Shown here piece by piece: positions 1 through 64,000 of a stretch of 64,000 bases of DNA. The stretch lies in NCBI RefSeq assembly GCF_023115425.1, contig NZ_CP096032.1, forward strand, positions 1,302,001-1,366,000. Reading direction: 5' to 3'. Made by a program: the position numbers and the translations under genes. This DNA comes from Synechococcus sp. A10-1-5-1 (lineage in GTDB: Bacteria; Cyanobacteriota; Cyanobacteriia; PCC-6307; Cyanobiaceae). The notes below the pieces were generated by a model. It was not told the DNA's origin. It saw only the letters and a list, made by a program, of their open reading frames with translations, and searched no databases. Within the stretch, counting starts at the first letter, position 1; each line of letters opens with the position of its first letter.

Positions 1-407
1 CCCTGGGACGCTTCGGCAACTTTGGCTTTGAAGTCGAACCGACGATTGGCTTAGAGCTCTTGCCGCAGAGCCAAGGGGTCTATCGAATTTGCACGGTGCC
101 ACCTGAACAGTTCCAGCCAGGACTGCGGGACCTCTATGACGTGGAGTTCAACGCCGCACTGCGGCTGGAAGAGCAAAACGCTGAGACACCACACACCGAC
201 GTGCGCTGGGAACTGGATCTCAGCGTCTGGATCAAGCTCCCAGCTGTGATTGGGCTTCTGCCCGAGAGCCTGGTGCAAAGCAGCGGTGATCACCTGCTGC
301 GCCAAATCGTGCGCCAAATCTCGAGGCGCCTGACATGGAAGGTTCAAGAAGACTTCCACGCCACCCACAGCCTGGAGTGCCCGCCGAGGCGGCGGGCCCA
401 GTTCTGA
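1..407 (+). CDS. DUF1997 family protein (5' end cut by window)
   Basis: The reading frame is open from base 3 to the TGA at 405-407, so the gene enters from the left and only its last 134 or so residues are visible. The visible part alternates beta-strand-like segments (LDLSVWIKLPAVIGLLP) and ends in an amphipathic, Arg-rich helix (LLRQIVRQISRRLTWKVQ) followed by a basic tail. This pattern matches the C-terminal half of the cyanobacterial and plastid DUF1997 family, whose function is unknown. An internal TTG at 60 should not be taken as the start, because homologous-looking sequence continues upstream of it. The stop abuts the stop of the convergent DUF4079 gene with no base between them. The family assignment is by pattern recognition only. 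Confidence 0.6.
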   Translation, partial: LGRFGNFGFEVEPTIGLELLPQSQGVYRICTVPPEQFQPGLRDLYDVEFNAALRLEEQNAETPHTDVRWELDLSVWIKLPAVIGLLPESLVQSSGDHLLRQIVRQISRRLTWKVQEDFHATHSLECPPRRRAQF

Positions 408-872
408 TCAAGCGGGGCGGTTTTCCCAGATCTTGTTGAGGATCTGCATGCCGCTCACGGCTTGCCAAAGGAACAGGGTGAAAACGCCCATGTTCATCAT
501 CACGTGCAGCTTGCGGGCGATCAGGTTGCCTTGCTGCATCAGCGGGGACATGGCTGCGGCCAAAGCCAGACCGCAGGTCATGGCGATACCGACCAAGAGG
601 TGGGGACCCACGAAGAGCTTGCCGTTGTTCAAGTAGGTGACGGCCATGCCACCAAAGGTGCCCAGCACCATGACGGCCAAAACGGCACTGCCGTAGAGGT
701 AATGGCGCTTGGCGAACTGCCCTTTGATCAGGGTCTTGCGCGCTTCAGCATCGGCGGTGCGGGTTTTCTTGGCCTTAATGCCAAGGAACATCGCGTAGCC
801 ACTCAGGGCAAGCAGGCCCCACATCGCCAGCGGGTGCAGGAAGTTGAGATTGAAGGCGAGAGCTTCCGGCAT
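408..872 (-). CDS. DUF4079 domain membrane protein
   Basis: This is a 154-residue protein with four hydrophobic segments, at about residues 10-32, 58-80, 90-110 and 128-145. Conserved-looking His residues lie in the membrane segments (FLHPLAMWG near the N-terminus and KLHVMMNMGVF near the C-terminus). It has the length and layout of DUF4079, a small cyanobacterial and plastid integral membrane family. The paired His residues in helices suggest heme or another cofactor, but that is inference. The start is the ATG at 872. It converges on the DUF1997 gene and lies 51 bp downstream of purH on the same strand, so co-transcription with purH is possible. Confidence 0.75.
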   Translation of the reverse strand: MPEALAFNLNFLHPLAMWGLLALSGYAMFLGIKAKKTRTADAEARKTLIKGQFAKRHYLYGSAVLAVMVLGTFGGMAVTYLNNGKLFVGPHLLVGIAMTCGLALAAAMSPLMQQGNLIARKLHVMMNMGVFTLFLWQAVSGMQILNKIWENRPA

Positions 873-910
873 GGAGCGCTGGCTTAGAGAACGGACCGCG
901 CGACGCTAAG

Positions 911-936
911 TCAGTGCAGGAAATCAGTGCAGGAAA
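911..936. repeat. 13-bp perfect tandem duplication across the purH stop
   Basis: The unit TCAGTGCAGGAAA occurs twice in a row, at 911-923 and 924-936. On the minus strand the first-read copy carries the last purH codons (Phe-Leu-His) and the TGA. The second copy sits just beyond the stop, giving a duplicate of the same codons and stop out of use. It looks like a slippage duplication with no effect on the protein. Confidence 0.9.
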
Positions 937-2483
937 TGGCGGCGGCCTGTCACCACCATCACGAGGCCCAACGCATCGCAAGCGGCGATGGAGTCGGCAT
1001 CACGGACGCTGCCGCCGGGCTGGATCACAGCGGTGATCCCGTACTGCGCCGCCAAACGAACGGTGTCGTCAAAGGGGAAGAAGCCATCACTCGCCAAGAC
1101 GGCACCACGGGCCTTCTCACCAGCGGTCTCGAGGGCGATCTTGGCCGAGCCAACACGGTTCATCTGACCAGCACCGATCCCGAGGCTTTGTCCGCCGCGG
1201 GCCACGGTGATGGCGTTGGAGCGCACATGGCGCACCAAGCGCCAGCAGAAGGCCAAATCCGCAAGCTCCTCCGCGCTGGGCTGACGCTTGCTCACCACCT
1301 GCCAAGCGGTTTCATCAACGGGCTGATCGTCCAGGTCCTGAACCAGAAGACCGCCGAGGACACTGCGGAGCTGTTGACGACTGGCGCGCTCAATCGCCTC
1401 TGGAGCCAGCTCTAACAAGCGCAGATTGGCCTTCGCCGACAGCAGCTCGCGAGCTTCGGCGTTGAACGAGGGCGCGACCACACACTCCAGGAAAAGGCTG
1501 GTCAAATGCCCGGCGGTCGCCCCATCGACGGGGCCATTGATTGCCACGATGCCGCCAAACGCCGAGAGGCGGTCAGCATCGAGTGCCCGCTCAAGCGCAT
1601 TGGCACTACCCGTGCCAGTCGCCACGCCACAGGGGTTGGTGTGCTTCACGACCACCGCCGCCGGCTTGAAGGCGTTGCCGCCAGCGGGCTGGCCGCCGTA
1701 GCCGAACTCGCGCACCGTGGCGAGGGCGGCCTCGAGATCAAGGATGTTGTTGTAGCTGAGCTCCTTGCCCTGAAGCTGCTCGCCCGCACCCAGTCCCGCC
1801 CCAGGCTGGGCATACCAGGTGGCGCTTTGGTGGGGGTTCTCGCCGTAGCGCAAGCTTTGACGCGCGGGGAGTTCAAGGCTGAACGTGCCAGCACTCTGAG
1901 CCTCAAGCTGGGCACTCAGCCACTCGCTAATGGCCGTGTCGTACTCGGCGGTATGGCTGAACGCCTCCAAGGCCAGTCGACGTCGTAACTCAGGACTGAT
2001 CGCGCCAGCAGCCAATGCCTCCAGAAAAGCGGGGTATTGCGCCGGGCTGGTCAAAACGGCCACATCGGCATGGTTCTTGGCGGCCGCACGCACCATCGCT
2101 GGGCCGCCAATGTCGATGTTCTCAATGGCCGCGTCCCAGCTGACGTCAGGCCGAGCAATCGTCTCGCGGAAGGGATAAAGGTTGACCACGACTACGTCGA
2201 TTGGGGCGATGCCCTGGTCAGCGAGATCACTCTGATGCGACGACTCGGAGCGCTTCGCCAGGATGCCGCCGTGAATCCGGGGGTGCAGGGTTTTGACGCG
2301 GCCCCCGAGGATTTCGGGTGCGCCAGTGTGATCCGCGACCTTCGTCACCGGGACCCCCGCTGCGGCCAAGGCCGCAGCGGTGCCACCGCTCGAGATCAAT
2401 TGATAGCCGGCTGCCAACAGCCCCTGGGCCAAGGGCACCAGCCCTTCCTTGTTGGACACGCTGAGCAGGGCCGTGGGCGCCAT
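924..2483 (-). CDS. purH: Bifunctional AICAR formyltransferase / IMP cyclohydrolase
   Basis: This enzyme carries out the last two steps of de novo purine synthesis: 10-formyl-THF-dependent formylation of AICAR and ring closure to IMP. The 519-residue length is normal. The N-terminal MGS-like cyclohydrolase domain (about 1-145) begins [18 protein letters not shown] and contains [20 protein letters not shown] and VVNLYPF. The transformylase part (about 200-519) contains the substrate-site motifs [34 protein letters not shown] and [10 protein letters not shown]. The protein ends RRHFLH. The start ATG at 2483 puts the first conserved strand four residues in. The esterase gene begins 59 bp upstream on the other strand, so the two share a short divergent promoter region. 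Confidence 0.97.
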
Positions 2484-2542
2484 GGCGATGCAGAGGTCGG
2501 CAGAAGGTCCAACCTACGCAGGAGCAGCTCCCAGTTCCGCCG

Positions 2543-3160
2543 ATGACTAGCCGTCCCGACCAGCTCCAGCTGGGGCCAGAGCCAGCGCAACAACGCCTCG
2601 TTCTGCTGCATGGCTGGGGCGCTGATGCCGATGACCTCTTGGATCTCGGGGAACTGCTCGTCAGCCCCCAGACCAGTGTTGTCGCCCTGCGCGCCCCCGA
2701 ACCCCATCCCTACGGAACAGGTCGGCAGTGGTATGGCCTGCAGCCAATCGACTGGGACGCCCTACCTGCGGCACGCTCCAGCCTCCAAGCTCGGCTCCTC
2801 GCCCTTGGAGAGAGCGTGCCACTGGAGCGAACCGTGCTGCTGGGGTTCTCTCAAGGTGCAGCCATGGCGCTCGATGTCGGCACAACACTGCCCTTGGCGG
2901 GCATCGCTGCCTGCAGCGGCTACCCCCACCAGGGCTGGGAGCCGCCCTCGTGCTGTCCTCCGGTGCTCCTGACCCACGGCCGCCAGGACCCCGTGGTCCC
3001 CTTCCTGGCCAGTGAAGAGCTGCAGCAGCAACTCCAGGCCAGCGGTCAGACGGCGCGACTCCTTCCGTTTGAGGGCGGCCATGGCATTGATGAATCGGTT
3101 CTACCTGAGCTCAAAGGCTTTATTGCAGAGCAGATCGAGCAAGGGCCAATTCAGCCATAG
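2543..3160 (+). CDS. Alpha/beta hydrolase, carboxylesterase/phospholipase type
   Basis: This 205-residue single-domain hydrolase belongs to the carboxylesterase/acyl-protein-thioesterase-like family. The oxyanion region is VLLHGWGADADD (about 20-31), the nucleophile elbow is LGFSQGAAMAL (Ser near 102), the acid is in HGRQDPVVPF and the base in FEGGHGID. All three catalytic residues are in the expected order and spacing. The natural substrate cannot be read from the sequence; short-chain acyl esters are typical of the family. It is divergent from purH. A downstream hairpin belongs to the convergent DUF3155 gene. Confidence 0.88.
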   Translation: MTSRPDQLQLGPEPAQQRLVLLHGWGADADDLLDLGELLVSPQTSVVALRAPEPHPYGTGRQWYGLQPIDWDALPAARSSLQARLLALGESVPLERTVLLGFSQGAAMALDVGTTLPLAGIAACSGYPHQGWEPPSCCPPVLLTHGRQDPVVPFLASEELQQQLQASGQTARLLPFEGGHGIDESVLPELKGFIAEQIEQGPIQP

Positions 3161-3168
3161 AGACCAAC

Positions 3169-3198
3169 AAAAAAGCCGGCCTCACGTGGAAGGCCGGC
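3169..3198 (-). terminator. Rho-independent terminator of the DUF3155 gene
   Basis: An 8-bp perfect stem (GCCGGCCT at 3175-3182 with AGGCCGGC at 3191-3198) encloses an 8-nt loop. Read on the minus strand it is followed by six T residues (3174-3169). It lies 29 bp past the DUF3155 stop and 14 bp past the esterase stop. On the plus strand the A-run precedes the stem, so it fits best as the terminator for the minus-strand gene. Confidence 0.85.
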
Positions 3199-3226
3199 CC
3201 AATGCCCTTCAGGGAGAGGGTGGAAA

Positions 3227-3598
3227 TCAGACGAAGGCGTATTCGTACTCTTCCATCTCCTCCCAGTCGTCGGCAGCAAGAGCCTCCAGACCGGCGAAGA
3301 GGTTGTCCTCACCGATGCGATCGACGATTTCACGCAGGGAGGGGAACAGGAAGTGGTTCTCCTCGGCGTATTGAGCACTGAACAGACCCTTTTCGCCCCA
3401 GAAGAAGCGGTCGGTGGTGTGCTCGTTACGACGGACATTCACCAGAGCGGGAGGAACAATTCCTGACTCGGCGATGTAGCGGCGAGCAGCCGTCACAGGC
3501 TTGTACTCACCGGTTTCGATGTTGTGAACGCCGACATGGGCCAGAACTCGCTGACCGGCGAGCCGGCGGCGGCTGACGCGCTTACGCTTTTTGGACAT
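3227..3598 (-). CDS. DUF3155 domain-containing protein
   Basis: This is a 123-residue soluble protein of a family confined to cyanobacteria, with no known function. The N-terminus is strongly basic (MSKKRKRVSRRRLAGQRVL) and the C-terminus strongly acidic (ADDWEEMEEYEYAFV). The middle has the conserved-looking TGEYKPVTAARRYI and FFWGEKGLFSAQYAEENHF. The reading frame runs upstream to 3691, but the basic ATG start at 3598 matches the compact form of the family. A U-tailed hairpin follows the stop, so the gene is probably monocistronic. A nucleic-acid-binding role would fit the basic start, but this is only inference. Confidence 0.85.
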   Translation of the reverse strand: MSKKRKRVSRRRLAGQRVLAHVGVHNIETGEYKPVTAARRYIAESGIVPPALVNVRRNEHTTDRFFWGEKGLFSAQYAEENHFLFPSLREIVDRIGEDNLFAGLEALAADDWEEMEEYEYAFV

Positions 3599-3914
3599 GA
3601 GAAGGAACCCCGAAGGGCGGAGGGGACGAAGAGACGAAGACAGAAGGTCTTCAACAACGCCCAAACCTCTGACAGCCCAAAGTGACAGCAAAGCGAGCGT
3701 TGGCGTTCAAAGCAGCAAAGAGAAGAATCTCTACTGCTGTAACCTCGATGCAACAAAGTTGCAACCAGAGGCAGAAGCCACCGCCGCGCTGCCTGCATCA
3801 GGCCGCTCGGTATTGGTCGATACCCAAATCTTAAGACTTTTTCTCGGATTTGAACCAAGTCCCCGAGAAAAGATCTTTTCGAAGGCCGTGGACCAACCTC
3901 AAGCCGCCGCATAG
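3599..3914. promoter_or_regulatory. Divergent intergenic region between DUF3155 and the histidine kinase
   Basis: This 316-bp stretch has no convincing gene; the frame open across it on the plus strand has no family resemblance. It holds two structured elements. One is an NtcA-box-like palindrome at 3810-3823. The other is a 9-bp inverted repeat, TTTTCTCGG (3839-3847) with CCGAGAAAA (3863-3871), with a 15-nt loop about 45 nt before the kinase start. The second lacks a T-run on either strand, so it is more likely a leader hairpin or operator than a terminator. Confidence 0.55.
3810..3823 (+). promoter_or_regulatory. Candidate NtcA-binding box (GTA-N8-TAC)
   Basis: GTATTGGTCGATAC matches the consensus of the cyanobacterial nitrogen regulator NtcA exactly and is itself nearly palindromic. 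It sits 91 bp upstream of the histidine-kinase ATG. The TAN3T -10 hexamer usually found about 22 nt downstream is not clearly present. The match could therefore be chance or a repressing or non-canonical site. Confidence 0.35.
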
Positions 3915-5001
3915 ATGCAAGTCTCCAAGCGGTTTCTCGCGCTGCTGAAGCAACAACTTGCCCAATTCGCAGATCGTCCCGATTTGCGAACTTTGGTGGT
4001 GTACGTCGCTCTCCCAAGCGCCAGTGGGGAGCCCTCGCTCCTCTCGATCGGCGAATGGCCCCAGCAGGCTCTGGTCCTCGAGAGCGGTGTCAGCGAGTCA
4101 TCACCGGGAGAGGGCAGCACCCGCCGCTGGCTCGCCCTGCGGGACGGCCCGCTGCTGCTGGGCGCCCTGCGGATCGACACGGACTGCTGGCCCTGGCCGA
4201 GGCCCCTGAGTGATCGACTCGAAGCGACGGCGCTCTGCCTCACTGAAGCGCTCAAACTCGACTTAGACCAGCAACGGCTCGGCAGGCAACTGGCCCTGCG
4301 GGATGACCAGCTCAAGCTGCTGGTCCACCAGGTGCGCAATCCCCTGGCGGCCCTGCGCACCTTTGGCCAACTGCTGAGGCGCCGCCTTGATGGCGATAGC
4401 GCCAACCAGGCCTTGGTGGACAACCTGCTGAGCGAGCAGCACCAGATCAATCGCTATCTGGATGCGATTGATCAACTCAGCCAAACACCGCTGCTCCCCC
4501 CTGCCGAAGGCGGACTGCAACCCCTCCTCTTGCCGCCAGCCTTCAGCAGTGACGCCCTGCGCTCGCTCAACCAAGTGCTGGAGCCCTTAATGGAGCGGGC
4601 TGCTGGAACCGCCAGCCTGCAGGGCCGGCGTTGGGTCCCGCCGGGGGAGCTTCCCACCCAGCCATGCAATGCCGCGGCCGTCTCAGAAATTGTGGCCAAC
4701 CTGCTCGAGAACGCCTTCCGCTACAGCCGCCCAGGCGGCCGCGTCGGCCTCTTGTGCCAAGAGCAAGGCGATCAACTGGTGCTGGCCGTTTGGGACGAAG
4801 GCCCAGAAATCCCAGACGCCGAACGGAAGCAGATCTTCCAGAAGGGGACGCGGGGTAGTACCGGCAGTGCTGTCGCTGGAAGTGGTCTCGGACTGGCGCT
4901 GGGTCGAGACCTCGCGGAGCGCATTGGTGGTGCCCTGGAGTTGCTGATCCCGCCTTCCTGCCTCGATCCAGCGCTACCGAATACAGGCAACGCCTTTCAG
5001 C

Positions 5002-6914
<1,913 letters not shown>

Positions 6915-6944
6915 CTTCCGTCCCTAGCCAACGACGATTCCGGG

Positions 6945-7088
6945 ATGGCCGCCTACGCCCTGCAGACCTTGGCCCAGCTGCCCGAGGCCTACCAAGCCTT
7001 CGGTCCTCTGGTGGACATCCTGCCCATCATTCCTCTGTTTTTCCTGCTGCTGGCTTTTGTCTGGCAAGCCTCCGTCGGCTTCCGCTGA
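6945..7088 (+). CDS. psbK: Photosystem II reaction center protein K
   Basis: PsbK is a small single-span subunit at the periphery of the PSII core near CP43. The 47-residue precursor has a short N-terminal extension, then the mature start region [16 protein letters not shown], then the membrane helix [20 protein letters not shown] that ends the protein. The family hallmarks are all present. It is short enough to be missed by length-filtered gene calls. It lies 30 bp after tgt and is followed by a strong terminator at 7118-7151, so tgt-psbK may be one transcript. Confidence 0.95.
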
Positions 7089-7117
7089 ACCAGAGCTGAA
7101 CAGCACTCAATGAGTCA

Positions 7118-7151
7118 AGCGGTGGGGGCCGATGGGTCTCCACCGCTTTTT
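7118..7151 (+). terminator. Rho-independent terminator of psbK
   Basis: AGCGGTGG (7118-7125) pairs perfectly with CCACCGCT (7140-7147), with a 14-nt loop, and is followed by further T residues to 7151. It begins 29 bp after the psbK stop. The reverse strand has no T-run beyond the stem, so it serves the plus strand. Confidence 0.85.
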
Positions 7152-7158
7152 GCTGGCT

Positions 7159-7905
7159 TCAGCCCCGGCGCAGAACCGCCCAGGCAAATTCCGGCAGGGC
7201 CAACATCCGCTGCCAACGGCTGGGCTCTTGAACCAGGCGATAGAGCCATTCGATCTGGAGCCGGCACATCCACTGCGGCGCGCGCTGCTTGGCACCCGAC
7301 CAGACGTCAAAGCTGCCGCCGACACCCATCCAGAGGCCGGGCTGATGGAGATGCATCCGCTGAATCCAGGTTTCCTGGCGCGGCACCCCCAAGGCGACCA
7401 GCACCAGATCCGGGCGAGCATCCAGCAGTTGCTGCTCGATACCGGGCCATTGCTCCGGGCTTTGATAGCCGTGGATGCTGAATTGCAGGTTTAAGCCGGG
7501 GATTTCCTTCTTCAGCCGGGCCGAGACCAGCGCCATCACCTCGGGGGTGGCTCCCACCAGAGCCACCCGCCAGCTGCGAGCAGCCGCCTCGACCAACAGC
7601 TGACGGGCGAGCTCAATGCCAGGGCTGCGCCGCACCCGGTAGCCCTTGCGCTTCAGGGCCCAGACCACACCAGCGCCATCAGGAATCACCAGATCCGCAG
7701 CCGCAATGGCCTCGCCGAGGGCGGGATCGGCAAGGGCCGCCATCGTCATCTCCGCGTTCAAAGTGACGATCTGACCGCCGCCCTGCTGCTTCAAAGCCAA
7801 GGCTGCATCGAGCACATCAGTGGCCACGGCCACCTGCACACCCAAGACCTGGGTGACCTCCCAGACGGGCTGATCGAACGCTGTGGGGCTGGCGGGAGTC
7901 GCCAT
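7159..7905 (-). CDS. WecB/TagA/CpsF family glycosyltransferase (GT26)
   Basis: This 248-residue protein is of the WecG/TagA/CpsF type. Family members transfer a sugar (ManNAcA, ManNAc or a similar residue) from a nucleotide donor to a lipid-linked acceptor in cell-surface glycan assembly. Visible signatures are VTLNAEMTMAAL, AADLVIPDGAGVVWALK, ALVGATPEVM, PDLVLVALGVPRQETWI and MGVGGSFDVWSGAKQRAP, in the normal order. The C-terminus (IEWLYRLVQEPSRWQRM) is the family's membrane-targeting helix. It is divergent from the GH15 gene with 63 bp between starts. It sits about 19 kb from the large polysaccharide locus, so it probably serves a different glycan. Confidence 0.92.
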   Translation of the reverse strand: MATPASPTAFDQPVWEVTQVLGVQVAVATDVLDAALALKQQGGGQIVTLNAEMTMAALADPALGEAIAAADLVIPDGAGVVWALKRKGYRVRRSPGIELARQLLVEAAARSWRVALVGATPEVMALVSARLKKEIPGLNLQFSIHGYQSPEQWPGIEQQLLDARPDLVLVALGVPRQETWIQRMHLHQPGLWMGVGGSFDVWSGAKQRAPQWMCRLQIEWLYRLVQEPSRWQRMLALPEFAWAVLRRG

Positions 7906-7968
7906 TGATGCCGTCGGGGATAGGCCGCACGAGAGAATCTATGGCTGGCCTTCAGGCAGTGCTCGCCC

Positions 7969-10900
7969 ATGACCCTCAGCAGCGCCCCTGTGGCTCAAAG
8001 CGCCGCACCGCTGCAGCTGAGTGCCGCAGAGGCCTGGCAACGCCTGAATGAACTGGACCGGCAAATCGATCAGGTGGTGCTGCAGCGCCAGCATCCGATC
8101 ACCGGCCTGCTCCCCGCCAGCACAGCCAACAACGTCCATGGCAACTACGGCGATGCCTGGGTGCGGGACTGCGTCTATTCGATCCAATGCGTCTGGGGCC
8201 TCGCCCTAGCCCACCGCCGCTTGAGTGGTGCCACCTCCCGCGTCTACGAGCTGGAGCAACGGGTGCTGCAACTGATGCGGGGCCTGCTCAACGCCATGCT
8301 GCGCCAGGCCCACAAGGTGGAGCGCTTCAAACAGACGCTCTCACCGCTCGATTGCCTGCACGCCAAATACGACACCGGCAGCGGCGATCCCGTGGTCCCC
8401 GATGACGGCTGGGGCCACCTGCAGCTCGATGCCACGGCCCTGTTCTTGCTGCAGCTGGCGCAGCTCACCCGCTCGGGACTGGTGGTAGTGCAAACCAGCC
8501 ACGAACGGGATTTCCTGCAAAACCTCGTTTATTACGTGGCCCGCGCCTACCGGGTGCGCGACTACGGCATTTGGGAGCGGGGCGACAAGGGCAACCACGG
8601 CCTGCCGGAACGCAACGCCAGCTCCATCGGCCTCGTCAAAGCAGCCCTCGAGGCCCTGGAGGGGTTGGATCTCTATGGCCCCCATGGCAGCGGGCAAAAC
8701 CATCTGCACATCCCCCACGACGCCATCGTCCGGCTGCGGCGAGCCCTGAGCGGCCTGCTGCCGCGGGAGTCGGCCAGCAAAGAAGTCGATGCGGCCTGCC
8801 TCTCGGTGATTGGCTACCCGGCCTGGGCCGTGGAAGACAGCGCACTGGTGGAGCGCACCCGCGAGAAGATCCGCACCGAGCTGGGCGGACCCTACGGCTA
8901 CAAGCGCTTCCGCCGGGATGGGCATCAGACCGTGGTGGAGGACCACAACCGACTGCACTACGAACGCGAGGAACTGGCCCAGTTCGAGCACATCGAATGC
9001 GAATGGCCCCTGTTCTTGGCCTATGAGCTGATCACGGCCTGCTGCGAAGAGCGCTGGAGTGAGGCCTGGAGTTGGCGGGAGCGTCTGCGCAAAGTGGCGC
9101 TCGAGGTTGATGGGGTGGAGCTGCTCCCTGAGGTGTATGTGGTGCCCGCAGCCCGCGTTGAAGCCGAGCGCCAGCAACCGGGAAGCCAGGAGCGCGTGGC
9201 CAACGACAACGTGCCACTGCTCTGGACGCAGAGCCTGACCTGGCTGGGCGATCTGATGCTGTTGGGTCTGCTGGAGCCGCAGCAACTCGACCCCAGCGAG
9301 AGGCGCCGCAGTCGCAGCCTTGGCGCGACGGAGGTGCTGGTCAGTTTTGTTCCCGCGCGCGAGAGCATCGCAACAGAGCTCGAGCAGGCCGGACTCGCCG
9401 TGAGCCGGCCAGCCGGTGCCACCAGCATTGCCAGCTCCAAAGAGCTGGGCCGGCGGATGGCGCAGGTGGGGGCCAATGCCCGCCTCGGGCTGAGCGGTCA
9501 CCCGCGCTTGCGGATGGAAACCATGGCCACCGCCCGGCTCTACCGCCAAGACGGCCAAACCCTGGCCTTTTTGCCAGCGGTACTGGAGGAGGACACCTTC
9601 TATCTCTCGGATGACCCCGAGCAGCTGGTCGATGCGGTCACCAACGAAATCAGTCAGCTTCAGCGCCACTGGCGCGGCAGCGGCCTGCCGCTCTTGCTGA
9701 TCCCCGTCGAAGAAGGCCCCTTCCAGCGCAGCCCGGAGACGTTCCTGCGGCTGGGGGAGACCCTGCGCAGCGGCGTCCTGGGTGGCACAGCCGTTCAACT
9801 CGGCAGCCTGGATGTCCTGGCCCGCCAGGCTTGCTGGGCCGAACTGCCCAGCTACCAACACGAGGCAGCCGCCAGCGCACCGGCGGAGCTGACCCAGGGA
9901 CTGCAGAGCAGCAACCTGGACAAACCACTGACCGCAGCAGAGGAGCAAGAGCTCGAGGAATCCAGCCTCGATGCCCTGCTGGAGCGGCTCTGGCAAAGCG
10001 CATCCCTGCAGGAGCAAGCTGAGCTCCTGGAGCTGCTGGTACGCCGGCTCGGCCTCTCGGCCGTTCTGACGGGTCCAAGCGGCAATGCAACGCCCAAAGC
10101 TCTGCTGGAGGAGGCCTACCGCCGGGGCCTCAAAGAAGGCGACTGGAACGTGGTCCGGCGCTGCGCTGGGGTGCTGGGGCTGGCGCATCCCCAACTCGAG
10201 GATGCCCTGACGGATCTGCTGGTGCGCCAGAAGCACGTCGTGGTGGGACGCAACTACACCAATGACTCCCTGATCACCCAGCCCCTGAGCAGCAAAGCGA
10301 TTGCAGCGAGGATCCGGCGCTACAGCGGCGAGGACAGCCGCGAATGGGTGCTGCAACAGGAGCTTCTGCTTGCCCTGGATGGCCTCGCCCGGCGTGATCC
10401 AGCGCTGCTGAGCGGCAGCCTCACCCTGCAGCTGGGGCAGCTCTTGCTGCTACTCACCAGTGAAGTAGCTGGGGAGCAGAACCTCTCGCCGAGTGACGCC
10501 TTCGAGGCCCTCTGCGACACCCCTCCCCACGCCATCGGACGCCGGCTCAAACAGGTGCTCAGCGATGTGGAGCACGCCAAGGCTGCCCTCCAACGCAAGG
10601 AGCAACTGCACCTCAGTGGCCGGGTGAGCTGGGAAGCGCCAGAACCGCTTGAAGAACTCGAAAAAGGCGAAAACTGGCTGAAGCACCGCGAGCGAATGGG
10701 GGCGCTGCAAAACGTCCCGCGGGACTTCCACCCCGGGATCTGGAGCCTGCTGCACCACTGCCGCGGCCTGGTCATCGGCGACAAGCTCGAACGCCGCAAC
10801 CGTCTGGAGAGCGCGCCACTGCTCAAAGAGAAAACCCCCGGCGAGCGCAACTTCGCCGTTCACGTGGAGCACTTGATCAGCAAGATCGAAGCGCCTGAAT

Positions 10901-11166
10901 ACCGGCGCCTCTGCATCGAGACCCTGGTGACCCTGATTGCCTTTGTCGATGCCAACCCAGAGGTCAGCGTCGATGACGACCTCGTTCTGGATGTGGTGAT
11001 TGGCCACGCCGTTCGGGTCGGTTGGCAACAGCGCCACCCCGACTCCGACCCCTCTGACTACGGCAGCCACAAAGGCGATGCCTGGGAGGAGTTCTACCGC
11101 TCGTCCCCCGCAGACTGCCGCCGCTGGCAACTGCTGGCCCTCAAGGAACTCGCTGAGATGGCCTGA
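7969..11166 (+). CDS. GH15 / phosphorylase-kinase-alpha-like protein
   Basis: This 1065-residue protein begins with an (alpha/alpha)6 glucoamylase-like domain (about 20-600). It shows NVHGNYGDAWVRDCVYSIQCVWGLAL, typical of the GH15-related phosphorylase-kinase alpha/beta family, and later CEWPLFLAYELI. The remaining 450 or so residues are helical with no motif I recognise. In this family true glucoamylase activity is often uncertain. An effect on glycogen degradation in cyanobacteria is plausible but not shown here. The start ATG at 7969 lies 63 bp from the divergent glycosyltransferase. The stop is one base from the convergent Gfo/Idh stop. Confidence 0.85.
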   Translation: MTLSSAPVAQSAAPLQLSAAEAWQRLNELDRQIDQVVLQRQHPITGLLPASTANNVHGNYGDAWVRDCVYSIQCVWGLALAHRRLSGATSRVYELEQRVLQLMRGLLNAMLRQAHKVERFKQTLSPLDCLHAKYDTGSGDPVVPDDGWGHLQLDATALFLLQLAQLTRSGLVVVQTSHERDFLQNLVYYVARAYRVRDYGIWERGDKGNHGLPERNASSIGLVKAALEALEGLDLYGPHGSGQNHLHIPHDAIVRLRRALSGLLPRESASKEVDAACLSVIGYPAWAVEDSALVERTREKIRTELGGPYGYKRFRRDGHQTVVEDHNRLHYEREELAQFEHIECEWPLFLAYELITACCEERWSEAWSWRERLRKVALEVDGVELLPEVYVVPAARVEAERQQPGSQERVANDNVPLLWTQSLTWLGDLMLLGLLEPQQLDPSERRRSRSLGATEVLVSFVPARESIATELEQAGLAVSRPAGATSIASSKELGRRMAQVGANARLGLSGHPRLRMETMATARLYRQDGQTLAFLPAVLEEDTFYLSDDPEQLVDAVTNEISQLQRHWRGSGLPLLLIPVEEGPFQRSPETFLRLGETLRSGVLGGTAVQLGSLDVLARQACWAELPSYQHEAAASAPAELTQGLQSSNLDKPLTAAEEQELEESSLDALLERLWQSASLQEQAELLELLVRRLGLSAVLTGPSGNATPKALLEEAYRRGLKEGDWNVVRRCAGVLGLAHPQLEDALTDLLVRQKHVVVGRNYTNDSLITQPLSSKAIAARIRRYSGEDSREWVLQQELLLALDGLARRDPALLSGSLTLQLGQLLLLLTSEVAGEQNLSPSDAFEALCDTPPHAIGRRLKQVLSDVEHAKAALQRKEQLHLSGRVSWEAPEPLEELEKGENWLKHRERMGALQNVPRDFHPGIWSLLHHCRGLVIGDKLERRNRLESAPLLKEKTPGERNFAVHVEHLISKIEAPEYRRLCIETLVTLIAFVDANPEVSVDDDLVLDVVIGHAVRVGWQQRHPDSDPSDYGSHKGDAWEEFYRSSPADCRRWQLLALKELAEMA

Positions 11167-11167
11167 G

Positions 11168-12160
11168 CTAGATCGGCTCCGGCAGGGTCATGCAGATGTT
11201 GGCCTGCTCAACGCACTGCTCAATCAGATCGGCCAACAGCAAGGCACGCGAGGCCTGAGGGCCATCCACGGCGGGCAGCTCCTCGCCGCGCACGCACTGG
11301 AGGAAGTGCTCGAGCTCAGCCACCAGGGGATCCACCGGGGAAGTACTGACCTCTTCGATAAAGCCGTCGTTGCGGTAGAGCAATTCGCCGTGGTCAGCAC
11401 TGAAGGACTGGTGGGTGCGCCGGTGGATCTGCAGGCTGCGGTTGAGGAAATCCGTTTCCACCAGGGCACTGCGGCAGTGGGCTGAGAGGCTGCGGATCTT
11501 GCGGTGGGCCATCTTGCTGGCCGTCAGGCTGGCGACGACACCATTGGCAAAGCCCAAGGTGGCATTGACGTAATCGATTGGACCATCGGCGCTGCGGCCG
11601 CCGGCGGCGGCAAGGCGCACCACGGGCGCCTGGGCCAGCTCAAGCACCAGATCGATGTCGTGGATCATCAGGTCCAGCACCACGGACACGTCGTTGGCAC
11701 GGTCCGGATTGGGGCTGTGGCGGCGGGCCTCCAGCACCACCACCTCTTCTCCCGCCACCACCTTCACCAACTCGCGGAAGGCCGGGTTAAAGCGCTCGAT
11801 GTGACCCACCTGCAGCAGACGGCCGGCTGCTTTGGCGGCTCGAATCAAATCGGACGCCTCGTCTTGCGTCGCCGCGATCGGCTTCTCGATCAGGACGTGG
11901 ACCCCAGCGTCAAAGCAGGCCATCCCCACCCGGTGATGAACCAGGGTCGGCACCGCGATGCAGACCGCTTCGACTTCTTTGAGCAGCTCGGCGTAGTCGG
12001 CAAACCAGCGGCAACCGAACTGCTCAACCGCCAGCTGACCGCGCTTGGGATCAGGATCTGCGACTCCAACCAGCTCGGCATCCTTGAGCAGGCTGAGCAC
12101 CCGAGCATGGTGCCAACCCATATTTCCGATTCCGATCACTCCAACGCGGACTGGCTTCAT
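11168..12160 (-). CDS. Gfo/Idh/MocA family oxidoreductase
   Basis: This is a 330-residue NAD(P)-dependent sugar or cyclitol dehydrogenase-like protein. The Rossmann motif VGVIGIGNMGWHHAR opens the protein, EKPIA (about residue 96) is the conserved Lys-Pro cofactor site, and VGHIERFNPAF and DLMIHDIDLVLEL match the catalytic half (His in the last motif). The ATG at 12160 is chosen; the frame runs eight codons further up to 12184 without conserved sequence. Relatives often act on UDP-GlcNAc-derived uronates or inositols, but the substrate is not deducible. It shares strand and a 34-bp gap with the CNNM gene upstream. Confidence 0.88.
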   Translation of the reverse strand: MKPVRVGVIGIGNMGWHHARVLSLLKDAELVGVADPDPKRGQLAVEQFGCRWFADYAELLKEVEAVCIAVPTLVHHRVGMACFDAGVHVLIEKPIAATQDEASDLIRAAKAAGRLLQVGHIERFNPAFRELVKVVAGEEVVVLEARRHSPNPDRANDVSVVLDLMIHDIDLVLELAQAPVVRLAAAGGRSADGPIDYVNATLGFANGVVASLTASKMAHRKIRSLSAHCRSALVETDFLNRSLQIHRRTHQSFSADHGELLYRNDGFIEEVSTSPVDPLVAELEHFLQCVRGEELPAVDGPQASRALLLADLIEQCVEQANICMTLPEPI

Positions 12161-12194
12161 GGCGTTGGAATTCCGGCGCAGCAATTATCAGGGA

Positions 12195-13478
12195 TCAGAG
12201 GTCGTCTTCGCTGGCGGGTTCAGCCAAACGGCGACTGATCTCTACACGGTGAATCCGAGGGCCATCCATCGCCAAGACCTCGAACTGGTGCCCCTTCCAA
12301 AAGACGCTCTCCCCAGGTGAGGGGATGTGCTGCAGACGCTCCAGCAGGAAGCCCGCAAGGGTGTGATGTTCGTCGGATTCCGGCAACTGAAGGTTGAGCT
12401 CACGGTTGAGCTCATAGATCTCCAAATCTCCGGCCACGAGCCAGCTGTGGTCCTGGAGCTGCTGGAGATCCTCCTCGGGATTCTCGGGATCCTCTTCCTC
12501 ACCGACGATCTCGCTGGTGAAGTCGGAGATCGTCACCAGGCCTTCGGTCCCGCCGTGCTCATCCACCACCAACAGCAGCGGTTGACCGCTGCGAATCAAA
12601 GGCAGCAATTCCGCCACCGGGGTGGTCTCTTGCACCTTGGTCACCGGGGTGACGTAGGGAGCCAAGGGTGAATCGCGCTGCAGCAGGCCCTTGGCGATCG
12701 GCTCAGCCAGGCGGCGCAGGTCAAGAACCCCACGCACGTCATCGAGGGAACTACCCAAGACGGGGAAACGGGCGTGATGGGTCGTGTGGACCGCCTCCAT
12801 CAATTCGCCAAAACGGACCTCCAGCGGCAGGGTGACCATCCCTGAGCGGGGCACCATCACCTCCCTGACCTGGGTGTCACGCAGCGAAAAGAGCCCCTCC
12901 AACATGTCCCGTTCATCGGGCATCAAGCCCGTGACGCTGTTGGACTCAATCAACGTCTCGAGCTCACCGGCGGAGAGGGCTGGGACCAACTGATCCCAGT
13001 TGCGGGGCAACCCCAACAGCCGCAGCACCCCATCACCCAGGCGTTCGACCACCGCCAAAAACGGTGCCAGGGTGCGAATCAGGTTCTCCAGCACCGGAGC
13101 CAGCCGCAGCGCAGTGGCCTCAGGGCGATGCAAGACCCAGGCCTTGGGCACCAAACCACCCAGCAGGGTGGCCAGCAGCACCAGCACGGCAAACACCGCG
13201 ATGTCCCACCAGACCTGATGGCTGGAGGCTGCAGAAAGCCGTTCCGCCAGAGCGCGACCGCTCCAGCCCAAGGCCAACAGCGCCATCGCCATGCCGAGCT
13301 GCGTCGCCACCAGAGCCCGGCGCAAGCGACGCTGCAGGCGGGCGACGGCGGTTGCCCCGGCATGACCGTCCTCCTCCAGCAACTGCACCCGGGTCGGACG
13401 CAGACGAATCAGAGCAAACTCGGACGCCGCGAAGAAGGCCAGCAGGATCAGCAGGGCCGCCGGAGCCAGGAATCGCAT
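12195..13478 (-). CDS. CNNM/CorC-type hemolysin family transporter
   Basis: This 427-residue protein has the layout of a divalent-cation (Mg/Co) transporter of the CNNM/MpfA family. An N-terminal DUF21 membrane domain (about 1-190, with three to four hydrophobic segments and FFAASEFALIRLRPTRV) is followed by a CBS pair (VREVMVPRSGMVTL and VVDEHGGTEGLVTISDF). A C-terminal CorC_HlyC domain follows (DHSWLVAGDLEIYELNREL, then LAGFLLERL). A TTG at 13484 would add two residues; the ATG at 13478 is preferred. A tRNA gene lies 10 bp upstream on the same strand. Confidence 0.92.
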   Translation of the reverse strand: MRFLAPAALLILLAFFAASEFALIRLRPTRVQLLEEDGHAGATAVARLQRRLRRALVATQLGMAMALLALGWSGRALAERLSAASSHQVWWDIAVFAVLVLLATLLGGLVPKAWVLHRPEATALRLAPVLENLIRTLAPFLAVVERLGDGVLRLLGLPRNWDQLVPALSAGELETLIESNSVTGLMPDERDMLEGLFSLRDTQVREVMVPRSGMVTLPLEVRFGELMEAVHTTHHARFPVLGSSLDDVRGVLDLRRLAEPIAKGLLQRDSPLAPYVTPVTKVQETTPVAELLPLIRSGQPLLLVVDEHGGTEGLVTISDFTSEIVGEEEDPENPEEDLQQLQDHSWLVAGDLEIYELNRELNLQLPESDEHHTLAGFLLERLQHIPSPGESVFWKGHQFEVLAMDGPRIHRVEISRRLAEPASEDDL

Positions 13479-13488
13479 CGCCAAGGAG

Positions 13489-13561
13489 TGGGGGTCGCGA
13501 GGATCGAACTCGCCTAAGGCGGATTATGAGTCCGCTGCATTCACCAGATTGCTAGACCCCC
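13489..13561 (-). tRNA. tRNA with CAU anticodon (elongator Met, or Ile2)
   Basis: The minus strand folds as a full cloverleaf. The 7-bp acceptor is GGGGGTC (13561-13555) with GACCCCC (13496-13490), and the discriminator is A at 13489. The short D stem is GCA/TGC. The 5-bp anticodon stem is GCGGA/TCCGC with loop CTCATAA, and the T stem is GCGAG/CTCGC with loop TTCGATC. The first acceptor pair is matched and the anticodon stem lacks three G:C pairs, so it is not the initiator. Whether C34 becomes lysidine (Ile2) or stays C (Met) cannot be settled from one sequence. Confidence 0.93.
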
Positions 13562-13573
13562 AGCGGGTGTGGT

Positions 13574-14068
13574 TTACCACAGGCCACGCACGGGTGTTAC
13601 AGCAGGCTCAATCGGCGTGCTGGAGAGGCCGCAGCCGCCCTGGGACAACCCCTGGCAGAAGCCGTTGGAAACATCGGCTGTGCGCCAAGGCAATGGGTTG
13701 CTCTGCTGATCCAAGAGCACTTGATAGGTGTTCTCAACCGCTGAGCCGTCCCAAACGATCGTCTGATCGGGGAAGCCCAGGCCCATCACCCGATTGCCTT
13801 CGCGGCCGCCCATGGCAATGCCGAGAACGTCAGTGATCTGATTGATCACGCTCACCCCACGGGCGTAGGGGGCGGTGTAGCTGAAGAAGCGCTGCTCCAT
13901 CAGCTCAGACGTCGTCGTCAAAGGAGCGCAGCGACTCACTTCCACCAAGGGCGAACCATCCAGGGGTGCCTCAATGCTGGTGCGGCAAACCACTGGCCCC
14001 GCCGAAGCAGTGGGGATGGTCCAAGCAGCAAGACCAGCAGCGATGGCAAGCGAGCGGAGCAACTGCAT
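13574..14068 (-). CDS. Secreted cyanobacterial hypothetical protein
   Basis: This 164-residue protein has a good Sec signal peptide: MQLLRSLAIAAGLAAWTIPTASAG with cleavage after ASA, about residue 23. The mature part has four Cys (in VVCRTS, RCAPL, GFCQGL and GGCGL), which suggests two disulfides in the periplasm or outside the cell. GMGGREGNRVMGLGFPDQTIVWDG-like Gly-rich sequence lies in the middle; no catalytic motif is recognised. The gene ends 12 bp before the tRNA. I do not recognise a named family. Confidence 0.7.
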   Translation of the reverse strand: MQLLRSLAIAAGLAAWTIPTASAGPVVCRTSIEAPLDGSPLVEVSRCAPLTTTSELMEQRFFSYTAPYARGVSVINQITDVLGIAMGGREGNRVMGLGFPDQTIVWDGSAVENTYQVLLDQQSNPLPWRTADVSNGFCQGLSQGGCGLSSTPIEPAVTPVRGLW

Positions 14069-14128
14069 CCCCTGGGGCCGTGAGCTCTAGGCGCAAACTA
14101 GACAGACCGAGAGCCAGACGCCAGCGGA

Positions 14129-14713
14129 GTGACGACAACCATTTCCCTGCCTGCCACCAGCACCGAACAGCGGCAGCTGCTGCTGGAGCTGCTCGCCACG
14201 CGGGCCTACCGCCACGGCAACTTCACCCTGGCCTCCGGGCGCACCAGCAGTCACTACGTCAACTGCAAACCCGTCAGCCTCAGTGGCCTCGGCCTGGCGC
14301 TGCTGTCGGCGCAAATGCTGGACCTGGTGGAGCCCGGCGCCGTGGCCGTCGCGGGCCTCACCCTCGGCGCCGATCCCCTGGTCAGTGGCGTCGCCCAAGC
14401 CGCGGCCTTGGCCGGACAGGCGCTGGATGCACTGATCGTCCGCAAAGAGGCCAAGGGCCATGGCACCGGTGCCTGGCTGGAGGGGCCCCTCCCCGAACCC
14501 GGTAGCCGCATCACCGTCCTTGAAGACGTCGTCACCACCGGTGGCTCATCCCTGAAAGCCGTCAAACAACTGCGGGAAGCGGGTTACGTGGTCGAGCGCG
14601 TCGTGACCATCGTCGATCGCCAAGAAGGTGGTCTGGCCGCCATGCAAGAGGCCGGCCTGGAGCTGCGCAGCCTGTTCCAACTCGATGAAGTCGCTGCCGC
14701 ACACCAGGCATGA
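14129..14713 (+). CDS. pyrE: Orotate phosphoribosyltransferase
   Basis: PyrE makes OMP from orotate and PRPP in pyrimidine synthesis. The 194-residue protein has the usual [16 protein letters not shown] near the N-terminus, the [11 protein letters not shown] loop that closes over PRPP, and the PRPP-binding signature [13 protein letters not shown]. The start is a GTG at 14129; no upstream alternative is needed because the conserved domain begins about 30 residues in. Its last four bases are the ATGA shared with the downstream ygfZ-like gene, so the two are translationally coupled. Confidence 0.96.
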
Positions 14714-15570
14714 GCGCTGCCAGCCGCTGGGCCACCCCCGTCAGCTTGATCCGCCTAGAGGGCAGCGACACCCGTCGCTTCCTGCACGGCCAAAGCAGCC
14801 AAGCGATTGAGTTAGCCCAACCCGGCGCCTGTCTGGCCACCTGCTTAATCAGCCCCACGGCCCGCATGCGGGGCCTTGCCTTGGTGGGTGTGGATGACTC
14901 CGGCGCCGATTTGATCGTGATCGCCGGCGATGGCGAAGCCGTCCGCATCAGCTTGGATCGCGTGCTCTTCCCGGCTGACAACGTGCGGCTGGGTGCTGTT
15001 GAACCGGCCACCCTCTGGCAATGGCAGGGCGACGTCGAAGTCGATGGCGCTGATCTGCTGCAACCCGGCGTTGACCTGGGCAGCGGTCCCGATGCTTCTG
15101 TCCTGTTGCAGCGCTCTGGATCAAAGCTGCCGTCCTGGCTTGAGGCCTTGCCGCAATGGTCCAGCGAACAGGTGGAAGCCAACCGCCTGCGCCATGGACT
15201 GCCCGCGGCACCTGGCGAACTGAACGACGACACCAACCCCTTCGAGCTGGGACTCGCGGCCTGGGTGAGCCTGAACAAGGGCTGCTACGTGGGCCAAGAG
15301 ACCCTGGCGAAACTCGCCACCTACGACGGGGTCAAGCAGCAGCTGCGCTGTTGGCAGAGCAGCGAAGCCGTTGAGCCGGGCACAAGCTTGAGCAACGCCG
15401 AGGGTGAACGCGCAGGTGTGGTGACCTCCGCACAGGGCCACCAGGGACTGGCGCTGATCCGCCGCTCCTGCTTGGACGCCGCCACGCTCCAAGCCGGCAC
15501 AGTCACGCTGACCCTCAGCAAGCCTCTGGGCTCCATCGATCCGCCGGTGGAGGCCGGCGGTCAGTGCTAA
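14710..15570 (+). CDS. ygfZ: Folate-binding YgfZ/GcvT-like protein
   Basis: This 286-residue member of the GcvT-fold folate-binding family carries the defining motif KGCYVGQE (in [15 protein letters not shown]). It also has the N-terminal [10 protein letters not shown] block, which resembles F-LQGQ-T/S of YgfZ. YgfZ proteins support iron-sulfur enzyme maturation or repair with tetrahydrofolate; the single Cys in the motif is the conserved one. It overlaps pyrE by four bases and overlaps the stop of the convergent RecB-like gene by four bases. Confidence 0.9.
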
Positions 15571-17024
15571 CGCCCGTCCTGCTCGAGCAGCCAGCGCGCC
15601 ACCACCCAGGTGGCCAGGCCATCGTCGTGGTTGTAGCGGAAGATCCGGCGCAGGTTTTGGCGGGAGCCACGGCCATCAGCGCCGGCTCCCCCCAGACGCC
15701 AACGCCGCCACCAGAGCAGCGCCCGCGCACCATCAACCCCCGGCTGACTCCAACGGAAACCGAGCCAGCTGGCCACCGCCTTGAGCCCATAGCTGTTGGT
15801 GGGCATCCACCAGTGCTGGCGCAGGCGCTGATGCACATCCAGCATCCGGGCACGCAAAGCCTTGAGCTCCCGCTCGCGCACCCCGAGGCGCTGGCCCATC
15901 TTCACCAGGGCCAGGACCTCCGTCTCACCGAAGTGCAACACCGGCCAATCGGGATAGGTCTCGAGCAGACGCATCAGGCGCTCCCAGAGGCGCTCTTCGC
16001 CATGCTCAAGCAGGGCCAGGATTGGGTGATAAGGCGCCTCTGAGGCCTGAGCCAGATCCGGCCAGCTGCCATCGGGATTGCGGGGCAGGCGCACAAAGCC
16101 GTGCAAGAAATCGTCCCGGGCATCGGGATCCGATTCGATGTCGTAGATCAACACCCCAGGGGCATCCACCACTTCCGGCAAGGCCGCCAGAGGATCACGC
16201 CGCAGCGGTTCGCCCTTCGCCTGAACCTGGGCCTGGGTCACCAGCTGCGGGGCAATTTCGGCGTGCTGCTCGCCGTAGGTCATCAGTCGATCGGCCAGAT
16301 CGCTTGGATCGGCCTGAGCCAGGACCGTCAGGCGATCAATTCCCAACTCGAGCAACATGTCGCGCCGCTTTGCGCCAATCCCGCTGACCTCGCTGAGGTG
16401 CCCTTCCGCCGCCGCCACTTGATCGCAGCTGGACTTCCAGCTGCAGAGCACACACTTCTTGCGATCGGCCACCAACGGGGGCGGCGTGGGACGGCGCAGG
16501 TCATCCGCCAGACGCCCCAGCGCCTCATCCAGCTGCCGCGGCAGGCTGCCAGCCAATGGGACGGTTTCCTGCTGGAGGCCGCGCCCCGAGCCGGACAGCA
16601 CCAAGGCCGTTCGCACCGGCGCCTGCTGTTCCTCCGCCAGCAAGCCTCCCCAGAGGGCAAGGACGTAGCGGTGCTCACGGGTGGTGCGCCGGCCCGGCCT
16701 AAACAACACCGGCCGGTAGCTATGGGCGCCCCATCGGCTGGAACCTTTGACCCGCTGCAAGAGAGGGGGATGGGCTTCAACGCCCTCTCCCTTCAAACGC
16801 AAGCCCACCACCGCTGGAGCACCCGTGCGGGCCGCCGCCTCGCCACGGCCCGGGCGCTCAGGGAACAACGTGACGAAACTGCGGCGCTGCTCATCGAGCT
16901 GCAGCTCCCGGTGGGAGGTCCACTGGCGCTGAGAGCTGTCGCCATGGCAATCCAGCCAAGCGCGGCGCTTGCAGCGCAGCCAACTGCGCAACAGCCGGTC
17001 GGTCAGCAGGATTTGGCCAGGCAC
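15567..17024 (-). CDS. TM0106-type RecB-like putative nuclease
   Basis: This is a 485-residue protein of the TM0106 RecB-like nuclease family. The N-terminus has the DRLLRSWLRCKRRAWLD start typical of RecB-like domains. A CVLCSWKSSCDQ Cys cluster (about 180-200) resembles Fe-S-cluster-type Cys sets. A helix-hairpin-helix-like segment follows (VSGIGAKRRDMLLELGI). The C-terminal RNase H-like part has VLIYDIESDPDARDD (acidic metal site), then LHFGETE and a final IFRYNHDDGLATW. It starts with GTG at 17024. The cellular role is unknown; DNA repair or nucleic-acid turnover is likely. Confidence 0.88.
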   Translation of the reverse strand: MPGQILLTDRLLRSWLRCKRRAWLDCHGDSSQRQWTSHRELQLDEQRRSFVTLFPERPGRGEAAARTGAPAVVGLRLKGEGVEAHPPLLQRVKGSSRWGAHSYRPVLFRPGRRTTREHRYVLALWGGLLAEEQQAPVRTALVLSGSGRGLQQETVPLAGSLPRQLDEALGRLADDLRRPTPPPLVADRKKCVLCSWKSSCDQVAAAEGHLSEVSGIGAKRRDMLLELGIDRLTVLAQADPSDLADRLMTYGEQHAEIAPQLVTQAQVQAKGEPLRRDPLAALPEVVDAPGVLIYDIESDPDARDDFLHGFVRLPRNPDGSWPDLAQASEAPYHPILALLEHGEERLWERLMRLLETYPDWPVLHFGETEVLALVKMGQRLGVRERELKALRARMLDVHQRLRQHWWMPTNSYGLKAVASWLGFRWSQPGVDGARALLWWRRWRLGGAGADGRGSRQNLRRIFRYNHDDGLATWVVARWLLEQDGR

Positions 17025-17124
17025 CCGTTGACGCTAGGTGGCCGTCTTCGGGTCCGGCACCTGGATCAACGCAGGCGGTGAGGCGGGCTGCTAGCACCAT
17101 GGATAACGCCCGTGCCCTGCTCCG

Positions 17125-18591
17125 ATGGCTTCAGCGCCCCTGCCCTTGGAGGCCAGCCCGATCGCCTTCGGCACCGATGGCTGGCGGGGCATCCTCGGGG
17201 TGGACATCACCGTCGAGAGGCTGCTGCCGGTGGCGGCGGCTTCGGCGCGGGAGCTGGAGGCTTCGGCCCCAGCCGGCCTGAACAGCCGCGAAGTGGTCAT
17301 CGGCTACGACCGCCGTTTCCTCGCGCCCGAACTCGCCGAAGCGATCTGCAGCGCCGTCCGTGGAGCCGACCTGGTGCCGGTGCTTGCGGAAGCGCCCATC
17401 CCCACTCCGGCCGCCAGCTGGGCTGTGGTGGAGCGGCAAGCCCTTGGTGCACTGGTCATCACCGCGAGCCACAACCCGCCGGAGTGGCTGGGCCTCAAGA
17501 TCAAGGGCCCCTTCGGGGGATCGGTGGAAGGGGACTTCACCCAGCGCGTGGAGCAGCGGCTGCAGGCCGGCGGCATCTCCGTGCCGATCCACGGGGAAAT
17601 CCTGCGCTTTGACGCCATGGGGACCTACTTGACCGGCCTCAAGGCCAAGGTCGACACCGAGGCCCTGAGCGATGGCCTGGAGCGCCTGGGACTCCAAGTG
17701 ATCATTGATCCCATGCACGGCTCAGCTGCGGGGGGCCTCAGCCGCCTGCTGGAGGGCGCCGCCCAAAGCGATCACCTGCGGGAAATCCGCTCCAACCGCG
17801 ACCCGCTCTTCGGCGGCAATCCACCGGAACCCCTGGCCCCCTACCTGCAGCAGCTGATCGCGGAGGTGCGGGCCTCGACCCTGGCCGGCCGGCCAGCGGT
17901 GGGCATCGTGTTTGACGGCGATGGCGATCGCATCGCTGCGGTGGATGAACACGGACGCTTCTGCAGCACCCAACTGCTGATGCCGCTCTTCATCGATCAC
18001 CTGGCCCGCGCCAAGGGGCTGAGCGGTTCGGTCGTCAAAACAGTGAGCGGCTCGGACCTGATGCAACTGGTGGCCGAGAACCTAGGTAGACCCGTGCTGG
18101 AAAAAGCCGTGGGCTTCAAGTACATCGCCGCCGAAATGCTCAGCAGTGACGTGCTGGTGGGCGGCGAAGAGTCGGGCGGTGTGGGCTTCGGTAGCCACCT
18201 GCCGGAGCGCGATGCCCTCTACGCCGCGCTGCTCTTGATTGAGGCCCTCGTGGAGGGAGGCCAGCCCCTCGGCGTCCGGGTCAGCGAACTCCAGGAGCGC
18301 TGCGGTGGCGCCGCGGCCTACGACCGATTGGACCTGCGCCTGCGCGACATGGCCACCCGGCAACGGCTCGAGCAGTACCTGGCCAGCACGCCGCCGGCGG
18401 AGGTCGCCGGAGCCGTGGTGCAAGAGGTGATCACGACCGACGGAGTGAAACTGCGCCTGGGCCCAAGCCACTGGTTGATGCTGCGCTTCTCCGGCACCGA
18501 GCCCTTGCTGCGGCTTTACTGCGAGGCCCCAAGCGAGGCACGCGTGGCTGAAGTACTCAGCTGGGCCCGCCAGCTGGCCGAGGGAATCTGA
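17125..18591 (+). CDS. Phosphoglucomutase/phosphomannomutase family protein
   Basis: This alpha-D-phosphohexomutase (488 residues) interconverts sugar-1- and sugar-6-phosphates through a phosphoserine. All four site loops are present: ITASHNPP (catalytic Ser), FDGDGDRIA (metal), GGEESGGVG (sugar specificity) and RFSGTEPLLRLY (phosphate). The GEES variant fits glucose/mannose-type enzymes. The start ATG at 17125 puts IAFGTDGWRG at about residue 14. The stop overlaps the rdgB start by one base (TGATG). Confidence 0.93.
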   Translation: MASAPLPLEASPIAFGTDGWRGILGVDITVERLLPVAAASARELEASAPAGLNSREVVIGYDRRFLAPELAEAICSAVRGADLVPVLAEAPIPTPAASWAVVERQALGALVITASHNPPEWLGLKIKGPFGGSVEGDFTQRVEQRLQAGGISVPIHGEILRFDAMGTYLTGLKAKVDTEALSDGLERLGLQVIIDPMHGSAAGGLSRLLEGAAQSDHLREIRSNRDPLFGGNPPEPLAPYLQQLIAEVRASTLAGRPAVGIVFDGDGDRIAAVDEHGRFCSTQLLMPLFIDHLARAKGLSGSVVKTVSGSDLMQLVAENLGRPVLEKAVGFKYIAAEMLSSDVLVGGEESGGVGFGSHLPERDALYAALLLIEALVEGGQPLGVRVSELQERCGGAAAYDRLDLRLRDMATRQRLEQYLASTPPAEVAGAVVQEVITTDGVKLRLGPSHWLMLRFSGTEPLLRLYCEAPSEARVAEVLSWARQLAEGI

Positions 18592-19193
18592 TGACCACCC
18601 TGGTGATCGCTAGCGGTAACGCCGGCAAGGTGCGTGAGTTCGGCCAGCTCCTGGAAGACCTGGGCCTCAACACCCAACCCCAGCCCGAAGGAATTGAGGT
18701 GGAGGAAACCGGTGACACCTTCGCCGCCAACGCCCGCCTGAAAGCCGAGGCCGTTGCCCAAGCGACGGGGCAGTGGGCCCTGGCCGATGACTCCGGTCTG
18801 AGCGTGGATGCCTTGGGTGGCGCGCCTGGAGTGCACTCGGCCCGCTACGCGGCCACCGATGCGGCACGCATTGAGCGGCTGCTCCAGGAGCTCAGCGCTG
18901 CCGGCGCCCAAGACCCAACCTCCCGTTCAGCCCGCTTCACCGCTGCCTTAGCTCTAGCAAACCCCAGCGGGCAGGTGGTGCTGGAGGTGGAAGGCCACTG
19001 CCCCGGCCAAATCCTGACGGAATGCCGCGGTGCTGGCGGCTTTGGCTACGACCCCGTCTTCTACGTCCCAGAAGCACAACTCACTTTTGCGGAAATGCCG
19101 AAAGGACTGAAAGCGGAGTTGGGGCATCGGGGCCGCGCCTTCGCCGCCCTGAGACCCCAACTGCAAGCCCTCTTGGATCACGACACGCAGTAA
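18591..19193 (+). CDS. rdgB: XTP/dITP diphosphatase (HAM1/RdgB)
   Basis: RdgB removes non-canonical purine nucleotides (dITP, XTP) by hydrolysis to the monophosphate. The 200-residue protein begins LVIASGNAGKVREF, the family's nucleotide-binding start, and has ETGDTFAANARLKA, ALADDSGLSVDALGGAPGVHSARYA, and GFGYDPVFYVPE near the C-terminus. It is coupled by a TGATG overlap to the phosphohexomutase, and its 3' end overlaps the convergent SIMPL gene by 16 bp. Confidence 0.96.
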   Translation: MTTLVIASGNAGKVREFGQLLEDLGLNTQPQPEGIEVEETGDTFAANARLKAEAVAQATGQWALADDSGLSVDALGGAPGVHSARYAATDAARIERLLQELSAAGAQDPTSRSARFTAALALANPSGQVVLEVEGHCPGQILTECRGAGGFGYDPVFYVPEAQLTFAEMPKGLKAELGHRGRAFAALRPQLQALLDHDTQ

Positions 19194-19870
19194 TCCAGCG
19201 CCAGGCTCACCGAGTTGCGCGGCGCGGGCGCTTCATCAGGGTTGAAGCTGGCTGAGAGAGCGCGGTTCATCGCCACCGGCCGCGGGGAAGTGCCACCGCG
19301 CTGATTGATCCGCAGCAGCTGAACCCGGCGTAGTCCAAGGGCATCGGCCGTGGCCTGGGCTTGGCGCTTGCCATCAGCCAGGGCCTGGCGCATCAATTGG
19401 GCTTGCACGGTCTCCGCACTACCGCTCGCGGCCAAGGAAGTGAAGCCATTCAGGTTCACCCCCGGCAGCTTGCCGGCGGCCTGAATCAAGGCGTCGTAGT
19501 TCGCCTTGCTGACCTCGCCGGAGACGTTGGTCGTCGCCCGCTGACGCCGCGGCCCGGCGCTGCCCCCACCAATCGCGTAGGTCCTGGGCGCCGGGATCGT
19601 GATCCGCCCGCTCACCAGGGGCGTCAAAGCGGAGCGCAGTCGCTCCAGCCGGGCATTGAGCTGCTGCATCGCCTCGGCCTTGGTCGCAGCCTCCGCCGAG
19701 AGGTCCAGGTTGAAGCGGAAGCGATCGAAGGCGGTCGTGCCGCTCTGGCTGACCTGGAGTTGATAGAGGGTGCCACCACAGCGATCACCACCCCCGGCCT
19801 GGGCAGGTGAAGGCATCATCAGGGCGGGCAACAGAGCGAGGCTGAAGACGGCAGAACGCGAACGGAACAT
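19178..19870 (-). CDS. Periplasmic SIMPL/DUF541 domain protein
   Basis: This 230-residue protein has a signal peptide (MFRSRSAVFSLALLPALMMPSPAQA, cleavage after AQA). A SIMPL domain follows: FNLDLSAEAATKAEAMQQLN early and AQLMRQALADGKRQAQATADALG later, the helix typical of the family. Family members are periplasmic or outer-membrane-associated, with scattered links to oxidative stress; no enzymatic site is known. The mature protein has Cys near each end (DRCGG, LDYCVS), which could pair. It is convergent with rdgB. Confidence 0.82.
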   Translation of the reverse strand: MFRSRSAVFSLALLPALMMPSPAQAGGGDRCGGTLYQLQVSQSGTTAFDRFRFNLDLSAEAATKAEAMQQLNARLERLRSALTPLVSGRITIPAPRTYAIGGGSAGPRRQRATTNVSGEVSKANYDALIQAAGKLPGVNLNGFTSLAASGSAETVQAQLMRQALADGKRQAQATADALGLRRVQLLRINQRGGTSPRPVAMNRALSASFNPDEAPAPRNSVSLALDYCVS

Positions 19871-19963
19871 GGCTCAAACGGCTGATGGTTCCGGTCTAGG
19901 GGGGATCCAGGGTGCGGTCACAACCCAACTCAGGGGCAGCTGCGACTAAATCCAAATGGCCCC

Positions 19964-20260
19964 TCAGATCACCCCGAGATCACCCACCGCAGGGCGCCAC
20001 TGCTGCATCGTCCACTCCACCCCGCCACTGAGGAGCATCGGATCCTGCTGAATCAGCGCTTCGGCTTCGCGGTAATCCGCAGCCTGCAGCAAGAGCAATC
20101 CCCCGCCACCGGGCTGACCCTCGCCATCCACCAGATAGCCGCTGCTGAGAATGACACCGTCAGCGCGCCGTTGCTCGACCCAGCGGCGATGGGCCTCGAG
20201 GTGGGGTTTCATCTGGGCGTAGGGCCGCAGGAAGCGCTCGGTTTTGATGAACCAGGGCAT
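19964..20260 (-). CDS. YciI family protein
   Basis: This is a 98-residue ferredoxin-like-fold protein of the YciI family. It begins MPWFIKTERF and has MKPHLEAHRRWVEQRRADGVILSSG, which supplies the family's conserved His and the Gly-containing turn, then GGGLLLLQAADYREAEALIQQDPM. The start ATG at 20260 overlaps the carotenoid oxygenase TGA by one base, so it is probably translated from the same mRNA. YciI proteins are often small accessory or dehydrochlorinase-like proteins; no specific role is visible. Confidence 0.88.
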   Translation of the reverse strand: MPWFIKTERFLRPYAQMKPHLEAHRRWVEQRRADGVILSSGYLVDGEGQPGGGGLLLLQAADYREAEALIQQDPMLLSGGVEWTMQQWRPAVGDLGVI

Positions 20261-21702
20261 CAGGCCTGGGTCCAACTCCCATGCAAGCCATGGGGCACCG
20301 CCAAGGGGAGCTCCAGCACCGCCACCTCCGCCAGGCTGGCCGCATCCAGGATCACCAGATCGCTGGCACAGCGGGCGCCGTTCCAGACCAGGCAGAGCAC
20401 CCAGCCGTCATCCTCAGCCGTGGCACCGGGGCGCGGGACCATCACGGGCTCACTGACAAAGCCACGGGGCGCCGCACTCCAAACCCGGCCTGCACCCGTG
20501 CTGAGATCCAACTTCTTGATCGCCTGCAGCGGGTCATTACCGCGCTCCCGCTCCGCCACCGCCATCCAGCTGTAGCGGGCGTCCAAACCCTGCCGCTCGG
20601 GGTTGACCATCGCGAACTCGCAGGTGCGGGCCTCCAGCACTTCCGTGCTGACCGCACCGCTGGTCAAGTGAATGCGGCAGCGCACCAGCTGACCCTCCGG
20701 GATCGATTCGAAATCGACCTGGCGGAAGTCCACATCCGGACCGATCGAGGGGAAATCGTCGTAGTAGATCGAATCCACCACCAGCTCCTCGCCCTCTTCA
20801 AAGGCGTTGAGGTGGTGGAAGACAAAGCCCTCAGGGGCCGAGATCTGCAGCGGCTTGCCCTCACCGCTGCGGGGAATCAGCCAGAACTGTCCCTTCTCTC
20901 CAGGCTTGGAAGCCAGGCACTGGGCCGCACCCTTTTGGCCAAGGACAAAACCAGTCGGGTTGAACGCCACCGCGTTCTGCAGAAACACCGCCCAGTTCGG
21001 GGTGATCGCGAAGTCATGCAGGAAAGCAAAGCCCTTGAAGCTGTGGCGGCTGTCCGCCAGCAGCTCCCCACTGCTGGAGAACTCCATCAGCCGAATCGTG
21101 CTGCGGGGGCCGGTCTTCACCCCGAAGGTCACCATCCGCGGCTCGCCGTGGTGACCCGGGTCAAAGCGCGGGTGGGCACTGAAGGCCTCACCGGGCTTCA
21201 GCAATCCGTCCAACCGACTCAAACCACTGGTTTGCAGGGTCTCGGGGTCCAGCGCATGGGGCTCGGCGGCTTCCCAGAGCGCCAGCAACTGATCCCCCAG
21301 CCGCACCACGTGGGTATTGGCAATGTTCTTCAGCCGCAGGTCGAACGCGTTCGCGGCCAGTCCGCCGGGCTTCTGGGTGCCAAAGACACCCCGGTAGAGA
21401 AATTTGTCGGCCTGCTCTTCTGCCTCGAAGCCTTCCGTGCGCACGAAACGATTGCGCAGCTGGACTTGACCGTCCTCAAACCGCAGGGCCGTGATCATCC
21501 CGTCGCCATCGAAGGGGTGATGCACCCACTGCCCGCCACGCTCGAGCCGGCCAGGACCATTGCGGTAGAGCGTGCCCTTGAGCTCAGCCGGAACCGCGCC
21601 GCGGGCGGCAGTCAGCGCAACCCCATCGAGCTCCACTCCAACATTGCGGAAGGCACTGGCCCAATCCGAGCGGTCGTAGCCGAGAGCAGGGGCGACGGTC
21701 AT
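20260..21702 (-). CDS. Carotenoid oxygenase family protein (apocarotenoid cleaving)
   Basis: This is a 480-residue non-heme iron seven-bladed propeller enzyme of the RPE65/CCD/ACO family. It cleaves carotenoids or apocarotenals oxidatively at a double bond. The four iron-ligand His motifs are SAHPRFDP, LHDFAIT, FHHLNAF and the C-terminal PHGLHGSW. LYRNGPGRLERGG and HHPFDGDGMI match the N-terminal family signature. The size and motifs fit cyanobacterial apocarotenoid-15,15'-oxygenase or a related CCD. The YciI gene is coupled downstream. Confidence 0.94.
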   Translation of the reverse strand: MTVAPALGYDRSDWASAFRNVGVELDGVALTAARGAVPAELKGTLYRNGPGRLERGGQWVHHPFDGDGMITALRFEDGQVQLRNRFVRTEGFEAEEQADKFLYRGVFGTQKPGGLAANAFDLRLKNIANTHVVRLGDQLLALWEAAEPHALDPETLQTSGLSRLDGLLKPGEAFSAHPRFDPGHHGEPRMVTFGVKTGPRSTIRLMEFSSSGELLADSRHSFKGFAFLHDFAITPNWAVFLQNAVAFNPTGFVLGQKGAAQCLASKPGEKGQFWLIPRSGEGKPLQISAPEGFVFHHLNAFEEGEELVVDSIYYDDFPSIGPDVDFRQVDFESIPEGQLVRCRIHLTSGAVSTEVLEARTCEFAMVNPERQGLDARYSWMAVAERERGNDPLQAIKKLDLSTGAGRVWSAAPRGFVSEPVMVPRPGATAEDDGWVLCLVWNGARCASDLVILDAASLAEVAVLELPLAVPHGLHGSWTQA

Positions 21703-21757
21703 GGGCGAAGACGCAGAGCGACTTCGCCATCATCGCGTAACGGAGTGTTAAGCGGGC

Positions 21758-22360
21758 CTAGGCGCCCGCGCGCTCCAGCACGCCCTTGCTGCTGGGAACA
21801 GCCCCTGCCCGGCGCGGATCTACCTCCGTCGCCAAACGGAGCGCCCTGGCAAAGGCCTTGAAGCAGGCCTCAACGATGTGGTGCGAGTTGACCCCATCCA
21901 GCTGGCGGATGTGCAGGGTGAGGCCGGAGTTGTTCACAACCGCCACGAAGAACTCTTTGACGAGCTCGGTGTCGTAGGTACCGATCTTCTGAGCGGGAAT
22001 CTGCAGCCCAAAGCTCAGGTGCGGACGGCCACTGCAGTCGAGCGCCACCTGCACCAAGGCCTCATCCAAGGGCGCCACGAAGTGACCGAAGCGGTGAATC
22101 CCGCGCCGGTCACCCAGGGCCTGAGCCAAGGCTTGGCCCACGGCGATGCCCACGTCCTCATTGGTGTGGTGATCATCGATGTGGGTGTCACCCACGGCCT
22201 TGATCTCCAGATCCACCAGCCCATGACTGCTGATCTGGTGAAGCATGTGATCGAGGAAGGGCACGCCCGTGCTCGCACTGCACTGGCCCGTGCCATCGAG
22301 ATTCAGCTTGACGCGCACATCGGTTTCACCGGTCACGCGATGGATTTCGCCTGTGCGCAT
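21758..22360 (-). CDS. hisB: Imidazoleglycerol-phosphate dehydratase
   Basis: HisB catalyses the dehydration of IGP in histidine synthesis. The 200-residue monofunctional form has [30 protein letters not shown] and [11 protein letters not shown], then [15 protein letters not shown]; these carry the Mn-binding His and Glu residues. A GC-rich 6-bp stem (21752-21757 with 21764-21769) overlaps the stop. It is followed by TTAACA rather than a T-run on the minus strand, so it is a weak terminator candidate at best. Confidence 0.96.
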
Positions 22361-22409
22361 GTGTGACGCGTGCCTTCAGCTGGCTTCGATCATCGCGAAT
22401 CGCGCAAGC

Positions 22410-23279
22410 TCAGGTCCAGATCAGAGCTCGCTCAGAGTCCGGCGTCTGGGCGGCGGGATGCTCGCTCGAAAGCAGCAAACGCGACACGGCTGCGCTGATC
22501 CGATTCATCGGTAGGGCGAGATCAGCGGGTGAAAAGGGCGTTTCGATAAACGCCCCCAAGCGCTCCACAGCAATGAACAGCAACATCACGACCCAGCCCA
22601 CCCAGCCTCCGTAAGGGGCGTAGAGGGCATCCATCCGCAGGAACAGCAGGTAGCCGAAACTCCAAACCGCAACCCGTACAAACACGTCATAGGGAGCAGG
22701 TAGAGGGTGATTCCGAATGCGCTCGAGGCCACCAAGGGCATCAACGGTCCGGGCGTGCACATCCATCAGCTGAAGCCTTCCCCAGCCATCAATCGCCCCT
22801 GAGCGGTGAAGGTCAGCAACTGCCAGGGCCTGAGATTGCAGCAAGGCATCAGCCGATGAGCCGTTCCAGTCCAGGGCCGCTAGTGCCCTTCGGGCAACGG
22901 GATGGGAGCGCCCACGGAGTTCAAGGTTGATAACCCAAAGCAACATCGCCTGCTGCTGAAGCAGGGGAGTCGCCGAGTCAACCATCAATGCACTCAACTG
23001 ATCGCGCCAGCTGCGGCTGTGGTTCAACAAAGCGCCCCAGAGCTTGCGGGCTTCCCACCAGCGCTCATAGGCCTGGCCATGGCGAAAACCGATGAACACC
23101 GATACGGCGATGCCCCAGATCGGCAAAAGCACCTCTGGGGCGAATTTCTTAGCCAGGAGCGGATTCAAAGGAACGCTGGCGGCGCATAGGGCACCAGCGA
23201 GCAAAAGATCCAACCAGAGATGCCGAAGCAAATAGGCCGCAACCTTGAAACTGCCGAGTGGGCCGACCTGGCGCAGCAT
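22410..23279 (-). CDS. Bestrophin-family ion channel
   Basis: This 289-residue membrane protein is of the bacterial bestrophin (UPF0187) family. The key segments are IWGIAVSVFIGFRHGQAYERWWEAR, with the FRxxxAYERWWEAR signature of the channel neck, and LWGALLNHSRSWRDQL. Hydrophobic stretches at about 20-65 and 200-250 form the pore helices. In cyanobacteria and chloroplasts, bestrophins are proposed to pass chloride or bicarbonate at the thylakoid; that role here is inference. It lies just downstream of fabI (3-bp gap), so the two may share a transcript. Confidence 0.88.
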   Translation of the reverse strand: MLRQVGPLGSFKVAAYLLRHLWLDLLLAGALCAASVPLNPLLAKKFAPEVLLPIWGIAVSVFIGFRHGQAYERWWEARKLWGALLNHSRSWRDQLSALMVDSATPLLQQQAMLLWVINLELRGRSHPVARRALAALDWNGSSADALLQSQALAVADLHRSGAIDGWGRLQLMDVHARTVDALGGLERIRNHPLPAPYDVFVRVAVWSFGYLLFLRMDALYAPYGGWVGWVVMLLFIAVERLGAFIETPFSPADLALPMNRISAAVSRLLLSSEHPAAQTPDSERALIWT

Positions 23280-23282
23280 CGC

Positions 23283-24062
23283 TCACATGCCGGTGATGCA
23301 GTAACCGGCGTCGACATAGATGGTTTGACCGGTGATGCCAGAGGCCAGGTTGCTGGCCAGGAACGCCGCGGTGCCGCCCACCTCGTCCTGGGTGACAGTG
23401 CGGTGCAGGGGTGCCTTCTCTTCGACGTTGTGGATCATGTCGAGGATGCCGCCGATGGCCGAGCTGGCCAGGGTGCGGATCGGACCGGCACTGATGGCGT
23501 TCACGCGCACCTGCTTCTCACCCAGCTCAGCGGCCAAATAGCGGACGGAAGCCTCCAGAGCGGCCTTGGCCACGCCCATGACGTTGTAGTTGGGGATCGC
23601 ACGCTCAGCGCCGAGGTAGCTGAGAGTGATCACGCTGGCGCCTTCGCTGAAGAGGGGCTTGGCGTGCTTGCAGAGCGGTGCCAGGGAATAGGCGCTCACC
23701 TCGAGGGCCCGGGTAAAGCCTTCGGGAGAGATGTTCGAGTAATCACCGATCAGCTCGTCCTTACCGGCGAAGGCCAGGCAGTGCACGAGGACATCGATCT
23801 GACCCCACTGCTCCTTGACCTTGGCAAAGACCGCCTCGATCTGAGAGGGATCCTGCACGTTGAGGGGCTCAAACAGGGTCGGAGCCAGGGGCGCGGTCAG
23901 CTCACGCACCTTGCCTTCAAAGCGCCCCTTCTCATCGGGGAGGTAGGTCACCCCGAGTTCAGCGCCGGCGGCGTGCAGTTGCTGGGCGATGCCCCAAGCG
24001 ATCGACTTGTTGTTGGCGATGCCCGTGACGAGGGCCTTCTTACCGCGCAGATCGAGGAGCAT
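23283..24062 (-). CDS. fabI: Enoyl-ACP reductase [NADH]
   Basis: FabI reduces enoyl-ACP in the last step of each fatty-acid elongation cycle. The 259-residue SDR-type protein starts MLLDLRGKKALVTGIANNKS and carries the FabI-type active site (Tyr in PNYNVMGVAKAALE with Lys seven residues on). AISAGPIRTLASSAI and IYVDAGYCITGM also match. The frame stays open upstream to 24281, but that extension is out-of-family and antisense to the photolyase-like gene, so ATG 24062 is chosen. This start touches the start of the divergent photolyase-like gene, so its promoter lies inside that gene or that gene starts further downstream. Confidence 0.95.
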   Translation of the reverse strand: MLLDLRGKKALVTGIANNKSIAWGIAQQLHAAGAELGVTYLPDEKGRFEGKVRELTAPLAPTLFEPLNVQDPSQIEAVFAKVKEQWGQIDVLVHCLAFAGKDELIGDYSNISPEGFTRALEVSAYSLAPLCKHAKPLFSEGASVITLSYLGAERAIPNYNVMGVAKAALEASVRYLAAELGEKQVRVNAISAGPIRTLASSAIGGILDMIHNVEEKAPLHRTVTQDEVGGTAAFLASNLASGITGQTIYVDAGYCITGM

Positions 24063-25083
24063 GAATCGGGCACTTGCGATCGGGGGATTCTCACCCAGCC
24101 ACGGCCGTGGACTCAACCGGGCAGGATCAACGGCCCCCAAGACCCCGCCGTTGGCTAGTCCCTCCCTGCGCGGAGTGCCCCTGAATTGGGATGAGCACCC
24201 GGGCGATCTTCCCCGCCAATTCACCGACCGCAGCGAGCTGGAGCGCGCGTTGCAACAGCTGTTTCCCGAGGCCAGCGGCAACCTGAGCCCGATCCCAGGA
24301 GGCCGCCATCAGGCCGAGGCTCTGCTGAACAAGGTCAAGCCCGAGCGCTACGCCAAGGCCCGCAACTTCCTCAGTGGTCCCGTCACCAGGCTCTCGCCCT
24401 ACATCCGCCATGGGGCGATCAGCCTGGCGGAGGTGCGTGATGCCGTCTTTGCCCGCACCAAGCAACGGCAGGCCAGCGAAAAGCTGATCAATGAGCTGGG
24501 CTGGCGGGACTACTGGCAGCGCCTCTGGGCTCAGCTGGGCGATGGGATCTGGAGGGATCAAGAACCCCTCAAGACCGGACATCACCCCGGGGCCTACGCC
24601 GAGACACTCCCGGCGGATCTGACCGAAGGTCAGACCGGTTTGGCCTGCATGGACGGCTTCATCCAGGAGTTGCACCAGACCGGCTGGCTCCACAACCACG
24701 CCCGGATGTGGCTGGCGGCCTATGTCGTGCACTGGCGGCGGATCCGCTGGCAAGCAGGCGCCCAGTGGTTCCTGCGCCATCTGCTGGATGGAGACCCGGC
24801 CAGCAACAACCTCAGCTGGCAGTGGGTGGCCAGCAGCTTCAGCCACAAGCCCTACTTCTTCAACCGCTCAAACCTGGAGCGCTACAGCGATGGCCGCTAC
24901 TGCCAGGACTGCGGACTGAGCGCCAAGGGCTGCCCGTTTGAGGCCAGCTACGAGGAGCTCGAGCAACGCCTGTTCCAGCAGCAAGCCGCCATCCGCGACA
25001 CGGGCGATCGCCCCAACCGCCGCCAACGCCCCTCGAGCTCCAAAGCCTCCGCCTTCAGCCGTCCCGCCAAGCCAAACCGATGA
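24061..25083 (+). CDS. FAD-binding C-terminal half of a split photolyase/cryptochrome
   Basis: This protein holds only the helical FAD domain of the photolyase/cryptochrome family. SPYIRHGAIS, ELGWRDYWQRLW, TGWLHNHARMW (about 207-217) and LLDGDPASNNLSWQWV (about 241-256) are the FAD- and substrate-contacting blocks. The N-terminal Rossmann domain of normal photolyases is absent here and appears as the next gene. Residues 281, 284 and 291 are Cys (YCQDCGLSAKGC), a possible metal or Fe-S set. The start is uncertain: ATG 24061 overlaps the divergent fabI start, and GTG 24175 would remove 38 poorly conserved residues. Confidence 0.88.
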   Translation: MNRALAIGGFSPSHGRGLNRAGSTAPKTPPLASPSLRGVPLNWDEHPGDLPRQFTDRSELERALQQLFPEASGNLSPIPGGRHQAEALLNKVKPERYAKARNFLSGPVTRLSPYIRHGAISLAEVRDAVFARTKQRQASEKLINELGWRDYWQRLWAQLGDGIWRDQEPLKTGHHPGAYAETLPADLTEGQTGLACMDGFIQELHQTGWLHNHARMWLAAYVVHWRRIRWQAGAQWFLRHLLDGDPASNNLSWQWVASSFSHKPYFFNRSNLERYSDGRYCQDCGLSAKGCPFEASYEELEQRLFQQQAAIRDTGDRPNRRQRPSSSKASAFSRPAKPNR

Positions 25084-25553
25084 AGCATCCGATCCTTTGG
25101 CTGCACGGCGACGCCCTAGGCCCCAGCAACCCCGCTCTGTTGGCCCACCCCGGTCAGCCGGCGGTATTCGTCTTCGACCGCGAGCTGCTGCGGGGCAAGA
25201 GCCCCACCACCGCCGATCCCCAGGACGCCGCGCCGGAGGCCGTCAGCCTGAAGCGCATCGGCTTTCTCTATGAGTGCCTGCTGGAGTTGCCGGTGAGCCT
25301 GCGCCACGGGGATGTAGCTCGTGAGGTGCTGCGCTTTGCCCAGGCCCATGGCGCAGGCGGCATCGTCACCAGCTCCAGCGTGGACCCCCGGGTTGAGAGC
25401 ATCTGCCGCGAACTCGAGCGAGCCCTACCGGTCGTGCAGTTGGATCCAGCGCCATTTGTCGAGCTCGACGAGGGCGTGAATCTGGGGCGCTTTAGCCGCT
25501 ACTGGAGGCAAGCCGAACGGGAAGTCTGGGCCGACTGGGCGCCGCAGACTTAA
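25080..25553 (+). CDS. Photolyase N-terminal (Rossmann/antenna)-like domain protein
   Basis: This 157-residue protein resembles the photolyase N-terminal alpha/beta domain. ILWLHGDALGPSNPALL corresponds to the usual W-RRDLRL-DNPAL opening, and AVFVFDRELLRG to the following strand. DPRVESICRELERALPVVQLD corresponds to the region that ends the Rossmann fold. It starts in the last four bases of the FAD-domain gene (ATGA overlap), so the two halves are made together but in reversed order relative to a normal photolyase. The stop overlaps the stop of the convergent lipoprotein gene within TTAA. The assignment is from motif pattern and context. Confidence 0.7.
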   Translation: MKHPILWLHGDALGPSNPALLAHPGQPAVFVFDRELLRGKSPTTADPQDAAPEAVSLKRIGFLYECLLELPVSLRHGDVAREVLRFAQAHGAGGIVTSSSVDPRVESICRELERALPVVQLDPAPFVELDEGVNLGRFSRYWRQAEREVWADWAPQT

Positions 25554-26035
25554 GAAGCTGCGTTCTCCTCAGGGGGACTGAGCAGGTGCCGCTCCTCCAA
25601 CATCGGGAAGGAGGGAGCCGTGACCTCAGCGGCGCTGCGGGGCGGCGCCGTCCACCGCCAACGGGCCTTGGGTGCGCGCTGACGGCAGAGCGCCTGGAGC
25701 TCCTGCCGCAGTACCCGCTGCACGTCCTTGCGGTTTGCCGCCTCAAAAAACTCCTCACGGGTTGCCAAACCCGTACTGAAGGGACGGCTGCCGTTGCCGT
25801 TAAAGAGGCGAGCCGGATCCACCAGCCAGCGAGGCTTGCAGACCCCAGCTTCTCGGGTGTCGGTCGCGAGCCAGATGTGCAGCCCGTAGCCGTCGGGCTG
25901 GTTGACCACCGCCAGACCGTCGTGGGGCTGGGAGCGTTGCAAGGGGTAGATCGTCCAGGTGGCGCTGCGGTGGGCGGGCACGCAACCCACCACAGCCAAA
26001 GCCAGAAGAGCCGCTGCGGGACGGGGCCAACCCAA
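25550..26035 (-). CDS. Putative lipoprotein, unknown function
   Basis: This 161-residue protein starts with a short signal peptide and a lipobox (AAALLALAVVGC, Cys18), so it is probably lipid-anchored at a periplasmic face. The mature part has a YPLQRSQPHDGLAVVNQPDGYGLHIWL segment and a basic C-terminal half ending in an acidic tail. The start codon is TTG at 26035; the only stop upstream in frame follows at once, so no better start exists. I do not recognise the family; it looks cyanobacterium-specific. Confidence 0.65.
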   Translation of the reverse strand: MGWPRPAAALLALAVVGCVPAHRSATWTIYPLQRSQPHDGLAVVNQPDGYGLHIWLATDTREAGVCKPRWLVDPARLFNGNGSRPFSTGLATREEFFEAANRKDVQRVLRQELQALCRQRAPKARWRWTAPPRSAAEVTAPSFPMLEERHLLSPPEENAAS

Positions 26036-26077
26036 GGCAGTTCAGGGCACAATCAGCCCCATTCTGGTGGCGTTGTC

Positions 26078-26635
26078 ATGGTGCTCACCCCGTCTGAAAT
26101 GTTGCCCCTGGGAACGCCCCTGCCGGCGTTCGCGCTGGAGCGGGCCACGGGGGGACGCTGGGAGACCACAGCGCTGGAGTCCAAGCCAGTGCTGGTGCTG
26201 TTCATCTGTGCCCACTGCCCCTATGTGATCCACATCGAGCCCGAACTGGGCCGCCTGGAGCGCGACTACGGCGAACGGGTGCAGATCGTGGCGATCTCCA
26301 GCAACAGCACGATCACCCACCCCCAGGACGGCCCCGAAGGCTTACGAGCCCAGGCCGAACGCCAAGGCTGGAGCTTCCCCTATCTCTTTGATGCCAGCCA
26401 AGCGGTGGCCAGGGCCTTCCAGGCGGCCTGCACCCCCGATCTCTTCCTGTTCAACAGCCAGCACAAGCTCGTCTACCGCGGCCAGTTGGATTCGAGCCGT
26501 CCCGGCAACGACGAACCCCTCACGGGTGCGGACCTACGGGCTGCAATTGATGACCTGTTGGCCGGGAACGCGGTGAATCCCGATCAGCGCCCCTCGATTG
26601 GCTGCAACATCAAGTGGCATCCGGCGAAGGCCTAA
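26078..26635 (+). CDS. Thioredoxin-fold redoxin with CAHC motif
   Basis: This 185-residue AhpC/TSA-like thioredoxin-family protein has the redox motif CAHC in LFICAHCPYVIHIEPEL, where many relatives have CNHC followed by PYV. The cis-Pro region is CTPDLFLFN and a third conserved-looking Cys is in IGCNIKW near the C-terminus. Members are thiol-disulfide reductases or peroxiredoxin-like proteins; the partner is unknown. The ATG at 26078 is chosen; the frame is open further upstream only because it is antisense to the lipoprotein gene. Confidence 0.88.
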   Translation: MVLTPSEMLPLGTPLPAFALERATGGRWETTALESKPVLVLFICAHCPYVIHIEPELGRLERDYGERVQIVAISSNSTITHPQDGPEGLRAQAERQGWSFPYLFDASQAVARAFQAACTPDLFLFNSQHKLVYRGQLDSSRPGNDEPLTGADLRAAIDDLLAGNAVNPDQRPSIGCNIKWHPAKA

Positions 26636-26673
26636 AAGGCCGAGAACCGAATCAGGGCCTTAAGGTTGCCGGC

Positions 26674-27894
<1,221 letters not shown>

Positions 27895-27911
27895 GTTAAG
27901 CAGCCACAGCC

Positions 27912-29900
27912 GTGCGCCAATCGATCGCCGAGCGCTATATCCAACGATTCAGCCTCAGTAGAGAATGTCTCTATGTATGGGGCCGCAAACCATCGGCAAA
28001 ACGGGTTGAACGGCGCAGCTTGCGCACAGGACGACCGCTGATCAGGCTGGAAGACGGATTCCTCAGATCCATGGGGCTGGGCCATGAGGCCATGCCCCTC
28101 AGCATTTGCGTCGACGACCTCGGTATCTATTACGACTGCACGCGAGAAAGCCGCCTGGAGCGCCTAATCCAGCGGCCACTGACGTCACAAGAGAAAAGAC
28201 GCGCCCAGAAAATTCGTGAGCTGTGGCAAATCAGCAGAGTCAGCAAATACAACAACACCATTGACTCCGCAACACCTGAAACACCGTATGTGCTGGTTGT
28301 GGATCAAACCCGCGGTGATTGTTCGATCCGTTATGGGCTGGCGGATGCATCCAGCTTTCAGACAATGCTGGAGGACGCCCTCAAGCATTGGCCCAATCAC
28401 ACCATTCTCCTGAAAACACACCCTGATGTCACATCAGGCAAAAAGAAAGGACACTTCTCACGAAGGCAACTCAATCACCCGCGCATTCAGATCTGCTCAG
28501 ATGGCGGAGGACCATCCAGACTGCTGGAGGACGCCTCCGCTGTTTATGTTGTATCGAGCCAGGTGGGCTTTGAGGCGCTGCTTTGGGGGAAACCGGTCTA
28601 CACCTATGGCCTTCCGTTCTATGCCGGATGGGGGCTGACACAGGACAGATGCGAGCTGCCGGAGCGACGCACAAACAAGAACCCAGAACTCGACCAGCTG
28701 ATCCACGCTGCGCTCATTGAGTATCCGCGTTACGTCAATCCAGAAACGCTGAGATCGACCGAACCAGAAGAAGTGATCACCTGGATCGCCGATCAGAAGC
28801 GCTACAGGGAAGCTTGGCCAGATCGAATTGAAGCCTTTGGCTTTACGCCCTGGAAAGCCCGTCAACTGAGGCGATTCATTCCCCGCTATCAGCATCAAAC
28901 GCTGCGCTTTCGGCGGAAGGGCGGCACACCGAGTGCAGATTGCCAAGCCGCCATCTGCTGGGGTGCTTCCACGCCAAAAGCGCTCGAGAGGTCAAAGATC
29001 CCCCTAATCCGCGTCGAAGACGGCTTCATCCGATCACGGGGCCTCGGAGCGAACCTCGTGGAGGCGCAGAGCTGGATCTTCGATCAACAAGGCCTCCACT
29101 ATGACGGCAGTCGAGCCAGCGGCCTCGAGACCGCCCTGCTGTGCGCGAAACCGTTAAGCGACTCAAAGCAGCAACGCATTCGCAAACTTCTCACCAGGAT
29201 TCAGCAACAGAAGATCAGCAAATACAATCTCAGCGGTAAAGAGTGGAGCCCACCGCCACAAGCGGTTGGCCGAGAAGTCATTGTCGTTCTCGGCCAGGTG
29301 GAAGATGATGCGTCAATCCGAATGGGGATTCCACGAGAGACATCTGTTCATTCCAATCGCGCCTTACTGGTCGCCGCCAGAAACGAGCATCCACAAGCTT
29401 GGCTGATTTACAAGCCACACCCAGATGTTTGCGCAGGGATGAGACGACAACAACGCTTGGAGTGCCTGTGGGATGAACTCGCCGATGAAACCTGTATTCA
29501 CTCCCTACTGCGACAATCCGATGAAGTCTGCGTGATGACATCATTAGGCGGCTTTGAAGCTGCACTTCAAGGAGTGCAAGTGAGAACCTGGGGCGTTCCG
29601 TTCTATGCCGGCTGGGGATTCACGATCGATATGCTCGAACAACATCCCTGGCTCCAACGACGCGCCCATCAAAAGCTGAACCTAGAGACCTTTGCCTATA
29701 CCTGCCTGATTGACTATCCAACCTATGTGAGCCACAGAAGCCTCAGTCCTACGAGCCCTGAGCGGGTGATCGAGGAAATTCAGGTGGCCACAGCCCAACC
29801 AGGAGAAGCACAACTGAATGCGGAGCAATGGCTCTTCCGCTGGTGGGGAGCACTCAAGAGCAAGCTGCCCAGACCCGTATTCTCAACACGAGACTTGTGA
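27912..29900 (+). CDS. kpsC: KpsC-like dual-module beta-Kdo transferase
   Basis: KpsC builds the short beta-linked Kdo oligosaccharide linker between lysophosphatidylglycerol and group-2-type capsules. This 662-residue protein has two homologous modules. Module 1 (about 1-300) shows LIRLEDGFLRSMGLG, KTHPDV (168-173), SSQVGFEALLWGKPV and GLPFYAGWG (about 233-241). Module 2 (about 310-640) shows IRVEDGFIRSRGLG, KPHPDV (501-506), LGGFEAALQG and GVPFYAGWG (about 561-569). Both catalytic modules look intact. The start is GTG at 27912, 17 bp after the aminotransferase. The Kdo synthesis genes lie at the other end of the locus, 60.4-63.4 kb. Confidence 0.93.
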   Translation: MRQSIAERYIQRFSLSRECLYVWGRKPSAKRVERRSLRTGRPLIRLEDGFLRSMGLGHEAMPLSICVDDLGIYYDCTRESRLERLIQRPLTSQEKRRAQKIRELWQISRVSKYNNTIDSATPETPYVLVVDQTRGDCSIRYGLADASSFQTMLEDALKHWPNHTILLKTHPDVTSGKKKGHFSRRQLNHPRIQICSDGGGPSRLLEDASAVYVVSSQVGFEALLWGKPVYTYGLPFYAGWGLTQDRCELPERRTNKNPELDQLIHAALIEYPRYVNPETLRSTEPEEVITWIADQKRYREAWPDRIEAFGFTPWKARQLRRFIPRYQHQTLRFRRKGGTPSADCQAAICWGASTPKALERSKIPLIRVEDGFIRSRGLGANLVEAQSWIFDQQGLHYDGSRASGLETALLCAKPLSDSKQQRIRKLLTRIQQQKISKYNLSGKEWSPPPQAVGREVIVVLGQVEDDASIRMGIPRETSVHSNRALLVAARNEHPQAWLIYKPHPDVCAGMRRQQRLECLWDELADETCIHSLLRQSDEVCVMTSLGGFEAALQGVQVRTWGVPFYAGWGFTIDMLEQHPWLQRRAHQKLNLETFAYTCLIDYPTYVSHRSLSPTSPERVIEEIQVATAQPGEAQLNAEQWLFRWWGALKSKLPRPVFSTRDL

Positions 29901-29929
29901 TAAAGTTACAAAGATTTTAGGACGGGCTC

Positions 29930-31957
29930 TTGGCCTCTACGAGGGTCATTGACATTGAAGGACCGGTACTGTTCCTAATGGGGCCGATTGGGTCCTTCTT
30001 TTCAAGACTTGCCAAGCACCTGGAGAGCCAAGGCGTTCAGGTCTACAAGCTATCGCTACCGCTACGCGAACCTGGCTTCAGAAATGACCAGAAGATTAGA
30101 TTTGCTGGAGATTTTGATGTTCAGTTCAAAGACTTTCTAGCCAAGGTCATTGAGGAAAAGCAAATTCACCATATTTTCATGTATGGCGACTTTATCTGGC
30201 CCCACCGGATTGCCATTGAACTGACGAGAGAACAAAACAACAAAGGTCGTCAACTGGAGAGCTGGGTCTTTGAACTTGGATATCTACGACCCAACTATGT
30301 GACTCTAGAACCCAATCGCGTGAATTGCAGGAGCAATCTCAATCAACCTGCCAGTTTCTACCGTGAGCTGCCTCCTGTAGAGACTCTGCCTGAAGCAAAA
30401 CGCGAAGCTGGTCTTCGCTGGAGAAAAGTCTGGAAAGCTCCAACGTTCATACAGCATGCTCTGACACGCTATCGAATCTGCGAAGGGGATCACAAGCTGC
30501 AACCGAAACCCAGCTATGTGCTCGCTCAGGTGCGCGGCTTTTTTCGCAAATACATATATGCCATTTCAGAGCGTTCGATTAAGCAACAGCTGTGGAAGGG
30601 GAAACCGTTCTTTTTGGTCATTCTCCAAGTGGCAACCGATAGCCAGCTGAAGCATGGCTCTCCTTACCGAGACGTCGGCGACTTTATTGGCACGACCCTT
30701 GTCTCGTTTGCTGTTCATGCCGAGAAACATCAACGTCTGTTTATCAAACATCACCCGCGCGATCGGGGGTACAACAATTATTCACAACTGATCAAGAGGG
30801 CGTGCCAACACCTCGACATAGAAGATAGGGTTTTTTATTTTCACGACAGTCCTCTAAGCGCGATTTTCAGAAATCCAAATTGTCAGGGATGCATTCTGAT
30901 TAACAGCTCGGTTGGATTCCAAGCGCTGTACCACAACATCCCCTTGAAGGCGCTGGGATCCTCTCCTTACAACTTAGAAGGATTAAGCGATCAACAAAGC
31001 CTCGATGAGTTCTGGAGTAATCCAACACCTTGCGACCGTGAGCTCTTCAAAAAGTTCTATCAATACACCATCGAAAAGACGCAGATCAATGGAAACTTTG
31101 ATGGATATTTCCCATTTGACCAGACATTCCTCGTGCTGCCCAGTGCGCAGACGATTGCGCAGGCAGCCAAGACCGATCGATCTCCTCTCCATCGACCACT
31201 CACGCTGATCCAAAGACTCGGTCAACTGGGGATGGCCTATGCACACTATGCCATTCATTGGTTGGCCTATGGCCTCGGTAAGAAACAGCTAGGCCGAACG
31301 CTGTTTGAACAATCCGCACAACGGTGTCTTCACGCTCTGGGAGCAACCGTGATCATGGAGCGCTCGGATATGCGGTTCGCGAATCGAGCAGAACTACACA
31401 TCGGAAACCATGAAAGCGCGTTGGACGTGCTCCTCGTGCATGGATTTTTTAAGATGCCAGCCGCCACAACAGCGCAGCTCCACCTGCGCTTTCTGCTCCC
31501 GGGCTTTCGCTACGCGACCACCAGATATGGGCATCTTCTCCTGAATTACAAGTGCCCTCAATCACGAACCTCGACCTTACGCAAAAGCAACAGCTCCCTA
31601 AAACGCAACGGTCGATTCTTCATCTTTCCAAGCGGCTCACTGAAAACAAGCATTGAAGAGAGATTCAGTAGCAGCGTTGCTTTTTTGGCCCGTGAGAATG
31701 ATGCCGTTGTCTATCCATGGATCATTCGTTATCAATCCAAAGAAGCAGGCAAGATTCAACAGGAGTTCCGGAACCCGCTACGCCTACTCCTCGATCGCCT
31801 CAGCGGTGATTCTCTTCTCATTGTTTGCAGCCAAGATCAACCTATCGATAGCCGTGACTATGCAACAAACCAAGCGCTGACCGAAGCCTTGCATGCCATC
31901 TACAAAGGAAATGCCCGAAAAGAGTCGCTCAGGCGACGCGTTAGCAGGACTCATTGA
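29930..31957 (+). CDS. kpsS: KpsS-like Kdo transferase fused to a PlsC-type acyltransferase
   Basis: Residues 1-410 are KpsS-like. GPVLFLMGPIGSFFSRLA opens the protein, FIKHHPRDRG (271-280) carries the His-Pro pair, and INSSVGFQALYHNIPLKALG (324-343) is the donor-site block. KpsS adds the first Kdo to lysophosphatidylglycerol. Residues 430-660 form an LPLAT/PlsC domain: NHESALD gives the catalytic HX4D (His494, Asp499), FIFPSGSLKTS (565-574) replaces the FPEGT block, and VVYPWIIRY matches block IV. I know of no KpsS with this extension. The start is TTG at 29930 with AGGA about 10 nt upstream. The gene follows kpsC by 29 bp. Confidence 0.85.
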   Translation: MASTRVIDIEGPVLFLMGPIGSFFSRLAKHLESQGVQVYKLSLPLREPGFRNDQKIRFAGDFDVQFKDFLAKVIEEKQIHHIFMYGDFIWPHRIAIELTREQNNKGRQLESWVFELGYLRPNYVTLEPNRVNCRSNLNQPASFYRELPPVETLPEAKREAGLRWRKVWKAPTFIQHALTRYRICEGDHKLQPKPSYVLAQVRGFFRKYIYAISERSIKQQLWKGKPFFLVILQVATDSQLKHGSPYRDVGDFIGTTLVSFAVHAEKHQRLFIKHHPRDRGYNNYSQLIKRACQHLDIEDRVFYFHDSPLSAIFRNPNCQGCILINSSVGFQALYHNIPLKALGSSPYNLEGLSDQQSLDEFWSNPTPCDRELFKKFYQYTIEKTQINGNFDGYFPFDQTFLVLPSAQTIAQAAKTDRSPLHRPLTLIQRLGQLGMAYAHYAIHWLAYGLGKKQLGRTLFEQSAQRCLHALGATVIMERSDMRFANRAELHIGNHESALDVLLVHGFFKMPAATTAQLHLRFLLPGFRYATTRYGHLLLNYKCPQSRTSTLRKSNSSLKRNGRFFIFPSGSLKTSIEERFSSSVAFLARENDAVVYPWIIRYQSKEAGKIQQEFRNPLRLLLDRLSGDSLLIVCSQDQPIDSRDYATNQALTEALHAIYKGNARKESLRRRVSRTH

Positions 31958-32511
31958 AAAGTTCGTGGTGGTCTTTCTCGTAGTCGCCGCGTGGCCATCG
32001 CCGGCATTGCCGTGATGTCTTGCATCACCCTCACCGCCTGCAGGCCCTCGCAGATGCAGACGGATCCCGCCACGCTCAGCAGCATCAAGGCTGCGGTTAG
32101 CAGTTAGGTGTCGCGGATCCAGTGGCGATCACTTCTGTGATCCAGCGCTTGCCAAGCAGCTGATCGCGGATGCATCGGTAGAACGTTATCTGGTTGACCT
32201 ACTCCTTCAGAGAAGCCTTCGACGAGGCGCTCAGGAGGGAATCGGGCCCCCGCTCCGGGAGCGGCCTAATCTATGTACGTGTACCGCGCGTCCGCCTGGC
32301 TCAGCGCCCACCGCCTACACCAGCAGAAGCTACGAGGCTGAAATGCGAACACCCGGCCGCATCAGAACATCCGGGATCGGCTTGAGGTAGCTGATCAGAT
32401 GGAGATCAGTTGCGGCAGAAACGCTTCGGAGCACTGAGAGGGGGGGGCCAATACCACCGACCTCAACCCATAGTCGCAGGCACAACAAGAAGGCTGGTGG
32501 CACACTTTGAA
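31958..32511. other. 554-bp intergenic region with decayed short frames
   Basis: No full gene is visible. On the plus strand a short lipoprotein-like frame occupies 31991-32107. On the minus strand 32097-32198 encodes a 33-residue fragment (containing FYRCIRDQLLGKRWITEV) that has protein-like composition but no start codon after the preceding stop. Between them and 32511 are a GC-rich small hairpin (CCGCTC with GAGCGG near 32250) and a G-run. The region looks like a graveyard of small genes between kpsS and the acyltransferase, which is a common sign of past insertion or deletion. Confidence 0.45.
31991..32107 (+). CDS. Possible small lipoprotein or its remnant
   Basis: From GTG 31991 the frame encodes 38 residues, VAIAGIAVMSCITLTAC followed by a polar tail ending in VSS. 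The hydrophobic stretch plus LTAC lipobox is a credible lipoprotein signal. In frame just upstream is Ser-Arg-Ser-Arg-Arg, the basic n-region such a signal should have, but no start codon precedes it before the kpsS stop. The gene may therefore be truncated at its 5' end, or it may use the internal GTG with an unusually uncharged start. Confidence 0.3.
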   Translation: MAIAGIAVMSCITLTACRPSQMQTDPATLSSIKAAVSS

Positions 32512-33384
32512 TCAGCCCTGCGATCCATAGGGCTTGAAGAAGCGACGTTGCGCGGGGCTAATTTGGTCTGATGAACCTGAAAAAAGCAGTTGCAGGATCT
32601 CATTGTAAGAACGAGCAACAGAGACCCCCTCATAACGGATTGAGCACAACTTCAGGTAAGGCGACAACACTCTGGGCAGCTGAAACCTCTGATCAATGCT
32701 CTTGAGATGTTGCTCAAGGGCGGCAAGAGAATCAATCTCATCAGTAATCTCCGAAGAATCTGTCGGGGTCACCTCAATAGGAAACCGTGGTGAAGGCAGC
32801 TGGAGATCCAGGCAGCCGCTGCGAAGATTTCGCTGCGCAAAAGCAAGAAACTCTGCTGTGCACCGCGTCGAGCAAGCAAACTGATTAAACGAGAGCATGC
32901 CAAACGCGCGGCTGATTCCTCGTGCTTCCGGGAGACAGACAAAGGCGCGGATCAGCTCTCCCAACCATTGCTTCCGTTGATAATCAGGCAATACAAAGGT
33001 TCGGCCAATTTCCGCATAACTGATTCCATGGGAGCCCATCACAGAGGCCAGACCGGGATAACAATGCTCGAGATAGGATTGATCAGCTGAGATGCCTTCG
33101 AAGGGGTAGCCCTGGTCTCCAACAAACAACAGCCTCTGACCGCCGATCAGGGAGTTCTCAGCAGCATTCCAAATCAGGAAATGCCAATAGAACGGATCAC
33201 GCCCATCTAGTTCCAACTCAGATTGATAGCGAGGCGAAAGTTCCGCGAATGCCCGCGATCTCTGCTCACCAAGCCAAGGCAAAAGGGGGCCAACGCGCTC
33301 AGGTGGTATAAGCAGCAAGACCGTCTCTACGCTGCGTTCAAGAACACAATCTTGATACTCGCCTAACGTGAGTTGAATTTTCAT
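32512..33384 (-). CDS. OlsB-like GNAT-fold N-acyltransferase
   Basis: This 290-residue protein resembles the hemolysin/OlsB-type GNAT acyltransferases, which use acyl-ACP. DPFYWHFLIWNAAENSLIGGQRLL corresponds to the family's substrate strand pair. SYAEIGRTFVLPDYQRKQWLGELIRAF matches E-GRS-VHPDYRGG, and ARGISRAFGMLSF the next strand. The N-terminal 80 residues and the C-terminal 100 are not assigned. It may acylate an amine or a glycan-lipid precursor. Its place between kpsS and the export genes suggests work on the anchor or on an amino sugar. It is divergent from the next gene with 48 bp between starts. Confidence 0.6.
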   Translation of the reverse strand: MKIQLTLGEYQDCVLERSVETVLLLIPPERVGPLLPWLGEQRSRAFAELSPRYQSELELDGRDPFYWHFLIWNAAENSLIGGQRLLFVGDQGYPFEGISADQSYLEHCYPGLASVMGSHGISYAEIGRTFVLPDYQRKQWLGELIRAFVCLPEARGISRAFGMLSFNQFACSTRCTAEFLAFAQRNLRSGCLDLQLPSPRFPIEVTPTDSSEITDEIDSLAALEQHLKSIDQRFQLPRVLSPYLKLCSIRYEGVSVARSYNEILQLLFSGSSDQISPAQRRFFKPYGSQG

Positions 33385-33432
33385 TCCTCATTCCTTGGCT
33401 CAAGATAGGAGAAGAGGAGCTGCGGCTCTGAC

Positions 33433-34419
33433 ATGGTGAGCCATCCCCTGCATAGCCTGCCTCAGCCCGTGGGTCTGCTCATGGAGGGTGGAGCCCCCAC
33501 CAAGGCCTATTGGCTCCAGTCGGCCCTGGAAGGCCTCGAACCGCGGCAGTGGATCGCACTCCATGGGGCCAGTGCTCCTGAGCACGAGAGGCTTCAGCAC
33601 CTGGGCTCCCTGATGGTGGTTCGCCGCTTGCCTGAGCGCTGGCTTCCCAGCCTCAGGCAGCTCCGAAGGAGGGGCACGCCTGTTGTCTTGGTGCTCGATG
33701 ATGCCCTTCTCGATCCAGCCGCAGTCGCTGAACAAGCCTGGCACTACCGCTGGAGACTCTGGTTTGGGCTCACGCGACACCGACACCATCTCGACCAGTT
33801 CATAAGCGACCTTTGGGTCACGACAGGCTGGTTGGTGGAGCACAGCAGGCGCAGCCTCCAAGGGCAAGACCTCCAGATTTTGCAGCTGCCCCTGCAACCG
33901 CCGCTCTCACTGCTGCATCCAGGAAGAATCCACAGAATCGCGTATCTGGGCAGCGCTTCCCACACCGAGGAATGGCGCTGGCTGCTGCCCTTACTCGAAA
34001 CCCTGCAACAACGGCGCAGAGATTGCCTACTGGAGCTGGTGGTCCCGCCAGCCTGGCGCAGGCGCTTTCGCCACCTACCGCGCACGCGTCTGCTCTACCC
34101 GATGGATTGGGAGACCTACCTGCTCGACACCGGGAACCGTCAGGTGGATCTGCTGTTAACACCTTTGCTGAGCTCCCGCTTCAATCAGGGGCGCTCGCCC
34201 ACCAAGTTCTTTGAGGCCGCCCGGCTGCGGGCTGCGGGTCTGTTCAGCAACCGTGCGCCCTACGCGGGCTTTGTGCGCGATGGCCAGGACGGCCTCCTGC
34301 TCGATGACACCCAAGAGAGTTGGTTGCAGGCGATTGAGCAGCTGCTGGAGAACACAGTTCAACGAAAGACCATCGCCGATTACTGCTTTCAGAGGGCTGA
34401 GAGGCTCTGTATCCGATAG
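33433..34419 (+). CDS. GT-B fold glycosyltransferase, GT4-like
   Basis: This 328-residue protein has a two-domain GT-B appearance. The N-terminal half includes VLVLDDALLDPA (about 95-106). The C-terminal half starts at IAYLGSASHTEEWRWLLPLL (about 165), has LELVVPPAWRRRF and ends FEAARLRAAGLFSNRAPY with GQDGLLLDD, the pattern of GT4 donor-binding loops. Donor and acceptor are unknown. The start is ATG 33433. It is 23 bp ahead of the export gene and probably forms the head of the + strand export operon. Confidence 0.7.
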   Translation: MVSHPLHSLPQPVGLLMEGGAPTKAYWLQSALEGLEPRQWIALHGASAPEHERLQHLGSLMVVRRLPERWLPSLRQLRRRGTPVVLVLDDALLDPAAVAEQAWHYRWRLWFGLTRHRHHLDQFISDLWVTTGWLVEHSRRSLQGQDLQILQLPLQPPLSLLHPGRIHRIAYLGSASHTEEWRWLLPLLETLQQRRRDCLLELVVPPAWRRRFRHLPRTRLLYPMDWETYLLDTGNRQVDLLLTPLLSSRFNQGRSPTKFFEAARLRAAGLFSNRAPYAGFVRDGQDGLLLDDTQESWLQAIEQLLENTVQRKTIADYCFQRAERLCIR

Positions 34420-34442
34420 AGTTTCTTCAGAATTTCTCTCCC

Positions 34443-35513
34443 ATGATTTTTAGTTCAGGGAAGAAAACTCGCACGACCCGGATCAAGATCGCCGTTGGTC
34501 TTGGCTTAGGTGGGCTGACTGGTCTGCTCAACCTCAGGTGCCTGGCCGGCACTCTCAATAACCCCCGCTACGTTCTCGGTCCCGGCGATCGGTTGCAGGT
34601 GAAACTCTTCCAAGTGGAGGGGTTTGATAGCAGCGTGGCGGTGCTGCCCGATGGCACCGTGAGCCTGCCCAGGGTCGCCGCGATCCGTGTCTCCGGGCTG
34701 AATCTGGATCAGGCCCGCAAAGCGATCGAGAAGGCCTACGGAGCTGTGTTGAGGCGCCCCTTGGCCTATGTGGATCTGGTTGGAACGCGCCCGCTGCGGG
34801 TCAGCGTTACAGGTCAAGTGCAGCGGCCTGGGCTTTACAGCATGGGCTTGAGCGAAACCGCTCAACTGCAGAACAACAGTGGCGGCGCCTCCACGGCAGT
34901 CGCCAGCCAAGGCTGGCCCACCTTGGTGGAAGCGATTCAGAAGGCCGGAGGACTCACCGCCAGCGGAGATCTGCGCCGCGTGACTCTGATCCGCTCCGGC
35001 TATCCGGTGCGGGTTGTGAACTATTGGGAAGCGCTGCGCACAGGCGAACCGATTGAGAATCCCCTGATTTACGACGGCGACAGCATTCGGATCCCGGTGG
35101 CCGAAGGACAAAGCGAGGAAGAACTGCTGACCATTGCCAGCTCGAGTTTTGCCCCTGCATCGATCACAGTGAACGTGGTGGGCGAGGTGGAAAAACCTGG
35201 GCCACAGCAAATCCGTGCCAACAGTCCCTTGAGCCAGGCCGTGCTCTCAGCCGGTGGGGTCAGCCGTCGCGGCAATCGCAACACGGTGGAACTGCTGCGG
35301 CTGCTGCCGAACGGCACCGTGGAGGGCAAAAAACTGGCCTACAAGCCCCAAGCCCCCTTGGGTGATCCCAACAATCCCCCTCTGCGCGATGGGGATGTGG
35401 TGGTAGTTGATCGCCACCTCTGGGCCAAAACCACCGATGGGCTGAAATCTGCCGTCGAGCCCCTCGGTCCTGTGCTCAATGCCGCCTCGATCTTCCGGCT
35501 GTTTGCGCTCTGA
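34443..35513 (+). CDS. Outer-membrane polysaccharide export protein (Wza/KpsD-like)
   Basis: This 356-residue protein has the Poly_export domain YVLGPGDRLQVKLFQVEGF (about 43-61), followed by DGTVSLPRVAAIRVSGL and two SLBB domains (VSVTGQVQRPGLYSMG and VNVVGEVEKPGPQQIRANSPL). The N-terminus has a hydrophobic segment (about 13-36) as an export signal; no clean lipobox is seen. Such proteins form the outer-membrane channel or periplasmic adaptor for polysaccharide export. It is followed after 3 bp by a DUF1997-like gene and then kpsM/T/E. Confidence 0.92.
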   Translation: MIFSSGKKTRTTRIKIAVGLGLGGLTGLLNLRCLAGTLNNPRYVLGPGDRLQVKLFQVEGFDSSVAVLPDGTVSLPRVAAIRVSGLNLDQARKAIEKAYGAVLRRPLAYVDLVGTRPLRVSVTGQVQRPGLYSMGLSETAQLQNNSGGASTAVASQGWPTLVEAIQKAGGLTASGDLRRVTLIRSGYPVRVVNYWEALRTGEPIENPLIYDGDSIRIPVAEGQSEEELLTIASSSFAPASITVNVVGEVEKPGPQQIRANSPLSQAVLSAGGVSRRGNRNTVELLRLLPNGTVEGKKLAYKPQAPLGDPNNPPLRDGDVVVVDRHLWAKTTDGLKSAVEPLGPVLNAASIFRLFAL

Positions 35514-35516
35514 TCG

Positions 35517-35990
35517 ATGGACGATCTGTGGACTCAGGTGAGCCATTCCTATTCTCTGCCCGCGGTGAGCTGGGAGCAGCTGCTGCAGCTACCGCTGGAG
35601 AGCCTGGGTCTGCAACCCGTGGCTGAGCAAGGCTGGATCTATCCCAGCCGACCTTATGCCTTGGCGGGGTACACCATTCAGCCGCGCCTCTTCTGCAGCG
35701 TGAGCCGTAGTTTGCAGCACCTTGAGGTCTCGATTAATAAAATCACGGTGCATGGCCTGCCCCAACTTGGAGATGGCTTGAAGCTCTCAGGAGCGATCCG
35801 TTTCTCAGAGCAGTCTTCGCACACCCGGGTCGAGCAATCGCTGGGGGCATCCACCAGCAGCACATCCCTGCTCGCGGTGGTGCCCAGGTCTCTGCTGAAG
35901 CCTCTGATTCAGAAGGCCCTATTGGCCTCCCATCAACGCATGAGCCGCACGTTGCAACGACGGCTGAGTCAAGCGTTGGGGGTCCAGTGA
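35517..35990 (+). CDS. DUF1997-like protein inside the export operon
   Basis: This 157-residue soluble protein resembles DUF1997: a short strand-rich N-terminal half, then a C-terminal amphipathic region (VVPRSLLKPLIQKALLASH followed by an Arg-rich helix). Compare the partial gene at the left end of the window. It sits between the Wza-like gene (3-bp gap) and kpsM (one-base TGATG overlap), so it is made with the export machine. Its role is unknown. I know of no such gene in classical kps operons, which makes it a candidate cyanobacterial accessory. Confidence 0.55.
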   Translation: MDDLWTQVSHSYSLPAVSWEQLLQLPLESLGLQPVAEQGWIYPSRPYALAGYTIQPRLFCSVSRSLQHLEVSINKITVHGLPQLGDGLKLSGAIRFSEQSSHTRVEQSLGASTSSTSLLAVVPRSLLKPLIQKALLASHQRMSRTLQRRLSQALGVQ

Positions 35991-36787
35991 TGGCACGGCC
36001 GATTCGGGGCAATGCCATCAGTGGCTGGCAGGTTCAGCGCAATGTGATCAGCGCCTTGGTCTATCGCGAGCTCAAGACCCGCGTGAGTGAAGTGCGCTTT
36101 GGCGTGCTGGGTGTGTTTATCGAGCCCCTGGGTGTGATGGCCGTCTTCTTGGCCATTTTCTCAGCCATCCGCGGAAACCGCGGCACGTTGGATGTGGCGT
36201 TATTTCTGATGTGCGGGATTGTTTTGTTTACCCTCTTCAATGACATTGCGATCCGCTCGTTGAACGCCATGAAGGCCAATGAAGCGCTGTTTTTCTATCG
36301 GCCTGTCAAACCGATTGACACCGTGATTGCCAGGGGTCTGGTCGAATCAGGGCTCTACGCGATTGTGCTGATTGTGATCTCGATGGCGATCTTCCTGATG
36401 CGCGAGCAATGGATGCTCGCGGATCCACCACTGCTGGCCATCTGCTTCGTCTGCTTAGCCGCGACGGCCCTGGGCCTGGGGCTCATCTTGATGGTTGCCG
36501 GGCATCGCTACCCCAGCCTGCATCAGTTTGCGCCTCTGGCGATGCGGCCCCTGTGGTTCATTTCTGGGGTGTTTTTCTCAACAGCAGCTCTTCCGGCCTG
36601 GCTTCTGCCTTGGATCAGCTGGAACCCCGTCGTGCAGGCCATTGAACTGAGTCGACACGCGTTCAATCCCGACTATGTCTTGCCAGAAGTAATCTCACTG
36701 CCCTATCTTATTGCTTGCGCAGCCTTAAGCTGCTGCATCGGCCTATGGATTTACAGCAATAACGAACGTCTTCTTTTGACCCGATAA
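35990..36787 (+). CDS. kpsM: ABC transporter permease for capsule export (KpsM-like)
   Basis: This is an ABC-2 type permease of 265 residues with six hydrophobic segments. The cytoplasmic N-terminus with VYRELKTRV is followed by VLGVFIEPLGVMAVFLAIF and MRPLWFISGVFFSTAALPAWL, both typical of KpsM/Wzm. It forms the inner-membrane pore for the lipid-linked polysaccharide. The ATG at 35990 overlaps the upstream stop by one base; a GTG three bases earlier is also in frame. kpsT follows 8 bp downstream. Confidence 0.93.
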   Translation: MARPIRGNAISGWQVQRNVISALVYRELKTRVSEVRFGVLGVFIEPLGVMAVFLAIFSAIRGNRGTLDVALFLMCGIVLFTLFNDIAIRSLNAMKANEALFFYRPVKPIDTVIARGLVESGLYAIVLIVISMAIFLMREQWMLADPPLLAICFVCLAATALGLGLILMVAGHRYPSLHQFAPLAMRPLWFISGVFFSTAALPAWLLPWISWNPVVQAIELSRHAFNPDYVLPEVISLPYLIACAALSCCIGLWIYSNNERLLLTR

Positions 36788-36795
36788 GCTCTTCC

Positions 36796-37491
36796 ATGAT
36801 TAAAGTCACAAACCTCAGCAAGAGCTATCGCCACAAAGGTAAGCGCGTGAGCGTCTTTCAAAACCTCAATTTTGAGTTGAACTCGGGGGAATCGGTCGCC
36901 CTACTCGGCCGCAATGGAGCCGGGAAAAGCACCCTCTTAAGAATCCTTGGGGGCATCGATCAAGCCGATTCCGGAACCATTGAGGCTGACTGCAGCATGA
37001 GCTGGCCTGTGGGTCTGACCGGAGGCTTTCAAGGCAGCCTCAGCGGCCGAGAAAACACAACATTTGTGAGCAAGATTTATGCCGGGCATGACCCAGAACT
37101 GATCGAAGAAAAAGTTCGCCGAGTTGAAGAATTTGCCGAGCTGGGCGTACATTTTGATCGCCCCTTCAAAACCTATTCCAGCGGCATGCGTAGCCGAGTG
37201 ACCTTCGGTCTCTCGATGGCGTTTGATTTTGACGTGTATCTGATTGATGAGGTGACTAGCGCCGGCGATGAACGCTTCCGCAAGCGCAGCAAAAAGGTGC
37301 TTGAGCAGCGCCACGAAACGGCAGATTTCATCATGGTGGATCACAACCTATGGGGCCTGAAATTTCACTGTGACCGGGCACTTCTGCTCCACAATGGCTC
37401 CTTGATTGAATTTGACGACCTCGAAGAAGGGATTGCGACCCACAAAAGACTGCTCGAGAACCCAACCCAGCACGAACTGGTTGCTGCTTGA
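36796..37491 (+). CDS. kpsT: ABC transporter ATPase for capsule export (KpsT-like)
   Basis: This is a 231-residue nucleotide-binding subunit. Walker A is GRNGAGKST, the Q-loop region VGLTGGFQGSL, the signature YSSGMRSRVTFGLS, and Walker B FDVYLIDEVTSAGD, followed by the switch His in VDHNLWG. The protein stops soon after the ATPase core, so it lacks the C-terminal carbohydrate-binding domain of O-antigen Wzt proteins. This short form is the KpsT type used for group 2 capsules. It overlaps kpsE's TTG by four bases, or precedes its ATG by two. Confidence 0.94.
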   Translation: MIKVTNLSKSYRHKGKRVSVFQNLNFELNSGESVALLGRNGAGKSTLLRILGGIDQADSGTIEADCSMSWPVGLTGGFQGSLSGRENTTFVSKIYAGHDPELIEEKVRRVEEFAELGVHFDRPFKTYSSGMRSRVTFGLSMAFDFDVYLIDEVTSAGDERFRKRSKKVLEQRHETADFIMVDHNLWGLKFHCDRALLLHNGSLIEFDDLEEGIATHKRLLENPTQHELVAA

Positions 37492-37493
37492 CT

Positions 37494-38669
37494 ATGCGTG
37501 ATATCTTAGGAGTCAAATTATTGATGAAATCCCGTCAAGCCAAAGACGACGGGACATCATTGCCAAGCCTCGCCAAATTCAAACCAAAATCTCAGCGGCA
37601 ATTGCTGCTAGTTCTCGGCATTCCATTCGCTGCACTCTTTCTCTACTTCTATGCCATCGGTCGAGATCGCTACTTCGTGCGTTCAGAAGTCGTTGTTCGC
37701 AAAGCAAATGACAGCTCCCCAGCGACCCTCTCACTTGGCTCCTTCCTAGGCGGCGGCAATCAACAATCGCTCGAAGATGCGCGCTATCTCAAGACCTATC
37801 TGGAATCACCGCAGGTGCTGGAGGACCTGGAAAAGTCATTCAATTTTCGGCAGGCCTATGCCAAGCGCTTCCCAGATCTCTACCCAGGCCTGAGCAGACA
37901 GGCAACACGCGAGCAGGTCTACGACACCTTTCGCCGCCAGATCACGGTTTCGCTCAACGAAACCTCTGGTCAACTCACCGTGCGTACGCTTGCCTTCGAC
38001 CCAAAAATAGCTCTGCGATTCAATCGGTTCCTGATCGAACAAGCGGACGAGTTTGTCAATCGATTGAATCAGGATATTTACAAGAAACAACTAGATTTTG
38101 CGCAGGAGCAGGTCGCTCTCAATAGCAAGCGCGTCCAAGAAGCGAGCGGCAAGCTTTTAGCTTTCCAAAACCAAAACAAGCTCCTCGATGCCCGCTCCCA
38201 GGGCCAAGGCAGTGAGGCCTTTATTTCCGCGCTCGAAGGAGAGCTCGCCAAAAAGCGGGTTGAGCTAGCCACCCTTCGGCGCCAGTTCGTGGATCAGCGG
38301 GCCCCTGAAATCGAAGCAGTGCAAGCACAAGTTCAGGAGCTACAAGGCCAGATCCAAAGGGAACGCAGCCAGCTCGTGAGCCCGCTAGGCAAAAACCTCA
38401 ACCAAAAAGCCGTGAAACAGGCCGAGCTGGAAAACAGCCTGAATTTTGCCAACGATCTATACAAGGCCTCCATCTCCGCGGCAGAACAGATCCGCGTTGA
38501 CAGCCTGCAGAAACAGCGCTTCATGGCAGTGCTCTCCAAGCCCTTACTCCCGCAGGAACCATGGCAATACTGGCGTCACAAGGGCTTCTTCACGGCGCTG
38601 ACTGCCCTGCTGGTTGGTGTTGCCCTCACCAAGTTTTTGCTGGGGATGGCCGATAGCCACCGCAATTGA
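37494..38669 (+). CDS. kpsE: Capsule export inner-membrane/periplasmic protein (KpsE-like)
   Basis: This 391-residue polysaccharide co-polymerase-type protein has an N-terminal membrane span (LLLVLGIPFAALFLYFYAI, about 38-56) and a C-terminal span (about 365-385, FTALTALLVGVALTKFLLG). Between them lies a long periplasmic coiled-coil (about 195-330, with FVDQRAPEIEAVQAQVQEL). KpsE links the ABC transporter to the outer-membrane channel. ATG 37494 is preferred over TTG 37488. The downstream glycosyltransferase starts within its stop codon (TTGA). Confidence 0.92.
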   Translation: MRDILGVKLLMKSRQAKDDGTSLPSLAKFKPKSQRQLLLVLGIPFAALFLYFYAIGRDRYFVRSEVVVRKANDSSPATLSLGSFLGGGNQQSLEDARYLKTYLESPQVLEDLEKSFNFRQAYAKRFPDLYPGLSRQATREQVYDTFRRQITVSLNETSGQLTVRTLAFDPKIALRFNRFLIEQADEFVNRLNQDIYKKQLDFAQEQVALNSKRVQEASGKLLAFQNQNKLLDARSQGQGSEAFISALEGELAKKRVELATLRRQFVDQRAPEIEAVQAQVQELQGQIQRERSQLVSPLGKNLNQKAVKQAELENSLNFANDLYKASISAAEQIRVDSLQKQRFMAVLSKPLLPQEPWQYWRHKGFFTALTALLVGVALTKFLLGMADSHRN

Positions 38670-40642
38670 GCTGGCTGGTGCCATGGCGATCGCACCGCGA
38701 TTGGCGTTGGTGTGCGACACCACCCAGTGCGGCAGAAACAACCTGGCGCAGCGTGAAGCCATCGCACTGCGTTCTCGACGCTGACGAAACGCAAACCCTC
38801 TGGCTTCGAACAACGTCGCCCCTGAAGCGCGGCTGGTACCTGTTTGGCATCCGCCATCGCGGCGACAATCGCCGCTGCACCGGCTGGCTGGTCCCAGAGG
38901 GGCAGACCTCATTTCGGCAGGGCAGGCCGATGTATCCGGTGCGAAGGCGCTGGCGCGTTGTGCGTCTGCCGCACTCCGCCCATCTGCTGCTGGAACTCGA
39001 GCGGGTACAGCAGCCCCTGCGGCTAGACGAACTCTGGTTGCTGCGGATTCCAGCCTGGGATGCATGGCGGCGAATCCGGCGACGCCTCAAGGCTGCAGGC
39101 ACAAAACCCGAACTGTGGCGCCAGTACAACCAACTGCTCGCCGGCCAAGCCAGACGCCACGCACTCGTGCCCTATGAGCGCTGGCAACGCCTGGTGGAGC
39201 AGCCTGCGGTCGAGGCCCTGGCGCCGCTTTCAGCAGCAGAGCGAGACCAGTTCCACCTCTATGAATTCGGGGATCCCGCGCAACTCTTGCCTGCTGGCCA
39301 TTGGCTTGTTGCCACGCAGCCGGGGGTGACTCTTAAGGCATGGACCCTTCAGGCCGTTGCCGCAGCGCAGCGCCAGAAGCCAGGAGCGCAGCTGCTCTAC
39401 GGCGATGAAGACCAACTCACCCCAATGGGTGAGCGGCAGTGCCCTCAGTTCAAACCGGCCTGGAACCATGAGTTGTGCTGGTGCGATCCCCACTACAGCT
39501 CCTGCTGGTTTGTTGCCGCAGAACTCTGGAACCGATGGCTGGCCTCAGCACCCGCCCAATCTCCTGAAAGCTGGCAGCAACTGGTGTTGACCCTGCAGCA
39601 ACAGCTGAGCAACCCAATGGATCAGATCGGCCACATCCCGATGGTGCTGAGTCACCGCCAGGGAGCTTCTGTACAAGAACCGCTGAACCCGGAGCAACTC
39701 GAACCGTTCCTACCCCAAGGTGGCCAAGCCAGTGTGACTGCTGGTGGCCTGGGCTATCGCCTCCATTTCTCTCTCGCCAAGACCACCTGTCTCAGCGTGA
39801 TCATCCCGACGCGGGATCGACTGGAGCTGCTGCAGGCTTGTCTGAGCTCCATCGACAAGCACAATCCCGGCTGCCCGATCGAACTGGTGATTGCCGATAA
39901 CGGCAGCCGGGAGGTGCAAACCCTGCAATGGCTGCAGCAGTTTGGAGCGGCCAGCAGCCCCGAGCGGCGACAGGTGGTCGTGAAAGCGGCAGGGCCCTTC
40001 AACTATTCCGCCATCAACAATCTGGCGGTGCAACACAGCCAGGGATCGGTGCTGCTGTTGCTCAACAACGATGTGGAGTTCCTGCATCCAGGGTGGGGGT
40101 ACGAGCTGGCCTCCCAGGCCTTGCGGCCAGGCATCGGCTGTGTGGGGGCACAACTGCTCTATCCCGACCACACAATTCAGCACGCCGGTGTGGTGCTTGG
40201 GGTTGGTGGGCTAGCGGGCCATGGCCACCAGGATTTCCCAGGGGTTGCCAATGGATATCACAGACGCCTGCAACTGGCGCAGGAGGTGAGTGCGGTCACA
40301 GCGGCCTGCTTAGCCATCTCCCGCACAACCTGGGATGCGCTGGGGGGGCTGGATGCGCAGCAACTGGCTGTGAACTACAACGACGTGGATCTAGGCCTCA
40401 GGGCGCAAGCCCATGGCCTGCGCAACCTGTATCTGCCGCAGGTTCGGGCCATTCACCACGAATCGAAAAGCCGCGGCAGGCCCGAGGGGGCGGCATTCCG
40501 GCAATGGAGGCGCGAATGGAAGGTGATGGAGCAGCGATGGGGGGCTGAACTCATCCAAGACCAGGCCTATAGCCCCCACTGCAGCTTGGAGGCCGCTGAT
40601 TTCAGCCTGGCTCTGCGCAGCGGGGTGCCCCTGGTGCGCTGA
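38666..40642 (+). CDS. Large GT2 glycosyltransferase with N-terminal extension
   Basis: This is a 658-residue protein. The GT-A domain occupies about residues 375-630: LSVIIPTRDRLELLQACLSSI, ELVIADNGS, GPFNYSAINN, LLLNNDVEF (metal DxD-equivalent NDVE) and AACLAISRTTWDALGGLD, with NYNDVDLGLRAQAHG near the end. It is the long rhamnosyl/galactofuranosyl-type GT2 arrangement seen in O-antigen and capsule clusters. Residues 1-370 include a second, degenerate GT-like region (QLLYGDEDQLTPMGERQCPQFKP). The start is TTG 38666, coupled to kpsE. The 3' end overlaps the convergent GT by 41 bp. Confidence 0.85.
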   Translation: MSWLVPWRSHRDWRWCATPPSAAETTWRSVKPSHCVLDADETQTLWLRTTSPLKRGWYLFGIRHRGDNRRCTGWLVPEGQTSFRQGRPMYPVRRRWRVVRLPHSAHLLLELERVQQPLRLDELWLLRIPAWDAWRRIRRRLKAAGTKPELWRQYNQLLAGQARRHALVPYERWQRLVEQPAVEALAPLSAAERDQFHLYEFGDPAQLLPAGHWLVATQPGVTLKAWTLQAVAAAQRQKPGAQLLYGDEDQLTPMGERQCPQFKPAWNHELCWCDPHYSSCWFVAAELWNRWLASAPAQSPESWQQLVLTLQQQLSNPMDQIGHIPMVLSHRQGASVQEPLNPEQLEPFLPQGGQASVTAGGLGYRLHFSLAKTTCLSVIIPTRDRLELLQACLSSIDKHNPGCPIELVIADNGSREVQTLQWLQQFGAASSPERRQVVVKAAGPFNYSAINNLAVQHSQGSVLLLLNNDVEFLHPGWGYELASQALRPGIGCVGAQLLYPDHTIQHAGVVLGVGGLAGHGHQDFPGVANGYHRRLQLAQEVSAVTAACLAISRTTWDALGGLDAQQLAVNYNDVDLGLRAQAHGLRNLYLPQVRAIHHESKSRGRPEGAAFRQWRREWKVMEQRWGAELIQDQAYSPHCSLEAADFSLALRSGVPLVR

Positions 40643-43100
40643 GCAGACCCAGTTCGTCCAAGCGAGCGCGGTAACGCTGCCCGCAAGACGCAGCGGAGAA
40701 GCGATCGCGATAGCCAGCCGCCCAGGCGCGGGGAGGCAAGCCTTCTCTCTGACGGCGATCCACCACCGAACGGATCAGGCGGGCTGCTGCCGGTAAATCA
40801 GGCTCAGCCCAGTGTTGATCAGGCCAATGGGGATAGGCCCCGGGGGGCACAGGCACCAGGCTGTAGGGCACGGGATGGGCCAGGGGACCATCCCAGAAAT
40901 CAGTATTTCCGCTCCAGTTGGTGGCGATCACATCCAGCCCCAGTTGCAGGGCCTCCGCCAGGCCTCGGCCAAAACCCTCGGCGCGATGCAGGGAGAGAAA
41001 ACCATCGCAGCAGCCATAGAGAGAGAGAAGCTCATCACGGCTGAGGGTGGTTTCAATCAGCCGGATGCGTGGATCCAGTTGGCACTGGCGTTTGAGCTCC
41101 TCCCAGTCGCGGTGGGCTTCGCTGGGGGCATAGGTCTTGATCACCAGGCCCACATCCATTCGCTCGCCTCCGGCAAGGACCGGTGGGAACGCCTGCTGGA
41201 AGGCACGAATGCAGCCCCAGGGGTTCTTGCGCTCCAGGTGGGAGTTCAGATCAAAGCTGAAGCAGAACAACGTGGCCTCAGGATCGAGGTTGTGTTGCTG
41301 CCTTGCGGCCAAGCGCTGCACCGGTGCAAGCGGTTCAAGGCAATGGCCAGGAGGCTCAACGCAGAGCGGCATCACCCGCAGCGGCAACCGGGTGTGGGGC
41401 CTCAGGGCGTTGGCGATGTGGGCAGTTGAGACCCACACCTCATCCACATGCTTGAGGGCCGGCAACCAGGCCCTGGGCCAGGCCGGCAGCTCCCAGGGCC
41501 AGTAGCCAATCACGTAGCGCCCGGGAAGCGAGGCATGGCCCTGCTCGGATTCGAGCAAGCGCAGCAGCTCTTCAGGGGTGAGGCAAACCAGCGTGGTCGC
41601 AAAAGGGGCCTCCGGCTGAATCACCGCCTCAAGCGACAACTCGCGGCGATGGTCAAAGCTGCTTCCGGGAGCGAAATCCAGCACCACCGCGGGCACAGCG
41701 GCGGTGTGCAGGGCTGCGTAGGTGGTGCGCAGGTCTTCGCCGATGCCAAGGGCATAGCTGGCGTAGCCCACCAGGTTCACGCCAGGCAAGCCCGATGGCG
41801 TGGGCTTGCGCTTACGCTTAGGCCACAAGCGCCTGAACCTCGAGAGCGGGGGAAGATCAAAGATGGTGCTGTAGCTGGGCAAAGGCAGGGAGAGCGAATC
41901 CCAGTGCTGCTGCAGCCATTGCTGATAGGCCCGGGCATCCTTGCGGCGGTGCCAGCGCCCTTGGTGCTCAGGGCGCTGATCCCAGAGGGCCTGGCTCAGG
42001 CGACAGAGGCTGCTGCTGCGCCCAGGGCGAACCAGCCAGCGATAGAGCTCTATCGAGCGCGCATCGCCTCTAAACAGCTGGGGATATTCGCGCGTGCCGT
42101 GGGCAATAAGCCAATTGCAGAGCAGGCGCTCTTGCTCTGGCCGGTGGCAACCCAGGGCCAGTAGGTCAGGGCGGCCGCTCAGCAGGGTCTGAATCGCAAG
42201 GGGGAGCCCGCGATTCATCCGCTCCTGGCCGCGCGAGCGCCTTTGTTCAGCCCGAAACTGCTCACAATTCGCGAAGCAGGCCAGCTCGAGTGAAGCGGGA
42301 AGCGCGAGTGCCTCAAGGCATCGCCGATCTTGCTTGGCATTGACCTTTGGATGCGCATCAACGAGAGCACGGGCCGCGGTCTCAAGCCAATGGGGAGCCA
42401 CCGTTCCAGCCGTACGCAACAGCAACTGGGCGCATTCGAGATTCACGCGCAGCTGCTGGTTAGCAGTGATCGTGGCGACATGCAGACGCGTGGAGGCTTG
42501 CACCTGATCGATGAAGCCGATCGCATCTGGGGCCTGCTTGAAGATCCGCAACCAGAGGTCCAGATCAAAAGCGCAGCGCCAGTGGGGATCGAAGCCGCCC
42601 ACCTGCTCCAGCAACGAGCGCCGCAGCACCACGCTGGGCTGGCAGATGAAGCAATGCTCCTGGAAGCCAGCAAGGCCGACGGCAGGCGGCCGGCTGGGAT
42701 AGAGGCCTAGGAACCGTCCCTGGGCATCGATCTGCTGGCCGTGCCCGTACACCATCTGCAACGCAGGCTGCTGGCTGAAGACGGCCACGGCCCGCTGCAG
42801 GGCCCCTGGGGCATAACAGTCATCGGCATTGAGCCAACCGATCAGGTCACCCGTGGCGTGCGCGAGGGCCTGATTGAGGGCATCGGCAGGGCCCTGATCC
42901 GGCTTCGACCACCACAGCACCCGCGCATCGCGATTGGCCCAACCCTCCAGGCGCTCCAGGGTGGCGGTATCGGAACCGCCATCGGCGACAACCAGCTGCT
43001 GGAGCTCAGGCTGCGCCAAGGCGCTGACGATGGCTTCATCGAGAAACCTTCCGGGATTGAGGCAGGGCATCAACACAGACACCGCTGGGCGGGAGGCCAT
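40602..43100 (-). CDS. Bifunctional glycosyltransferase (GT2 plus GT4)
   Basis: This is an 832-residue fusion. The N-terminal GT2 (about 1-230) has SVLMPCLNPGRFLDEAI, VVADGGSD, QGPADALNQALAHATGDLIGWLNADD and a following FQEHCFICQPSVVLRRS. The C-terminal GT4 part (about 480-820) has VIGYWPWELPAWP, VWVSTAHIANAL, FCFSFDLNSHLERKNP and the donor motif GFLSLHRAEGFGRGLAEALQLG. It can probably add two different sugars. ATG 43100 is chosen at the start of GT2 similarity; the frame extends to 43382 antisense to the dioxygenase gene. Only 14 bp separate this start from that of the divergent gene. Confidence 0.88.
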   Translation of the reverse strand: MASRPAVSVLMPCLNPGRFLDEAIVSALAQPELQQLVVADGGSDTATLERLEGWANRDARVLWWSKPDQGPADALNQALAHATGDLIGWLNADDCYAPGALQRAVAVFSQQPALQMVYGHGQQIDAQGRFLGLYPSRPPAVGLAGFQEHCFICQPSVVLRRSLLEQVGGFDPHWRCAFDLDLWLRIFKQAPDAIGFIDQVQASTRLHVATITANQQLRVNLECAQLLLRTAGTVAPHWLETAARALVDAHPKVNAKQDRRCLEALALPASLELACFANCEQFRAEQRRSRGQERMNRGLPLAIQTLLSGRPDLLALGCHRPEQERLLCNWLIAHGTREYPQLFRGDARSIELYRWLVRPGRSSSLCRLSQALWDQRPEHQGRWHRRKDARAYQQWLQQHWDSLSLPLPSYSTIFDLPPLSRFRRLWPKRKRKPTPSGLPGVNLVGYASYALGIGEDLRTTYAALHTAAVPAVVLDFAPGSSFDHRRELSLEAVIQPEAPFATTLVCLTPEELLRLLESEQGHASLPGRYVIGYWPWELPAWPRAWLPALKHVDEVWVSTAHIANALRPHTRLPLRVMPLCVEPPGHCLEPLAPVQRLAARQQHNLDPEATLFCFSFDLNSHLERKNPWGCIRAFQQAFPPVLAGGERMDVGLVIKTYAPSEAHRDWEELKRQCQLDPRIRLIETTLSRDELLSLYGCCDGFLSLHRAEGFGRGLAEALQLGLDVIATNWSGNTDFWDGPLAHPVPYSLVPVPPGAYPHWPDQHWAEPDLPAAARLIRSVVDRRQREGLPPRAWAAGYRDRFSAASCGQRYRARLDELGLLSAPGAPRCAEPG

Positions 43101-43114
43101 GGCGCAGGCGTTCG

Positions 43115-44926
43115 ATGCGGGCCTCTCTATTCTCAAGGCACGACCTGGACTGCGCTTTGGGAGCCGATCGAAGCCGACCGCTGATCGATCGCAGCGACTG
43201 CCTCGAGCTGGTTGCAACGGGCGTCTTTGGCACCCACAGCGGCCGGGCCCTGCAGCTGCACCGGCAGGGCTTCTGCCTGCTACGCCCCAAGGATCCCCAG
43301 TGGCTGAGCCTGCTGGATCAGGTGCGACTGCAGCTGGAGACTCTGGTGGATTTGAGCCTCTGGCGCACAGGGGCAGATGCACGCATCCGCATTAGCGAGG
43401 GCTGGCGCAACCCAGGCACACCGGCGGTGAAGGCCCTGGCCTTGCATCCGGAAATCCTGGATGTCTTGCGCTGCTGCTACGGGCGGGAACCGTTTGCCTT
43501 TCAAACCCTGAACTTCCCGGTGGGCAGCAACCAGCCCATCCACAGCGATGCCACCCACTTCCACAGCGAACCCGAGGGGTTCATGGCTGGGGTGTGGGTG
43601 GCTTTAGAGGACGTGACGCCAGACGCGGGGCCTTTGCTGGTCTGCCCCGGCAGCCACCGCTTGCCCTACGTTTCCGCCGCTGACTTGGGGCTCACACGCG
43701 AGCAGATCCAAGCCGAAGCCCATCCCCAACGGCTGTTTGAGCCCTACTGGCAGGAGCAACTCCAACAGGGGGGATTCGAACCCGAACCGTTCCTGGCCAA
43801 GCGAGGCGATGTGCTGATCTGGCACGCCAACCTGCTGCATGGCGGTGCGCCGGTGATCGATCACCAGCTGAGCCGCTGGAGCCAGGTGAGCCACTACCTA
43901 TTTGAAGGCTGCCGCTTCTGCTCGCCGATGCAGAGCTTCGGGCAGGGGCGCAGGCGCTGGAAACAGCAACGGGATCTGGCCACGGGCCAGTGGCGCCCCA
44001 CCCCCGCCCAACGCCTGAAGCAGTTGATCCTGCCGGCACAGCCCGTTGTGAAGAGCAGCCCCAAACCAAAGGCCCTCGATCTCAGCGGCTGCCCCTTGAT
44101 CGATGCGCCCCACTGCGAAGCACTGGCGGCGTCTGGCTGCTTTGGTGAGCACACCAAGCTGGCCCTGGAGCTACACCACCAGGGTTTCGGGACGTTGAAG
44201 CTGCAAGATCCCCACTGGCTGGATCTAGTGGATCAACTACGGGGTGATCTGGAGCCCCTGGTGGATCTAGAAGCCTTGTCACAAGGCCGCTTGCCGCCTC
44301 AGCGCTTTCAGGACGCCTGGTTGCATCTGGGGATCGAGCGGGTGCGGCAGCTGGCCTGCCACCCCGAGATTCTGGCGGCATTGCGAGTGCTCTATGGGCG
44401 CGATCCGTTTCCCTTTCAAACACTCAATTTCCCAAACGGCACGGCGCAGCACTTCCATAGCGACGCGGTGCATTTCCATAGCCTGCCCCACGGATTCATG
44501 TGCGGCATCTGGGTGGCCCTGGAAGACATCCAGGCTGACGCTGGCCCGTTGCTCTATTACCCCGGCAGCCACCGCGAGCCCTATCTGAGCGCCCGAGATC
44601 TAGGGATCAGTAAGGAGAATCTCAAGGCGGAGATAGCCCCACAGCGGTTGTTCGAGCCGCACTGGCGGAACCTAGTGCAGCACAAAGGATATCGAGAGGA
44701 CGTGTTCCTTGCGCGCAAAGGGGAGGTGCTGATCTGGCACGCCAACTTGCTGCACGGGGGCTCCGCTGTGTGCAACAAGCGCCGCAGCCGCTGGAGCCAG
44801 GTTAGCCACTACTACTTCCGAGGGTGTGGCTACACCACACCGCTGCTGCACACCAGCGATGCCGATCTCCTAGGCGACCAGTGGCGGCTGTCGCCGCTCG
44901 ATCTAAGCGAGGATGGCCGGAGGTAG
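43115..44926 (+). CDS. Tandem PhyH (phytanoyl-CoA dioxygenase-like) protein
   Basis: This 603-residue protein is an internal duplication of an Fe(II)/2-oxoglutarate dioxygenase domain: copy 1 at about 25-300, copy 2 at about 325-600. Each has LNFP, HSDATHFHS or HSDAVHFHS (the HxD iron ligands), GxWVALEDV/I, DAGPL, CPGSH or YPGSH and WHANLLHGG (distal His), plus SRWSQVSHY (2OG-contacting Arg region). Both copies keep their ligands, so both may be active. Likely work is hydroxylation of a sugar or glycan-linked group, but the substrate is unknown. The short distance to the divergent GT start leaves little promoter space. Confidence 0.88.
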   Translation: MRASLFSRHDLDCALGADRSRPLIDRSDCLELVATGVFGTHSGRALQLHRQGFCLLRPKDPQWLSLLDQVRLQLETLVDLSLWRTGADARIRISEGWRNPGTPAVKALALHPEILDVLRCCYGREPFAFQTLNFPVGSNQPIHSDATHFHSEPEGFMAGVWVALEDVTPDAGPLLVCPGSHRLPYVSAADLGLTREQIQAEAHPQRLFEPYWQEQLQQGGFEPEPFLAKRGDVLIWHANLLHGGAPVIDHQLSRWSQVSHYLFEGCRFCSPMQSFGQGRRRWKQQRDLATGQWRPTPAQRLKQLILPAQPVVKSSPKPKALDLSGCPLIDAPHCEALAASGCFGEHTKLALELHHQGFGTLKLQDPHWLDLVDQLRGDLEPLVDLEALSQGRLPPQRFQDAWLHLGIERVRQLACHPEILAALRVLYGRDPFPFQTLNFPNGTAQHFHSDAVHFHSLPHGFMCGIWVALEDIQADAGPLLYYPGSHREPYLSARDLGISKENLKAEIAPQRLFEPHWRNLVQHKGYREDVFLARKGEVLIWHANLLHGGSAVCNKRRSRWSQVSHYYFRGCGYTTPLLHTSDADLLGDQWRLSPLDLSEDGRR

Positions 44927-44928
44927 GA

Positions 44929-45852
44929 ATGACTATGGGCAGCAAACGGCGGCGCTTGAAGCGTTATCTGGGGCTCAAACACGATGGTGATGGCGGCCAT
45001 CAAGGCGGCATCGAACATCTGTTGCCGGGGCGCCTCTCGGGTTGGGTGTTTGGGGCCTCTGAGCCCTTCCATGAGGTGCGGCTGCTGGTGGGCGCCCACC
45101 TGATCGCGCGGGCCGAGGTCGACCAGAGCCGCCCCGATGTCTGCGAACAATTGGGCAGAGAGGGAACTCCAGGGTTTTCGCTGGCCTTGCCCGCGGAGTT
45201 GCCTCCCCTGGATTGGAGCCAGCCAGCGCGGCTGCTGGCGCTCAGCGCCGATGGCCGCCATCAGGCGGATCTGAGACTGATTGGCAAGAAGGCAGACACC
45301 TCAGTGGAGCTAAGTCAGCTGCTCCAGAGTGATGCTCTGGGGCTTGAAGGGCACTTTGATGGGCTCGTGGGTGGCCAATTACAAGGCTGGGCTGCGCGAC
45401 GCGGCCAAGCGAAGCCAGCCCAGATCTGGCTGCAGGCAGTAGGTCGGGAACCCATCTCGATTGAGTGCCAGCAATGGCGGGAGGGGATGGCGGAGCGCTG
45501 CGGCTTCCAGCTGAGCCTGAGCACTCTTCCCGCCAGCTGGAGTGGAAGCGAGCTGTGGTGCAGCTTTGATCCTGCGGGGATGTATCGCTTACCGCAGGAG
45601 CAAGAGGTGGTGGTGCCTGAGCGTGCAGCGAGCACGCAACTCATGCCGATGGGTGCAGCAAGCCACAACGAACAGATGCAGAACGCACCGAAGCATCTAC
45701 AAAGCCACTGGCAGGCCTTGGAAGATTTCCGTCTTTTCCTCGACGGTCTCGAGCAAGAACTCAACCGCCGCGATGGCATCAGGAGCCAGCAAACCCAGGC
45801 GAAACCTCTACGCGCTGGATGGGTTGGGCGACTACTCAGGCCAGCGCGCTAG
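44929..45852 (+). CDS. Glycan-locus module protein with two repeated beta domains
   Basis: This 307-residue protein has two related modules. The first (about 25-110) shows LPGRLSGWVFGASEPFHEV, an Asp-Gln-Ser-Arg-Pro-Asp-Val turn and PGFSLALP. The second (about 140-230) shows GGQLQGWAARRGQAKPAQI and CGFQLSLS. Such G-W / R-D-L / G-F-F modules recur as add-on domains in bacterial glycosyltransferases; their function is unknown and carbohydrate contact is inference. A helical tail (about 265-295) follows. The ATG at 44929 has a clear GGAGG five bases upstream. It converges on the coiled-coil gene with a 4-bp overlap. Confidence 0.6.
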   Translation: MTMGSKRRRLKRYLGLKHDGDGGHQGGIEHLLPGRLSGWVFGASEPFHEVRLLVGAHLIARAEVDQSRPDVCEQLGREGTPGFSLALPAELPPLDWSQPARLLALSADGRHQADLRLIGKKADTSVELSQLLQSDALGLEGHFDGLVGGQLQGWAARRGQAKPAQIWLQAVGREPISIECQQWREGMAERCGFQLSLSTLPASWSGSELWCSFDPAGMYRLPQEQEVVVPERAASTQLMPMGAASHNEQMQNAPKHLQSHWQALEDFRLFLDGLEQELNRRDGIRSQQTQAKPLRAGWVGRLLRPAR

Positions 45853-47531
45853 CGCTTGATGGCCCGCTGCAGCAGGGCCGCAGCGCGGCTCAAGCTGGAG
45901 GCATAGCTGCTAAGAAGAGCTTCTGTCTGCACTGCCGCCGTTGGAAGAGCGGGGGGCAACACTTCCACCGCAAAACGTTCGGCAGGAGCAAAAGCCGCCG
46001 CTTCTGGAAGAAGCCTGACCATCAAAGCCTGCGCTCGGAGCAATTGATCCTGTTGGGCAGCCGCCAATTGTTCAGCCCCACGGGACTGCAAGAAGTAGTA
46101 CTCCAGCTCGTCCTTGACATGCTGCAACTGCAGCAGCGTCAGCTCCGCCTCTGCTAACGCCTCCTGCTTTTTCTGCATCTCCTCATCACGGGACTTCTGT
46201 ACTTCCGCCAGCGACTTGACCTGCGCGCACAGTTCCTCTTTCATCGCCTTGAGCTGGACCTCAGCCTCTTGATCCTTCAGTAAATACAGCTCCAGTTCTC
46301 CCTGAACTTGATGCAACTGCAAAAGCATTAGTCCTGCCTCTTCTGAAGCCTGCTGCAGCGCCTCGGCCTGCGCAGCGAATTGTTGCCTGAGGTCTGTGGC
46401 GCTTTGCTCCGCAGCAGCCTTCTCTTTCCCGGCAGCATCGCGCTCGGCCTTGAGCGCGTCCAGCTCGGCTTGGAAACCCTGCAGCTTGGCGACCTGTTCT
46501 TCACGAGCTTGTTCGGCCTGCTGCAGCGCCTCGGCCTGCGCAGCGAATTGTTGCCTGAGGTCTGTGGCGCTTTGCTCCGCAGCAGCCTTCTCTTTCCCGG
46601 CAGCATCGCGCTCGGCCTTGAGCGCGTCCAGCTCGGCTTGGAAACCCTGCAGCTTGGCGACCTGTTCTTCACGAGCTTGTTCGGCCTGCTGCAGCGCCTC
46701 GGCCTGCGCAGCGAATTGTTGCCTGAGGTCTGTGGCGCTTTGCTCCGCAGCAGCCTTCTCTTTCCCGGCAGCATCGCGCTCGGCCTTGAGCGCGTCCAGC
46801 TCGGCTTGGAAACCCTGCAGCTTGGCGACCTGTTCTTCACGAGCTTGTTCGGCCTGCTGCAGCGCCTCGGCCTGCGCAGCGAATTGTTGCCTGAGATCTG
46901 TGGCGCTTTGCTCCGCAGCAGCCTTCTCTTTCCCGGCAGCATCGCGCTCGGCCTTGAGCGCGTCCAGCTCGGCTTGGAAACCCCGCAGCTTGGCGACCTG
47001 TTCTTCACGAGCTTGTTCGGCCTGCTGCAGCGCCTCGGCCTGGGCAGCGAATTGTTGCCTGAGGTCTGTGGCGCTTTGCTCCGCAGCAGCCTTCTCTTTC
47101 CCGGCAGCATCGCGCTCGGCCTTGAGCGCGTCCAGCTCGGCTTGGAAACCCTGCAGCTTGGCGACCTGTTCTTCACGAGCTTGTTCGGCCTGCTGCAGCG
47201 CCTCGGCCTGCGCAGCGAATTGTTGCCTGAGATCTGTGGCGCTTTGCTCCGCAGCAGCCTTCTCTTTCCCGGCAGCATCGCGCTCGGCCTTGAGCGCGTC
47301 CAGCTCGGCTTGGAAACCCCGCAGCTTGGCGACCTGTTCTTCACGAGCTTGTTCGGCCTGCTGCAGCGCCTCGGCCTGGGCGACCAGAAGCTTCTCCTGC
47401 TCTTCCTTTTCCTTCTCCCAGGTCTCCAAGCGCTTCTCACCAATTTCCCGCAGCTCCCGGTAGCTGTTTTCAAGGACTGTGAGGCTCCGATGGATCGCTA
47501 GAGAGTCCACGTCGAGAATGCTTTCATTCAT
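45849..47531 (-). CDS. Coiled-coil protein with six 56-residue tandem repeats
   Basis: This 560-residue helical protein has no membrane segment. Residues 1-50 lead into six contiguous copies (51-386) of a 56-residue unit that starts AQAEALQQAEQAREEQVAKL. The unit is exactly eight heptads, so its Leu/Phe/Ala core positions stay in register across units. After the repeats, two copies of an LLQLxxVxxELExYxL pattern (about 401-418 and 464-481) precede a less helical C-terminus rich in Ala and Leu. I have seen that pattern before in proteins of bacterial glycan loci, by recollection only. It lies between glycosyltransferases and methyltransferases. A scaffolding or length-setting role is inference. 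ATG 47531 overlaps the divergent methyltransferase ATG. Confidence 0.75.
   Translation of the reverse strand: MNESILDVDSLAIHRSLTVLENSYRELREIGEKRLETWEKEKEEQEKLLVAQAEALQQAEQAREEQVAKLRGFQAELDALKAERDAAGKEKAAAEQSATDLRQQFAAQAEALQQAEQAREEQVAKLQGFQAELDALKAERDAAGKEKAAAEQSATDLRQQFAAQAEALQQAEQAREEQVAKLRGFQAELDALKAERDAAGKEKAAAEQSATDLRQQFAAQAEALQQAEQAREEQVAKLQGFQAELDALKAERDAAGKEKAAAEQSATDLRQQFAAQAEALQQAEQAREEQVAKLQGFQAELDALKAERDAAGKEKAAAEQSATDLRQQFAAQAEALQQAEQAREEQVAKLQGFQAELDALKAERDAAGKEKAAAEQSATDLRQQFAAQAEALQQASEEAGLMLLQLHQVQGELELYLLKDQEAEVQLKAMKEELCAQVKSLAEVQKSRDEEMQKKQEALAEAELTLLQLQHVKDELEYYFLQSRGAEQLAAAQQDQLLRAQALMVRLLPEAAAFAPAERFAVEVLPPALPTAAVQTEALLSSYASSLSRAAALLQRAIKR
46374..47381 (-). repeat. Six tandem 168-bp coding repeats
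   Basis: Six perfect-length units of 168 bp run from 47381 down to 46374 (units 47214-47381, 47046-47213, 46878-47045, 46710-46877, 46542-46709, 46374-46541). They differ at only a few bases: a GAT/GAC Asp codon, a CGG/CAG-type change giving Arg or Gln before Gly-Phe, and one G/C near the unit boundary. Units 1 and 3 carry Arg; units 2, 4, 5 and 6 carry Gln. Because 168 is a multiple of 3, several other frames are also open across the array; these are not genes. Confidence 0.97.
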
Positions 47532-48855
47532 GTTATTTGAAACGGTGGGATCGATCTCAAACCTGACCGAGCAGCTGGCCACCCTGGGGATCCATCTACC
47601 GGGATGGCCAGAGGAGCCGGAGGGAGACACCGATACGGGCGACTGGATCGAACGGGGAAAGACCTATGCGGAGGGAGTGCAGGTGTGGCGCGCACAGCTG
47701 CGCAATGCGCCGGAAAGCACCAGAGTTGTAGTGGATCAGTTGCTGCGCCATCTGCGAGACACCGGGCAGTTGGGGGTGTGGGATCAGATGGTGTATTACG
47801 CGATCAAGCCCGAAGTGCAGGGCTCACCAGAACATGAACGCTGGCAAGCGTGTACAAAGTTGATTCGATCACCGGCACTCACGCCGGCACAGACGTTGGG
47901 AATGACGTTGGAAATGGCGCGGGAACAGCGGCTCCTTGCAGCCATCTATGGCCTCAAGCGGCTTCTGAAGGAACACCAGGGGATAGGACCGAAACAGCGC
48001 CTGCAGCTCTGCGCAGAGGTGGTGGCTACGAGCGACACCAGCCGAGTGATAACGAATGCGGAGTCGGCCTGGGTGGACTGGAATCGCGCTGTCGGGCTGC
48101 AGGAACAGATGAGCGGGCTGCTGTTAGCAGCGCTCGCTGCTGACCAGGAAGGAGATCCCGACCAAGGATCACAAATCACTGATAGCACGACGCTGCTGAG
48201 CAAACTGGATGCCATCAACAACTGGCTTGGGAGTAAAGGAACCCACGGGCATGGCATATTCATTCAAGTCTGCCGGGAGAAGCTGCCTAAGCTTTTACAA
48301 GTTTGGTCAGGTGAACGGCCATGGATCTTGGAAGTAGGCTGCTCCAGGGAAATCATTGAAGGACAAAGTAGCACTGGCCAATTGCTGGCGCTAGCCAACG
48401 ATCTAGACTTGCCATTTGCTGGCATCGACCTAGACAAGGAAAATATCGAAGCTCTTGCACGCGATCACAGGGAAAGCAACGCCATCTGGATCACAGGTAA
48501 AGGCGAGAAAGTACTACAAACGTGGGAAAAGCCCGTCTTAGCTTGCTACCTAGACGCTTACGATTACTGGCATACAAGCCATTCAGAAATCAGAATGAAT
48601 ACATACATTGAAAACTATGGAAAACCGATTAACGATGCAGAGTGTCATAGAATGCATCTTGAAGCTGGCCGGCACGTCTCACAGCATATATGCACCGGTG
48701 GGATCATTGGGATAGATGACACCTGGAGAAACAATGGTACGTGGTCAGGTAAAGGCTCACTTGCAGTGCCGTGGCTAACAAAGAAGGAATGGCAAATAAC
48801 ATCCGAAACAAATAAGGCCGTGATAATGCAAAAGATAAGCATAGAGCATGAATGA
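47530..48855 (+). CDS. Class I SAM methyltransferase-like protein
   Basis: This is a 441-residue protein. The N-terminal about 260 residues are helical and unassigned. Residues 265-310 (ILEVGCSREIIEGQSSTGQ followed by FAGIDLDKENIEAL) look like the SAM-binding strands I and II, and YLDAYDYWH and GGIIGIDDTW the later strands. It is probably a glycan methyltransferase. ATG 47530 overlaps the coiled-coil ATG on the other strand; ATG 47518 is an alternative. Base composition drops within its second half. It overlaps the next gene by up to eight bases (ATGAATGA). Confidence 0.65.
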   Translation: MLFETVGSISNLTEQLATLGIHLPGWPEEPEGDTDTGDWIERGKTYAEGVQVWRAQLRNAPESTRVVVDQLLRHLRDTGQLGVWDQMVYYAIKPEVQGSPEHERWQACTKLIRSPALTPAQTLGMTLEMAREQRLLAAIYGLKRLLKEHQGIGPKQRLQLCAEVVATSDTSRVITNAESAWVDWNRAVGLQEQMSGLLLAALAADQEGDPDQGSQITDSTTLLSKLDAINNWLGSKGTHGHGIFIQVCREKLPKLLQVWSGERPWILEVGCSREIIEGQSSTGQLLALANDLDLPFAGIDLDKENIEALARDHRESNAIWITGKGEKVLQTWEKPVLACYLDAYDYWHTSHSEIRMNTYIENYGKPINDAECHRMHLEAGRHVSQHICTGGIIGIDDTWRNNGTWSGKGSLAVPWLTKKEWQITSETNKAVIMQKISIEHE

Positions 48856-50464
48856 ATACATCAACAAGTTCAGGAACCTCCTTCCGCTGCTCAACCACTG
48901 CGAGGGGCCGGGCACAATGGAAGATGGGATAATTAGGCACCTTTTAGACATACTTGACCTGAAAAGCAATTATTTCGTTGAGTTCGGACAACGCACACTA
49001 GGCAGGGGCACACTGGGAAGAATTGCGAGAGAAAAGGAAGGGGGATTACTAGTTATCGACTCGAGAGCAATCAAGGAGGAAAAGATATATCCTTGGAATA
49101 ACAGCACAGAATGGACTTCAAGAAGATGCTTGGTGACACCGTTCAATATTAATAATATCTTTGATGAGTGCTGCGTACCAGAAATGCCGTCAGCTTGCGT
49201 AATCGATGTGGACGGCATGGACTACTGGTGCATGTTAGCGATTCTGCAGAAGAGGCGGCCTTCATTACTGATATGCGAATACAATTGTCACATAGACTTA
49301 GACATTGAAGCGACTCTCGCTTACAATGAGAATCACACATATAGCCATGGCAAGGATTACGGAGCATCCCTGCTAGCACTAAAACAACTAGCGGAAAGAC
49401 ATAGCTACCGGTTAGTGCACATACACGGCCCTTTGAATGCATATTTTGTTGCCGAGGAGTTGGTGGACTGGAATGGCTTTAATGAGACATTGTCATTCGA
49501 AAGAATTAAGGAACAAGGCATTAGTTCCATCTCTAGCACAGAAATGTTTTACGACTCATTTCACACAGGGGAAAGACCAAGCTGGTACGGCCGGAAGGAT
49601 CCAGAACCTGAAAAGCCTCCATGGTTTCGCTTAGATCAGATTGGAGAAGAAGTTGAGATAGTCAGAATTGACGAGCTAATGATTGCCGTATATGCACGAG
49701 ACACTGGAGGCTCTCATTACAAGCTAAGAAGCCATAAGGAAGAAAGTGTTTCGCCAATTTGGCGATTAATTCGCCATAGTCTAAAGCCGAATGTCTTAAT
49801 TGATATTGGCGCGAATTATGGCCATACAGCTGCAATGCTAAGCAGCAGGTTAGCTGTCCAGCGAATATACGCAGTGGAACCAGATCCGAGACTAGCTGAG
49901 TTGATCAGGGATAATCTGCGCCAAGTCGGCGATAGATGCGACATAAGATTGATTCAAGCAGCGATATCCTCCTGCAATGAACCGGTAACATTACTTGGGA
50001 TCAACCCACATTCAACACAAGACAACAGGGTTGTCAAGCCAAAGAATTGGCAAGAGGTTGTAGCACCCGTTATTAGCCTAGACAAGATTATAGCAGAGGT
50101 CCCTCTCTCAAGCTCTATGTTTATAAAGTCTGATACCCAGGGGTTTGACATCAATGTCATCAGATCTGGGTATAGAGAACTAACAAGCCGCAAGAAATGG
50201 ATGCTTCGATGTGAGTTTGCTCCAGACTGGATAAAAAGCCAAGGGTTCGACACCGTTATGGAGCTCGAATGGCTGTGTTCCAGTTTTAGAGTGTTTGAAG
50301 CACCGCTTCGAACAACGTGGAATGCTCGACTAAATGAAGTTCTAAACAAGACGATAGAGGCGTCTCAGGCTTATAGTTTTACAGAGTATGTCAGGTCGCT
50401 AAATCACAACGGGAAAGGCTGGGTTGATCTTTACGTACTGCCAGATGATTGCACTTGTTGGTAA
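48848..50464 (+). CDS. Two-part protein with C-terminal FkbM methyltransferase
   Basis: This is a 538-residue protein. The C-terminal half (about 310-530) is FkbM-like: VLIDIGANYGHTAAML, RIYAVEPDPRLAELIRDNL, SMFIKSDTQGFDINVIRSG and MLRCEFAPDWI. The N-terminal half (about 1-225) also looks like a Rossmann methyltransferase: YFVEFGQRTLGRG, LLVIDS and VIDVDGMDYWCMLAI with LLICEYN. It lacks a clean Gly-rich SAM loop, so it may be a degenerate partner. FkbM enzymes methylate sugar hydroxyls. The gene is in the low-GC part of the locus and coupled to the preceding methyltransferase. It converges on WcbI with no gap. Confidence 0.78.
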   Translation: MNEYINKFRNLLPLLNHCEGPGTMEDGIIRHLLDILDLKSNYFVEFGQRTLGRGTLGRIAREKEGGLLVIDSRAIKEEKIYPWNNSTEWTSRRCLVTPFNINNIFDECCVPEMPSACVIDVDGMDYWCMLAILQKRRPSLLICEYNCHIDLDIEATLAYNENHTYSHGKDYGASLLALKQLAERHSYRLVHIHGPLNAYFVAEELVDWNGFNETLSFERIKEQGISSISSTEMFYDSFHTGERPSWYGRKDPEPEKPPWFRLDQIGEEVEIVRIDELMIAVYARDTGGSHYKLRSHKEESVSPIWRLIRHSLKPNVLIDIGANYGHTAAMLSSRLAVQRIYAVEPDPRLAELIRDNLRQVGDRCDIRLIQAAISSCNEPVTLLGINPHSTQDNRVVKPKNWQEVVAPVISLDKIIAEVPLSSSMFIKSDTQGFDINVIRSGYRELTSRKKWMLRCEFAPDWIKSQGFDTVMELEWLCSSFRVFEAPLRTTWNARLNEVLNKTIEASQAYSFTEYVRSLNHNGKGWVDLYVLPDDCTCW

Positions 50465-51343
50465 CTAGAAACCCATTTCTTGTCGGCGTTTGTGCGCGAA
50501 AGCCAGAATCTTTTCAAGATCAGGGGTTTTAGAATAAAGAGCAAAACTGTCTGAGATATATTCAGAAACGGACCAGGTAGAAACACTGTTTGCCACAGTG
50601 CGACTGTATTTACCACTATCCGAGGCTTCGAGACCCTGCAATAATACTTGTTTCGCGATGGGAGCTGATGTGGTCGACAAGTAGTCTTTGAGGTTGAGTA
50701 CGAATTTTAATCTATCGTGTGACAATGGATGTCCAACACGAGCTAAAAGCTGCCTAGCAATATGAATCAAGACATCATTGGCAGGATGGTTCATCGTATA
50801 GAAAAGCTTATTCTGGCGGTAATGATTATATATGTAGCCCCAAGCCTTGCAATCCAGGCCTCTCTCTTTTTTTCTAAGGTTCTGAAATTCTAGATCAATA
50901 TGGTTGGGTGCAAGGGTGTATTGATTATCAAATACTTCGCATGCTTGTAAAACAGAGTGTCCAGAAAGGTAAGATCGGACAACTCGTTCATCGTGATAAT
51001 CTCCAAGAACTCCTTGAAGCGTGCCTCCTGTAGGAAGCCGAAGATATAATAACCATGGATGGTAGCCCTTGAAGTAAACTGAAGGAAATGAAATATATAT
51101 GGGGCGATCAATTTTTGCCTTCAGCGAAGAGATAGAGTATTCACGAAACCTATCACCAATCGGCTGGTGAAAGATAAAACTGACGGATCTAAGTGTTTCA
51201 GAAAACTCTTCCCAATCTTCTCGTCCTAAGGTATGGATGGGTTTTACCGAACGGTATTGGAGATCAGGGTCAAGATGCTGCAGTATTCTAGCTAGTGGGC
51301 CTGATTGACAGTTTCCGACAATCGTAAATGTTGAGTCGGTCAA
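50465..51343 (-). CDS. wcbI: WcbI-family polysaccharide biosynthesis acetyltransferase-like protein
   Basis: This 292-residue protein begins FTIVGNCQSGPLARIL, the WcbI-type nucleotide/CoA-binding opening. It contains FIFHQPIGDRFREYS and YISFPSVYFKGYHPWLLYL, also typical of the family. WcbI from a Burkholderia capsule locus binds CoA and is a putative acetyltransferase. The only sensible start is TTG 51343. GC is low. It is the last gene of the minus-strand run that starts at kdsA; a 91-bp gap separates it from the methyltransferase upstream. Confidence 0.8.
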   Translation of the reverse strand: MTDSTFTIVGNCQSGPLARILQHLDPDLQYRSVKPIHTLGREDWEEFSETLRSVSFIFHQPIGDRFREYSISSLKAKIDRPIYISFPSVYFKGYHPWLLYLRLPTGGTLQGVLGDYHDERVVRSYLSGHSVLQACEVFDNQYTLAPNHIDLEFQNLRKKERGLDCKAWGYIYNHYRQNKLFYTMNHPANDVLIHIARQLLARVGHPLSHDRLKFVLNLKDYLSTTSAPIAKQVLLQGLEASDSGKYSRTVANSVSTWSVSEYISDSFALYSKTPDLEKILAFAHKRRQEMGF

Positions 51344-51434
51344 GTTGTCAAAGGGGGGAGAGAATACTAGTGTGCTGGCAGAGTTTGTCCGTCTAGTTGG
51401 CAGAAGGGAAACTCTGATAGATTAGATAGCAAGA

Positions 51435-52184
51435 TCAGCGGGGATAGTATTTAAGTAGCTCTGATTGAGTATCGAATGGTGTGACCTTTGAATCCTTGTG
51501 TGCATACAAATAGGTTGAATTGGTTACGTCCTTGGGCTTATTTAAGAATGAGACCGAGGGATCACTTCCTTCGTGTATCTGCGTATAACCAAGATCAACC
51601 AGAATCTGTTTAAGCAGTTGCCGACTTAAATGCCAGCCAGTAAGGTGGTTCATAGTTTTACGCAAACGTTCTGGCATTTCTTGAAGACGATTCACGGAAA
51701 CAAGGCCTTCAAGATGAGTACACTGTGTTGAAATGAACAAAGTGTTGTGAGGTATCTTACTGGCTATGGCTGATATTACGTATTCTGGATATTTAAAGTG
51801 ATAAAGCAAGCCGAGAAATAGAACTACATCATAACTTCGGCCGCTGTTTAGGCAGTCCTCCAATGTGCCCTTAGTTAACTCTATCTGAAGGGATTCAACA
51901 GATAAGAGATTCATTGTGTTGGAATAGATTACGTGAGCCCGGTCGTCGGGCTCAACGCAATGAACCTTAGCCCCTCTTCTTGCAAGCTCTACAGACAATC
52001 CACAAGTATTTGATCCTATGTCGAGAATAGACTTTCCATACCAGAAAGTATGTGGATCTTCTCCAGCCGACGATAGTGATAGGTCTAGAAGGGAGAGTAA
52101 GGCAAGCGGATCCCACCAGCCATCAAAGTACTTCGTAAGGTGGGAAGGTGAGTATATTGTTTGGAAGCCACGATTATTAGCCAT
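51435..52184 (-). CDS. Class I SAM-dependent methyltransferase
   Basis: This 249-residue enzyme has WYGKSILDIGSNTCGLSVELARRGAKVHCVEPD (about 48-80), the canonical SAM-binding strand-loop-strand, then YDVVLFLGLLYHFKYPEYV (about 118-136), the post-II motif region. The layout resembles small methyltransferases of capsule and O-antigen loci. The substrate is presumably a sugar of this glycan. Low GC, ATG start at 52184, 14 bp after the sulfotransferase gene. Confidence 0.85.
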   Translation of the reverse strand: MANNRGFQTIYSPSHLTKYFDGWWDPLALLSLLDLSLSSAGEDPHTFWYGKSILDIGSNTCGLSVELARRGAKVHCVEPDDRAHVIYSNTMNLLSVESLQIELTKGTLEDCLNSGRSYDVVLFLGLLYHFKYPEYVISAIASKIPHNTLFISTQCTHLEGLVSVNRLQEMPERLRKTMNHLTGWHLSRQLLKQILVDLGYTQIHEGSDPSVSFLNKPKDVTNSTYLYAHKDSKVTPFDTQSELLKYYPR

Positions 52185-52198
52185 GGTGAGTTGTCTGA

Positions 52199-52978
52199 TC
52201 AGTTTAGGATTTTAACCCATTCAGGGCTAAACAAGTCGTCCTTGACGACTAAGTTGCGTGACTTGAGTTCTGCCAAGAGTTGAAGATAGCCATTTTCAGA
52301 TAGCTGAGAGTGAAGTTCGACGGCCGTTTTACGATCAAGATGATTAACCCAGTCACCAGAGATACCCGACCGAAAAAACGCTGGATTGCTTTTTTGAAGC
52401 TCTTTAATATTAGTACCCGTACGAGCTCGAGTAATATTCTCAAGGGAAGGCACTTTCCCGGTCAGAAAAGTATATAGCCGCGAAAACTCAGCATCGAAGT
52501 TAGAAATAAGTGCTTCATAGCTCATCATAAATAAATGTTTATTGCCAATGAGATCAGAAGAGCACCAGCTTTTCTGGAATGTGCAGTAGTGATTGATGGC
52601 GGAGTGCCCTCGTACTTTGTAATAGTCATAGAATTGACTACCGTCTGGAATAACGCTGTTGCGTACATCATGAAAGTATCGCGATACGAGTACATCTCGA
52701 ATATCTCGAACAATACCTAGAAGCCGAACATCTTTGTCTCCCAAGAGTCTGTCGAGTTCTGGCTGGTATTTCCAGTGATTCTTAGAATAGTAAAACTCTT
52801 CAGAAATATTGGCAGAATCCAAAAAATTTGGGACAGAGCTCAATTCGAGAGAAGAGTTTCTGAATTGATTATCTTGAAATGTCGAAGGTATAGTCTTGAC
52901 ATCGGGAAATACATAAGGTATGAGAAGGTATTGCCAGGTGGAGCCTCCTTTAGGGGCTCCATTACAAACTACAAACAT
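52199..52978 (-). CDS. PAPS-dependent sulfotransferase
   Basis: This is a 259-residue cytosolic-type sulfotransferase. GAPKGGSTWQ (about 7-16) is the 5'-phosphosulfate-binding loop, with Lys at the catalytic place. LLGIVRDIRDVLVSRYFHD (about 86-104) is the 3'-phosphate-binding segment with the conserved Arg and Ser. FRSGISGDWVNHLD near the C-terminus corresponds to the RKG-like cofactor-closing region. It would transfer sulfate from PAPS to a sugar hydroxyl, predicting a sulfated polysaccharide. It lies in the low-GC segment. A 117-bp gap with nothing recognised precedes it in the operon. Confidence 0.88.
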   Translation of the reverse strand: MFVVCNGAPKGGSTWQYLLIPYVFPDVKTIPSTFQDNQFRNSSLELSSVPNFLDSANISEEFYYSKNHWKYQPELDRLLGDKDVRLLGIVRDIRDVLVSRYFHDVRNSVIPDGSQFYDYYKVRGHSAINHYCTFQKSWCSSDLIGNKHLFMMSYEALISNFDAEFSRLYTFLTGKVPSLENITRARTGTNIKELQKSNPAFFRSGISGDWVNHLDRKTAVELHSQLSENGYLQLLAELKSRNLVVKDDLFSPEWVKILN

Positions 52979-53095
52979 GTTGGCAAGAATCTAGCGAGGT
53001 CAGTTGGCGGAAAAATGTGGTTGCTAGAACCGGTTGTACTGACTATAGCAAATCACTTCTTGCGATCCCGTGCTTTGGGCTATGAGGAACCCATG

Positions 53096-55501
53096 CTAGA
53101 AGCTAGCTAGATTTGCAATACATGACCAGCTGTTAGAAAGAAGATACACTTTGGTTCTCCTTTCTTGAATTCGACTCAGCTCGTCTGACTTGGTAGAAAG
53201 GGCATTAATAGCACTAAGAATTGACAATGGGCTCCTGTATTTGATTGCAATGCCAGAAGCTGTTTCTCGAACAACATCAGAAAGCCACGTTCCGTCAAGG
53301 ACGATTAGTGACTTAAGGTGTGTGAGAGCCTCTGGCAGAATACCAGATGTTCTATAGGTAAAGGCTGGTGGTGGATAGGGAATAAAGACTATGTCCGATT
53401 CCATCATTGCTTGAGCATATTCATCATCAGAAATATTGCTTCCTAGATAAACCAAATGGGGGCGCGGCGTCGCGCCGGCTTTGGGTTCTCCGCGGACGAG
53501 GTATCTATAACTCTTAGTTCCATGCGCATGCAGATACTCCAGAAACTGTTCAATAATATAACCTCCTTTCTCATCTCTTGGATTTGTTGGAAGAAGTATT
53601 GTCTGATCGTAATTTGGAGCTTTATCTTTGGGTGATCCAGAAGATAGTTTAAGATTGACTTCAGCACGACTATCGGAGAGGCTTGGAGGTGGATTTGGGA
53701 AAACGGGAAGCAACGTCCCTTGTTTTTCAAAGACATATTCCGACAACTTACCTCCAACACACGTAAGTCTAAACGAGTCAATTTGGGCGGCACCTTCGAA
53801 CAGTATCTCTCTAGAACCCGGCGGGAAGATAGGCACGGTTCTAGTATTATCTAATATGACTGATTCGTGAAAGAGGCATAATACAACCTTGAGGTTTACA
53901 CCAACTTTGCGAAGCTTATCTCTTGCGAGTTGTAAGGCTTTTAGAATTTGAACGGATCCATAGTAGAGGAATAGATTCAGCTCCTCCGGAAGTGATTGAT
54001 AAATAGACTCAATTGTGGATATGATCTCGTTAATGAATCTTTGATAGTTTATATGCTTGGCAAAGTCTCGATCAAAACAGTATGGTGCACGACTCAAAGA
54101 CCATGAGAAGCTGGTAAGCACGGCATGTGCCGTGCAGACATATAAGTCAGGGTCCTGCTTTCGGTTGCACAGCACATCAACTTGTGCAAACTTCTTTTGA
54201 AGCTCTGGAATAAGATTATTGTGCCAACGCACATAATGCCCATCGAGACCAATTCCGTCAGGCTCTAAGACAAGGCAACAGGTAGGTTTTGCTTGTGGAG
54301 TCAATGCAAGAGTAGATTGAGACCTATCGCGTAATGCAGGTATGTATGAATGGCCATGATGAAAAAACTTCCAACCAAGATTCTCGGCTTGGTCGAAGAA
54401 GTTACTTAAAGTATGGCAGTGTTCAAAATAATATTCATTGTAATCAATCTGAAAGAATCCTGGGTGCACAGACTTTATATTTGACATCTTGTCATTAATC
54501 TGTGCCGCTTTTGAGTGCCCCCAAAAGTAATCATCTTGTTCAAATGGGCGGCCATCACAACCCGTTAGATTAACATCTTTGGAAAGTGTAGTCGCAAGAG
54601 GAAGCAGCAGAAGGGTTAAGATATTCGAAGTATTTTTTAGGCAAAATGACTTTGCAATATCGATATTAAACTGAGTATTTTTTGTTGTTGGAATCCCGAT
54701 GATTCTTTCTGTGTAGTCAGGGAACAGAGACAGAAGTAGTGGGTAGTACTTCAAGGGGACAACGATCTTAAGATTAGTCGTTGTCAAGCAATCTAAGACA
54801 GCGGCCCTGAATTTAGCTGCATATTGGGAAACGCCAAAATGGAAGATTGGGTCAGCAAAAACAAGCAGTGAAGGCTTGCAGAGATCCATTAATTCGTCAT
54901 TTAGTATGGTGCTATTGCAAGCAATAACGACGGATTCGCTATAGTCGTGATTAGCATATTGTTCTAGTGAAGGGCCTGTAGCCAAGACCCAAGCTTTGGG
55001 TTTTCCTTTTAATTCATCAATTAGTCGACAGAACTTGCGCTTGGATTCATTAATCAGTTGGTCTATATTTGCTACGCATTCAAAAGCACACTGAATATAA
55101 AATGAGCCTTCTTGACGTACCTTGAATGGGTCAACCCTAAAACATGTCTTTTTTGAATAGAGAACGCGTCTGTTAATATCTTCGTCACTCTCAATGTGTT
55201 TTAGGATAAAATCAGCTGAGCTTAGGAGTTCTGTAGCTTCGTCCAGAGAACAGTCTTCTATGAATTTTATGCGTGTAAGCTGATAGTTTAATAGTTGTTG
55301 TATACTGTGATCGAAAGATGCCGGTGGTTGCAGGCTGGTGGGTATAGAAACTCCAGGCGCAAGGGGAATAACTAGTTTTATATCGGGCAAATAACTAAAG
55401 TGCCATAGCAATCGAGATACAAGGTCACTAAGTCTTGATAAAGACGATATGGGAGGAAACGCTTGGACCGTGACTTGCCGAGAAGAGATGTGTGGTGTCA
55501 T
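53096..55501 (-). CDS. DUF115/MptE-like domain fused to a GT-B glycosyltransferase-like domain
   Basis: This is an 801-residue fusion. Residues 160-370 resemble the DUF115/MptE-like fold: KAWVLATGPSLEQYANHD, then VIACNSTILNDELMDLCKPSLLVFADPIFHFG, and NLTGCDGRPFEQDDYFWGHS. Residues 415-800 look like a GT4-type enzyme: EPDGIGLDGHYVRWHNNL, then YYGSVQILKALQLARDKL, and near the end the donor-side pattern SDIVFIPYPPPAFTYRTSGILPEAL. DUF115 proteins occur in flagellin and surface glycosylation with nonulosonic acids. The acceptor is unknown. Low GC throughout; 54 bp separate it from the NeuA-like gene upstream. Confidence 0.65.
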   Translation of the reverse strand: MTPHISSRQVTVQAFPPISSLSRLSDLVSRLLWHFSYLPDIKLVIPLAPGVSIPTSLQPPASFDHSIQQLLNYQLTRIKFIEDCSLDEATELLSSADFILKHIESDEDINRRVLYSKKTCFRVDPFKVRQEGSFYIQCAFECVANIDQLINESKRKFCRLIDELKGKPKAWVLATGPSLEQYANHDYSESVVIACNSTILNDELMDLCKPSLLVFADPIFHFGVSQYAAKFRAAVLDCLTTTNLKIVVPLKYYPLLLSLFPDYTERIIGIPTTKNTQFNIDIAKSFCLKNTSNILTLLLLPLATTLSKDVNLTGCDGRPFEQDDYFWGHSKAAQINDKMSNIKSVHPGFFQIDYNEYYFEHCHTLSNFFDQAENLGWKFFHHGHSYIPALRDRSQSTLALTPQAKPTCCLVLEPDGIGLDGHYVRWHNNLIPELQKKFAQVDVLCNRKQDPDLYVCTAHAVLTSFSWSLSRAPYCFDRDFAKHINYQRFINEIISTIESIYQSLPEELNLFLYYGSVQILKALQLARDKLRKVGVNLKVVLCLFHESVILDNTRTVPIFPPGSREILFEGAAQIDSFRLTCVGGKLSEYVFEKQGTLLPVFPNPPPSLSDSRAEVNLKLSSGSPKDKAPNYDQTILLPTNPRDEKGGYIIEQFLEYLHAHGTKSYRYLVRGEPKAGATPRPHLVYLGSNISDDEYAQAMMESDIVFIPYPPPAFTYRTSGILPEALTHLKSLIVLDGTWLSDVVRETASGIAIKYRSPLSILSAINALSTKSDELSRIQERRTKVYLLSNSWSCIANLASF

Positions 55502-55555
55502 GCACGTTATGAATGATTGACAAATGAATGGTTAATGCACGAAAGACATAATATA

Positions 55556-56248
55556 TCAACTTGATATGTAACGCGCTACAGCTAGTGCTAGCTCCCACTC
55601 CTCAAAGGTGTCAATGTCAATGGATTCCATGCGTGGTGTAATATGCATAATTGGTTTATTGCCGATACGAGCGTTAGTCTCGAGGAAGCTTGAAGCTGTA
55701 AATAAATACAGGTTTGAGTTTTCTTCGAACCACGGCTCAAGTTCTTGGGTTGGGATTAGATTTTCAGGATCATGGTTTATTGGAGTGCGGTCGGACCGGT
55801 AAAAACGTGACTGTAATTTGTTGACTGAAAATAGTGAGTCGGCAGAATCCGTGACAAAAGAGTTTTCTAGCTTGGTAATTGCCGTACGAATGGTTTTTGG
55901 TGTGAGAAGCGGATTAGTAGTGTGTGTCATCAAATAAATATCAGCTTGAACATTCCTAATATCATCGGCAAGAACTAGATTCATTGAGATGTCATCTCCG
56001 CAAATCTCTTGCTTACGGTCACGTATTAAAACTCGATTATTTTCTACTAAGCCATGCTCTAATAAAATCTCACGGGCATCTGTGTTGATCACTACTTGAT
56101 CAATCTCTTCAACTGAAAGCAAAGTATCTAAAATCCATCGATAAAGAGGCTTGCCTAAAAAGTCGCGAAAATTCTTAGATGGAATTCGAGTACTGTTAGC
56201 CTTCATGGGAAGAAGGGCTACGATTTTTTTGGCTTGGTAGCTTTTCAT
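55556..56248 (-). CDS. Acylneuraminate cytidylyltransferase (NeuA-like)
   Basis: This 230-residue CMP-sugar synthetase activates an acidic keto-sugar with CTP. KIVALLPMKANSTRIPSKNFRDFLGKPLY is the family's CTP-binding opening (LPMKANSxRIPxKN), and VVINTDAREIL and YLMTHTTNPLLTPKTI are the later substrate blocks, with ESIDIDTFEEWELA at the end. It is distinct from the KdsB module at 61.8-62.5 kb, so the locus encodes two CMP-activating enzymes. Substrate could be a nonulosonate, but no NeuB or NeuC homolog is in the window. It overlaps the GT2 gene by four bases. Confidence 0.88.
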   Translation of the reverse strand: MKSYQAKKIVALLPMKANSTRIPSKNFRDFLGKPLYRWILDTLLSVEEIDQVVINTDAREILLEHGLVENNRVLIRDRKQEICGDDISMNLVLADDIRNVQADIYLMTHTTNPLLTPKTIRTAITKLENSFVTDSADSLFSVNKLQSRFYRSDRTPINHDPENLIPTQELEPWFEENSNLYLFTASSFLETNARIGNKPIMHITPRMESIDIDTFEEWELALAVARYISS

Positions 56249-57174
56249 TTTTCTTTTAGATCAATAGTCAACGACTTTCCTTGTGAATTTGAAGGATAGA
56301 AATAAGCGTCACGTAAAGCGCTGCTTATTTTCTTGTGATTATGGTTGCCTCTATAGCTACCAATAAACTGGTGATACCTATAGAGAATGACAGAACTTAA
56401 GACTCTTGGCCTTAATGTAAAGAATGGATTTGCGAAAACATCTCGAATAATTCCTCGTGAAAAGTATCGGAATAAATCACGTCGCCGTAGGATGACTTCG
56501 GGGCAGATCTGCTGAAGGGCTAATGCTTCTCTCTCAAAACGACGCTGCACTTGTCTCCAATTTTCATGGTGCATATGATAAACACTTGAATTAGCAATAT
56601 AGCCGATTTTACCTTGGTTCGCGACTAAGCGCTTAGCAAGGTGCATGTCTTCTAATCCTGTCAACTCTTCGTCGAATTTGTATTTTTTCCAGATTTCTGA
56701 TGCTATTGCGCTATTCGCGTTGTTGCAATAGAAACCATCTTGGGGGATGCAGCTTTGCTCTGGAAAGTATTTGGCAAAGATCTGTTTTTCGCTCCAGTAG
56801 GTTTGTGCTCCACCTATTTGACGACCGTAACTGTACTGAACAGTTCCATTTGCGAGTGGCTCGACAAGGCTATGCATCCAGGACTGATCATAGGGAATGC
56901 AGTGTCCGCTAATAAATACAAAGAAGTTTCCTCTTGCCGCCTCACACGCTCGATTTAAGCTGCGACCGAATGAAAAGTCTTTACGACTGATGTGTAGAAT
57001 CTGACATCCGTAAGTCTTAGCAATAGAAAGGGTTCTGTCTGTTGAGCCAGAATCAATCAATATAACTTCGCGAGAGAATGATGACTGTTGAGCTTTGATA
57101 GCACTAAGAAGCTCCGGAAGATAGCGCTCCTCGTTCAGCGTTCGTACAATAATAGATACATCCGTTATCATCAT
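56245..57174 (-). CDS. GT2 family glycosyltransferase
   Basis: This 309-residue GT-A enzyme begins VSIIVRTLNEERYLPELLSAIKAQ. It has VILIDSGSTDRTLSIA, then RKDFSFGRSLNRACEAARGNFFVFISGHCIP (about 63-93, with a GHC in place of a DxD), and TGLEDMHLAKRLVANQGKIGY with its ED acid pair. It resembles rhamnosyl- or mannosyl-type enzymes in cyanobacterial surface loci. Its ATG overlaps the MBL stop by four bases, and that overlap is also where local base composition changes from high to low GC. Confidence 0.9.
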   Translation of the reverse strand: MMITDVSIIVRTLNEERYLPELLSAIKAQQSSFSREVILIDSGSTDRTLSIAKTYGCQILHISRKDFSFGRSLNRACEAARGNFFVFISGHCIPYDQSWMHSLVEPLANGTVQYSYGRQIGGAQTYWSEKQIFAKYFPEQSCIPQDGFYCNNANSAIASEIWKKYKFDEELTGLEDMHLAKRLVANQGKIGYIANSSVYHMHHENWRQVQRRFEREALALQQICPEVILRRRDLFRYFSRGIIRDVFANPFFTLRPRVLSSVILYRYHQFIGSYRGNHNHKKISSALRDAYFYPSNSQGKSLTIDLKEK

Positions 57175-57950
57175 AAGACCGCGAAACTAGCATCAATTAA
57201 CCTAAAGGGCCAAGGGCTTGATCTGTAAACAGCCTCTATTTCATAAAGGCTCGCGCCATTAACCGCAAGCATATCCCAGTGGACTGGTACAACACTTTGA
57301 ATGCCCAATTCAGCAGCCATTCCAAAGGCTTCGCGAATCGTCATGTTTCCAACAATGCCGCGCCGACGCCGGAAGAAATTATCCTCATTCACCGGCAAGA
57401 GGGCCGTATCAATAGGCCCGACATCTTTCAGTACCTCTAGCAGTTCATCGCAAACAGATGTATCGCCTGCTAGGTACAGACTCCGCCCATGGTGTTTAAA
57501 AAGATAGCCCACGGCCTGAGGTTGGCCGCCCTGGTCGAAGCGAATCCTGGGATGGGCGGCTGGAATGGCCTGCACGCTCAGCTCCGCACCCAAATCAAAC
57601 GCGTCTGACGGTGCCTGCATGATCCGCTCGGCTGAGATCCCCCACTGCTCCAGCTGTTTACGAACCGGCAGAGGTCCAATAAATCGAGCCTGAGGGCTGG
57701 CCTGGGCCAGTGCTGGAAGGGTGTGCGGATCGCAGTGATCCATGTGTTCATGGGTGATCAACACCCAATCCACCGTGGTGAGTGCCTGGGGTAGATAGGG
57801 GATTGGCACCTGCCGCACTAGATCCGGTGCATCTAGCTCCTGCACCGAGTGGCTCAGGTAGGGATCCACGATCACAGTGAGGTCGCCGAGATCAATCCGG
57901 AGGCCTGTTTGGCCTAGGTGTTCGATGCGTGCGCTAGCTGTTGTATTCAC
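57171..57950 (-). CDS. UlaG-like MBL-fold metallo-hydrolase
   Basis: This 259-residue metallo-beta-lactamase-fold enzyme has VDPYLSHSVQELDAPD, the zinc motif THEHMDHCD (about 86-94), AAHPRI and YLAGDTSVCDELL (bridging Asp) and VVPVHWDML (last His). The overall pattern resembles the UlaG/L-ascorbate-6-phosphate lactonase-like branch. A lactonase or phosphoesterase acting on a sugar acid would fit its neighbours. It starts with GTG 57950, which overlaps the dehydrogenase stop by four bases. Its own stop overlaps the GT2 start. Confidence 0.82.
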   Translation of the reverse strand: MNTTASARIEHLGQTGLRIDLGDLTVIVDPYLSHSVQELDAPDLVRQVPIPYLPQALTTVDWVLITHEHMDHCDPHTLPALAQASPQARFIGPLPVRKQLEQWGISAERIMQAPSDAFDLGAELSVQAIPAAHPRIRFDQGGQPQAVGYLFKHHGRSLYLAGDTSVCDELLEVLKDVGPIDTALLPVNEDNFFRRRRGIVGNMTIREAFGMAAELGIQSVVPVHWDMLAVNGASLYEIEAVYRSSPWPFRLIDASFAVL

Positions 57951-58894
57951 CCTTTGGCCTCCTGCAGGAAGCCTGCTATTAGCTGAATCGCCTTGTGGCT
58001 GGTGCGCTCCACACCATCCACGGTGTTAGAGGCATTGTGCGAGCCCAAAATGCAGGCAGAATGGCTGCGTAGGGGCGAATCCAGCGGCAGCGGCTCCTGC
58101 TCGAACACATCCAGCGCTGCCGAATGAACCTGCCCACTGGCCAGAGCTGCAATCAGGGCTTGCTCATCAATCACAGGCCCGCGGCCCACATTCACAATCC
58201 GCACACCAGGCTTCATCGCCGCAAACGCTTCGGCGTTGAGCATGTGGTGGCTGGATGGGGTGAGAGCACAATTCACCACCACAAAATCTGCCTCGTCCAG
58301 CCGCTCGGGCCACCGCGCCAGGCTCACGCCAGCTTCCAAACTGCTGTATTCCACAAACGGGTCGTAGGCGATCACTGTCATGTCGGCCGCCAACAACCGG
58401 CGTGCCGTGTTGCGGCCAATGTCGCCGTAGCCCAACACGGCCACTGTGCGCCCTGCCAGTGACAGCCCACGTGGCTTGGGCCAGTTGCCTTCACGCACGC
58501 CTCGATCAATTTCCACGGTGTGGCGGGCCAAGGCAATCACATAGCCAACGGCCACATCGGCCACTTCCCCGCCAAACATGCCGGGCGTGTTGATGATCGG
58601 GATCCCTAAAGCCTTACAAGCTTTGAAATCCACGTTGTCCACGCCGATCCCCCACTTCACCGCCGCCTTCAGCGATCCACGTTGACCCGCCTCGAACACC
58701 TGTTGTGTCGCTGGGTCATCACCAATGATCCAGCCATCAAACTGCGGCAGCAAGTCGATCAATTCGGCTTCACTGAGGGTCTGGGTGACCTCTGCGGGTA
58801 CCAGTTGCAATCCCAGCTCCCGCGCCGGAGACACAAAGGCCTCGATCATGCCGAGCATGGGCGGGCAGGTGACGAGGACGCGATGTGCTGCCAT
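57947..58894 (-). CDS. D-2-hydroxyacid dehydrogenase (PGDH-like)
   Basis: This 315-residue NAD-dependent enzyme has KWGIGVDNVDFKACKALGI, VAVLGYGDIGRNTARRLLAADMTVIAYDP (GxGxxG Rossmann), NVGRGPVIDEQALIAAL with the conserved Arg, then DVFEQEPLP (Glu) and LGSHNASNTVDG with the catalytic His in GSHNA. It interconverts a 2-keto acid and D-2-hydroxy acid; in this locus a sugar acid or C3-C4 precursor is plausible. The gap to the SDR stop is 5 bp. High GC, like its upstream neighbours. Confidence 0.9.
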   Translation of the reverse strand: MAAHRVLVTCPPMLGMIEAFVSPARELGLQLVPAEVTQTLSEAELIDLLPQFDGWIIGDDPATQQVFEAGQRGSLKAAVKWGIGVDNVDFKACKALGIPIINTPGMFGGEVADVAVGYVIALARHTVEIDRGVREGNWPKPRGLSLAGRTVAVLGYGDIGRNTARRLLAADMTVIAYDPFVEYSSLEAGVSLARWPERLDEADFVVVNCALTPSSHHMLNAEAFAAMKPGVRIVNVGRGPVIDEQALIAALASGQVHSAALDVFEQEPLPLDSPLRSHSACILGSHNASNTVDGVERTSHKAIQLIAGFLQEAKG

Positions 58895-58899
58895 AGGGT

Positions 58900-59670
58900 T
58901 TAAGCGGGATCGTAAAGGCGGCTGTGAATGCCACCGCCCAGTGGCAGCACACAGCCATTGAGGAAGGTGTTGGCTGGGTCCAGCAGAAACAGCACAGCTC
59001 GGGCTACGTCTTCAGGGCTTCCAATGGCACCCGTGGGATGAAAGGCTTCCAGCTGAGCCTTCAGAACAGGGGTATCGGCGAAGCCGGCCTCGAGCATGGG
59101 TGTGGCGATTGCTGCAGGCTCTATCGCATTCACACGCACGGAATCGCCCAGTTCCACCGCCATGGCCCGCGTCAGCCCAGCCAAAGCCGCTTTGCTGGTG
59201 GCATAAGCCGTAAACCCAGGCTTGGTGAGCTGGCTATGGATACTGCCGATGTGCACGATTGATCCGCGATGACGCTTGAGCTGAGGCAACAACGCTCTGC
59301 TGATCGTAACGGGCGCCATGAGATTGACTTCCAATGTCTCATGCCACTCGACTGAGCCCAGCTGTTCAAACGACCCCAGGTATTGCACAGCTGCATTATG
59401 CACAACAGCCATGAGTTTGCCATTTTCTACAGCCGATAGCACAGCCACTTGGAAGGTTTCCAGTTGATGCGGATGACGGCTCAGAGCCGCCAGATCAGCA
59501 GAAATCCAGGCTTGGCAGCGCTGGCGCACGTGGTTGGACGGCGGGGTGGACGGGTGATCGGACCCCAGCACCATCCAACCGGCTTCCGCCAATGCCTCCA
59601 CCAAGCCGGCGCCAATGCCTCCTGCTGCACCGGTGACCAAGACTGTTTTCGCGGGAGTTATGGAGCTCAT
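58900..59670 (-). CDS. SDR family oxidoreductase
   Basis: This is a 256-residue short-chain dehydrogenase. VLVTGAAGGIGAGLVEALAEAG is the NAD(P) loop, HNAAVQYLG the NAG-type strand, and SIVHIGSIHSQLTKPGFTAYATSKAALAGL carries Ser, Tyr and Lys (YATSK) in normal spacing. VNAIEPAAIATPML and CVLPLGGG close the fold. It resembles the PtmA-like SDRs found with nonulosonate and flagellin-glycan genes, but many SDRs look alike. Overlaps by 4 nt with the DUF115 gene upstream point to one transcript. Confidence 0.9.
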   Translation of the reverse strand: MSSITPAKTVLVTGAAGGIGAGLVEALAEAGWMVLGSDHPSTPPSNHVRQRCQAWISADLAALSRHPHQLETFQVAVLSAVENGKLMAVVHNAAVQYLGSFEQLGSVEWHETLEVNLMAPVTISRALLPQLKRHRGSIVHIGSIHSQLTKPGFTAYATSKAALAGLTRAMAVELGDSVRVNAIEPAAIATPMLEAGFADTPVLKAQLEAFHPTGAIGSPEDVARAVLFLLDPANTFLNGCVLPLGGGIHSRLYDPA

Positions 59671-60416
59671 CTCAGCACCTCCTCAAGCCGGCCCTTTTCA
59701 AACACCTGGCAGGCACCGCCAACCGTGCAATCCAGGATGCGGCGACCGTCTGCCTCAAAGGCGGTACGCGCCATGTCGTAAAAACGCTCAGAGTTAGCGA
59801 GATCTGGGTTATCCCAGGTGTAGCCGCTGAAGTAGCTGGGATCAAAATGGTTGGGATCTAGGCCCTGCAGCACATGGGGTTCATTGGGTGACCCCTGGTA
59901 GCTGTAGCGATGGTCCATCCCCACAATCACCACCATGGAAAAGCCCATGTAGAAGGCCAGTTGCAAAGCGGCGAAAGTTACGGTGTAACCCTCGAAAAAC
60001 CCTCCGCTCACATCGGGGTGGAAGCACTCTTCTGGTCTGCCCTGCAAGAGATAAGTGAGTGCTGATTCGGGCAGAGGGTTAGCGTGGCCCATGTCTTTAA
60101 GAAAGCGCACGCAGTTGAGTTGCGAGATCTCTTGGGCGCTCTGCTCGATCACGCGCCGATTGATGGCCACGTAGTAGCGCGGATAAAAGCGGCAGCGGCG
60201 AAAGCCCATGAAGATCTTGTTCAACCCCATACTCACTTCCCTACGGATCAGCGAAAAATCCGTTTGATTCAGAGAAGGGCCATTACACACCAGCACCAAC
60301 CGCTCACCGCGATGACAATTGCGGAAGCGATGTAGTCGAGCTCCAAGATTCACCCTATGCTCCATCAGATCCAAACCAAGGGCCTGCTCACTTGACCTGT
60401 AAGACTTAGCAGTCAT
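59667..60416 (-). CDS. DUF115/MptE-like protein
   Basis: This 249-residue protein has LVLVCNGPSLNQTDFSLI (about 40-57), the DUF115 NGPSL motif, SMGLNKIFMGFRRCRFYPRYYVAINRRV, then VSGGFFEGYTVTFAALQLAFYMGFSMVVIVGMDHRYS with the GMDHR pattern common to this family. Members occur in glycan loci and include sugar-transferring proteins; some relatives are hydroxymethylpterin kinases, which is unlikely in this context. It overlaps the kdsD 3' end by 11 bp and the SDR start by 4 bp. Compare the N-terminal half of the fusion at 53.1-55.5 kb. Confidence 0.8.
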   Translation of the reverse strand: MTAKSYRSSEQALGLDLMEHRVNLGARLHRFRNCHRGERLVLVCNGPSLNQTDFSLIRREVSMGLNKIFMGFRRCRFYPRYYVAINRRVIEQSAQEISQLNCVRFLKDMGHANPLPESALTYLLQGRPEECFHPDVSGGFFEGYTVTFAALQLAFYMGFSMVVIVGMDHRYSYQGSPNEPHVLQGLDPNHFDPSYFSGYTWDNPDLANSERFYDMARTAFEADGRRILDCTVGGACQVFEKGRLEEVLR

Positions 60417-61350
60417 AAATTTGAATCACCCCACACAACTTGCCGTCGTCAAAGACAGGCAGAATGCCAACTTTGTGTTGCAGCATGTGCAGTCGTGCTG
60501 CTTCCACTGACTCCCGAACATCAATCTGGAGCGGCGCAGGCGTCATCAAGTCTTGCACCAAGTTGGTGAGCTCAACGCCTCTCTCCAAGCCCCGGCGCAA
60601 GTCACCGTCCGTCACGATTCCGATCAGCTGCTGGTCCCGCAACACCAGCGCAACACCGAGACGACCGCTTGTCATCACAGAGATCATCTCCGCAACCAAC
60701 GTGGTCTCCAAGCAACACGGCAATGGCAGCGAATGCATCACCTCTCCAACGCTCTTCAACAGTCGCGCCCCCAACCTGCCGAGGGGATGAAAACGGGCAA
60801 AATCGCTCTGCTGAAAGGCCCTCTGTTCGGCAGCACTGACAGCGAGCGCATCACCCAGAGCCATCGCCAGTGCCGTGGAACTCGTGGGCGCCAGGTTGTA
60901 GCTGCAGGCTTCCTGAGCCACCGATGCATCCAGCCAAACATCGCAACGGAGAGCCAGTGTTGATGTAGACGCGCCCGTGATCAGCACCGTTCTACTGCCC
61001 TGGCCCTTCGTGAAGATCAGCAAACGCAGGAGCTCTTCTGTTTCGCCGGAATTTGACAACAACAACACCAGATCCTGGGCGCGAATCATGCCCAGATCGC
61101 CATGCATGGCATCCGCCGGATGCACAAACGCCGACGGCGTACCCAAGGACGCAAAGCTAGCCGCAATCTTGCGAGCCACCAAACCGGATTTACCCATTCC
61201 GGCCACAATCACGCGGCCCTCACAGGCCAGGATCAACTCCACCGCTTCCGCAAAGCGCTGATCCAGCCGATCGATCGCCGCAGCAATCGCCTCCGACTCG
61301 ATCCGCAGCACCCGCTGTGCTGTGGCCAGGATCTCGGAAGCGTTGCTCAT
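60406..61350 (-). CDS. kdsD: KpsF/GutQ-type arabinose-5-phosphate isomerase
   Basis: KdsD makes D-arabinose-5-phosphate, the first committed precursor of Kdo. The 314-residue protein has an SIS domain (about 40-185) with VIVAGMGKSGLVARKIAAS, FVHPADAMHGDLGM and LLLSNSGETEELL. It is followed by two CBS units (about 200-314, with IGIVTDGDLRRGL). Order and length fit the standard form. The isoform placed in a capsule locus is usually called KpsF. It overlaps kdsB-kdsC's stop by four bases. Confidence 0.95.
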   Translation of the reverse strand: MSNASEILATAQRVLRIESEAIAAAIDRLDQRFAEAVELILACEGRVIVAGMGKSGLVARKIAASFASLGTPSAFVHPADAMHGDLGMIRAQDLVLLLSNSGETEELLRLLIFTKGQGSRTVLITGASTSTLALRCDVWLDASVAQEACSYNLAPTSSTALAMALGDALAVSAAEQRAFQQSDFARFHPLGRLGARLLKSVGEVMHSLPLPCCLETTLVAEMISVMTSGRLGVALVLRDQQLIGIVTDGDLRRGLERGVELTNLVQDLMTPAPLQIDVRESVEAARLHMLQHKVGILPVFDDGKLCGVIQIYDC

Positions 61351-62525
61351 GGCATCGCCTCCAGCAGCATCTGAGCCACCTCTCGGATAGCCCCCTCACC
61401 GCCGCACGTGTTCAGCACCGAGCGGGCCGCCGATTGCACCACCTCCGGAGCATCCGCCACCGCAAAGCTCCAGCCGCAGCACTCCATCCCCGGCAAATCG
61501 AGGCTGTCATCGCCCACATAGGCGCAGGCCTCCAAATCCACACCGAGCTCTGCAGCGATCTGGCGGCAGGCAGATGCCTTATCCGGCTGGCCCAAAACGG
61601 CGTGCTGAATGCCCAGCTCCGCCATACGGCGCCGTAACGCCAGCGAATCGCGGCCACTCACCAGAGCTACCTGGATACCGCGCTGAATCAGTTGCTTGAT
61701 CGCAAAGCCATCGCGAGAGTGGAAGGCCTTGAGCTCTTCGCCGTCGGGGCCATACCAAAGCCGCCCATCGGTGAGCACGCCATCCACATCGCAGAGCAGC
61801 GCCCTGATCTGACGCAGCCTGAGGATTTGCTCCACCGGCGCCACATCTTCAGGGCAGTCCACCCCAAGGCTCGGGGTCTGGGTGCTGAGCAGCTGGATGC
61901 TTAAACCCGCCTCAAGCCAGCGCAGCTGCTCCAGGCTTTCTTGCTCTTCCAGGGCCGTGGGCCGCAACTGGCGAATCGTTGCTAAGGCCTGGGCGCTGAA
62001 GCCATACACCCCCACGTGTTGCTCAAAGCAACTGGATCCGTAGGGAATCGGGCTGCGGCTGAAATAGAGGGCTCGGCCGTTCTGGCCGCGGGCCACCTTC
62101 ACGCGGCTGGGCTCCTGGGCCTGCGCAGCAGTGATCGAATGACAGAGGCTCAGCACATCGGCGGCGTTGCTCTGCAACGCACCGATCAAACGATCCAAAT
62201 AAGCGGGGTTCACCAGCGGCTCATCACCCTGGAGATTCAGGTAGTAGCTAGCGGGGAAATCGGCCGTGATCGCCAGCAGGCGCTCGGTGCCATTGCGCAG
62301 TGCGCTGCTGGTGAGCGCCACTTGCGCTCCGGCCGCCTGGGCGGCCTCCGCAATCTCAGGGTGATCAGTGGCCACCACCACACCGCAGGCCTTTTGAGCT
62401 TGCAGGGCTGCTTCCACCACCCAGGCAATCAGGGGCTTGCCCGCCAGATGCAGCAACGGCTTCCCCGGTAAGCGAGTGGAGCCATACCGCGCAGGAATCA
62501 CGATCAGGCAGTCGCCGGAAGTCAT
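61347..62525 (-). CDS. kdsB-kdsC: Fused CMP-Kdo synthetase (KdsB) and Kdo-8-P phosphatase (KdsC)
   Basis: This 392-residue protein joins two Kdo-pathway enzymes. Residues 1-237 are KdsB: IVIPARYGSTRLPGKPL (CTP loop), VVVATDHPEI, NLQGDEPLV, then YFSRSPIPYG and HVGVYGFSAQAL. Residues 238-392 are KdsC, a HAD phosphatase: ALLCDVDGVLTDG (nucleophile Asp246, Asp248), SGRDSLALRRR, GQPDKASACR and AYVGDDSLDLPGM. The steps are not consecutive in flux order (KdsC acts before KdsB). It starts at ATG 62525, one base into the kdsA stop. Confidence 0.95.
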   Translation of the reverse strand: MTSGDCLIVIPARYGSTRLPGKPLLHLAGKPLIAWVVEAALQAQKACGVVVATDHPEIAEAAQAAGAQVALTSSALRNGTERLLAITADFPASYYLNLQGDEPLVNPAYLDRLIGALQSNAADVLSLCHSITAAQAQEPSRVKVARGQNGRALYFSRSPIPYGSSCFEQHVGVYGFSAQALATIRQLRPTALEEQESLEQLRWLEAGLSIQLLSTQTPSLGVDCPEDVAPVEQILRLRQIRALLCDVDGVLTDGRLWYGPDGEELKAFHSRDGFAIKQLIQRGIQVALVSGRDSLALRRRMAELGIQHAVLGQPDKASACRQIAAELGVDLEACAYVGDDSLDLPGMECCGWSFAVADAPEVVQSAARSVLNTCGGEGAIREVAQMLLEAMP

Positions 62526-63430
62526 CAGGCGATCTCCAGGGCCGGCTGGGCCTTCACCAGCCGATCAATGGCGGCCAGTTGCTCCACAAACGCCGGGATC
62601 TGCTGGCTCGGCAGTGCGCTTGGGCCATCGCAGAGGGCCTGATCCGGATCGGGATGCGCCTCCACAAACACCGCCGCAATCCCACTGGCCACCGCGGCTT
62701 TCGCCAGGGGCATCAGCTGCTGACGCCGCCCTCCCGATTGCGCTTGCCCAGCCGAGCGGCACTGCAAAGCATGGGTGACATCCACGCTGATCGGCTTGCC
62801 GCCACTCACCTGGCGCATCACCTCCAGGCCGAGCAGATCCACCACCTGGTTGTCGTAGCCAAACACCGTGCCCCGCTCGCAGAGCACCAGATCCCGGCAA
62901 CCCTGCTGCTCAAACTTCTGCACCAGAGGCCCCATCTGCTGGGGCGAGAGAAACTGCGGTTTCTTGATGTGCACCGGCCGCCCGGAAGCCGCCATGGCCG
63001 CCACCAGATCGCTCTGCCGCGCCAGAAACGCTGGGAGCTGGAGCACATCACACACCGCCGCGGCCGGCTGCACCTGCCAGGGCTCATGCACATCCGTGAG
63101 CACAGGCACCTGCAGCTGCTGCTTCACCTGCTGCAACCAGGCGAGGCCTTGCTCTAGGCCAGGTCCACGAAAACTCGAGCCCGAGCTGCGGTTGGCTTTG
63201 TCAAAGCTGGCTTTGAAGACATAGCCCAAGCCCTGAACTCTGCAGGCCTCTCGGAACAGCTCACCAACCTCCAGCGCCAGCTCGAGGCTCTCGAGCACAT
63301 TGATCCCGCCGATCACCACCAAAGGCTGTTGTTGGCCGATTGGCACGGGGAAACCAACTTGGAGTCGAATAGACGGATCCACAACGAGTGGATGAACGAA
63401 CAGCGGATGGAGATCTAAGGAACGAATCAT
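62525..63430 (-). CDS. kdsA: 3-deoxy-D-manno-octulosonate-8-phosphate synthase
   Basis: KdsA condenses PEP with arabinose-5-phosphate. The 301-residue protein has VVIGGINVLESLELAL (about 38-53), where Asn replaces the Cys of metal-dependent enzymes, so it should be the metal-independent type. FKASFDKANRSSGSSFRGPGL, VPVLTDVHEPWQ, CDVLQLPAFLARQSDLV, VHIKKPQFLSP and FVEAHPDPDQALCDGPSALP complete the family. It heads the minus-strand run of 13 genes down to WcbI. Its upstream region holds short direct repeats and a long palindrome. Start ATG at 63430. Confidence 0.96.
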   Translation of the reverse strand: MIRSLDLHPLFVHPLVVDPSIRLQVGFPVPIGQQQPLVVIGGINVLESLELALEVGELFREACRVQGLGYVFKASFDKANRSSGSSFRGPGLEQGLAWLQQVKQQLQVPVLTDVHEPWQVQPAAAVCDVLQLPAFLARQSDLVAAMAASGRPVHIKKPQFLSPQQMGPLVQKFEQQGCRDLVLCERGTVFGYDNQVVDLLGLEVMRQVSGGKPISVDVTHALQCRSAGQAQSGGRRQQLMPLAKAAVASGIAAVFVEAHPDPDQALCDGPSALPSQQIPAFVEQLAAIDRLVKAQPALEIA

Positions 63431-63503
63431 CGTCCCCTATCAATGACCTTCGCGTATCAATCTCCACCACAACGGGGGCATCAGGGACTAGACCTGCAAA
63501 ACT

Positions 63504-63535
63504 GCGGTCCTGCGGTCCTGCAGTCCTGCGGTCCT
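63504..63535. repeat. Four tandem copies of an 8-bp unit
   Basis: CTGCGGTC is repeated at 63504, 63512 and 63528, with a one-base variant CTGCAGTC at 63520. The array lies 74 bp upstream of the kdsA start and about 110 bp before the RHH start. It is a simple-sequence array that could change in copy number by slippage and alter spacing in the kdsA leader or promoter. Confidence 0.9.
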
Positions 63536-63561
63536 GTATGCCAAAAAGACACAATCGCACG

Positions 63562-63594
63562 CTACTGCTTATGCAGAATCCGCATAAGCAGTAG
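63562..63594. promoter_or_regulatory. Perfect 13-bp inverted repeat, candidate operator
   Basis: CTACTGCTTATGC (63562-63574) and GCATAAGCAGTAG (63582-63594) are perfect reverse complements around a 7-nt spacer, AGAATCC. No T-run follows on either strand. It is 49 bp upstream of the RHH-type gene and 131 bp upstream of kdsA, in a position to control either. RHH proteins commonly autoregulate at palindromes, so it is a reasonable operator candidate; a transcribed hairpin is the alternative. Confidence 0.5.
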
Positions 63595-63643
63595 ACCTGG
63601 GACCAGCAATCTGCTACAAAAGCAATGTGAATATGCGCAATGG

Positions 63644-63820
63644 GTGGCCAAAAAACGAATCACCTTCGAAGTACCCGAAGAAACCCACAGGAGACTCAAG
63701 CTGCTGTGCTTCACAGATGGCTATACGATCGGAGAGGTGCTGAACCAATTGGTTAAGGACTTTTGCGATCTAAAAGAGGCAGATATGATACAACTCATAG
63801 ACAATCGCGACAAGAAATAA
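63644..63820 (+). CDS. Small ribbon-helix-helix-like protein
   Basis: From GTG 63644 this encodes 58 residues starting VAKKRITFEVPEETHRRLKL, followed by TIGEVLNQLVKDFCDL. The strand-helix-helix pattern with a basic strand (KKRITFEV) fits a CopG/ParG-type RHH DNA-binding domain. It could be an antitoxin, plasmid-type partition accessory or local repressor. The frame is open upstream, but the repeats there are non-coding in character and no better start lies close to the domain. No toxin-like gene is visible in the remaining 180 bp. Confidence 0.6.
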   Translation: MAKKRITFEVPEETHRRLKLLCFTDGYTIGEVLNQLVKDFCDLKEADMIQLIDNRDKK

Positions 63821-64000
63821 CACATATACAGTCATACTTATAGTGATTTATTTTCCATCTCCCTGAAGTTTGCACTTTCCGCACTAGCTTCTTCATTTAT
63901 TAGCGTTTTTTCGTTGAAATACTAGTCCCTTGCAAGTGTCCCCACTTGGCCATGGACAAACCTCCATGGCATTGTTGCTGGGCCAATAGAACCAACTCAT
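63821..64000. other. AT-rich right edge, no gene recognised
   Basis: The last 180 bp are AT-rich compared with the core genome. On the minus strand a GGAGG lies a few bases before an ATG (about 63953) that opens only a 16-codon frame. Two similar TTGCA-containing stretches (near 63870 and 63928) suggest the end of an element or a decayed gene that continues beyond the window. Nothing further can be supported. Confidence 0.3.

Follow-up and report, generated by a model that had tools for sequence, protein, structure and literature searches.

In the window, by which we mean the whole 64,000-nucleotide stretch of DNA that was analysed, one gene encodes a KpsS-like Kdo transferase joined to an LPLAT-type acyltransferase. 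It lies in a capsule locus: a KpsC-like gene ends 29 bases upstream of it, a GNAT gene is its convergent neighbour, KpsMTED genes are found alongside, and the Kdo supply is complete within the window (Table 1). KpsS-type and two-module KpsC-type transferases, KpsMTED and Kdo supply genes in one region are shared with group 2 capsule priming. The KpsC-like gene adjoined the fusion in 34 of 36 non-redundant loci, and the contigs of the other two (L099 and L101) stop short. The kdsA gene was present in 34 of the 35 genomes of the family that carry the fusion and in 76 of the 216 that do not, so Kdo also serves other purposes within this family. No WaaA-type transferase was detected in the window's genome at E 0.001, which leaves Kdo without an obvious use in lipid A in this genome.

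Table 1. Genes, domains and motif of the capsule locus and the Kdo supply genes in the window
Feature	Coordinates	Strand	Evidence
KpsC-like two-module Kdo transferase, 662 aa	27912..29900	+	PF05159, three stretches, E 1.2e-76
KpsS-LPLAT fusion gene	29930..31957	+	single open frame, TTG start, 675 aa, no internal stop
KpsS-like retaining beta-Kdo transferase domain, residues 1-404	29930..31141	+	PF05159, KpsS model, WbbB/KpsC fold
LPLAT/PlsC-type acyltransferase domain, residues 405-675	31142..31957	+	PF01553, fold of PlsC 5KYM
HX4D codons, His494 to Asp499	31409..31426	+	sequence
GNAT acyltransferase, 290 aa, convergent to fusion, OlsF/OlsB/FeeM/AHL-synthase-like	32512..33384	-	PF13444 E 4.1e-9; NCBIfam; fold
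Glycosyltransferase-like protein, 328 aa	33433..34419	+	weak Glyco_trans_1_4, E 0.0013, under cut-off; gene order
KpsD-like outer-membrane polysaccharide exporter	34443..35513	+	Poly_export and SLBB domains
KpsM-like ABC permease	35987..36787	+	NF050053 E 9.3e-41, under cut-off
KpsT-like ATPase	36796..37491	+	ABC_tran; polysaccharide/teichoic acid export ATPase models under cut-off
KpsE-like inner-membrane adapter	37488..38669	+	TIGR01010 BexC/CtrB/KpsE E 8.1e-68, under cut-off
KdsD/KpsF arabinose-5-phosphate isomerase	60406..61350	-	TIGR00393 E 5.5e-84, over cut-off
KdsB-KdsC fusion, CMP-Kdo synthetase and Kdo-8-phosphate phosphatase	61347..62525	-	TIGR00466 and TIGR01670, over cut-off
KdsA, Kdo-8-phosphate synthase	62525..63430	-	TIGR01362 E 1.2e-95, over cut-off

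Both halves of the fusion were recognised by Pfam. Residues 89-390 matched Capsule_synth (E 2.9e-53, 181.8 bits against a cut-off of 20) and residues 489-599 matched Acyltransferase (E 2.5e-8, 34.2 bits against a cut-off of 23). The NCBIfam KpsS model NF050054, which is 390 positions long, was matched with E 1.6e-81 and 274.6 bits; since this is below the equivalog cut-off of 600, the N-terminal half is named KpsS-like. In the predicted structure of the whole protein (pLDDT 84), residues 12-403 resembled the Kdo transferases WbbB and KpsC (Z about 14-16) and residues 417-671 resembled PlsC (Z 17.3 over 230 residues), while the score against PatA, a sugar-acylating LPLAT, was lower (Z 11.6, 172 residues). 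The original prediction had read KpsS hallmarks in the N-terminal half and an intact HX4D with an FPSGS block in the C-terminal half, and all of these were confirmed.

A catalytic Asp nucleophile, a Glu base and a His are described for KpsC/WbbB (PMC10148158). In the KpsS-like half, E115, D237, H274 and H275 were invariant among the 21 fusions of alignment A2 (the window and 20 of 22 fusions; L093 and L094 were omitted); these would be the catalytic-type residues of KpsS, with individual roles tentatively assigned from motif order. In the C-terminal half, the HX4D motif reads N493-H494-xxxx-D499 and the block-III-like motif FPSGS occupies residues 566-570. Block III of PlsC is FPEGT. In the aligned LPLAT domains the motif has the consensus P[NS]GSL, extended P[NS]GSLxTxI, and the use of donor or acceptor may therefore differ from that of PlsC. 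The alignment of these domains (A1) was built from a selection of 22 with intact sequence, three of them free and 19 taken from the 30 fused ones; the decayed L030 was omitted. The fused domain shares fold and HX4D with PlsC and is nearest by profile to PlsC/AGP-acyltransferase models, but it stays under the PlsC cut-off (TIGR00530, 24.6 bits against 102.95) and is joined to a glycosyltransferase. The OlsF model gave no match to this half.

Within a sample of 251 genomes of the family, a search for the same architecture gave matches in 35, which belong to eight genera. Full-length, motif-bearing fusions at 45-51% identity were retrieved from seven of these genera, which rules out a read-level join of two genes; the exception is genus g32, where the domain is decayed. 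The original prediction had named loss of the HX4D in all close homologs as a sign against it, and it was found that NHxxxxD is retained in 29 of 30 retrieved fusion loci, the exception being L030 of genome G032. In g32 (G032, and G074 by its contig tail) the motif was lost and no replacement was found, so the LPLAT step is dispensable in that genus. In nine close pairs of relatives, picked by hand, pN/pS was 0.09-0.20, and the fused LPLAT domain is thus under purifying selection in these pairs. The kept motif and these ratios led us to reject a relic domain for most carriers. A close relative is lacking for the copy in the window; the pN/pS of this copy, near 0.65 against L002 and L004, is uninformative on constraint, with silent sites saturated or near-saturated.

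Outside the family, a pattern scan of a collection of 84,980 species returned 23 loci. One of these bears the title Bifidobacterium breve and all others have cyanobacterial titles, Synechococcus sp. ATX 2A4 and Cyanobium sp. Morenito 9A2 among them; the nine-residue pattern was narrow, and distant relatives could escape it. Among plasmids, 100 records had a KpsS match, and in none of them did any place reach 80% coverage of the fusion. The 30 plasmid matches listed were all aligned at fusion residues 14-392 only, in a search that a diverged LPLAT would escape. The original prediction took the fusion to be undescribed, and no earlier description of a KpsS-LPLAT fusion was present among the matches listed from the open-licence literature.

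The GNAT was the convergent neighbour of the fusion in all 33 non-redundant loci with a contig long enough. It was matched in 35 of the 251 family genomes; 34 genomes carried both genes and one carried each alone (Fisher 9.6e-40, kinship ignored). The two single cases, G159 with the GNAT and G103 with the fusion, were rejected as true exceptions to the pairing, since their contigs end within the locus. Similarly, in a phylum sample of 386 genomes the GNAT, scored on at most five first-look candidates per genome, and the fusion were found in the same 11 genomes. The best NCBIfam family of the GNAT is the C-terminal half of OlsF (up to E 6.6e-15), with scores below the cut-offs of OlsF (54.7 bits against 620, a value set for the whole two-domain protein) and of OlsB (18.2 bits against 350). 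Acyl-homoserine lactone (AHL) synthases and FeeM, which transfer an acyl group to an amine, made up nine of the best ten structure rows for the GNAT model (Z 12.7-13.2), with many plain GNATs within 1 Z, and the best Foldseek row was an arylalkylamine N-acetyltransferase. A search of the sequence profile against PDB chains gave no match up to E 1. The GNAT fold is shared with FeeM and the AHL synthases, but identity is 10-17% and the GNAT is larger (about 285-365 residues among relatives), with its own motifs SYLEHxYPG and E[IL]GR. Of 21 GNATs, 15 were aligned with that of the window (A3); the remaining six were omitted because the extension overran a stop.

In 24 of the 33 loci, a FabF-like ketosynthase (KS) and an acyl carrier protein (ACP) were encoded between the fusion and the GNAT, and a pattern check recovered both the ACP serine motif and the KS cysteine motif in every one of these 24 loci. 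The pair is absent from nine loci, the window's among these. The window's genome contains one FabF-like gene at E 1e-10, and it is 38% identical to the dedicated KS. The glycosyltransferase-like gene was present in 11 of the 33 loci, including all nine that lack the KS/ACP pair. We also considered the upstream DegT aminotransferase (26614-27894) as a member of the same module and rejected it, as none of the 17 loci L031-L047 had a match to it at 1e-5. The conserved acyl-lipid genes adjoining the fusion went unmentioned in the original prediction.

The constant neighbours of the fusion, a GNAT and often a KS and an ACP, point to a special acyl lipid being assembled or tailored. The arrangement suggests a special lipid anchor for the capsule made by many small cyanobacteria, and we see about an even chance that the enzyme priming a Kdo-primed, ABC-exported capsule is fused here to an enzyme from a dedicated module for the lipid end of this capsule. 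We infer that both acyltransferases have the lipid of the capsule itself as their substrate. The most likely product of the module is a two-chain, OlsB/OlsA-like lipid, and this may, with less confidence, be an amide/ester lipid and not an acylated phosphatidylglycerol (PG). The original prediction had also allowed that the acyltransferase supplies a different acyl group, and the neighbours lie closer to that option.

For such a product, the GNAT would take a long acyl chain, probably of the 3-hydroxy type, from ACP and attach it to the amino group of a small acceptor; acceptor and donor are guesses. The chain would come from the dedicated KS and ACP in most relatives and from the housekeeping pool in the window's lineage. 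A second chain would then be ester-linked by the fused LPLAT, as by OlsA in ornithine lipid or by VexE-type LPLATs in glycolipids. The KpsS domain would put the first beta-Kdo on the head group, the lipid being handed between the active sites of the fusion, after which KpsC would extend the Kdo linker and KpsMTED would export the chain. In its full form, in which the capsule of picocyanobacteria would sit on a phosphorus-free two-chain amino-acyl lipid with the GNAT amide, the LPLAT ester and the Kdo placed directly on it by KpsS, the scheme is tentative and in our view falls short of an even chance. The PlsC/AGP-acyltransferase-like character of the LPLAT half counts against it, as a glycerophospholipid substrate fits better than lyso-ornithine lipid.

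OlsB/OlsA, or the bifunctional OlsF, likewise pair an N-acyltransferase with an O-acyltransferase (PMC12493201); in the present capsule locus, the O-acyltransferase is part of a fusion with a Kdo transferase. As a precedent, VexE of the Vi antigen comes closest: this LPLAT enzyme makes a non-Kdo anchor, uses acyl-ACP and is devoted to the lipid end of a capsule that is exported by an ABC transporter (PMC9597891). In VexE, however, TPR repeats precede the LPLAT domain, the substrate is UDP-GlcNAc and the organism is described as being without Kdo-PG priming genes (PMC9597891), whereas the fusion has a Kdo transferase in front and a KpsC gene next to it. Known KpsS, as described for group 2 capsules, is monofunctional (PMC10148158), whereas here it has a PlsC-like domain attached and adjoins a GNAT, mostly together with KS and ACP.

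The lipid end of KpsS/KpsC capsules is described as one conserved PG-Kdo structure, with the Vi antigen as "the sole known outlier" (PMC9597891). In a phylum survey, the confined spread of KpsS/KpsC in cyanobacteria was taken to suggest that a poly-Kdo linker is missing, or alternatively that Kdo is transferred to phospholipid by a different route (PMC4594306). The locus described here is conserved in an ecologically important group and combines Kdo machinery with its own acyltransferases, often also with its own KS and ACP. If these acyltransferases build the anchor, the "conserved" PG-Kdo anchor is not universal. If the anchor is an amino-acyl lipid, it would form a third class, next to (lyso)PG-Kdo and diacyl-HexNAc, among the anchors of ABC-exported capsules, and phosphate would be saved in phosphate-poor waters. 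The fused primer and acyltransferase would offer a way into the coupling of lipid and sugar steps prior to export, and the anchor chemistry can be tested in cultured strains that are non-pathogenic.

Another explanation, which follows the original prediction, is that KpsS primes on PG or lyso-PG, which the fused LPLAT would re-acylate to a two-chain PG anchor, while GNAT, KS and ACP have another target or merely supply a special acyl chain. The closeness of the LPLAT half to PlsC by both profile and fold agrees with this, as do the (lyso)PG acceptor and (lyso)PG-Kdo anchor known for KpsS (PMC10148158) and the Campylobacter capsule described on diacyl glycerol phosphate (PMC11800397). We nevertheless consider it rather unlikely, as it leaves the inseparability of GNAT and fusion unexplained. 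In addition, E. coli K5 capsule ends bear one or two acyl chains (PMC7694667), so KpsS needs no partner merely for a diacyl anchor, and KpsS of the known type seems to manage without an LPLAT domain, as in the plasmid matches listed above. The KpsS-type transferase fused to an intact-looking LPLAT stands as originally predicted and is conserved, while lyso-PG re-acylation as its purpose is weakened.

It is distinctly unlikely that the acyl groups go onto the glycan, with the GNAT N-acylating an amino sugar and the LPLAT O-acylating Kdo or the first hexosamine as in the Vi antigen. There, VexE acylates UDP-GlcNAc for an anchor that gains a second chain of unknown origin, and LpxL and LpxM of Kdo2-lipid A synthesis are LPLATs as well (PMC9597891). 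The KpsS and KpsC present here are, however, missing from the Vi system (PMC9597891), and the first fold match of the domain is PlsC and not the sugar-acylating PatA.

The improbable remaining option, that the fused LPLAT serves KpsS chiefly as a platform for binding to the membrane, with catalysis secondary, and that GNAT, KS and ACP produce a signal or a membrane lipid with no relation to it, could explain why decayed fused domains persist as open frames (G225, G249 and G032; decayed also in G216 and at the contig end of G074), but it is at odds with the retained motif, the low pN/pS, the co-occurrence of the GNAT with KpsS and the intact free LPLAT beside a decayed fused one in all four tandem loci.

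In these tandem loci (L031, L032, L033 and L094) the fused motif is lost and the free LPLAT keeps NHxxxxD and PNGSL; the decayed fused copies in G225, G216, G249 and L094 are those with a free LPLAT gene behind them. In the tree, L031/L032, the window and L030 have long branches, and the placement of such rows is unsure. Compared with a close relative, L031/L032 are 96.5% identical in the KpsS part and about 31% in the fused LPLAT. This divergence is too great for simple decay since the split, and we therefore read it as probable recombination at the domain junction and not as a clean release of constraint.

The original prediction, a KpsS-type Kdo transferase joined to an LPLAT acyltransferase, proved right, as did its coordinates. 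The frame is open, and Pfam cut-offs were exceeded by both Capsule_synth (residues 89-390) and Acyltransferase (489-599), while the NCBIfam models for KpsS (1.6e-81) and AGP acyltransferase (1.6e-5) matched below their cut-offs. We predicted the structure of the whole protein using AlphaFold2 with 21 sequences (mean pLDDT 84). When the model was superposed on known structures, residues 417-671 took the fold of Thermotoga PlsC (5KYM; Z 17.3, rmsd 4.5, 230 residues) and residues 12-403 that of the beta-Kdo transferases WbbB (Z 15.9, rmsd 3.8, 280 residues) and KpsC (Z 14.6, rmsd 3.5, 252 residues). The host genome is a single contig of 2.40 Mb with an estimated completeness of 99.98%.

Coordinates of the features discussed
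Feature	Position	Strand	Remarks
KpsS-LPLAT fusion	29930-31957	+	open frame, 675 residues
GNAT (PF13444)	32512-33384	opposite to fusion	
Two-domain glycosyltransferase	40602-43382	-	926 residues
Weakly MptE-like protein	53096-55501	-	801 residues
PseF-like CMP-sugar cytidylyltransferase	55556-56248	-	
kdsA, kdsB-kdsC fusion, kdsD	60406-63430		
KdsB-KdsC	61347-62525	-	392 residues

The surroundings are those of a Kdo-primed ABC capsule, and its priming enzyme, the fusion, bears an intact-looking acyltransferase. The KpsC gene ends 29 bases upstream, and KpsD, KpsM, KpsT and KpsE follow downstream in that order. KpsS and KpsC have been reported to make the Kdo linker on (lyso)PG (PMC10148158, PMC7694667), and a survey of cyanobacteria considered such a linker absent, or Kdo transfer different, in this phylum (PMC4594306). 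Genes for Kdo supply are present in the window, and no WaaA-type transferase was found in its genome. We also observed that KdsB-KdsC combines two CMP-Kdo supply steps in one protein, each half scoring above its family cut-off. Genus g30 includes three genomes (G099, G072 and G121; loci L036, L041 and L047) in which kpsC, unlike at the other loci, lies on the opposite strand and diverges from kpsS-LPLAT.

Of 251 genomes from the host family, 35, spread over eight genera, contain a match to the fusion protein; the NHxxxxD motif was kept in 29 retrieved fusions. The original observation is confirmed and reaches further than first stated. In three of the 35 (G225, G216, G249) the fused domain has lost the motif and an intact free LPLAT gene follows directly. 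The motif is also missing in G032, where a search for another LPLAT copy found none, and in G074, where the same loss is visible at a contig end; in G103 the contig stops inside KpsS. Scanning the genome collection gave 23 loci, 10 of them on contigs that their lengths identified as already seen and 13 new. Ten of the new loci hold full or near-full fusions with the motif kept; of the others, L101 has the motif and a KpsS truncated by the contig start, L091 an X, hence unreadable, as the final motif residue; L094 combines a decayed fused LPLAT with an intact free copy. The N, H and D residues and P-x-G-S-L-x-T-x-I did not vary across a chosen set of 22 LPLAT domains with the motif intact, 19 of them fused and 3 free. 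Among 386 genomes sampled across the phylum only 11 matched, all from the window's own family. None of 100 matching plasmid records from outside cyanobacteria covered 80% of the fusion at any one place, and in the 30 matches listed the alignment was confined to residues 14-392.

The fusion is inseparable from a second acyltransferase, mostly accompanied by its own chain-building pair. The GNAT gene occurs in 35 of the 251 family genomes, 34 of them with the fusion, the unpaired genomes (G103 and G159) being contig ends; in the phylum sample it occurs in exactly the 11 fusion-carrying genomes. Counting each genome once, we compared 36 loci whose context was available: the window, L031-L047, L083-L087 and 13 others. 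In 33 of them GNAT comes after the fusion and is encoded on the other strand, the contigs of the remaining three (L045, L093 and L094) ending earlier. Of these 33 loci, 24 have a FabF-like ketosynthase plus an acyl carrier protein between the two genes. Family-level matches back one ketosynthase and two carrier proteins; by pattern, the carrier serine motif and the ketosynthase cysteine motif were found in 24/24, HATGT in 23/24 and KGxxGH in 21/24. A glycosyltransferase-like gene separates GNAT from KpsD in all nine loci lacking the pair, the window included, and in L035 and L042. One locus with KpsS-LPLAT, GNAT and KpsD genes of picocyanobacterial type (L099, CALPNT020000098.1) is titled as a Bifidobacterium breve MAG, probably a mislabelled or contaminated bin.

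The top NCBIfam match of GNAT is the C-terminal, N-acylating half of OlsF (1.9e-5 in the window, with relatives reaching 6.6e-15). OlsF is described as having two acyltransferase domains, one per step, and ornithine lipids, the products of OlsBA or OlsF, as amino lipids with one N-linked and one O-linked acyl group (PMC12493201). Of the best 10 fold rows for the GNAT model (pLDDT 84), nine are acyl-homoserine lactone synthases or FeeM (Z ~13) and the tenth a plain GNAT; other plain GNATs score within 1 Z unit of these, and the first Foldseek row is an arylalkylamine N-acetyltransferase.

In nine close pairs, among which the window's copy has no close relative, the LPLAT part had a pN/pS of 0.09-0.20 and the KpsS part one of 0.04-0.10. 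In four tandem loci a decayed fused LPLAT is adjoined by a free copy that keeps both motifs, suggesting that it is the activity, rather than the fusion as such, that is retained; genus g32 is a counter-example. In L031, L032, L033 and L094 identity to close relatives falls sharply at the KpsS/LPLAT junction; since the drop, measured for L031 and L032, is from ~96% to ~31%, these sequences suggest recombination with a divergent allele bearing a free LPLAT gene.

We propose that both acyltransferases and the chain-building pair would build the lipid end of the capsule, the fusion linking acylation with priming. More tentatively, and by analogy with OlsB/OlsA, the product would be a two-chain lipid in which one chain is amide-linked and the other ester-linked. 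Alternatively, LPLAT may acylate a glycerol-phosphate lipid, in keeping with its closeness to PlsC. Re-acylation of a lyso-lipid, or supply of a different acyl group, had been suggested earlier; the intact-looking acyltransferase on a Kdo-capsule primer supports part of that interpretation, which did not mention GNAT and its frequent ketosynthase and carrier protein. Vi antigen has been termed the sole outlier, its anchor being acylated by VexE, an acyl-ACP-using LPLAT protein (PMC9597891). Among the papers listed from the open-licence literature, none was seen to describe the fusion or the cassette. Should these enzymes build the anchor, there is a testable chance that it represents a new class of capsule anchor.

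Elsewhere in the window, the adjoining PseF-like and MptE-like genes possibly serve nonulosonate glycosylation, and another protein joins a family 2 glycosyltransferase domain to a group 1-like domain.
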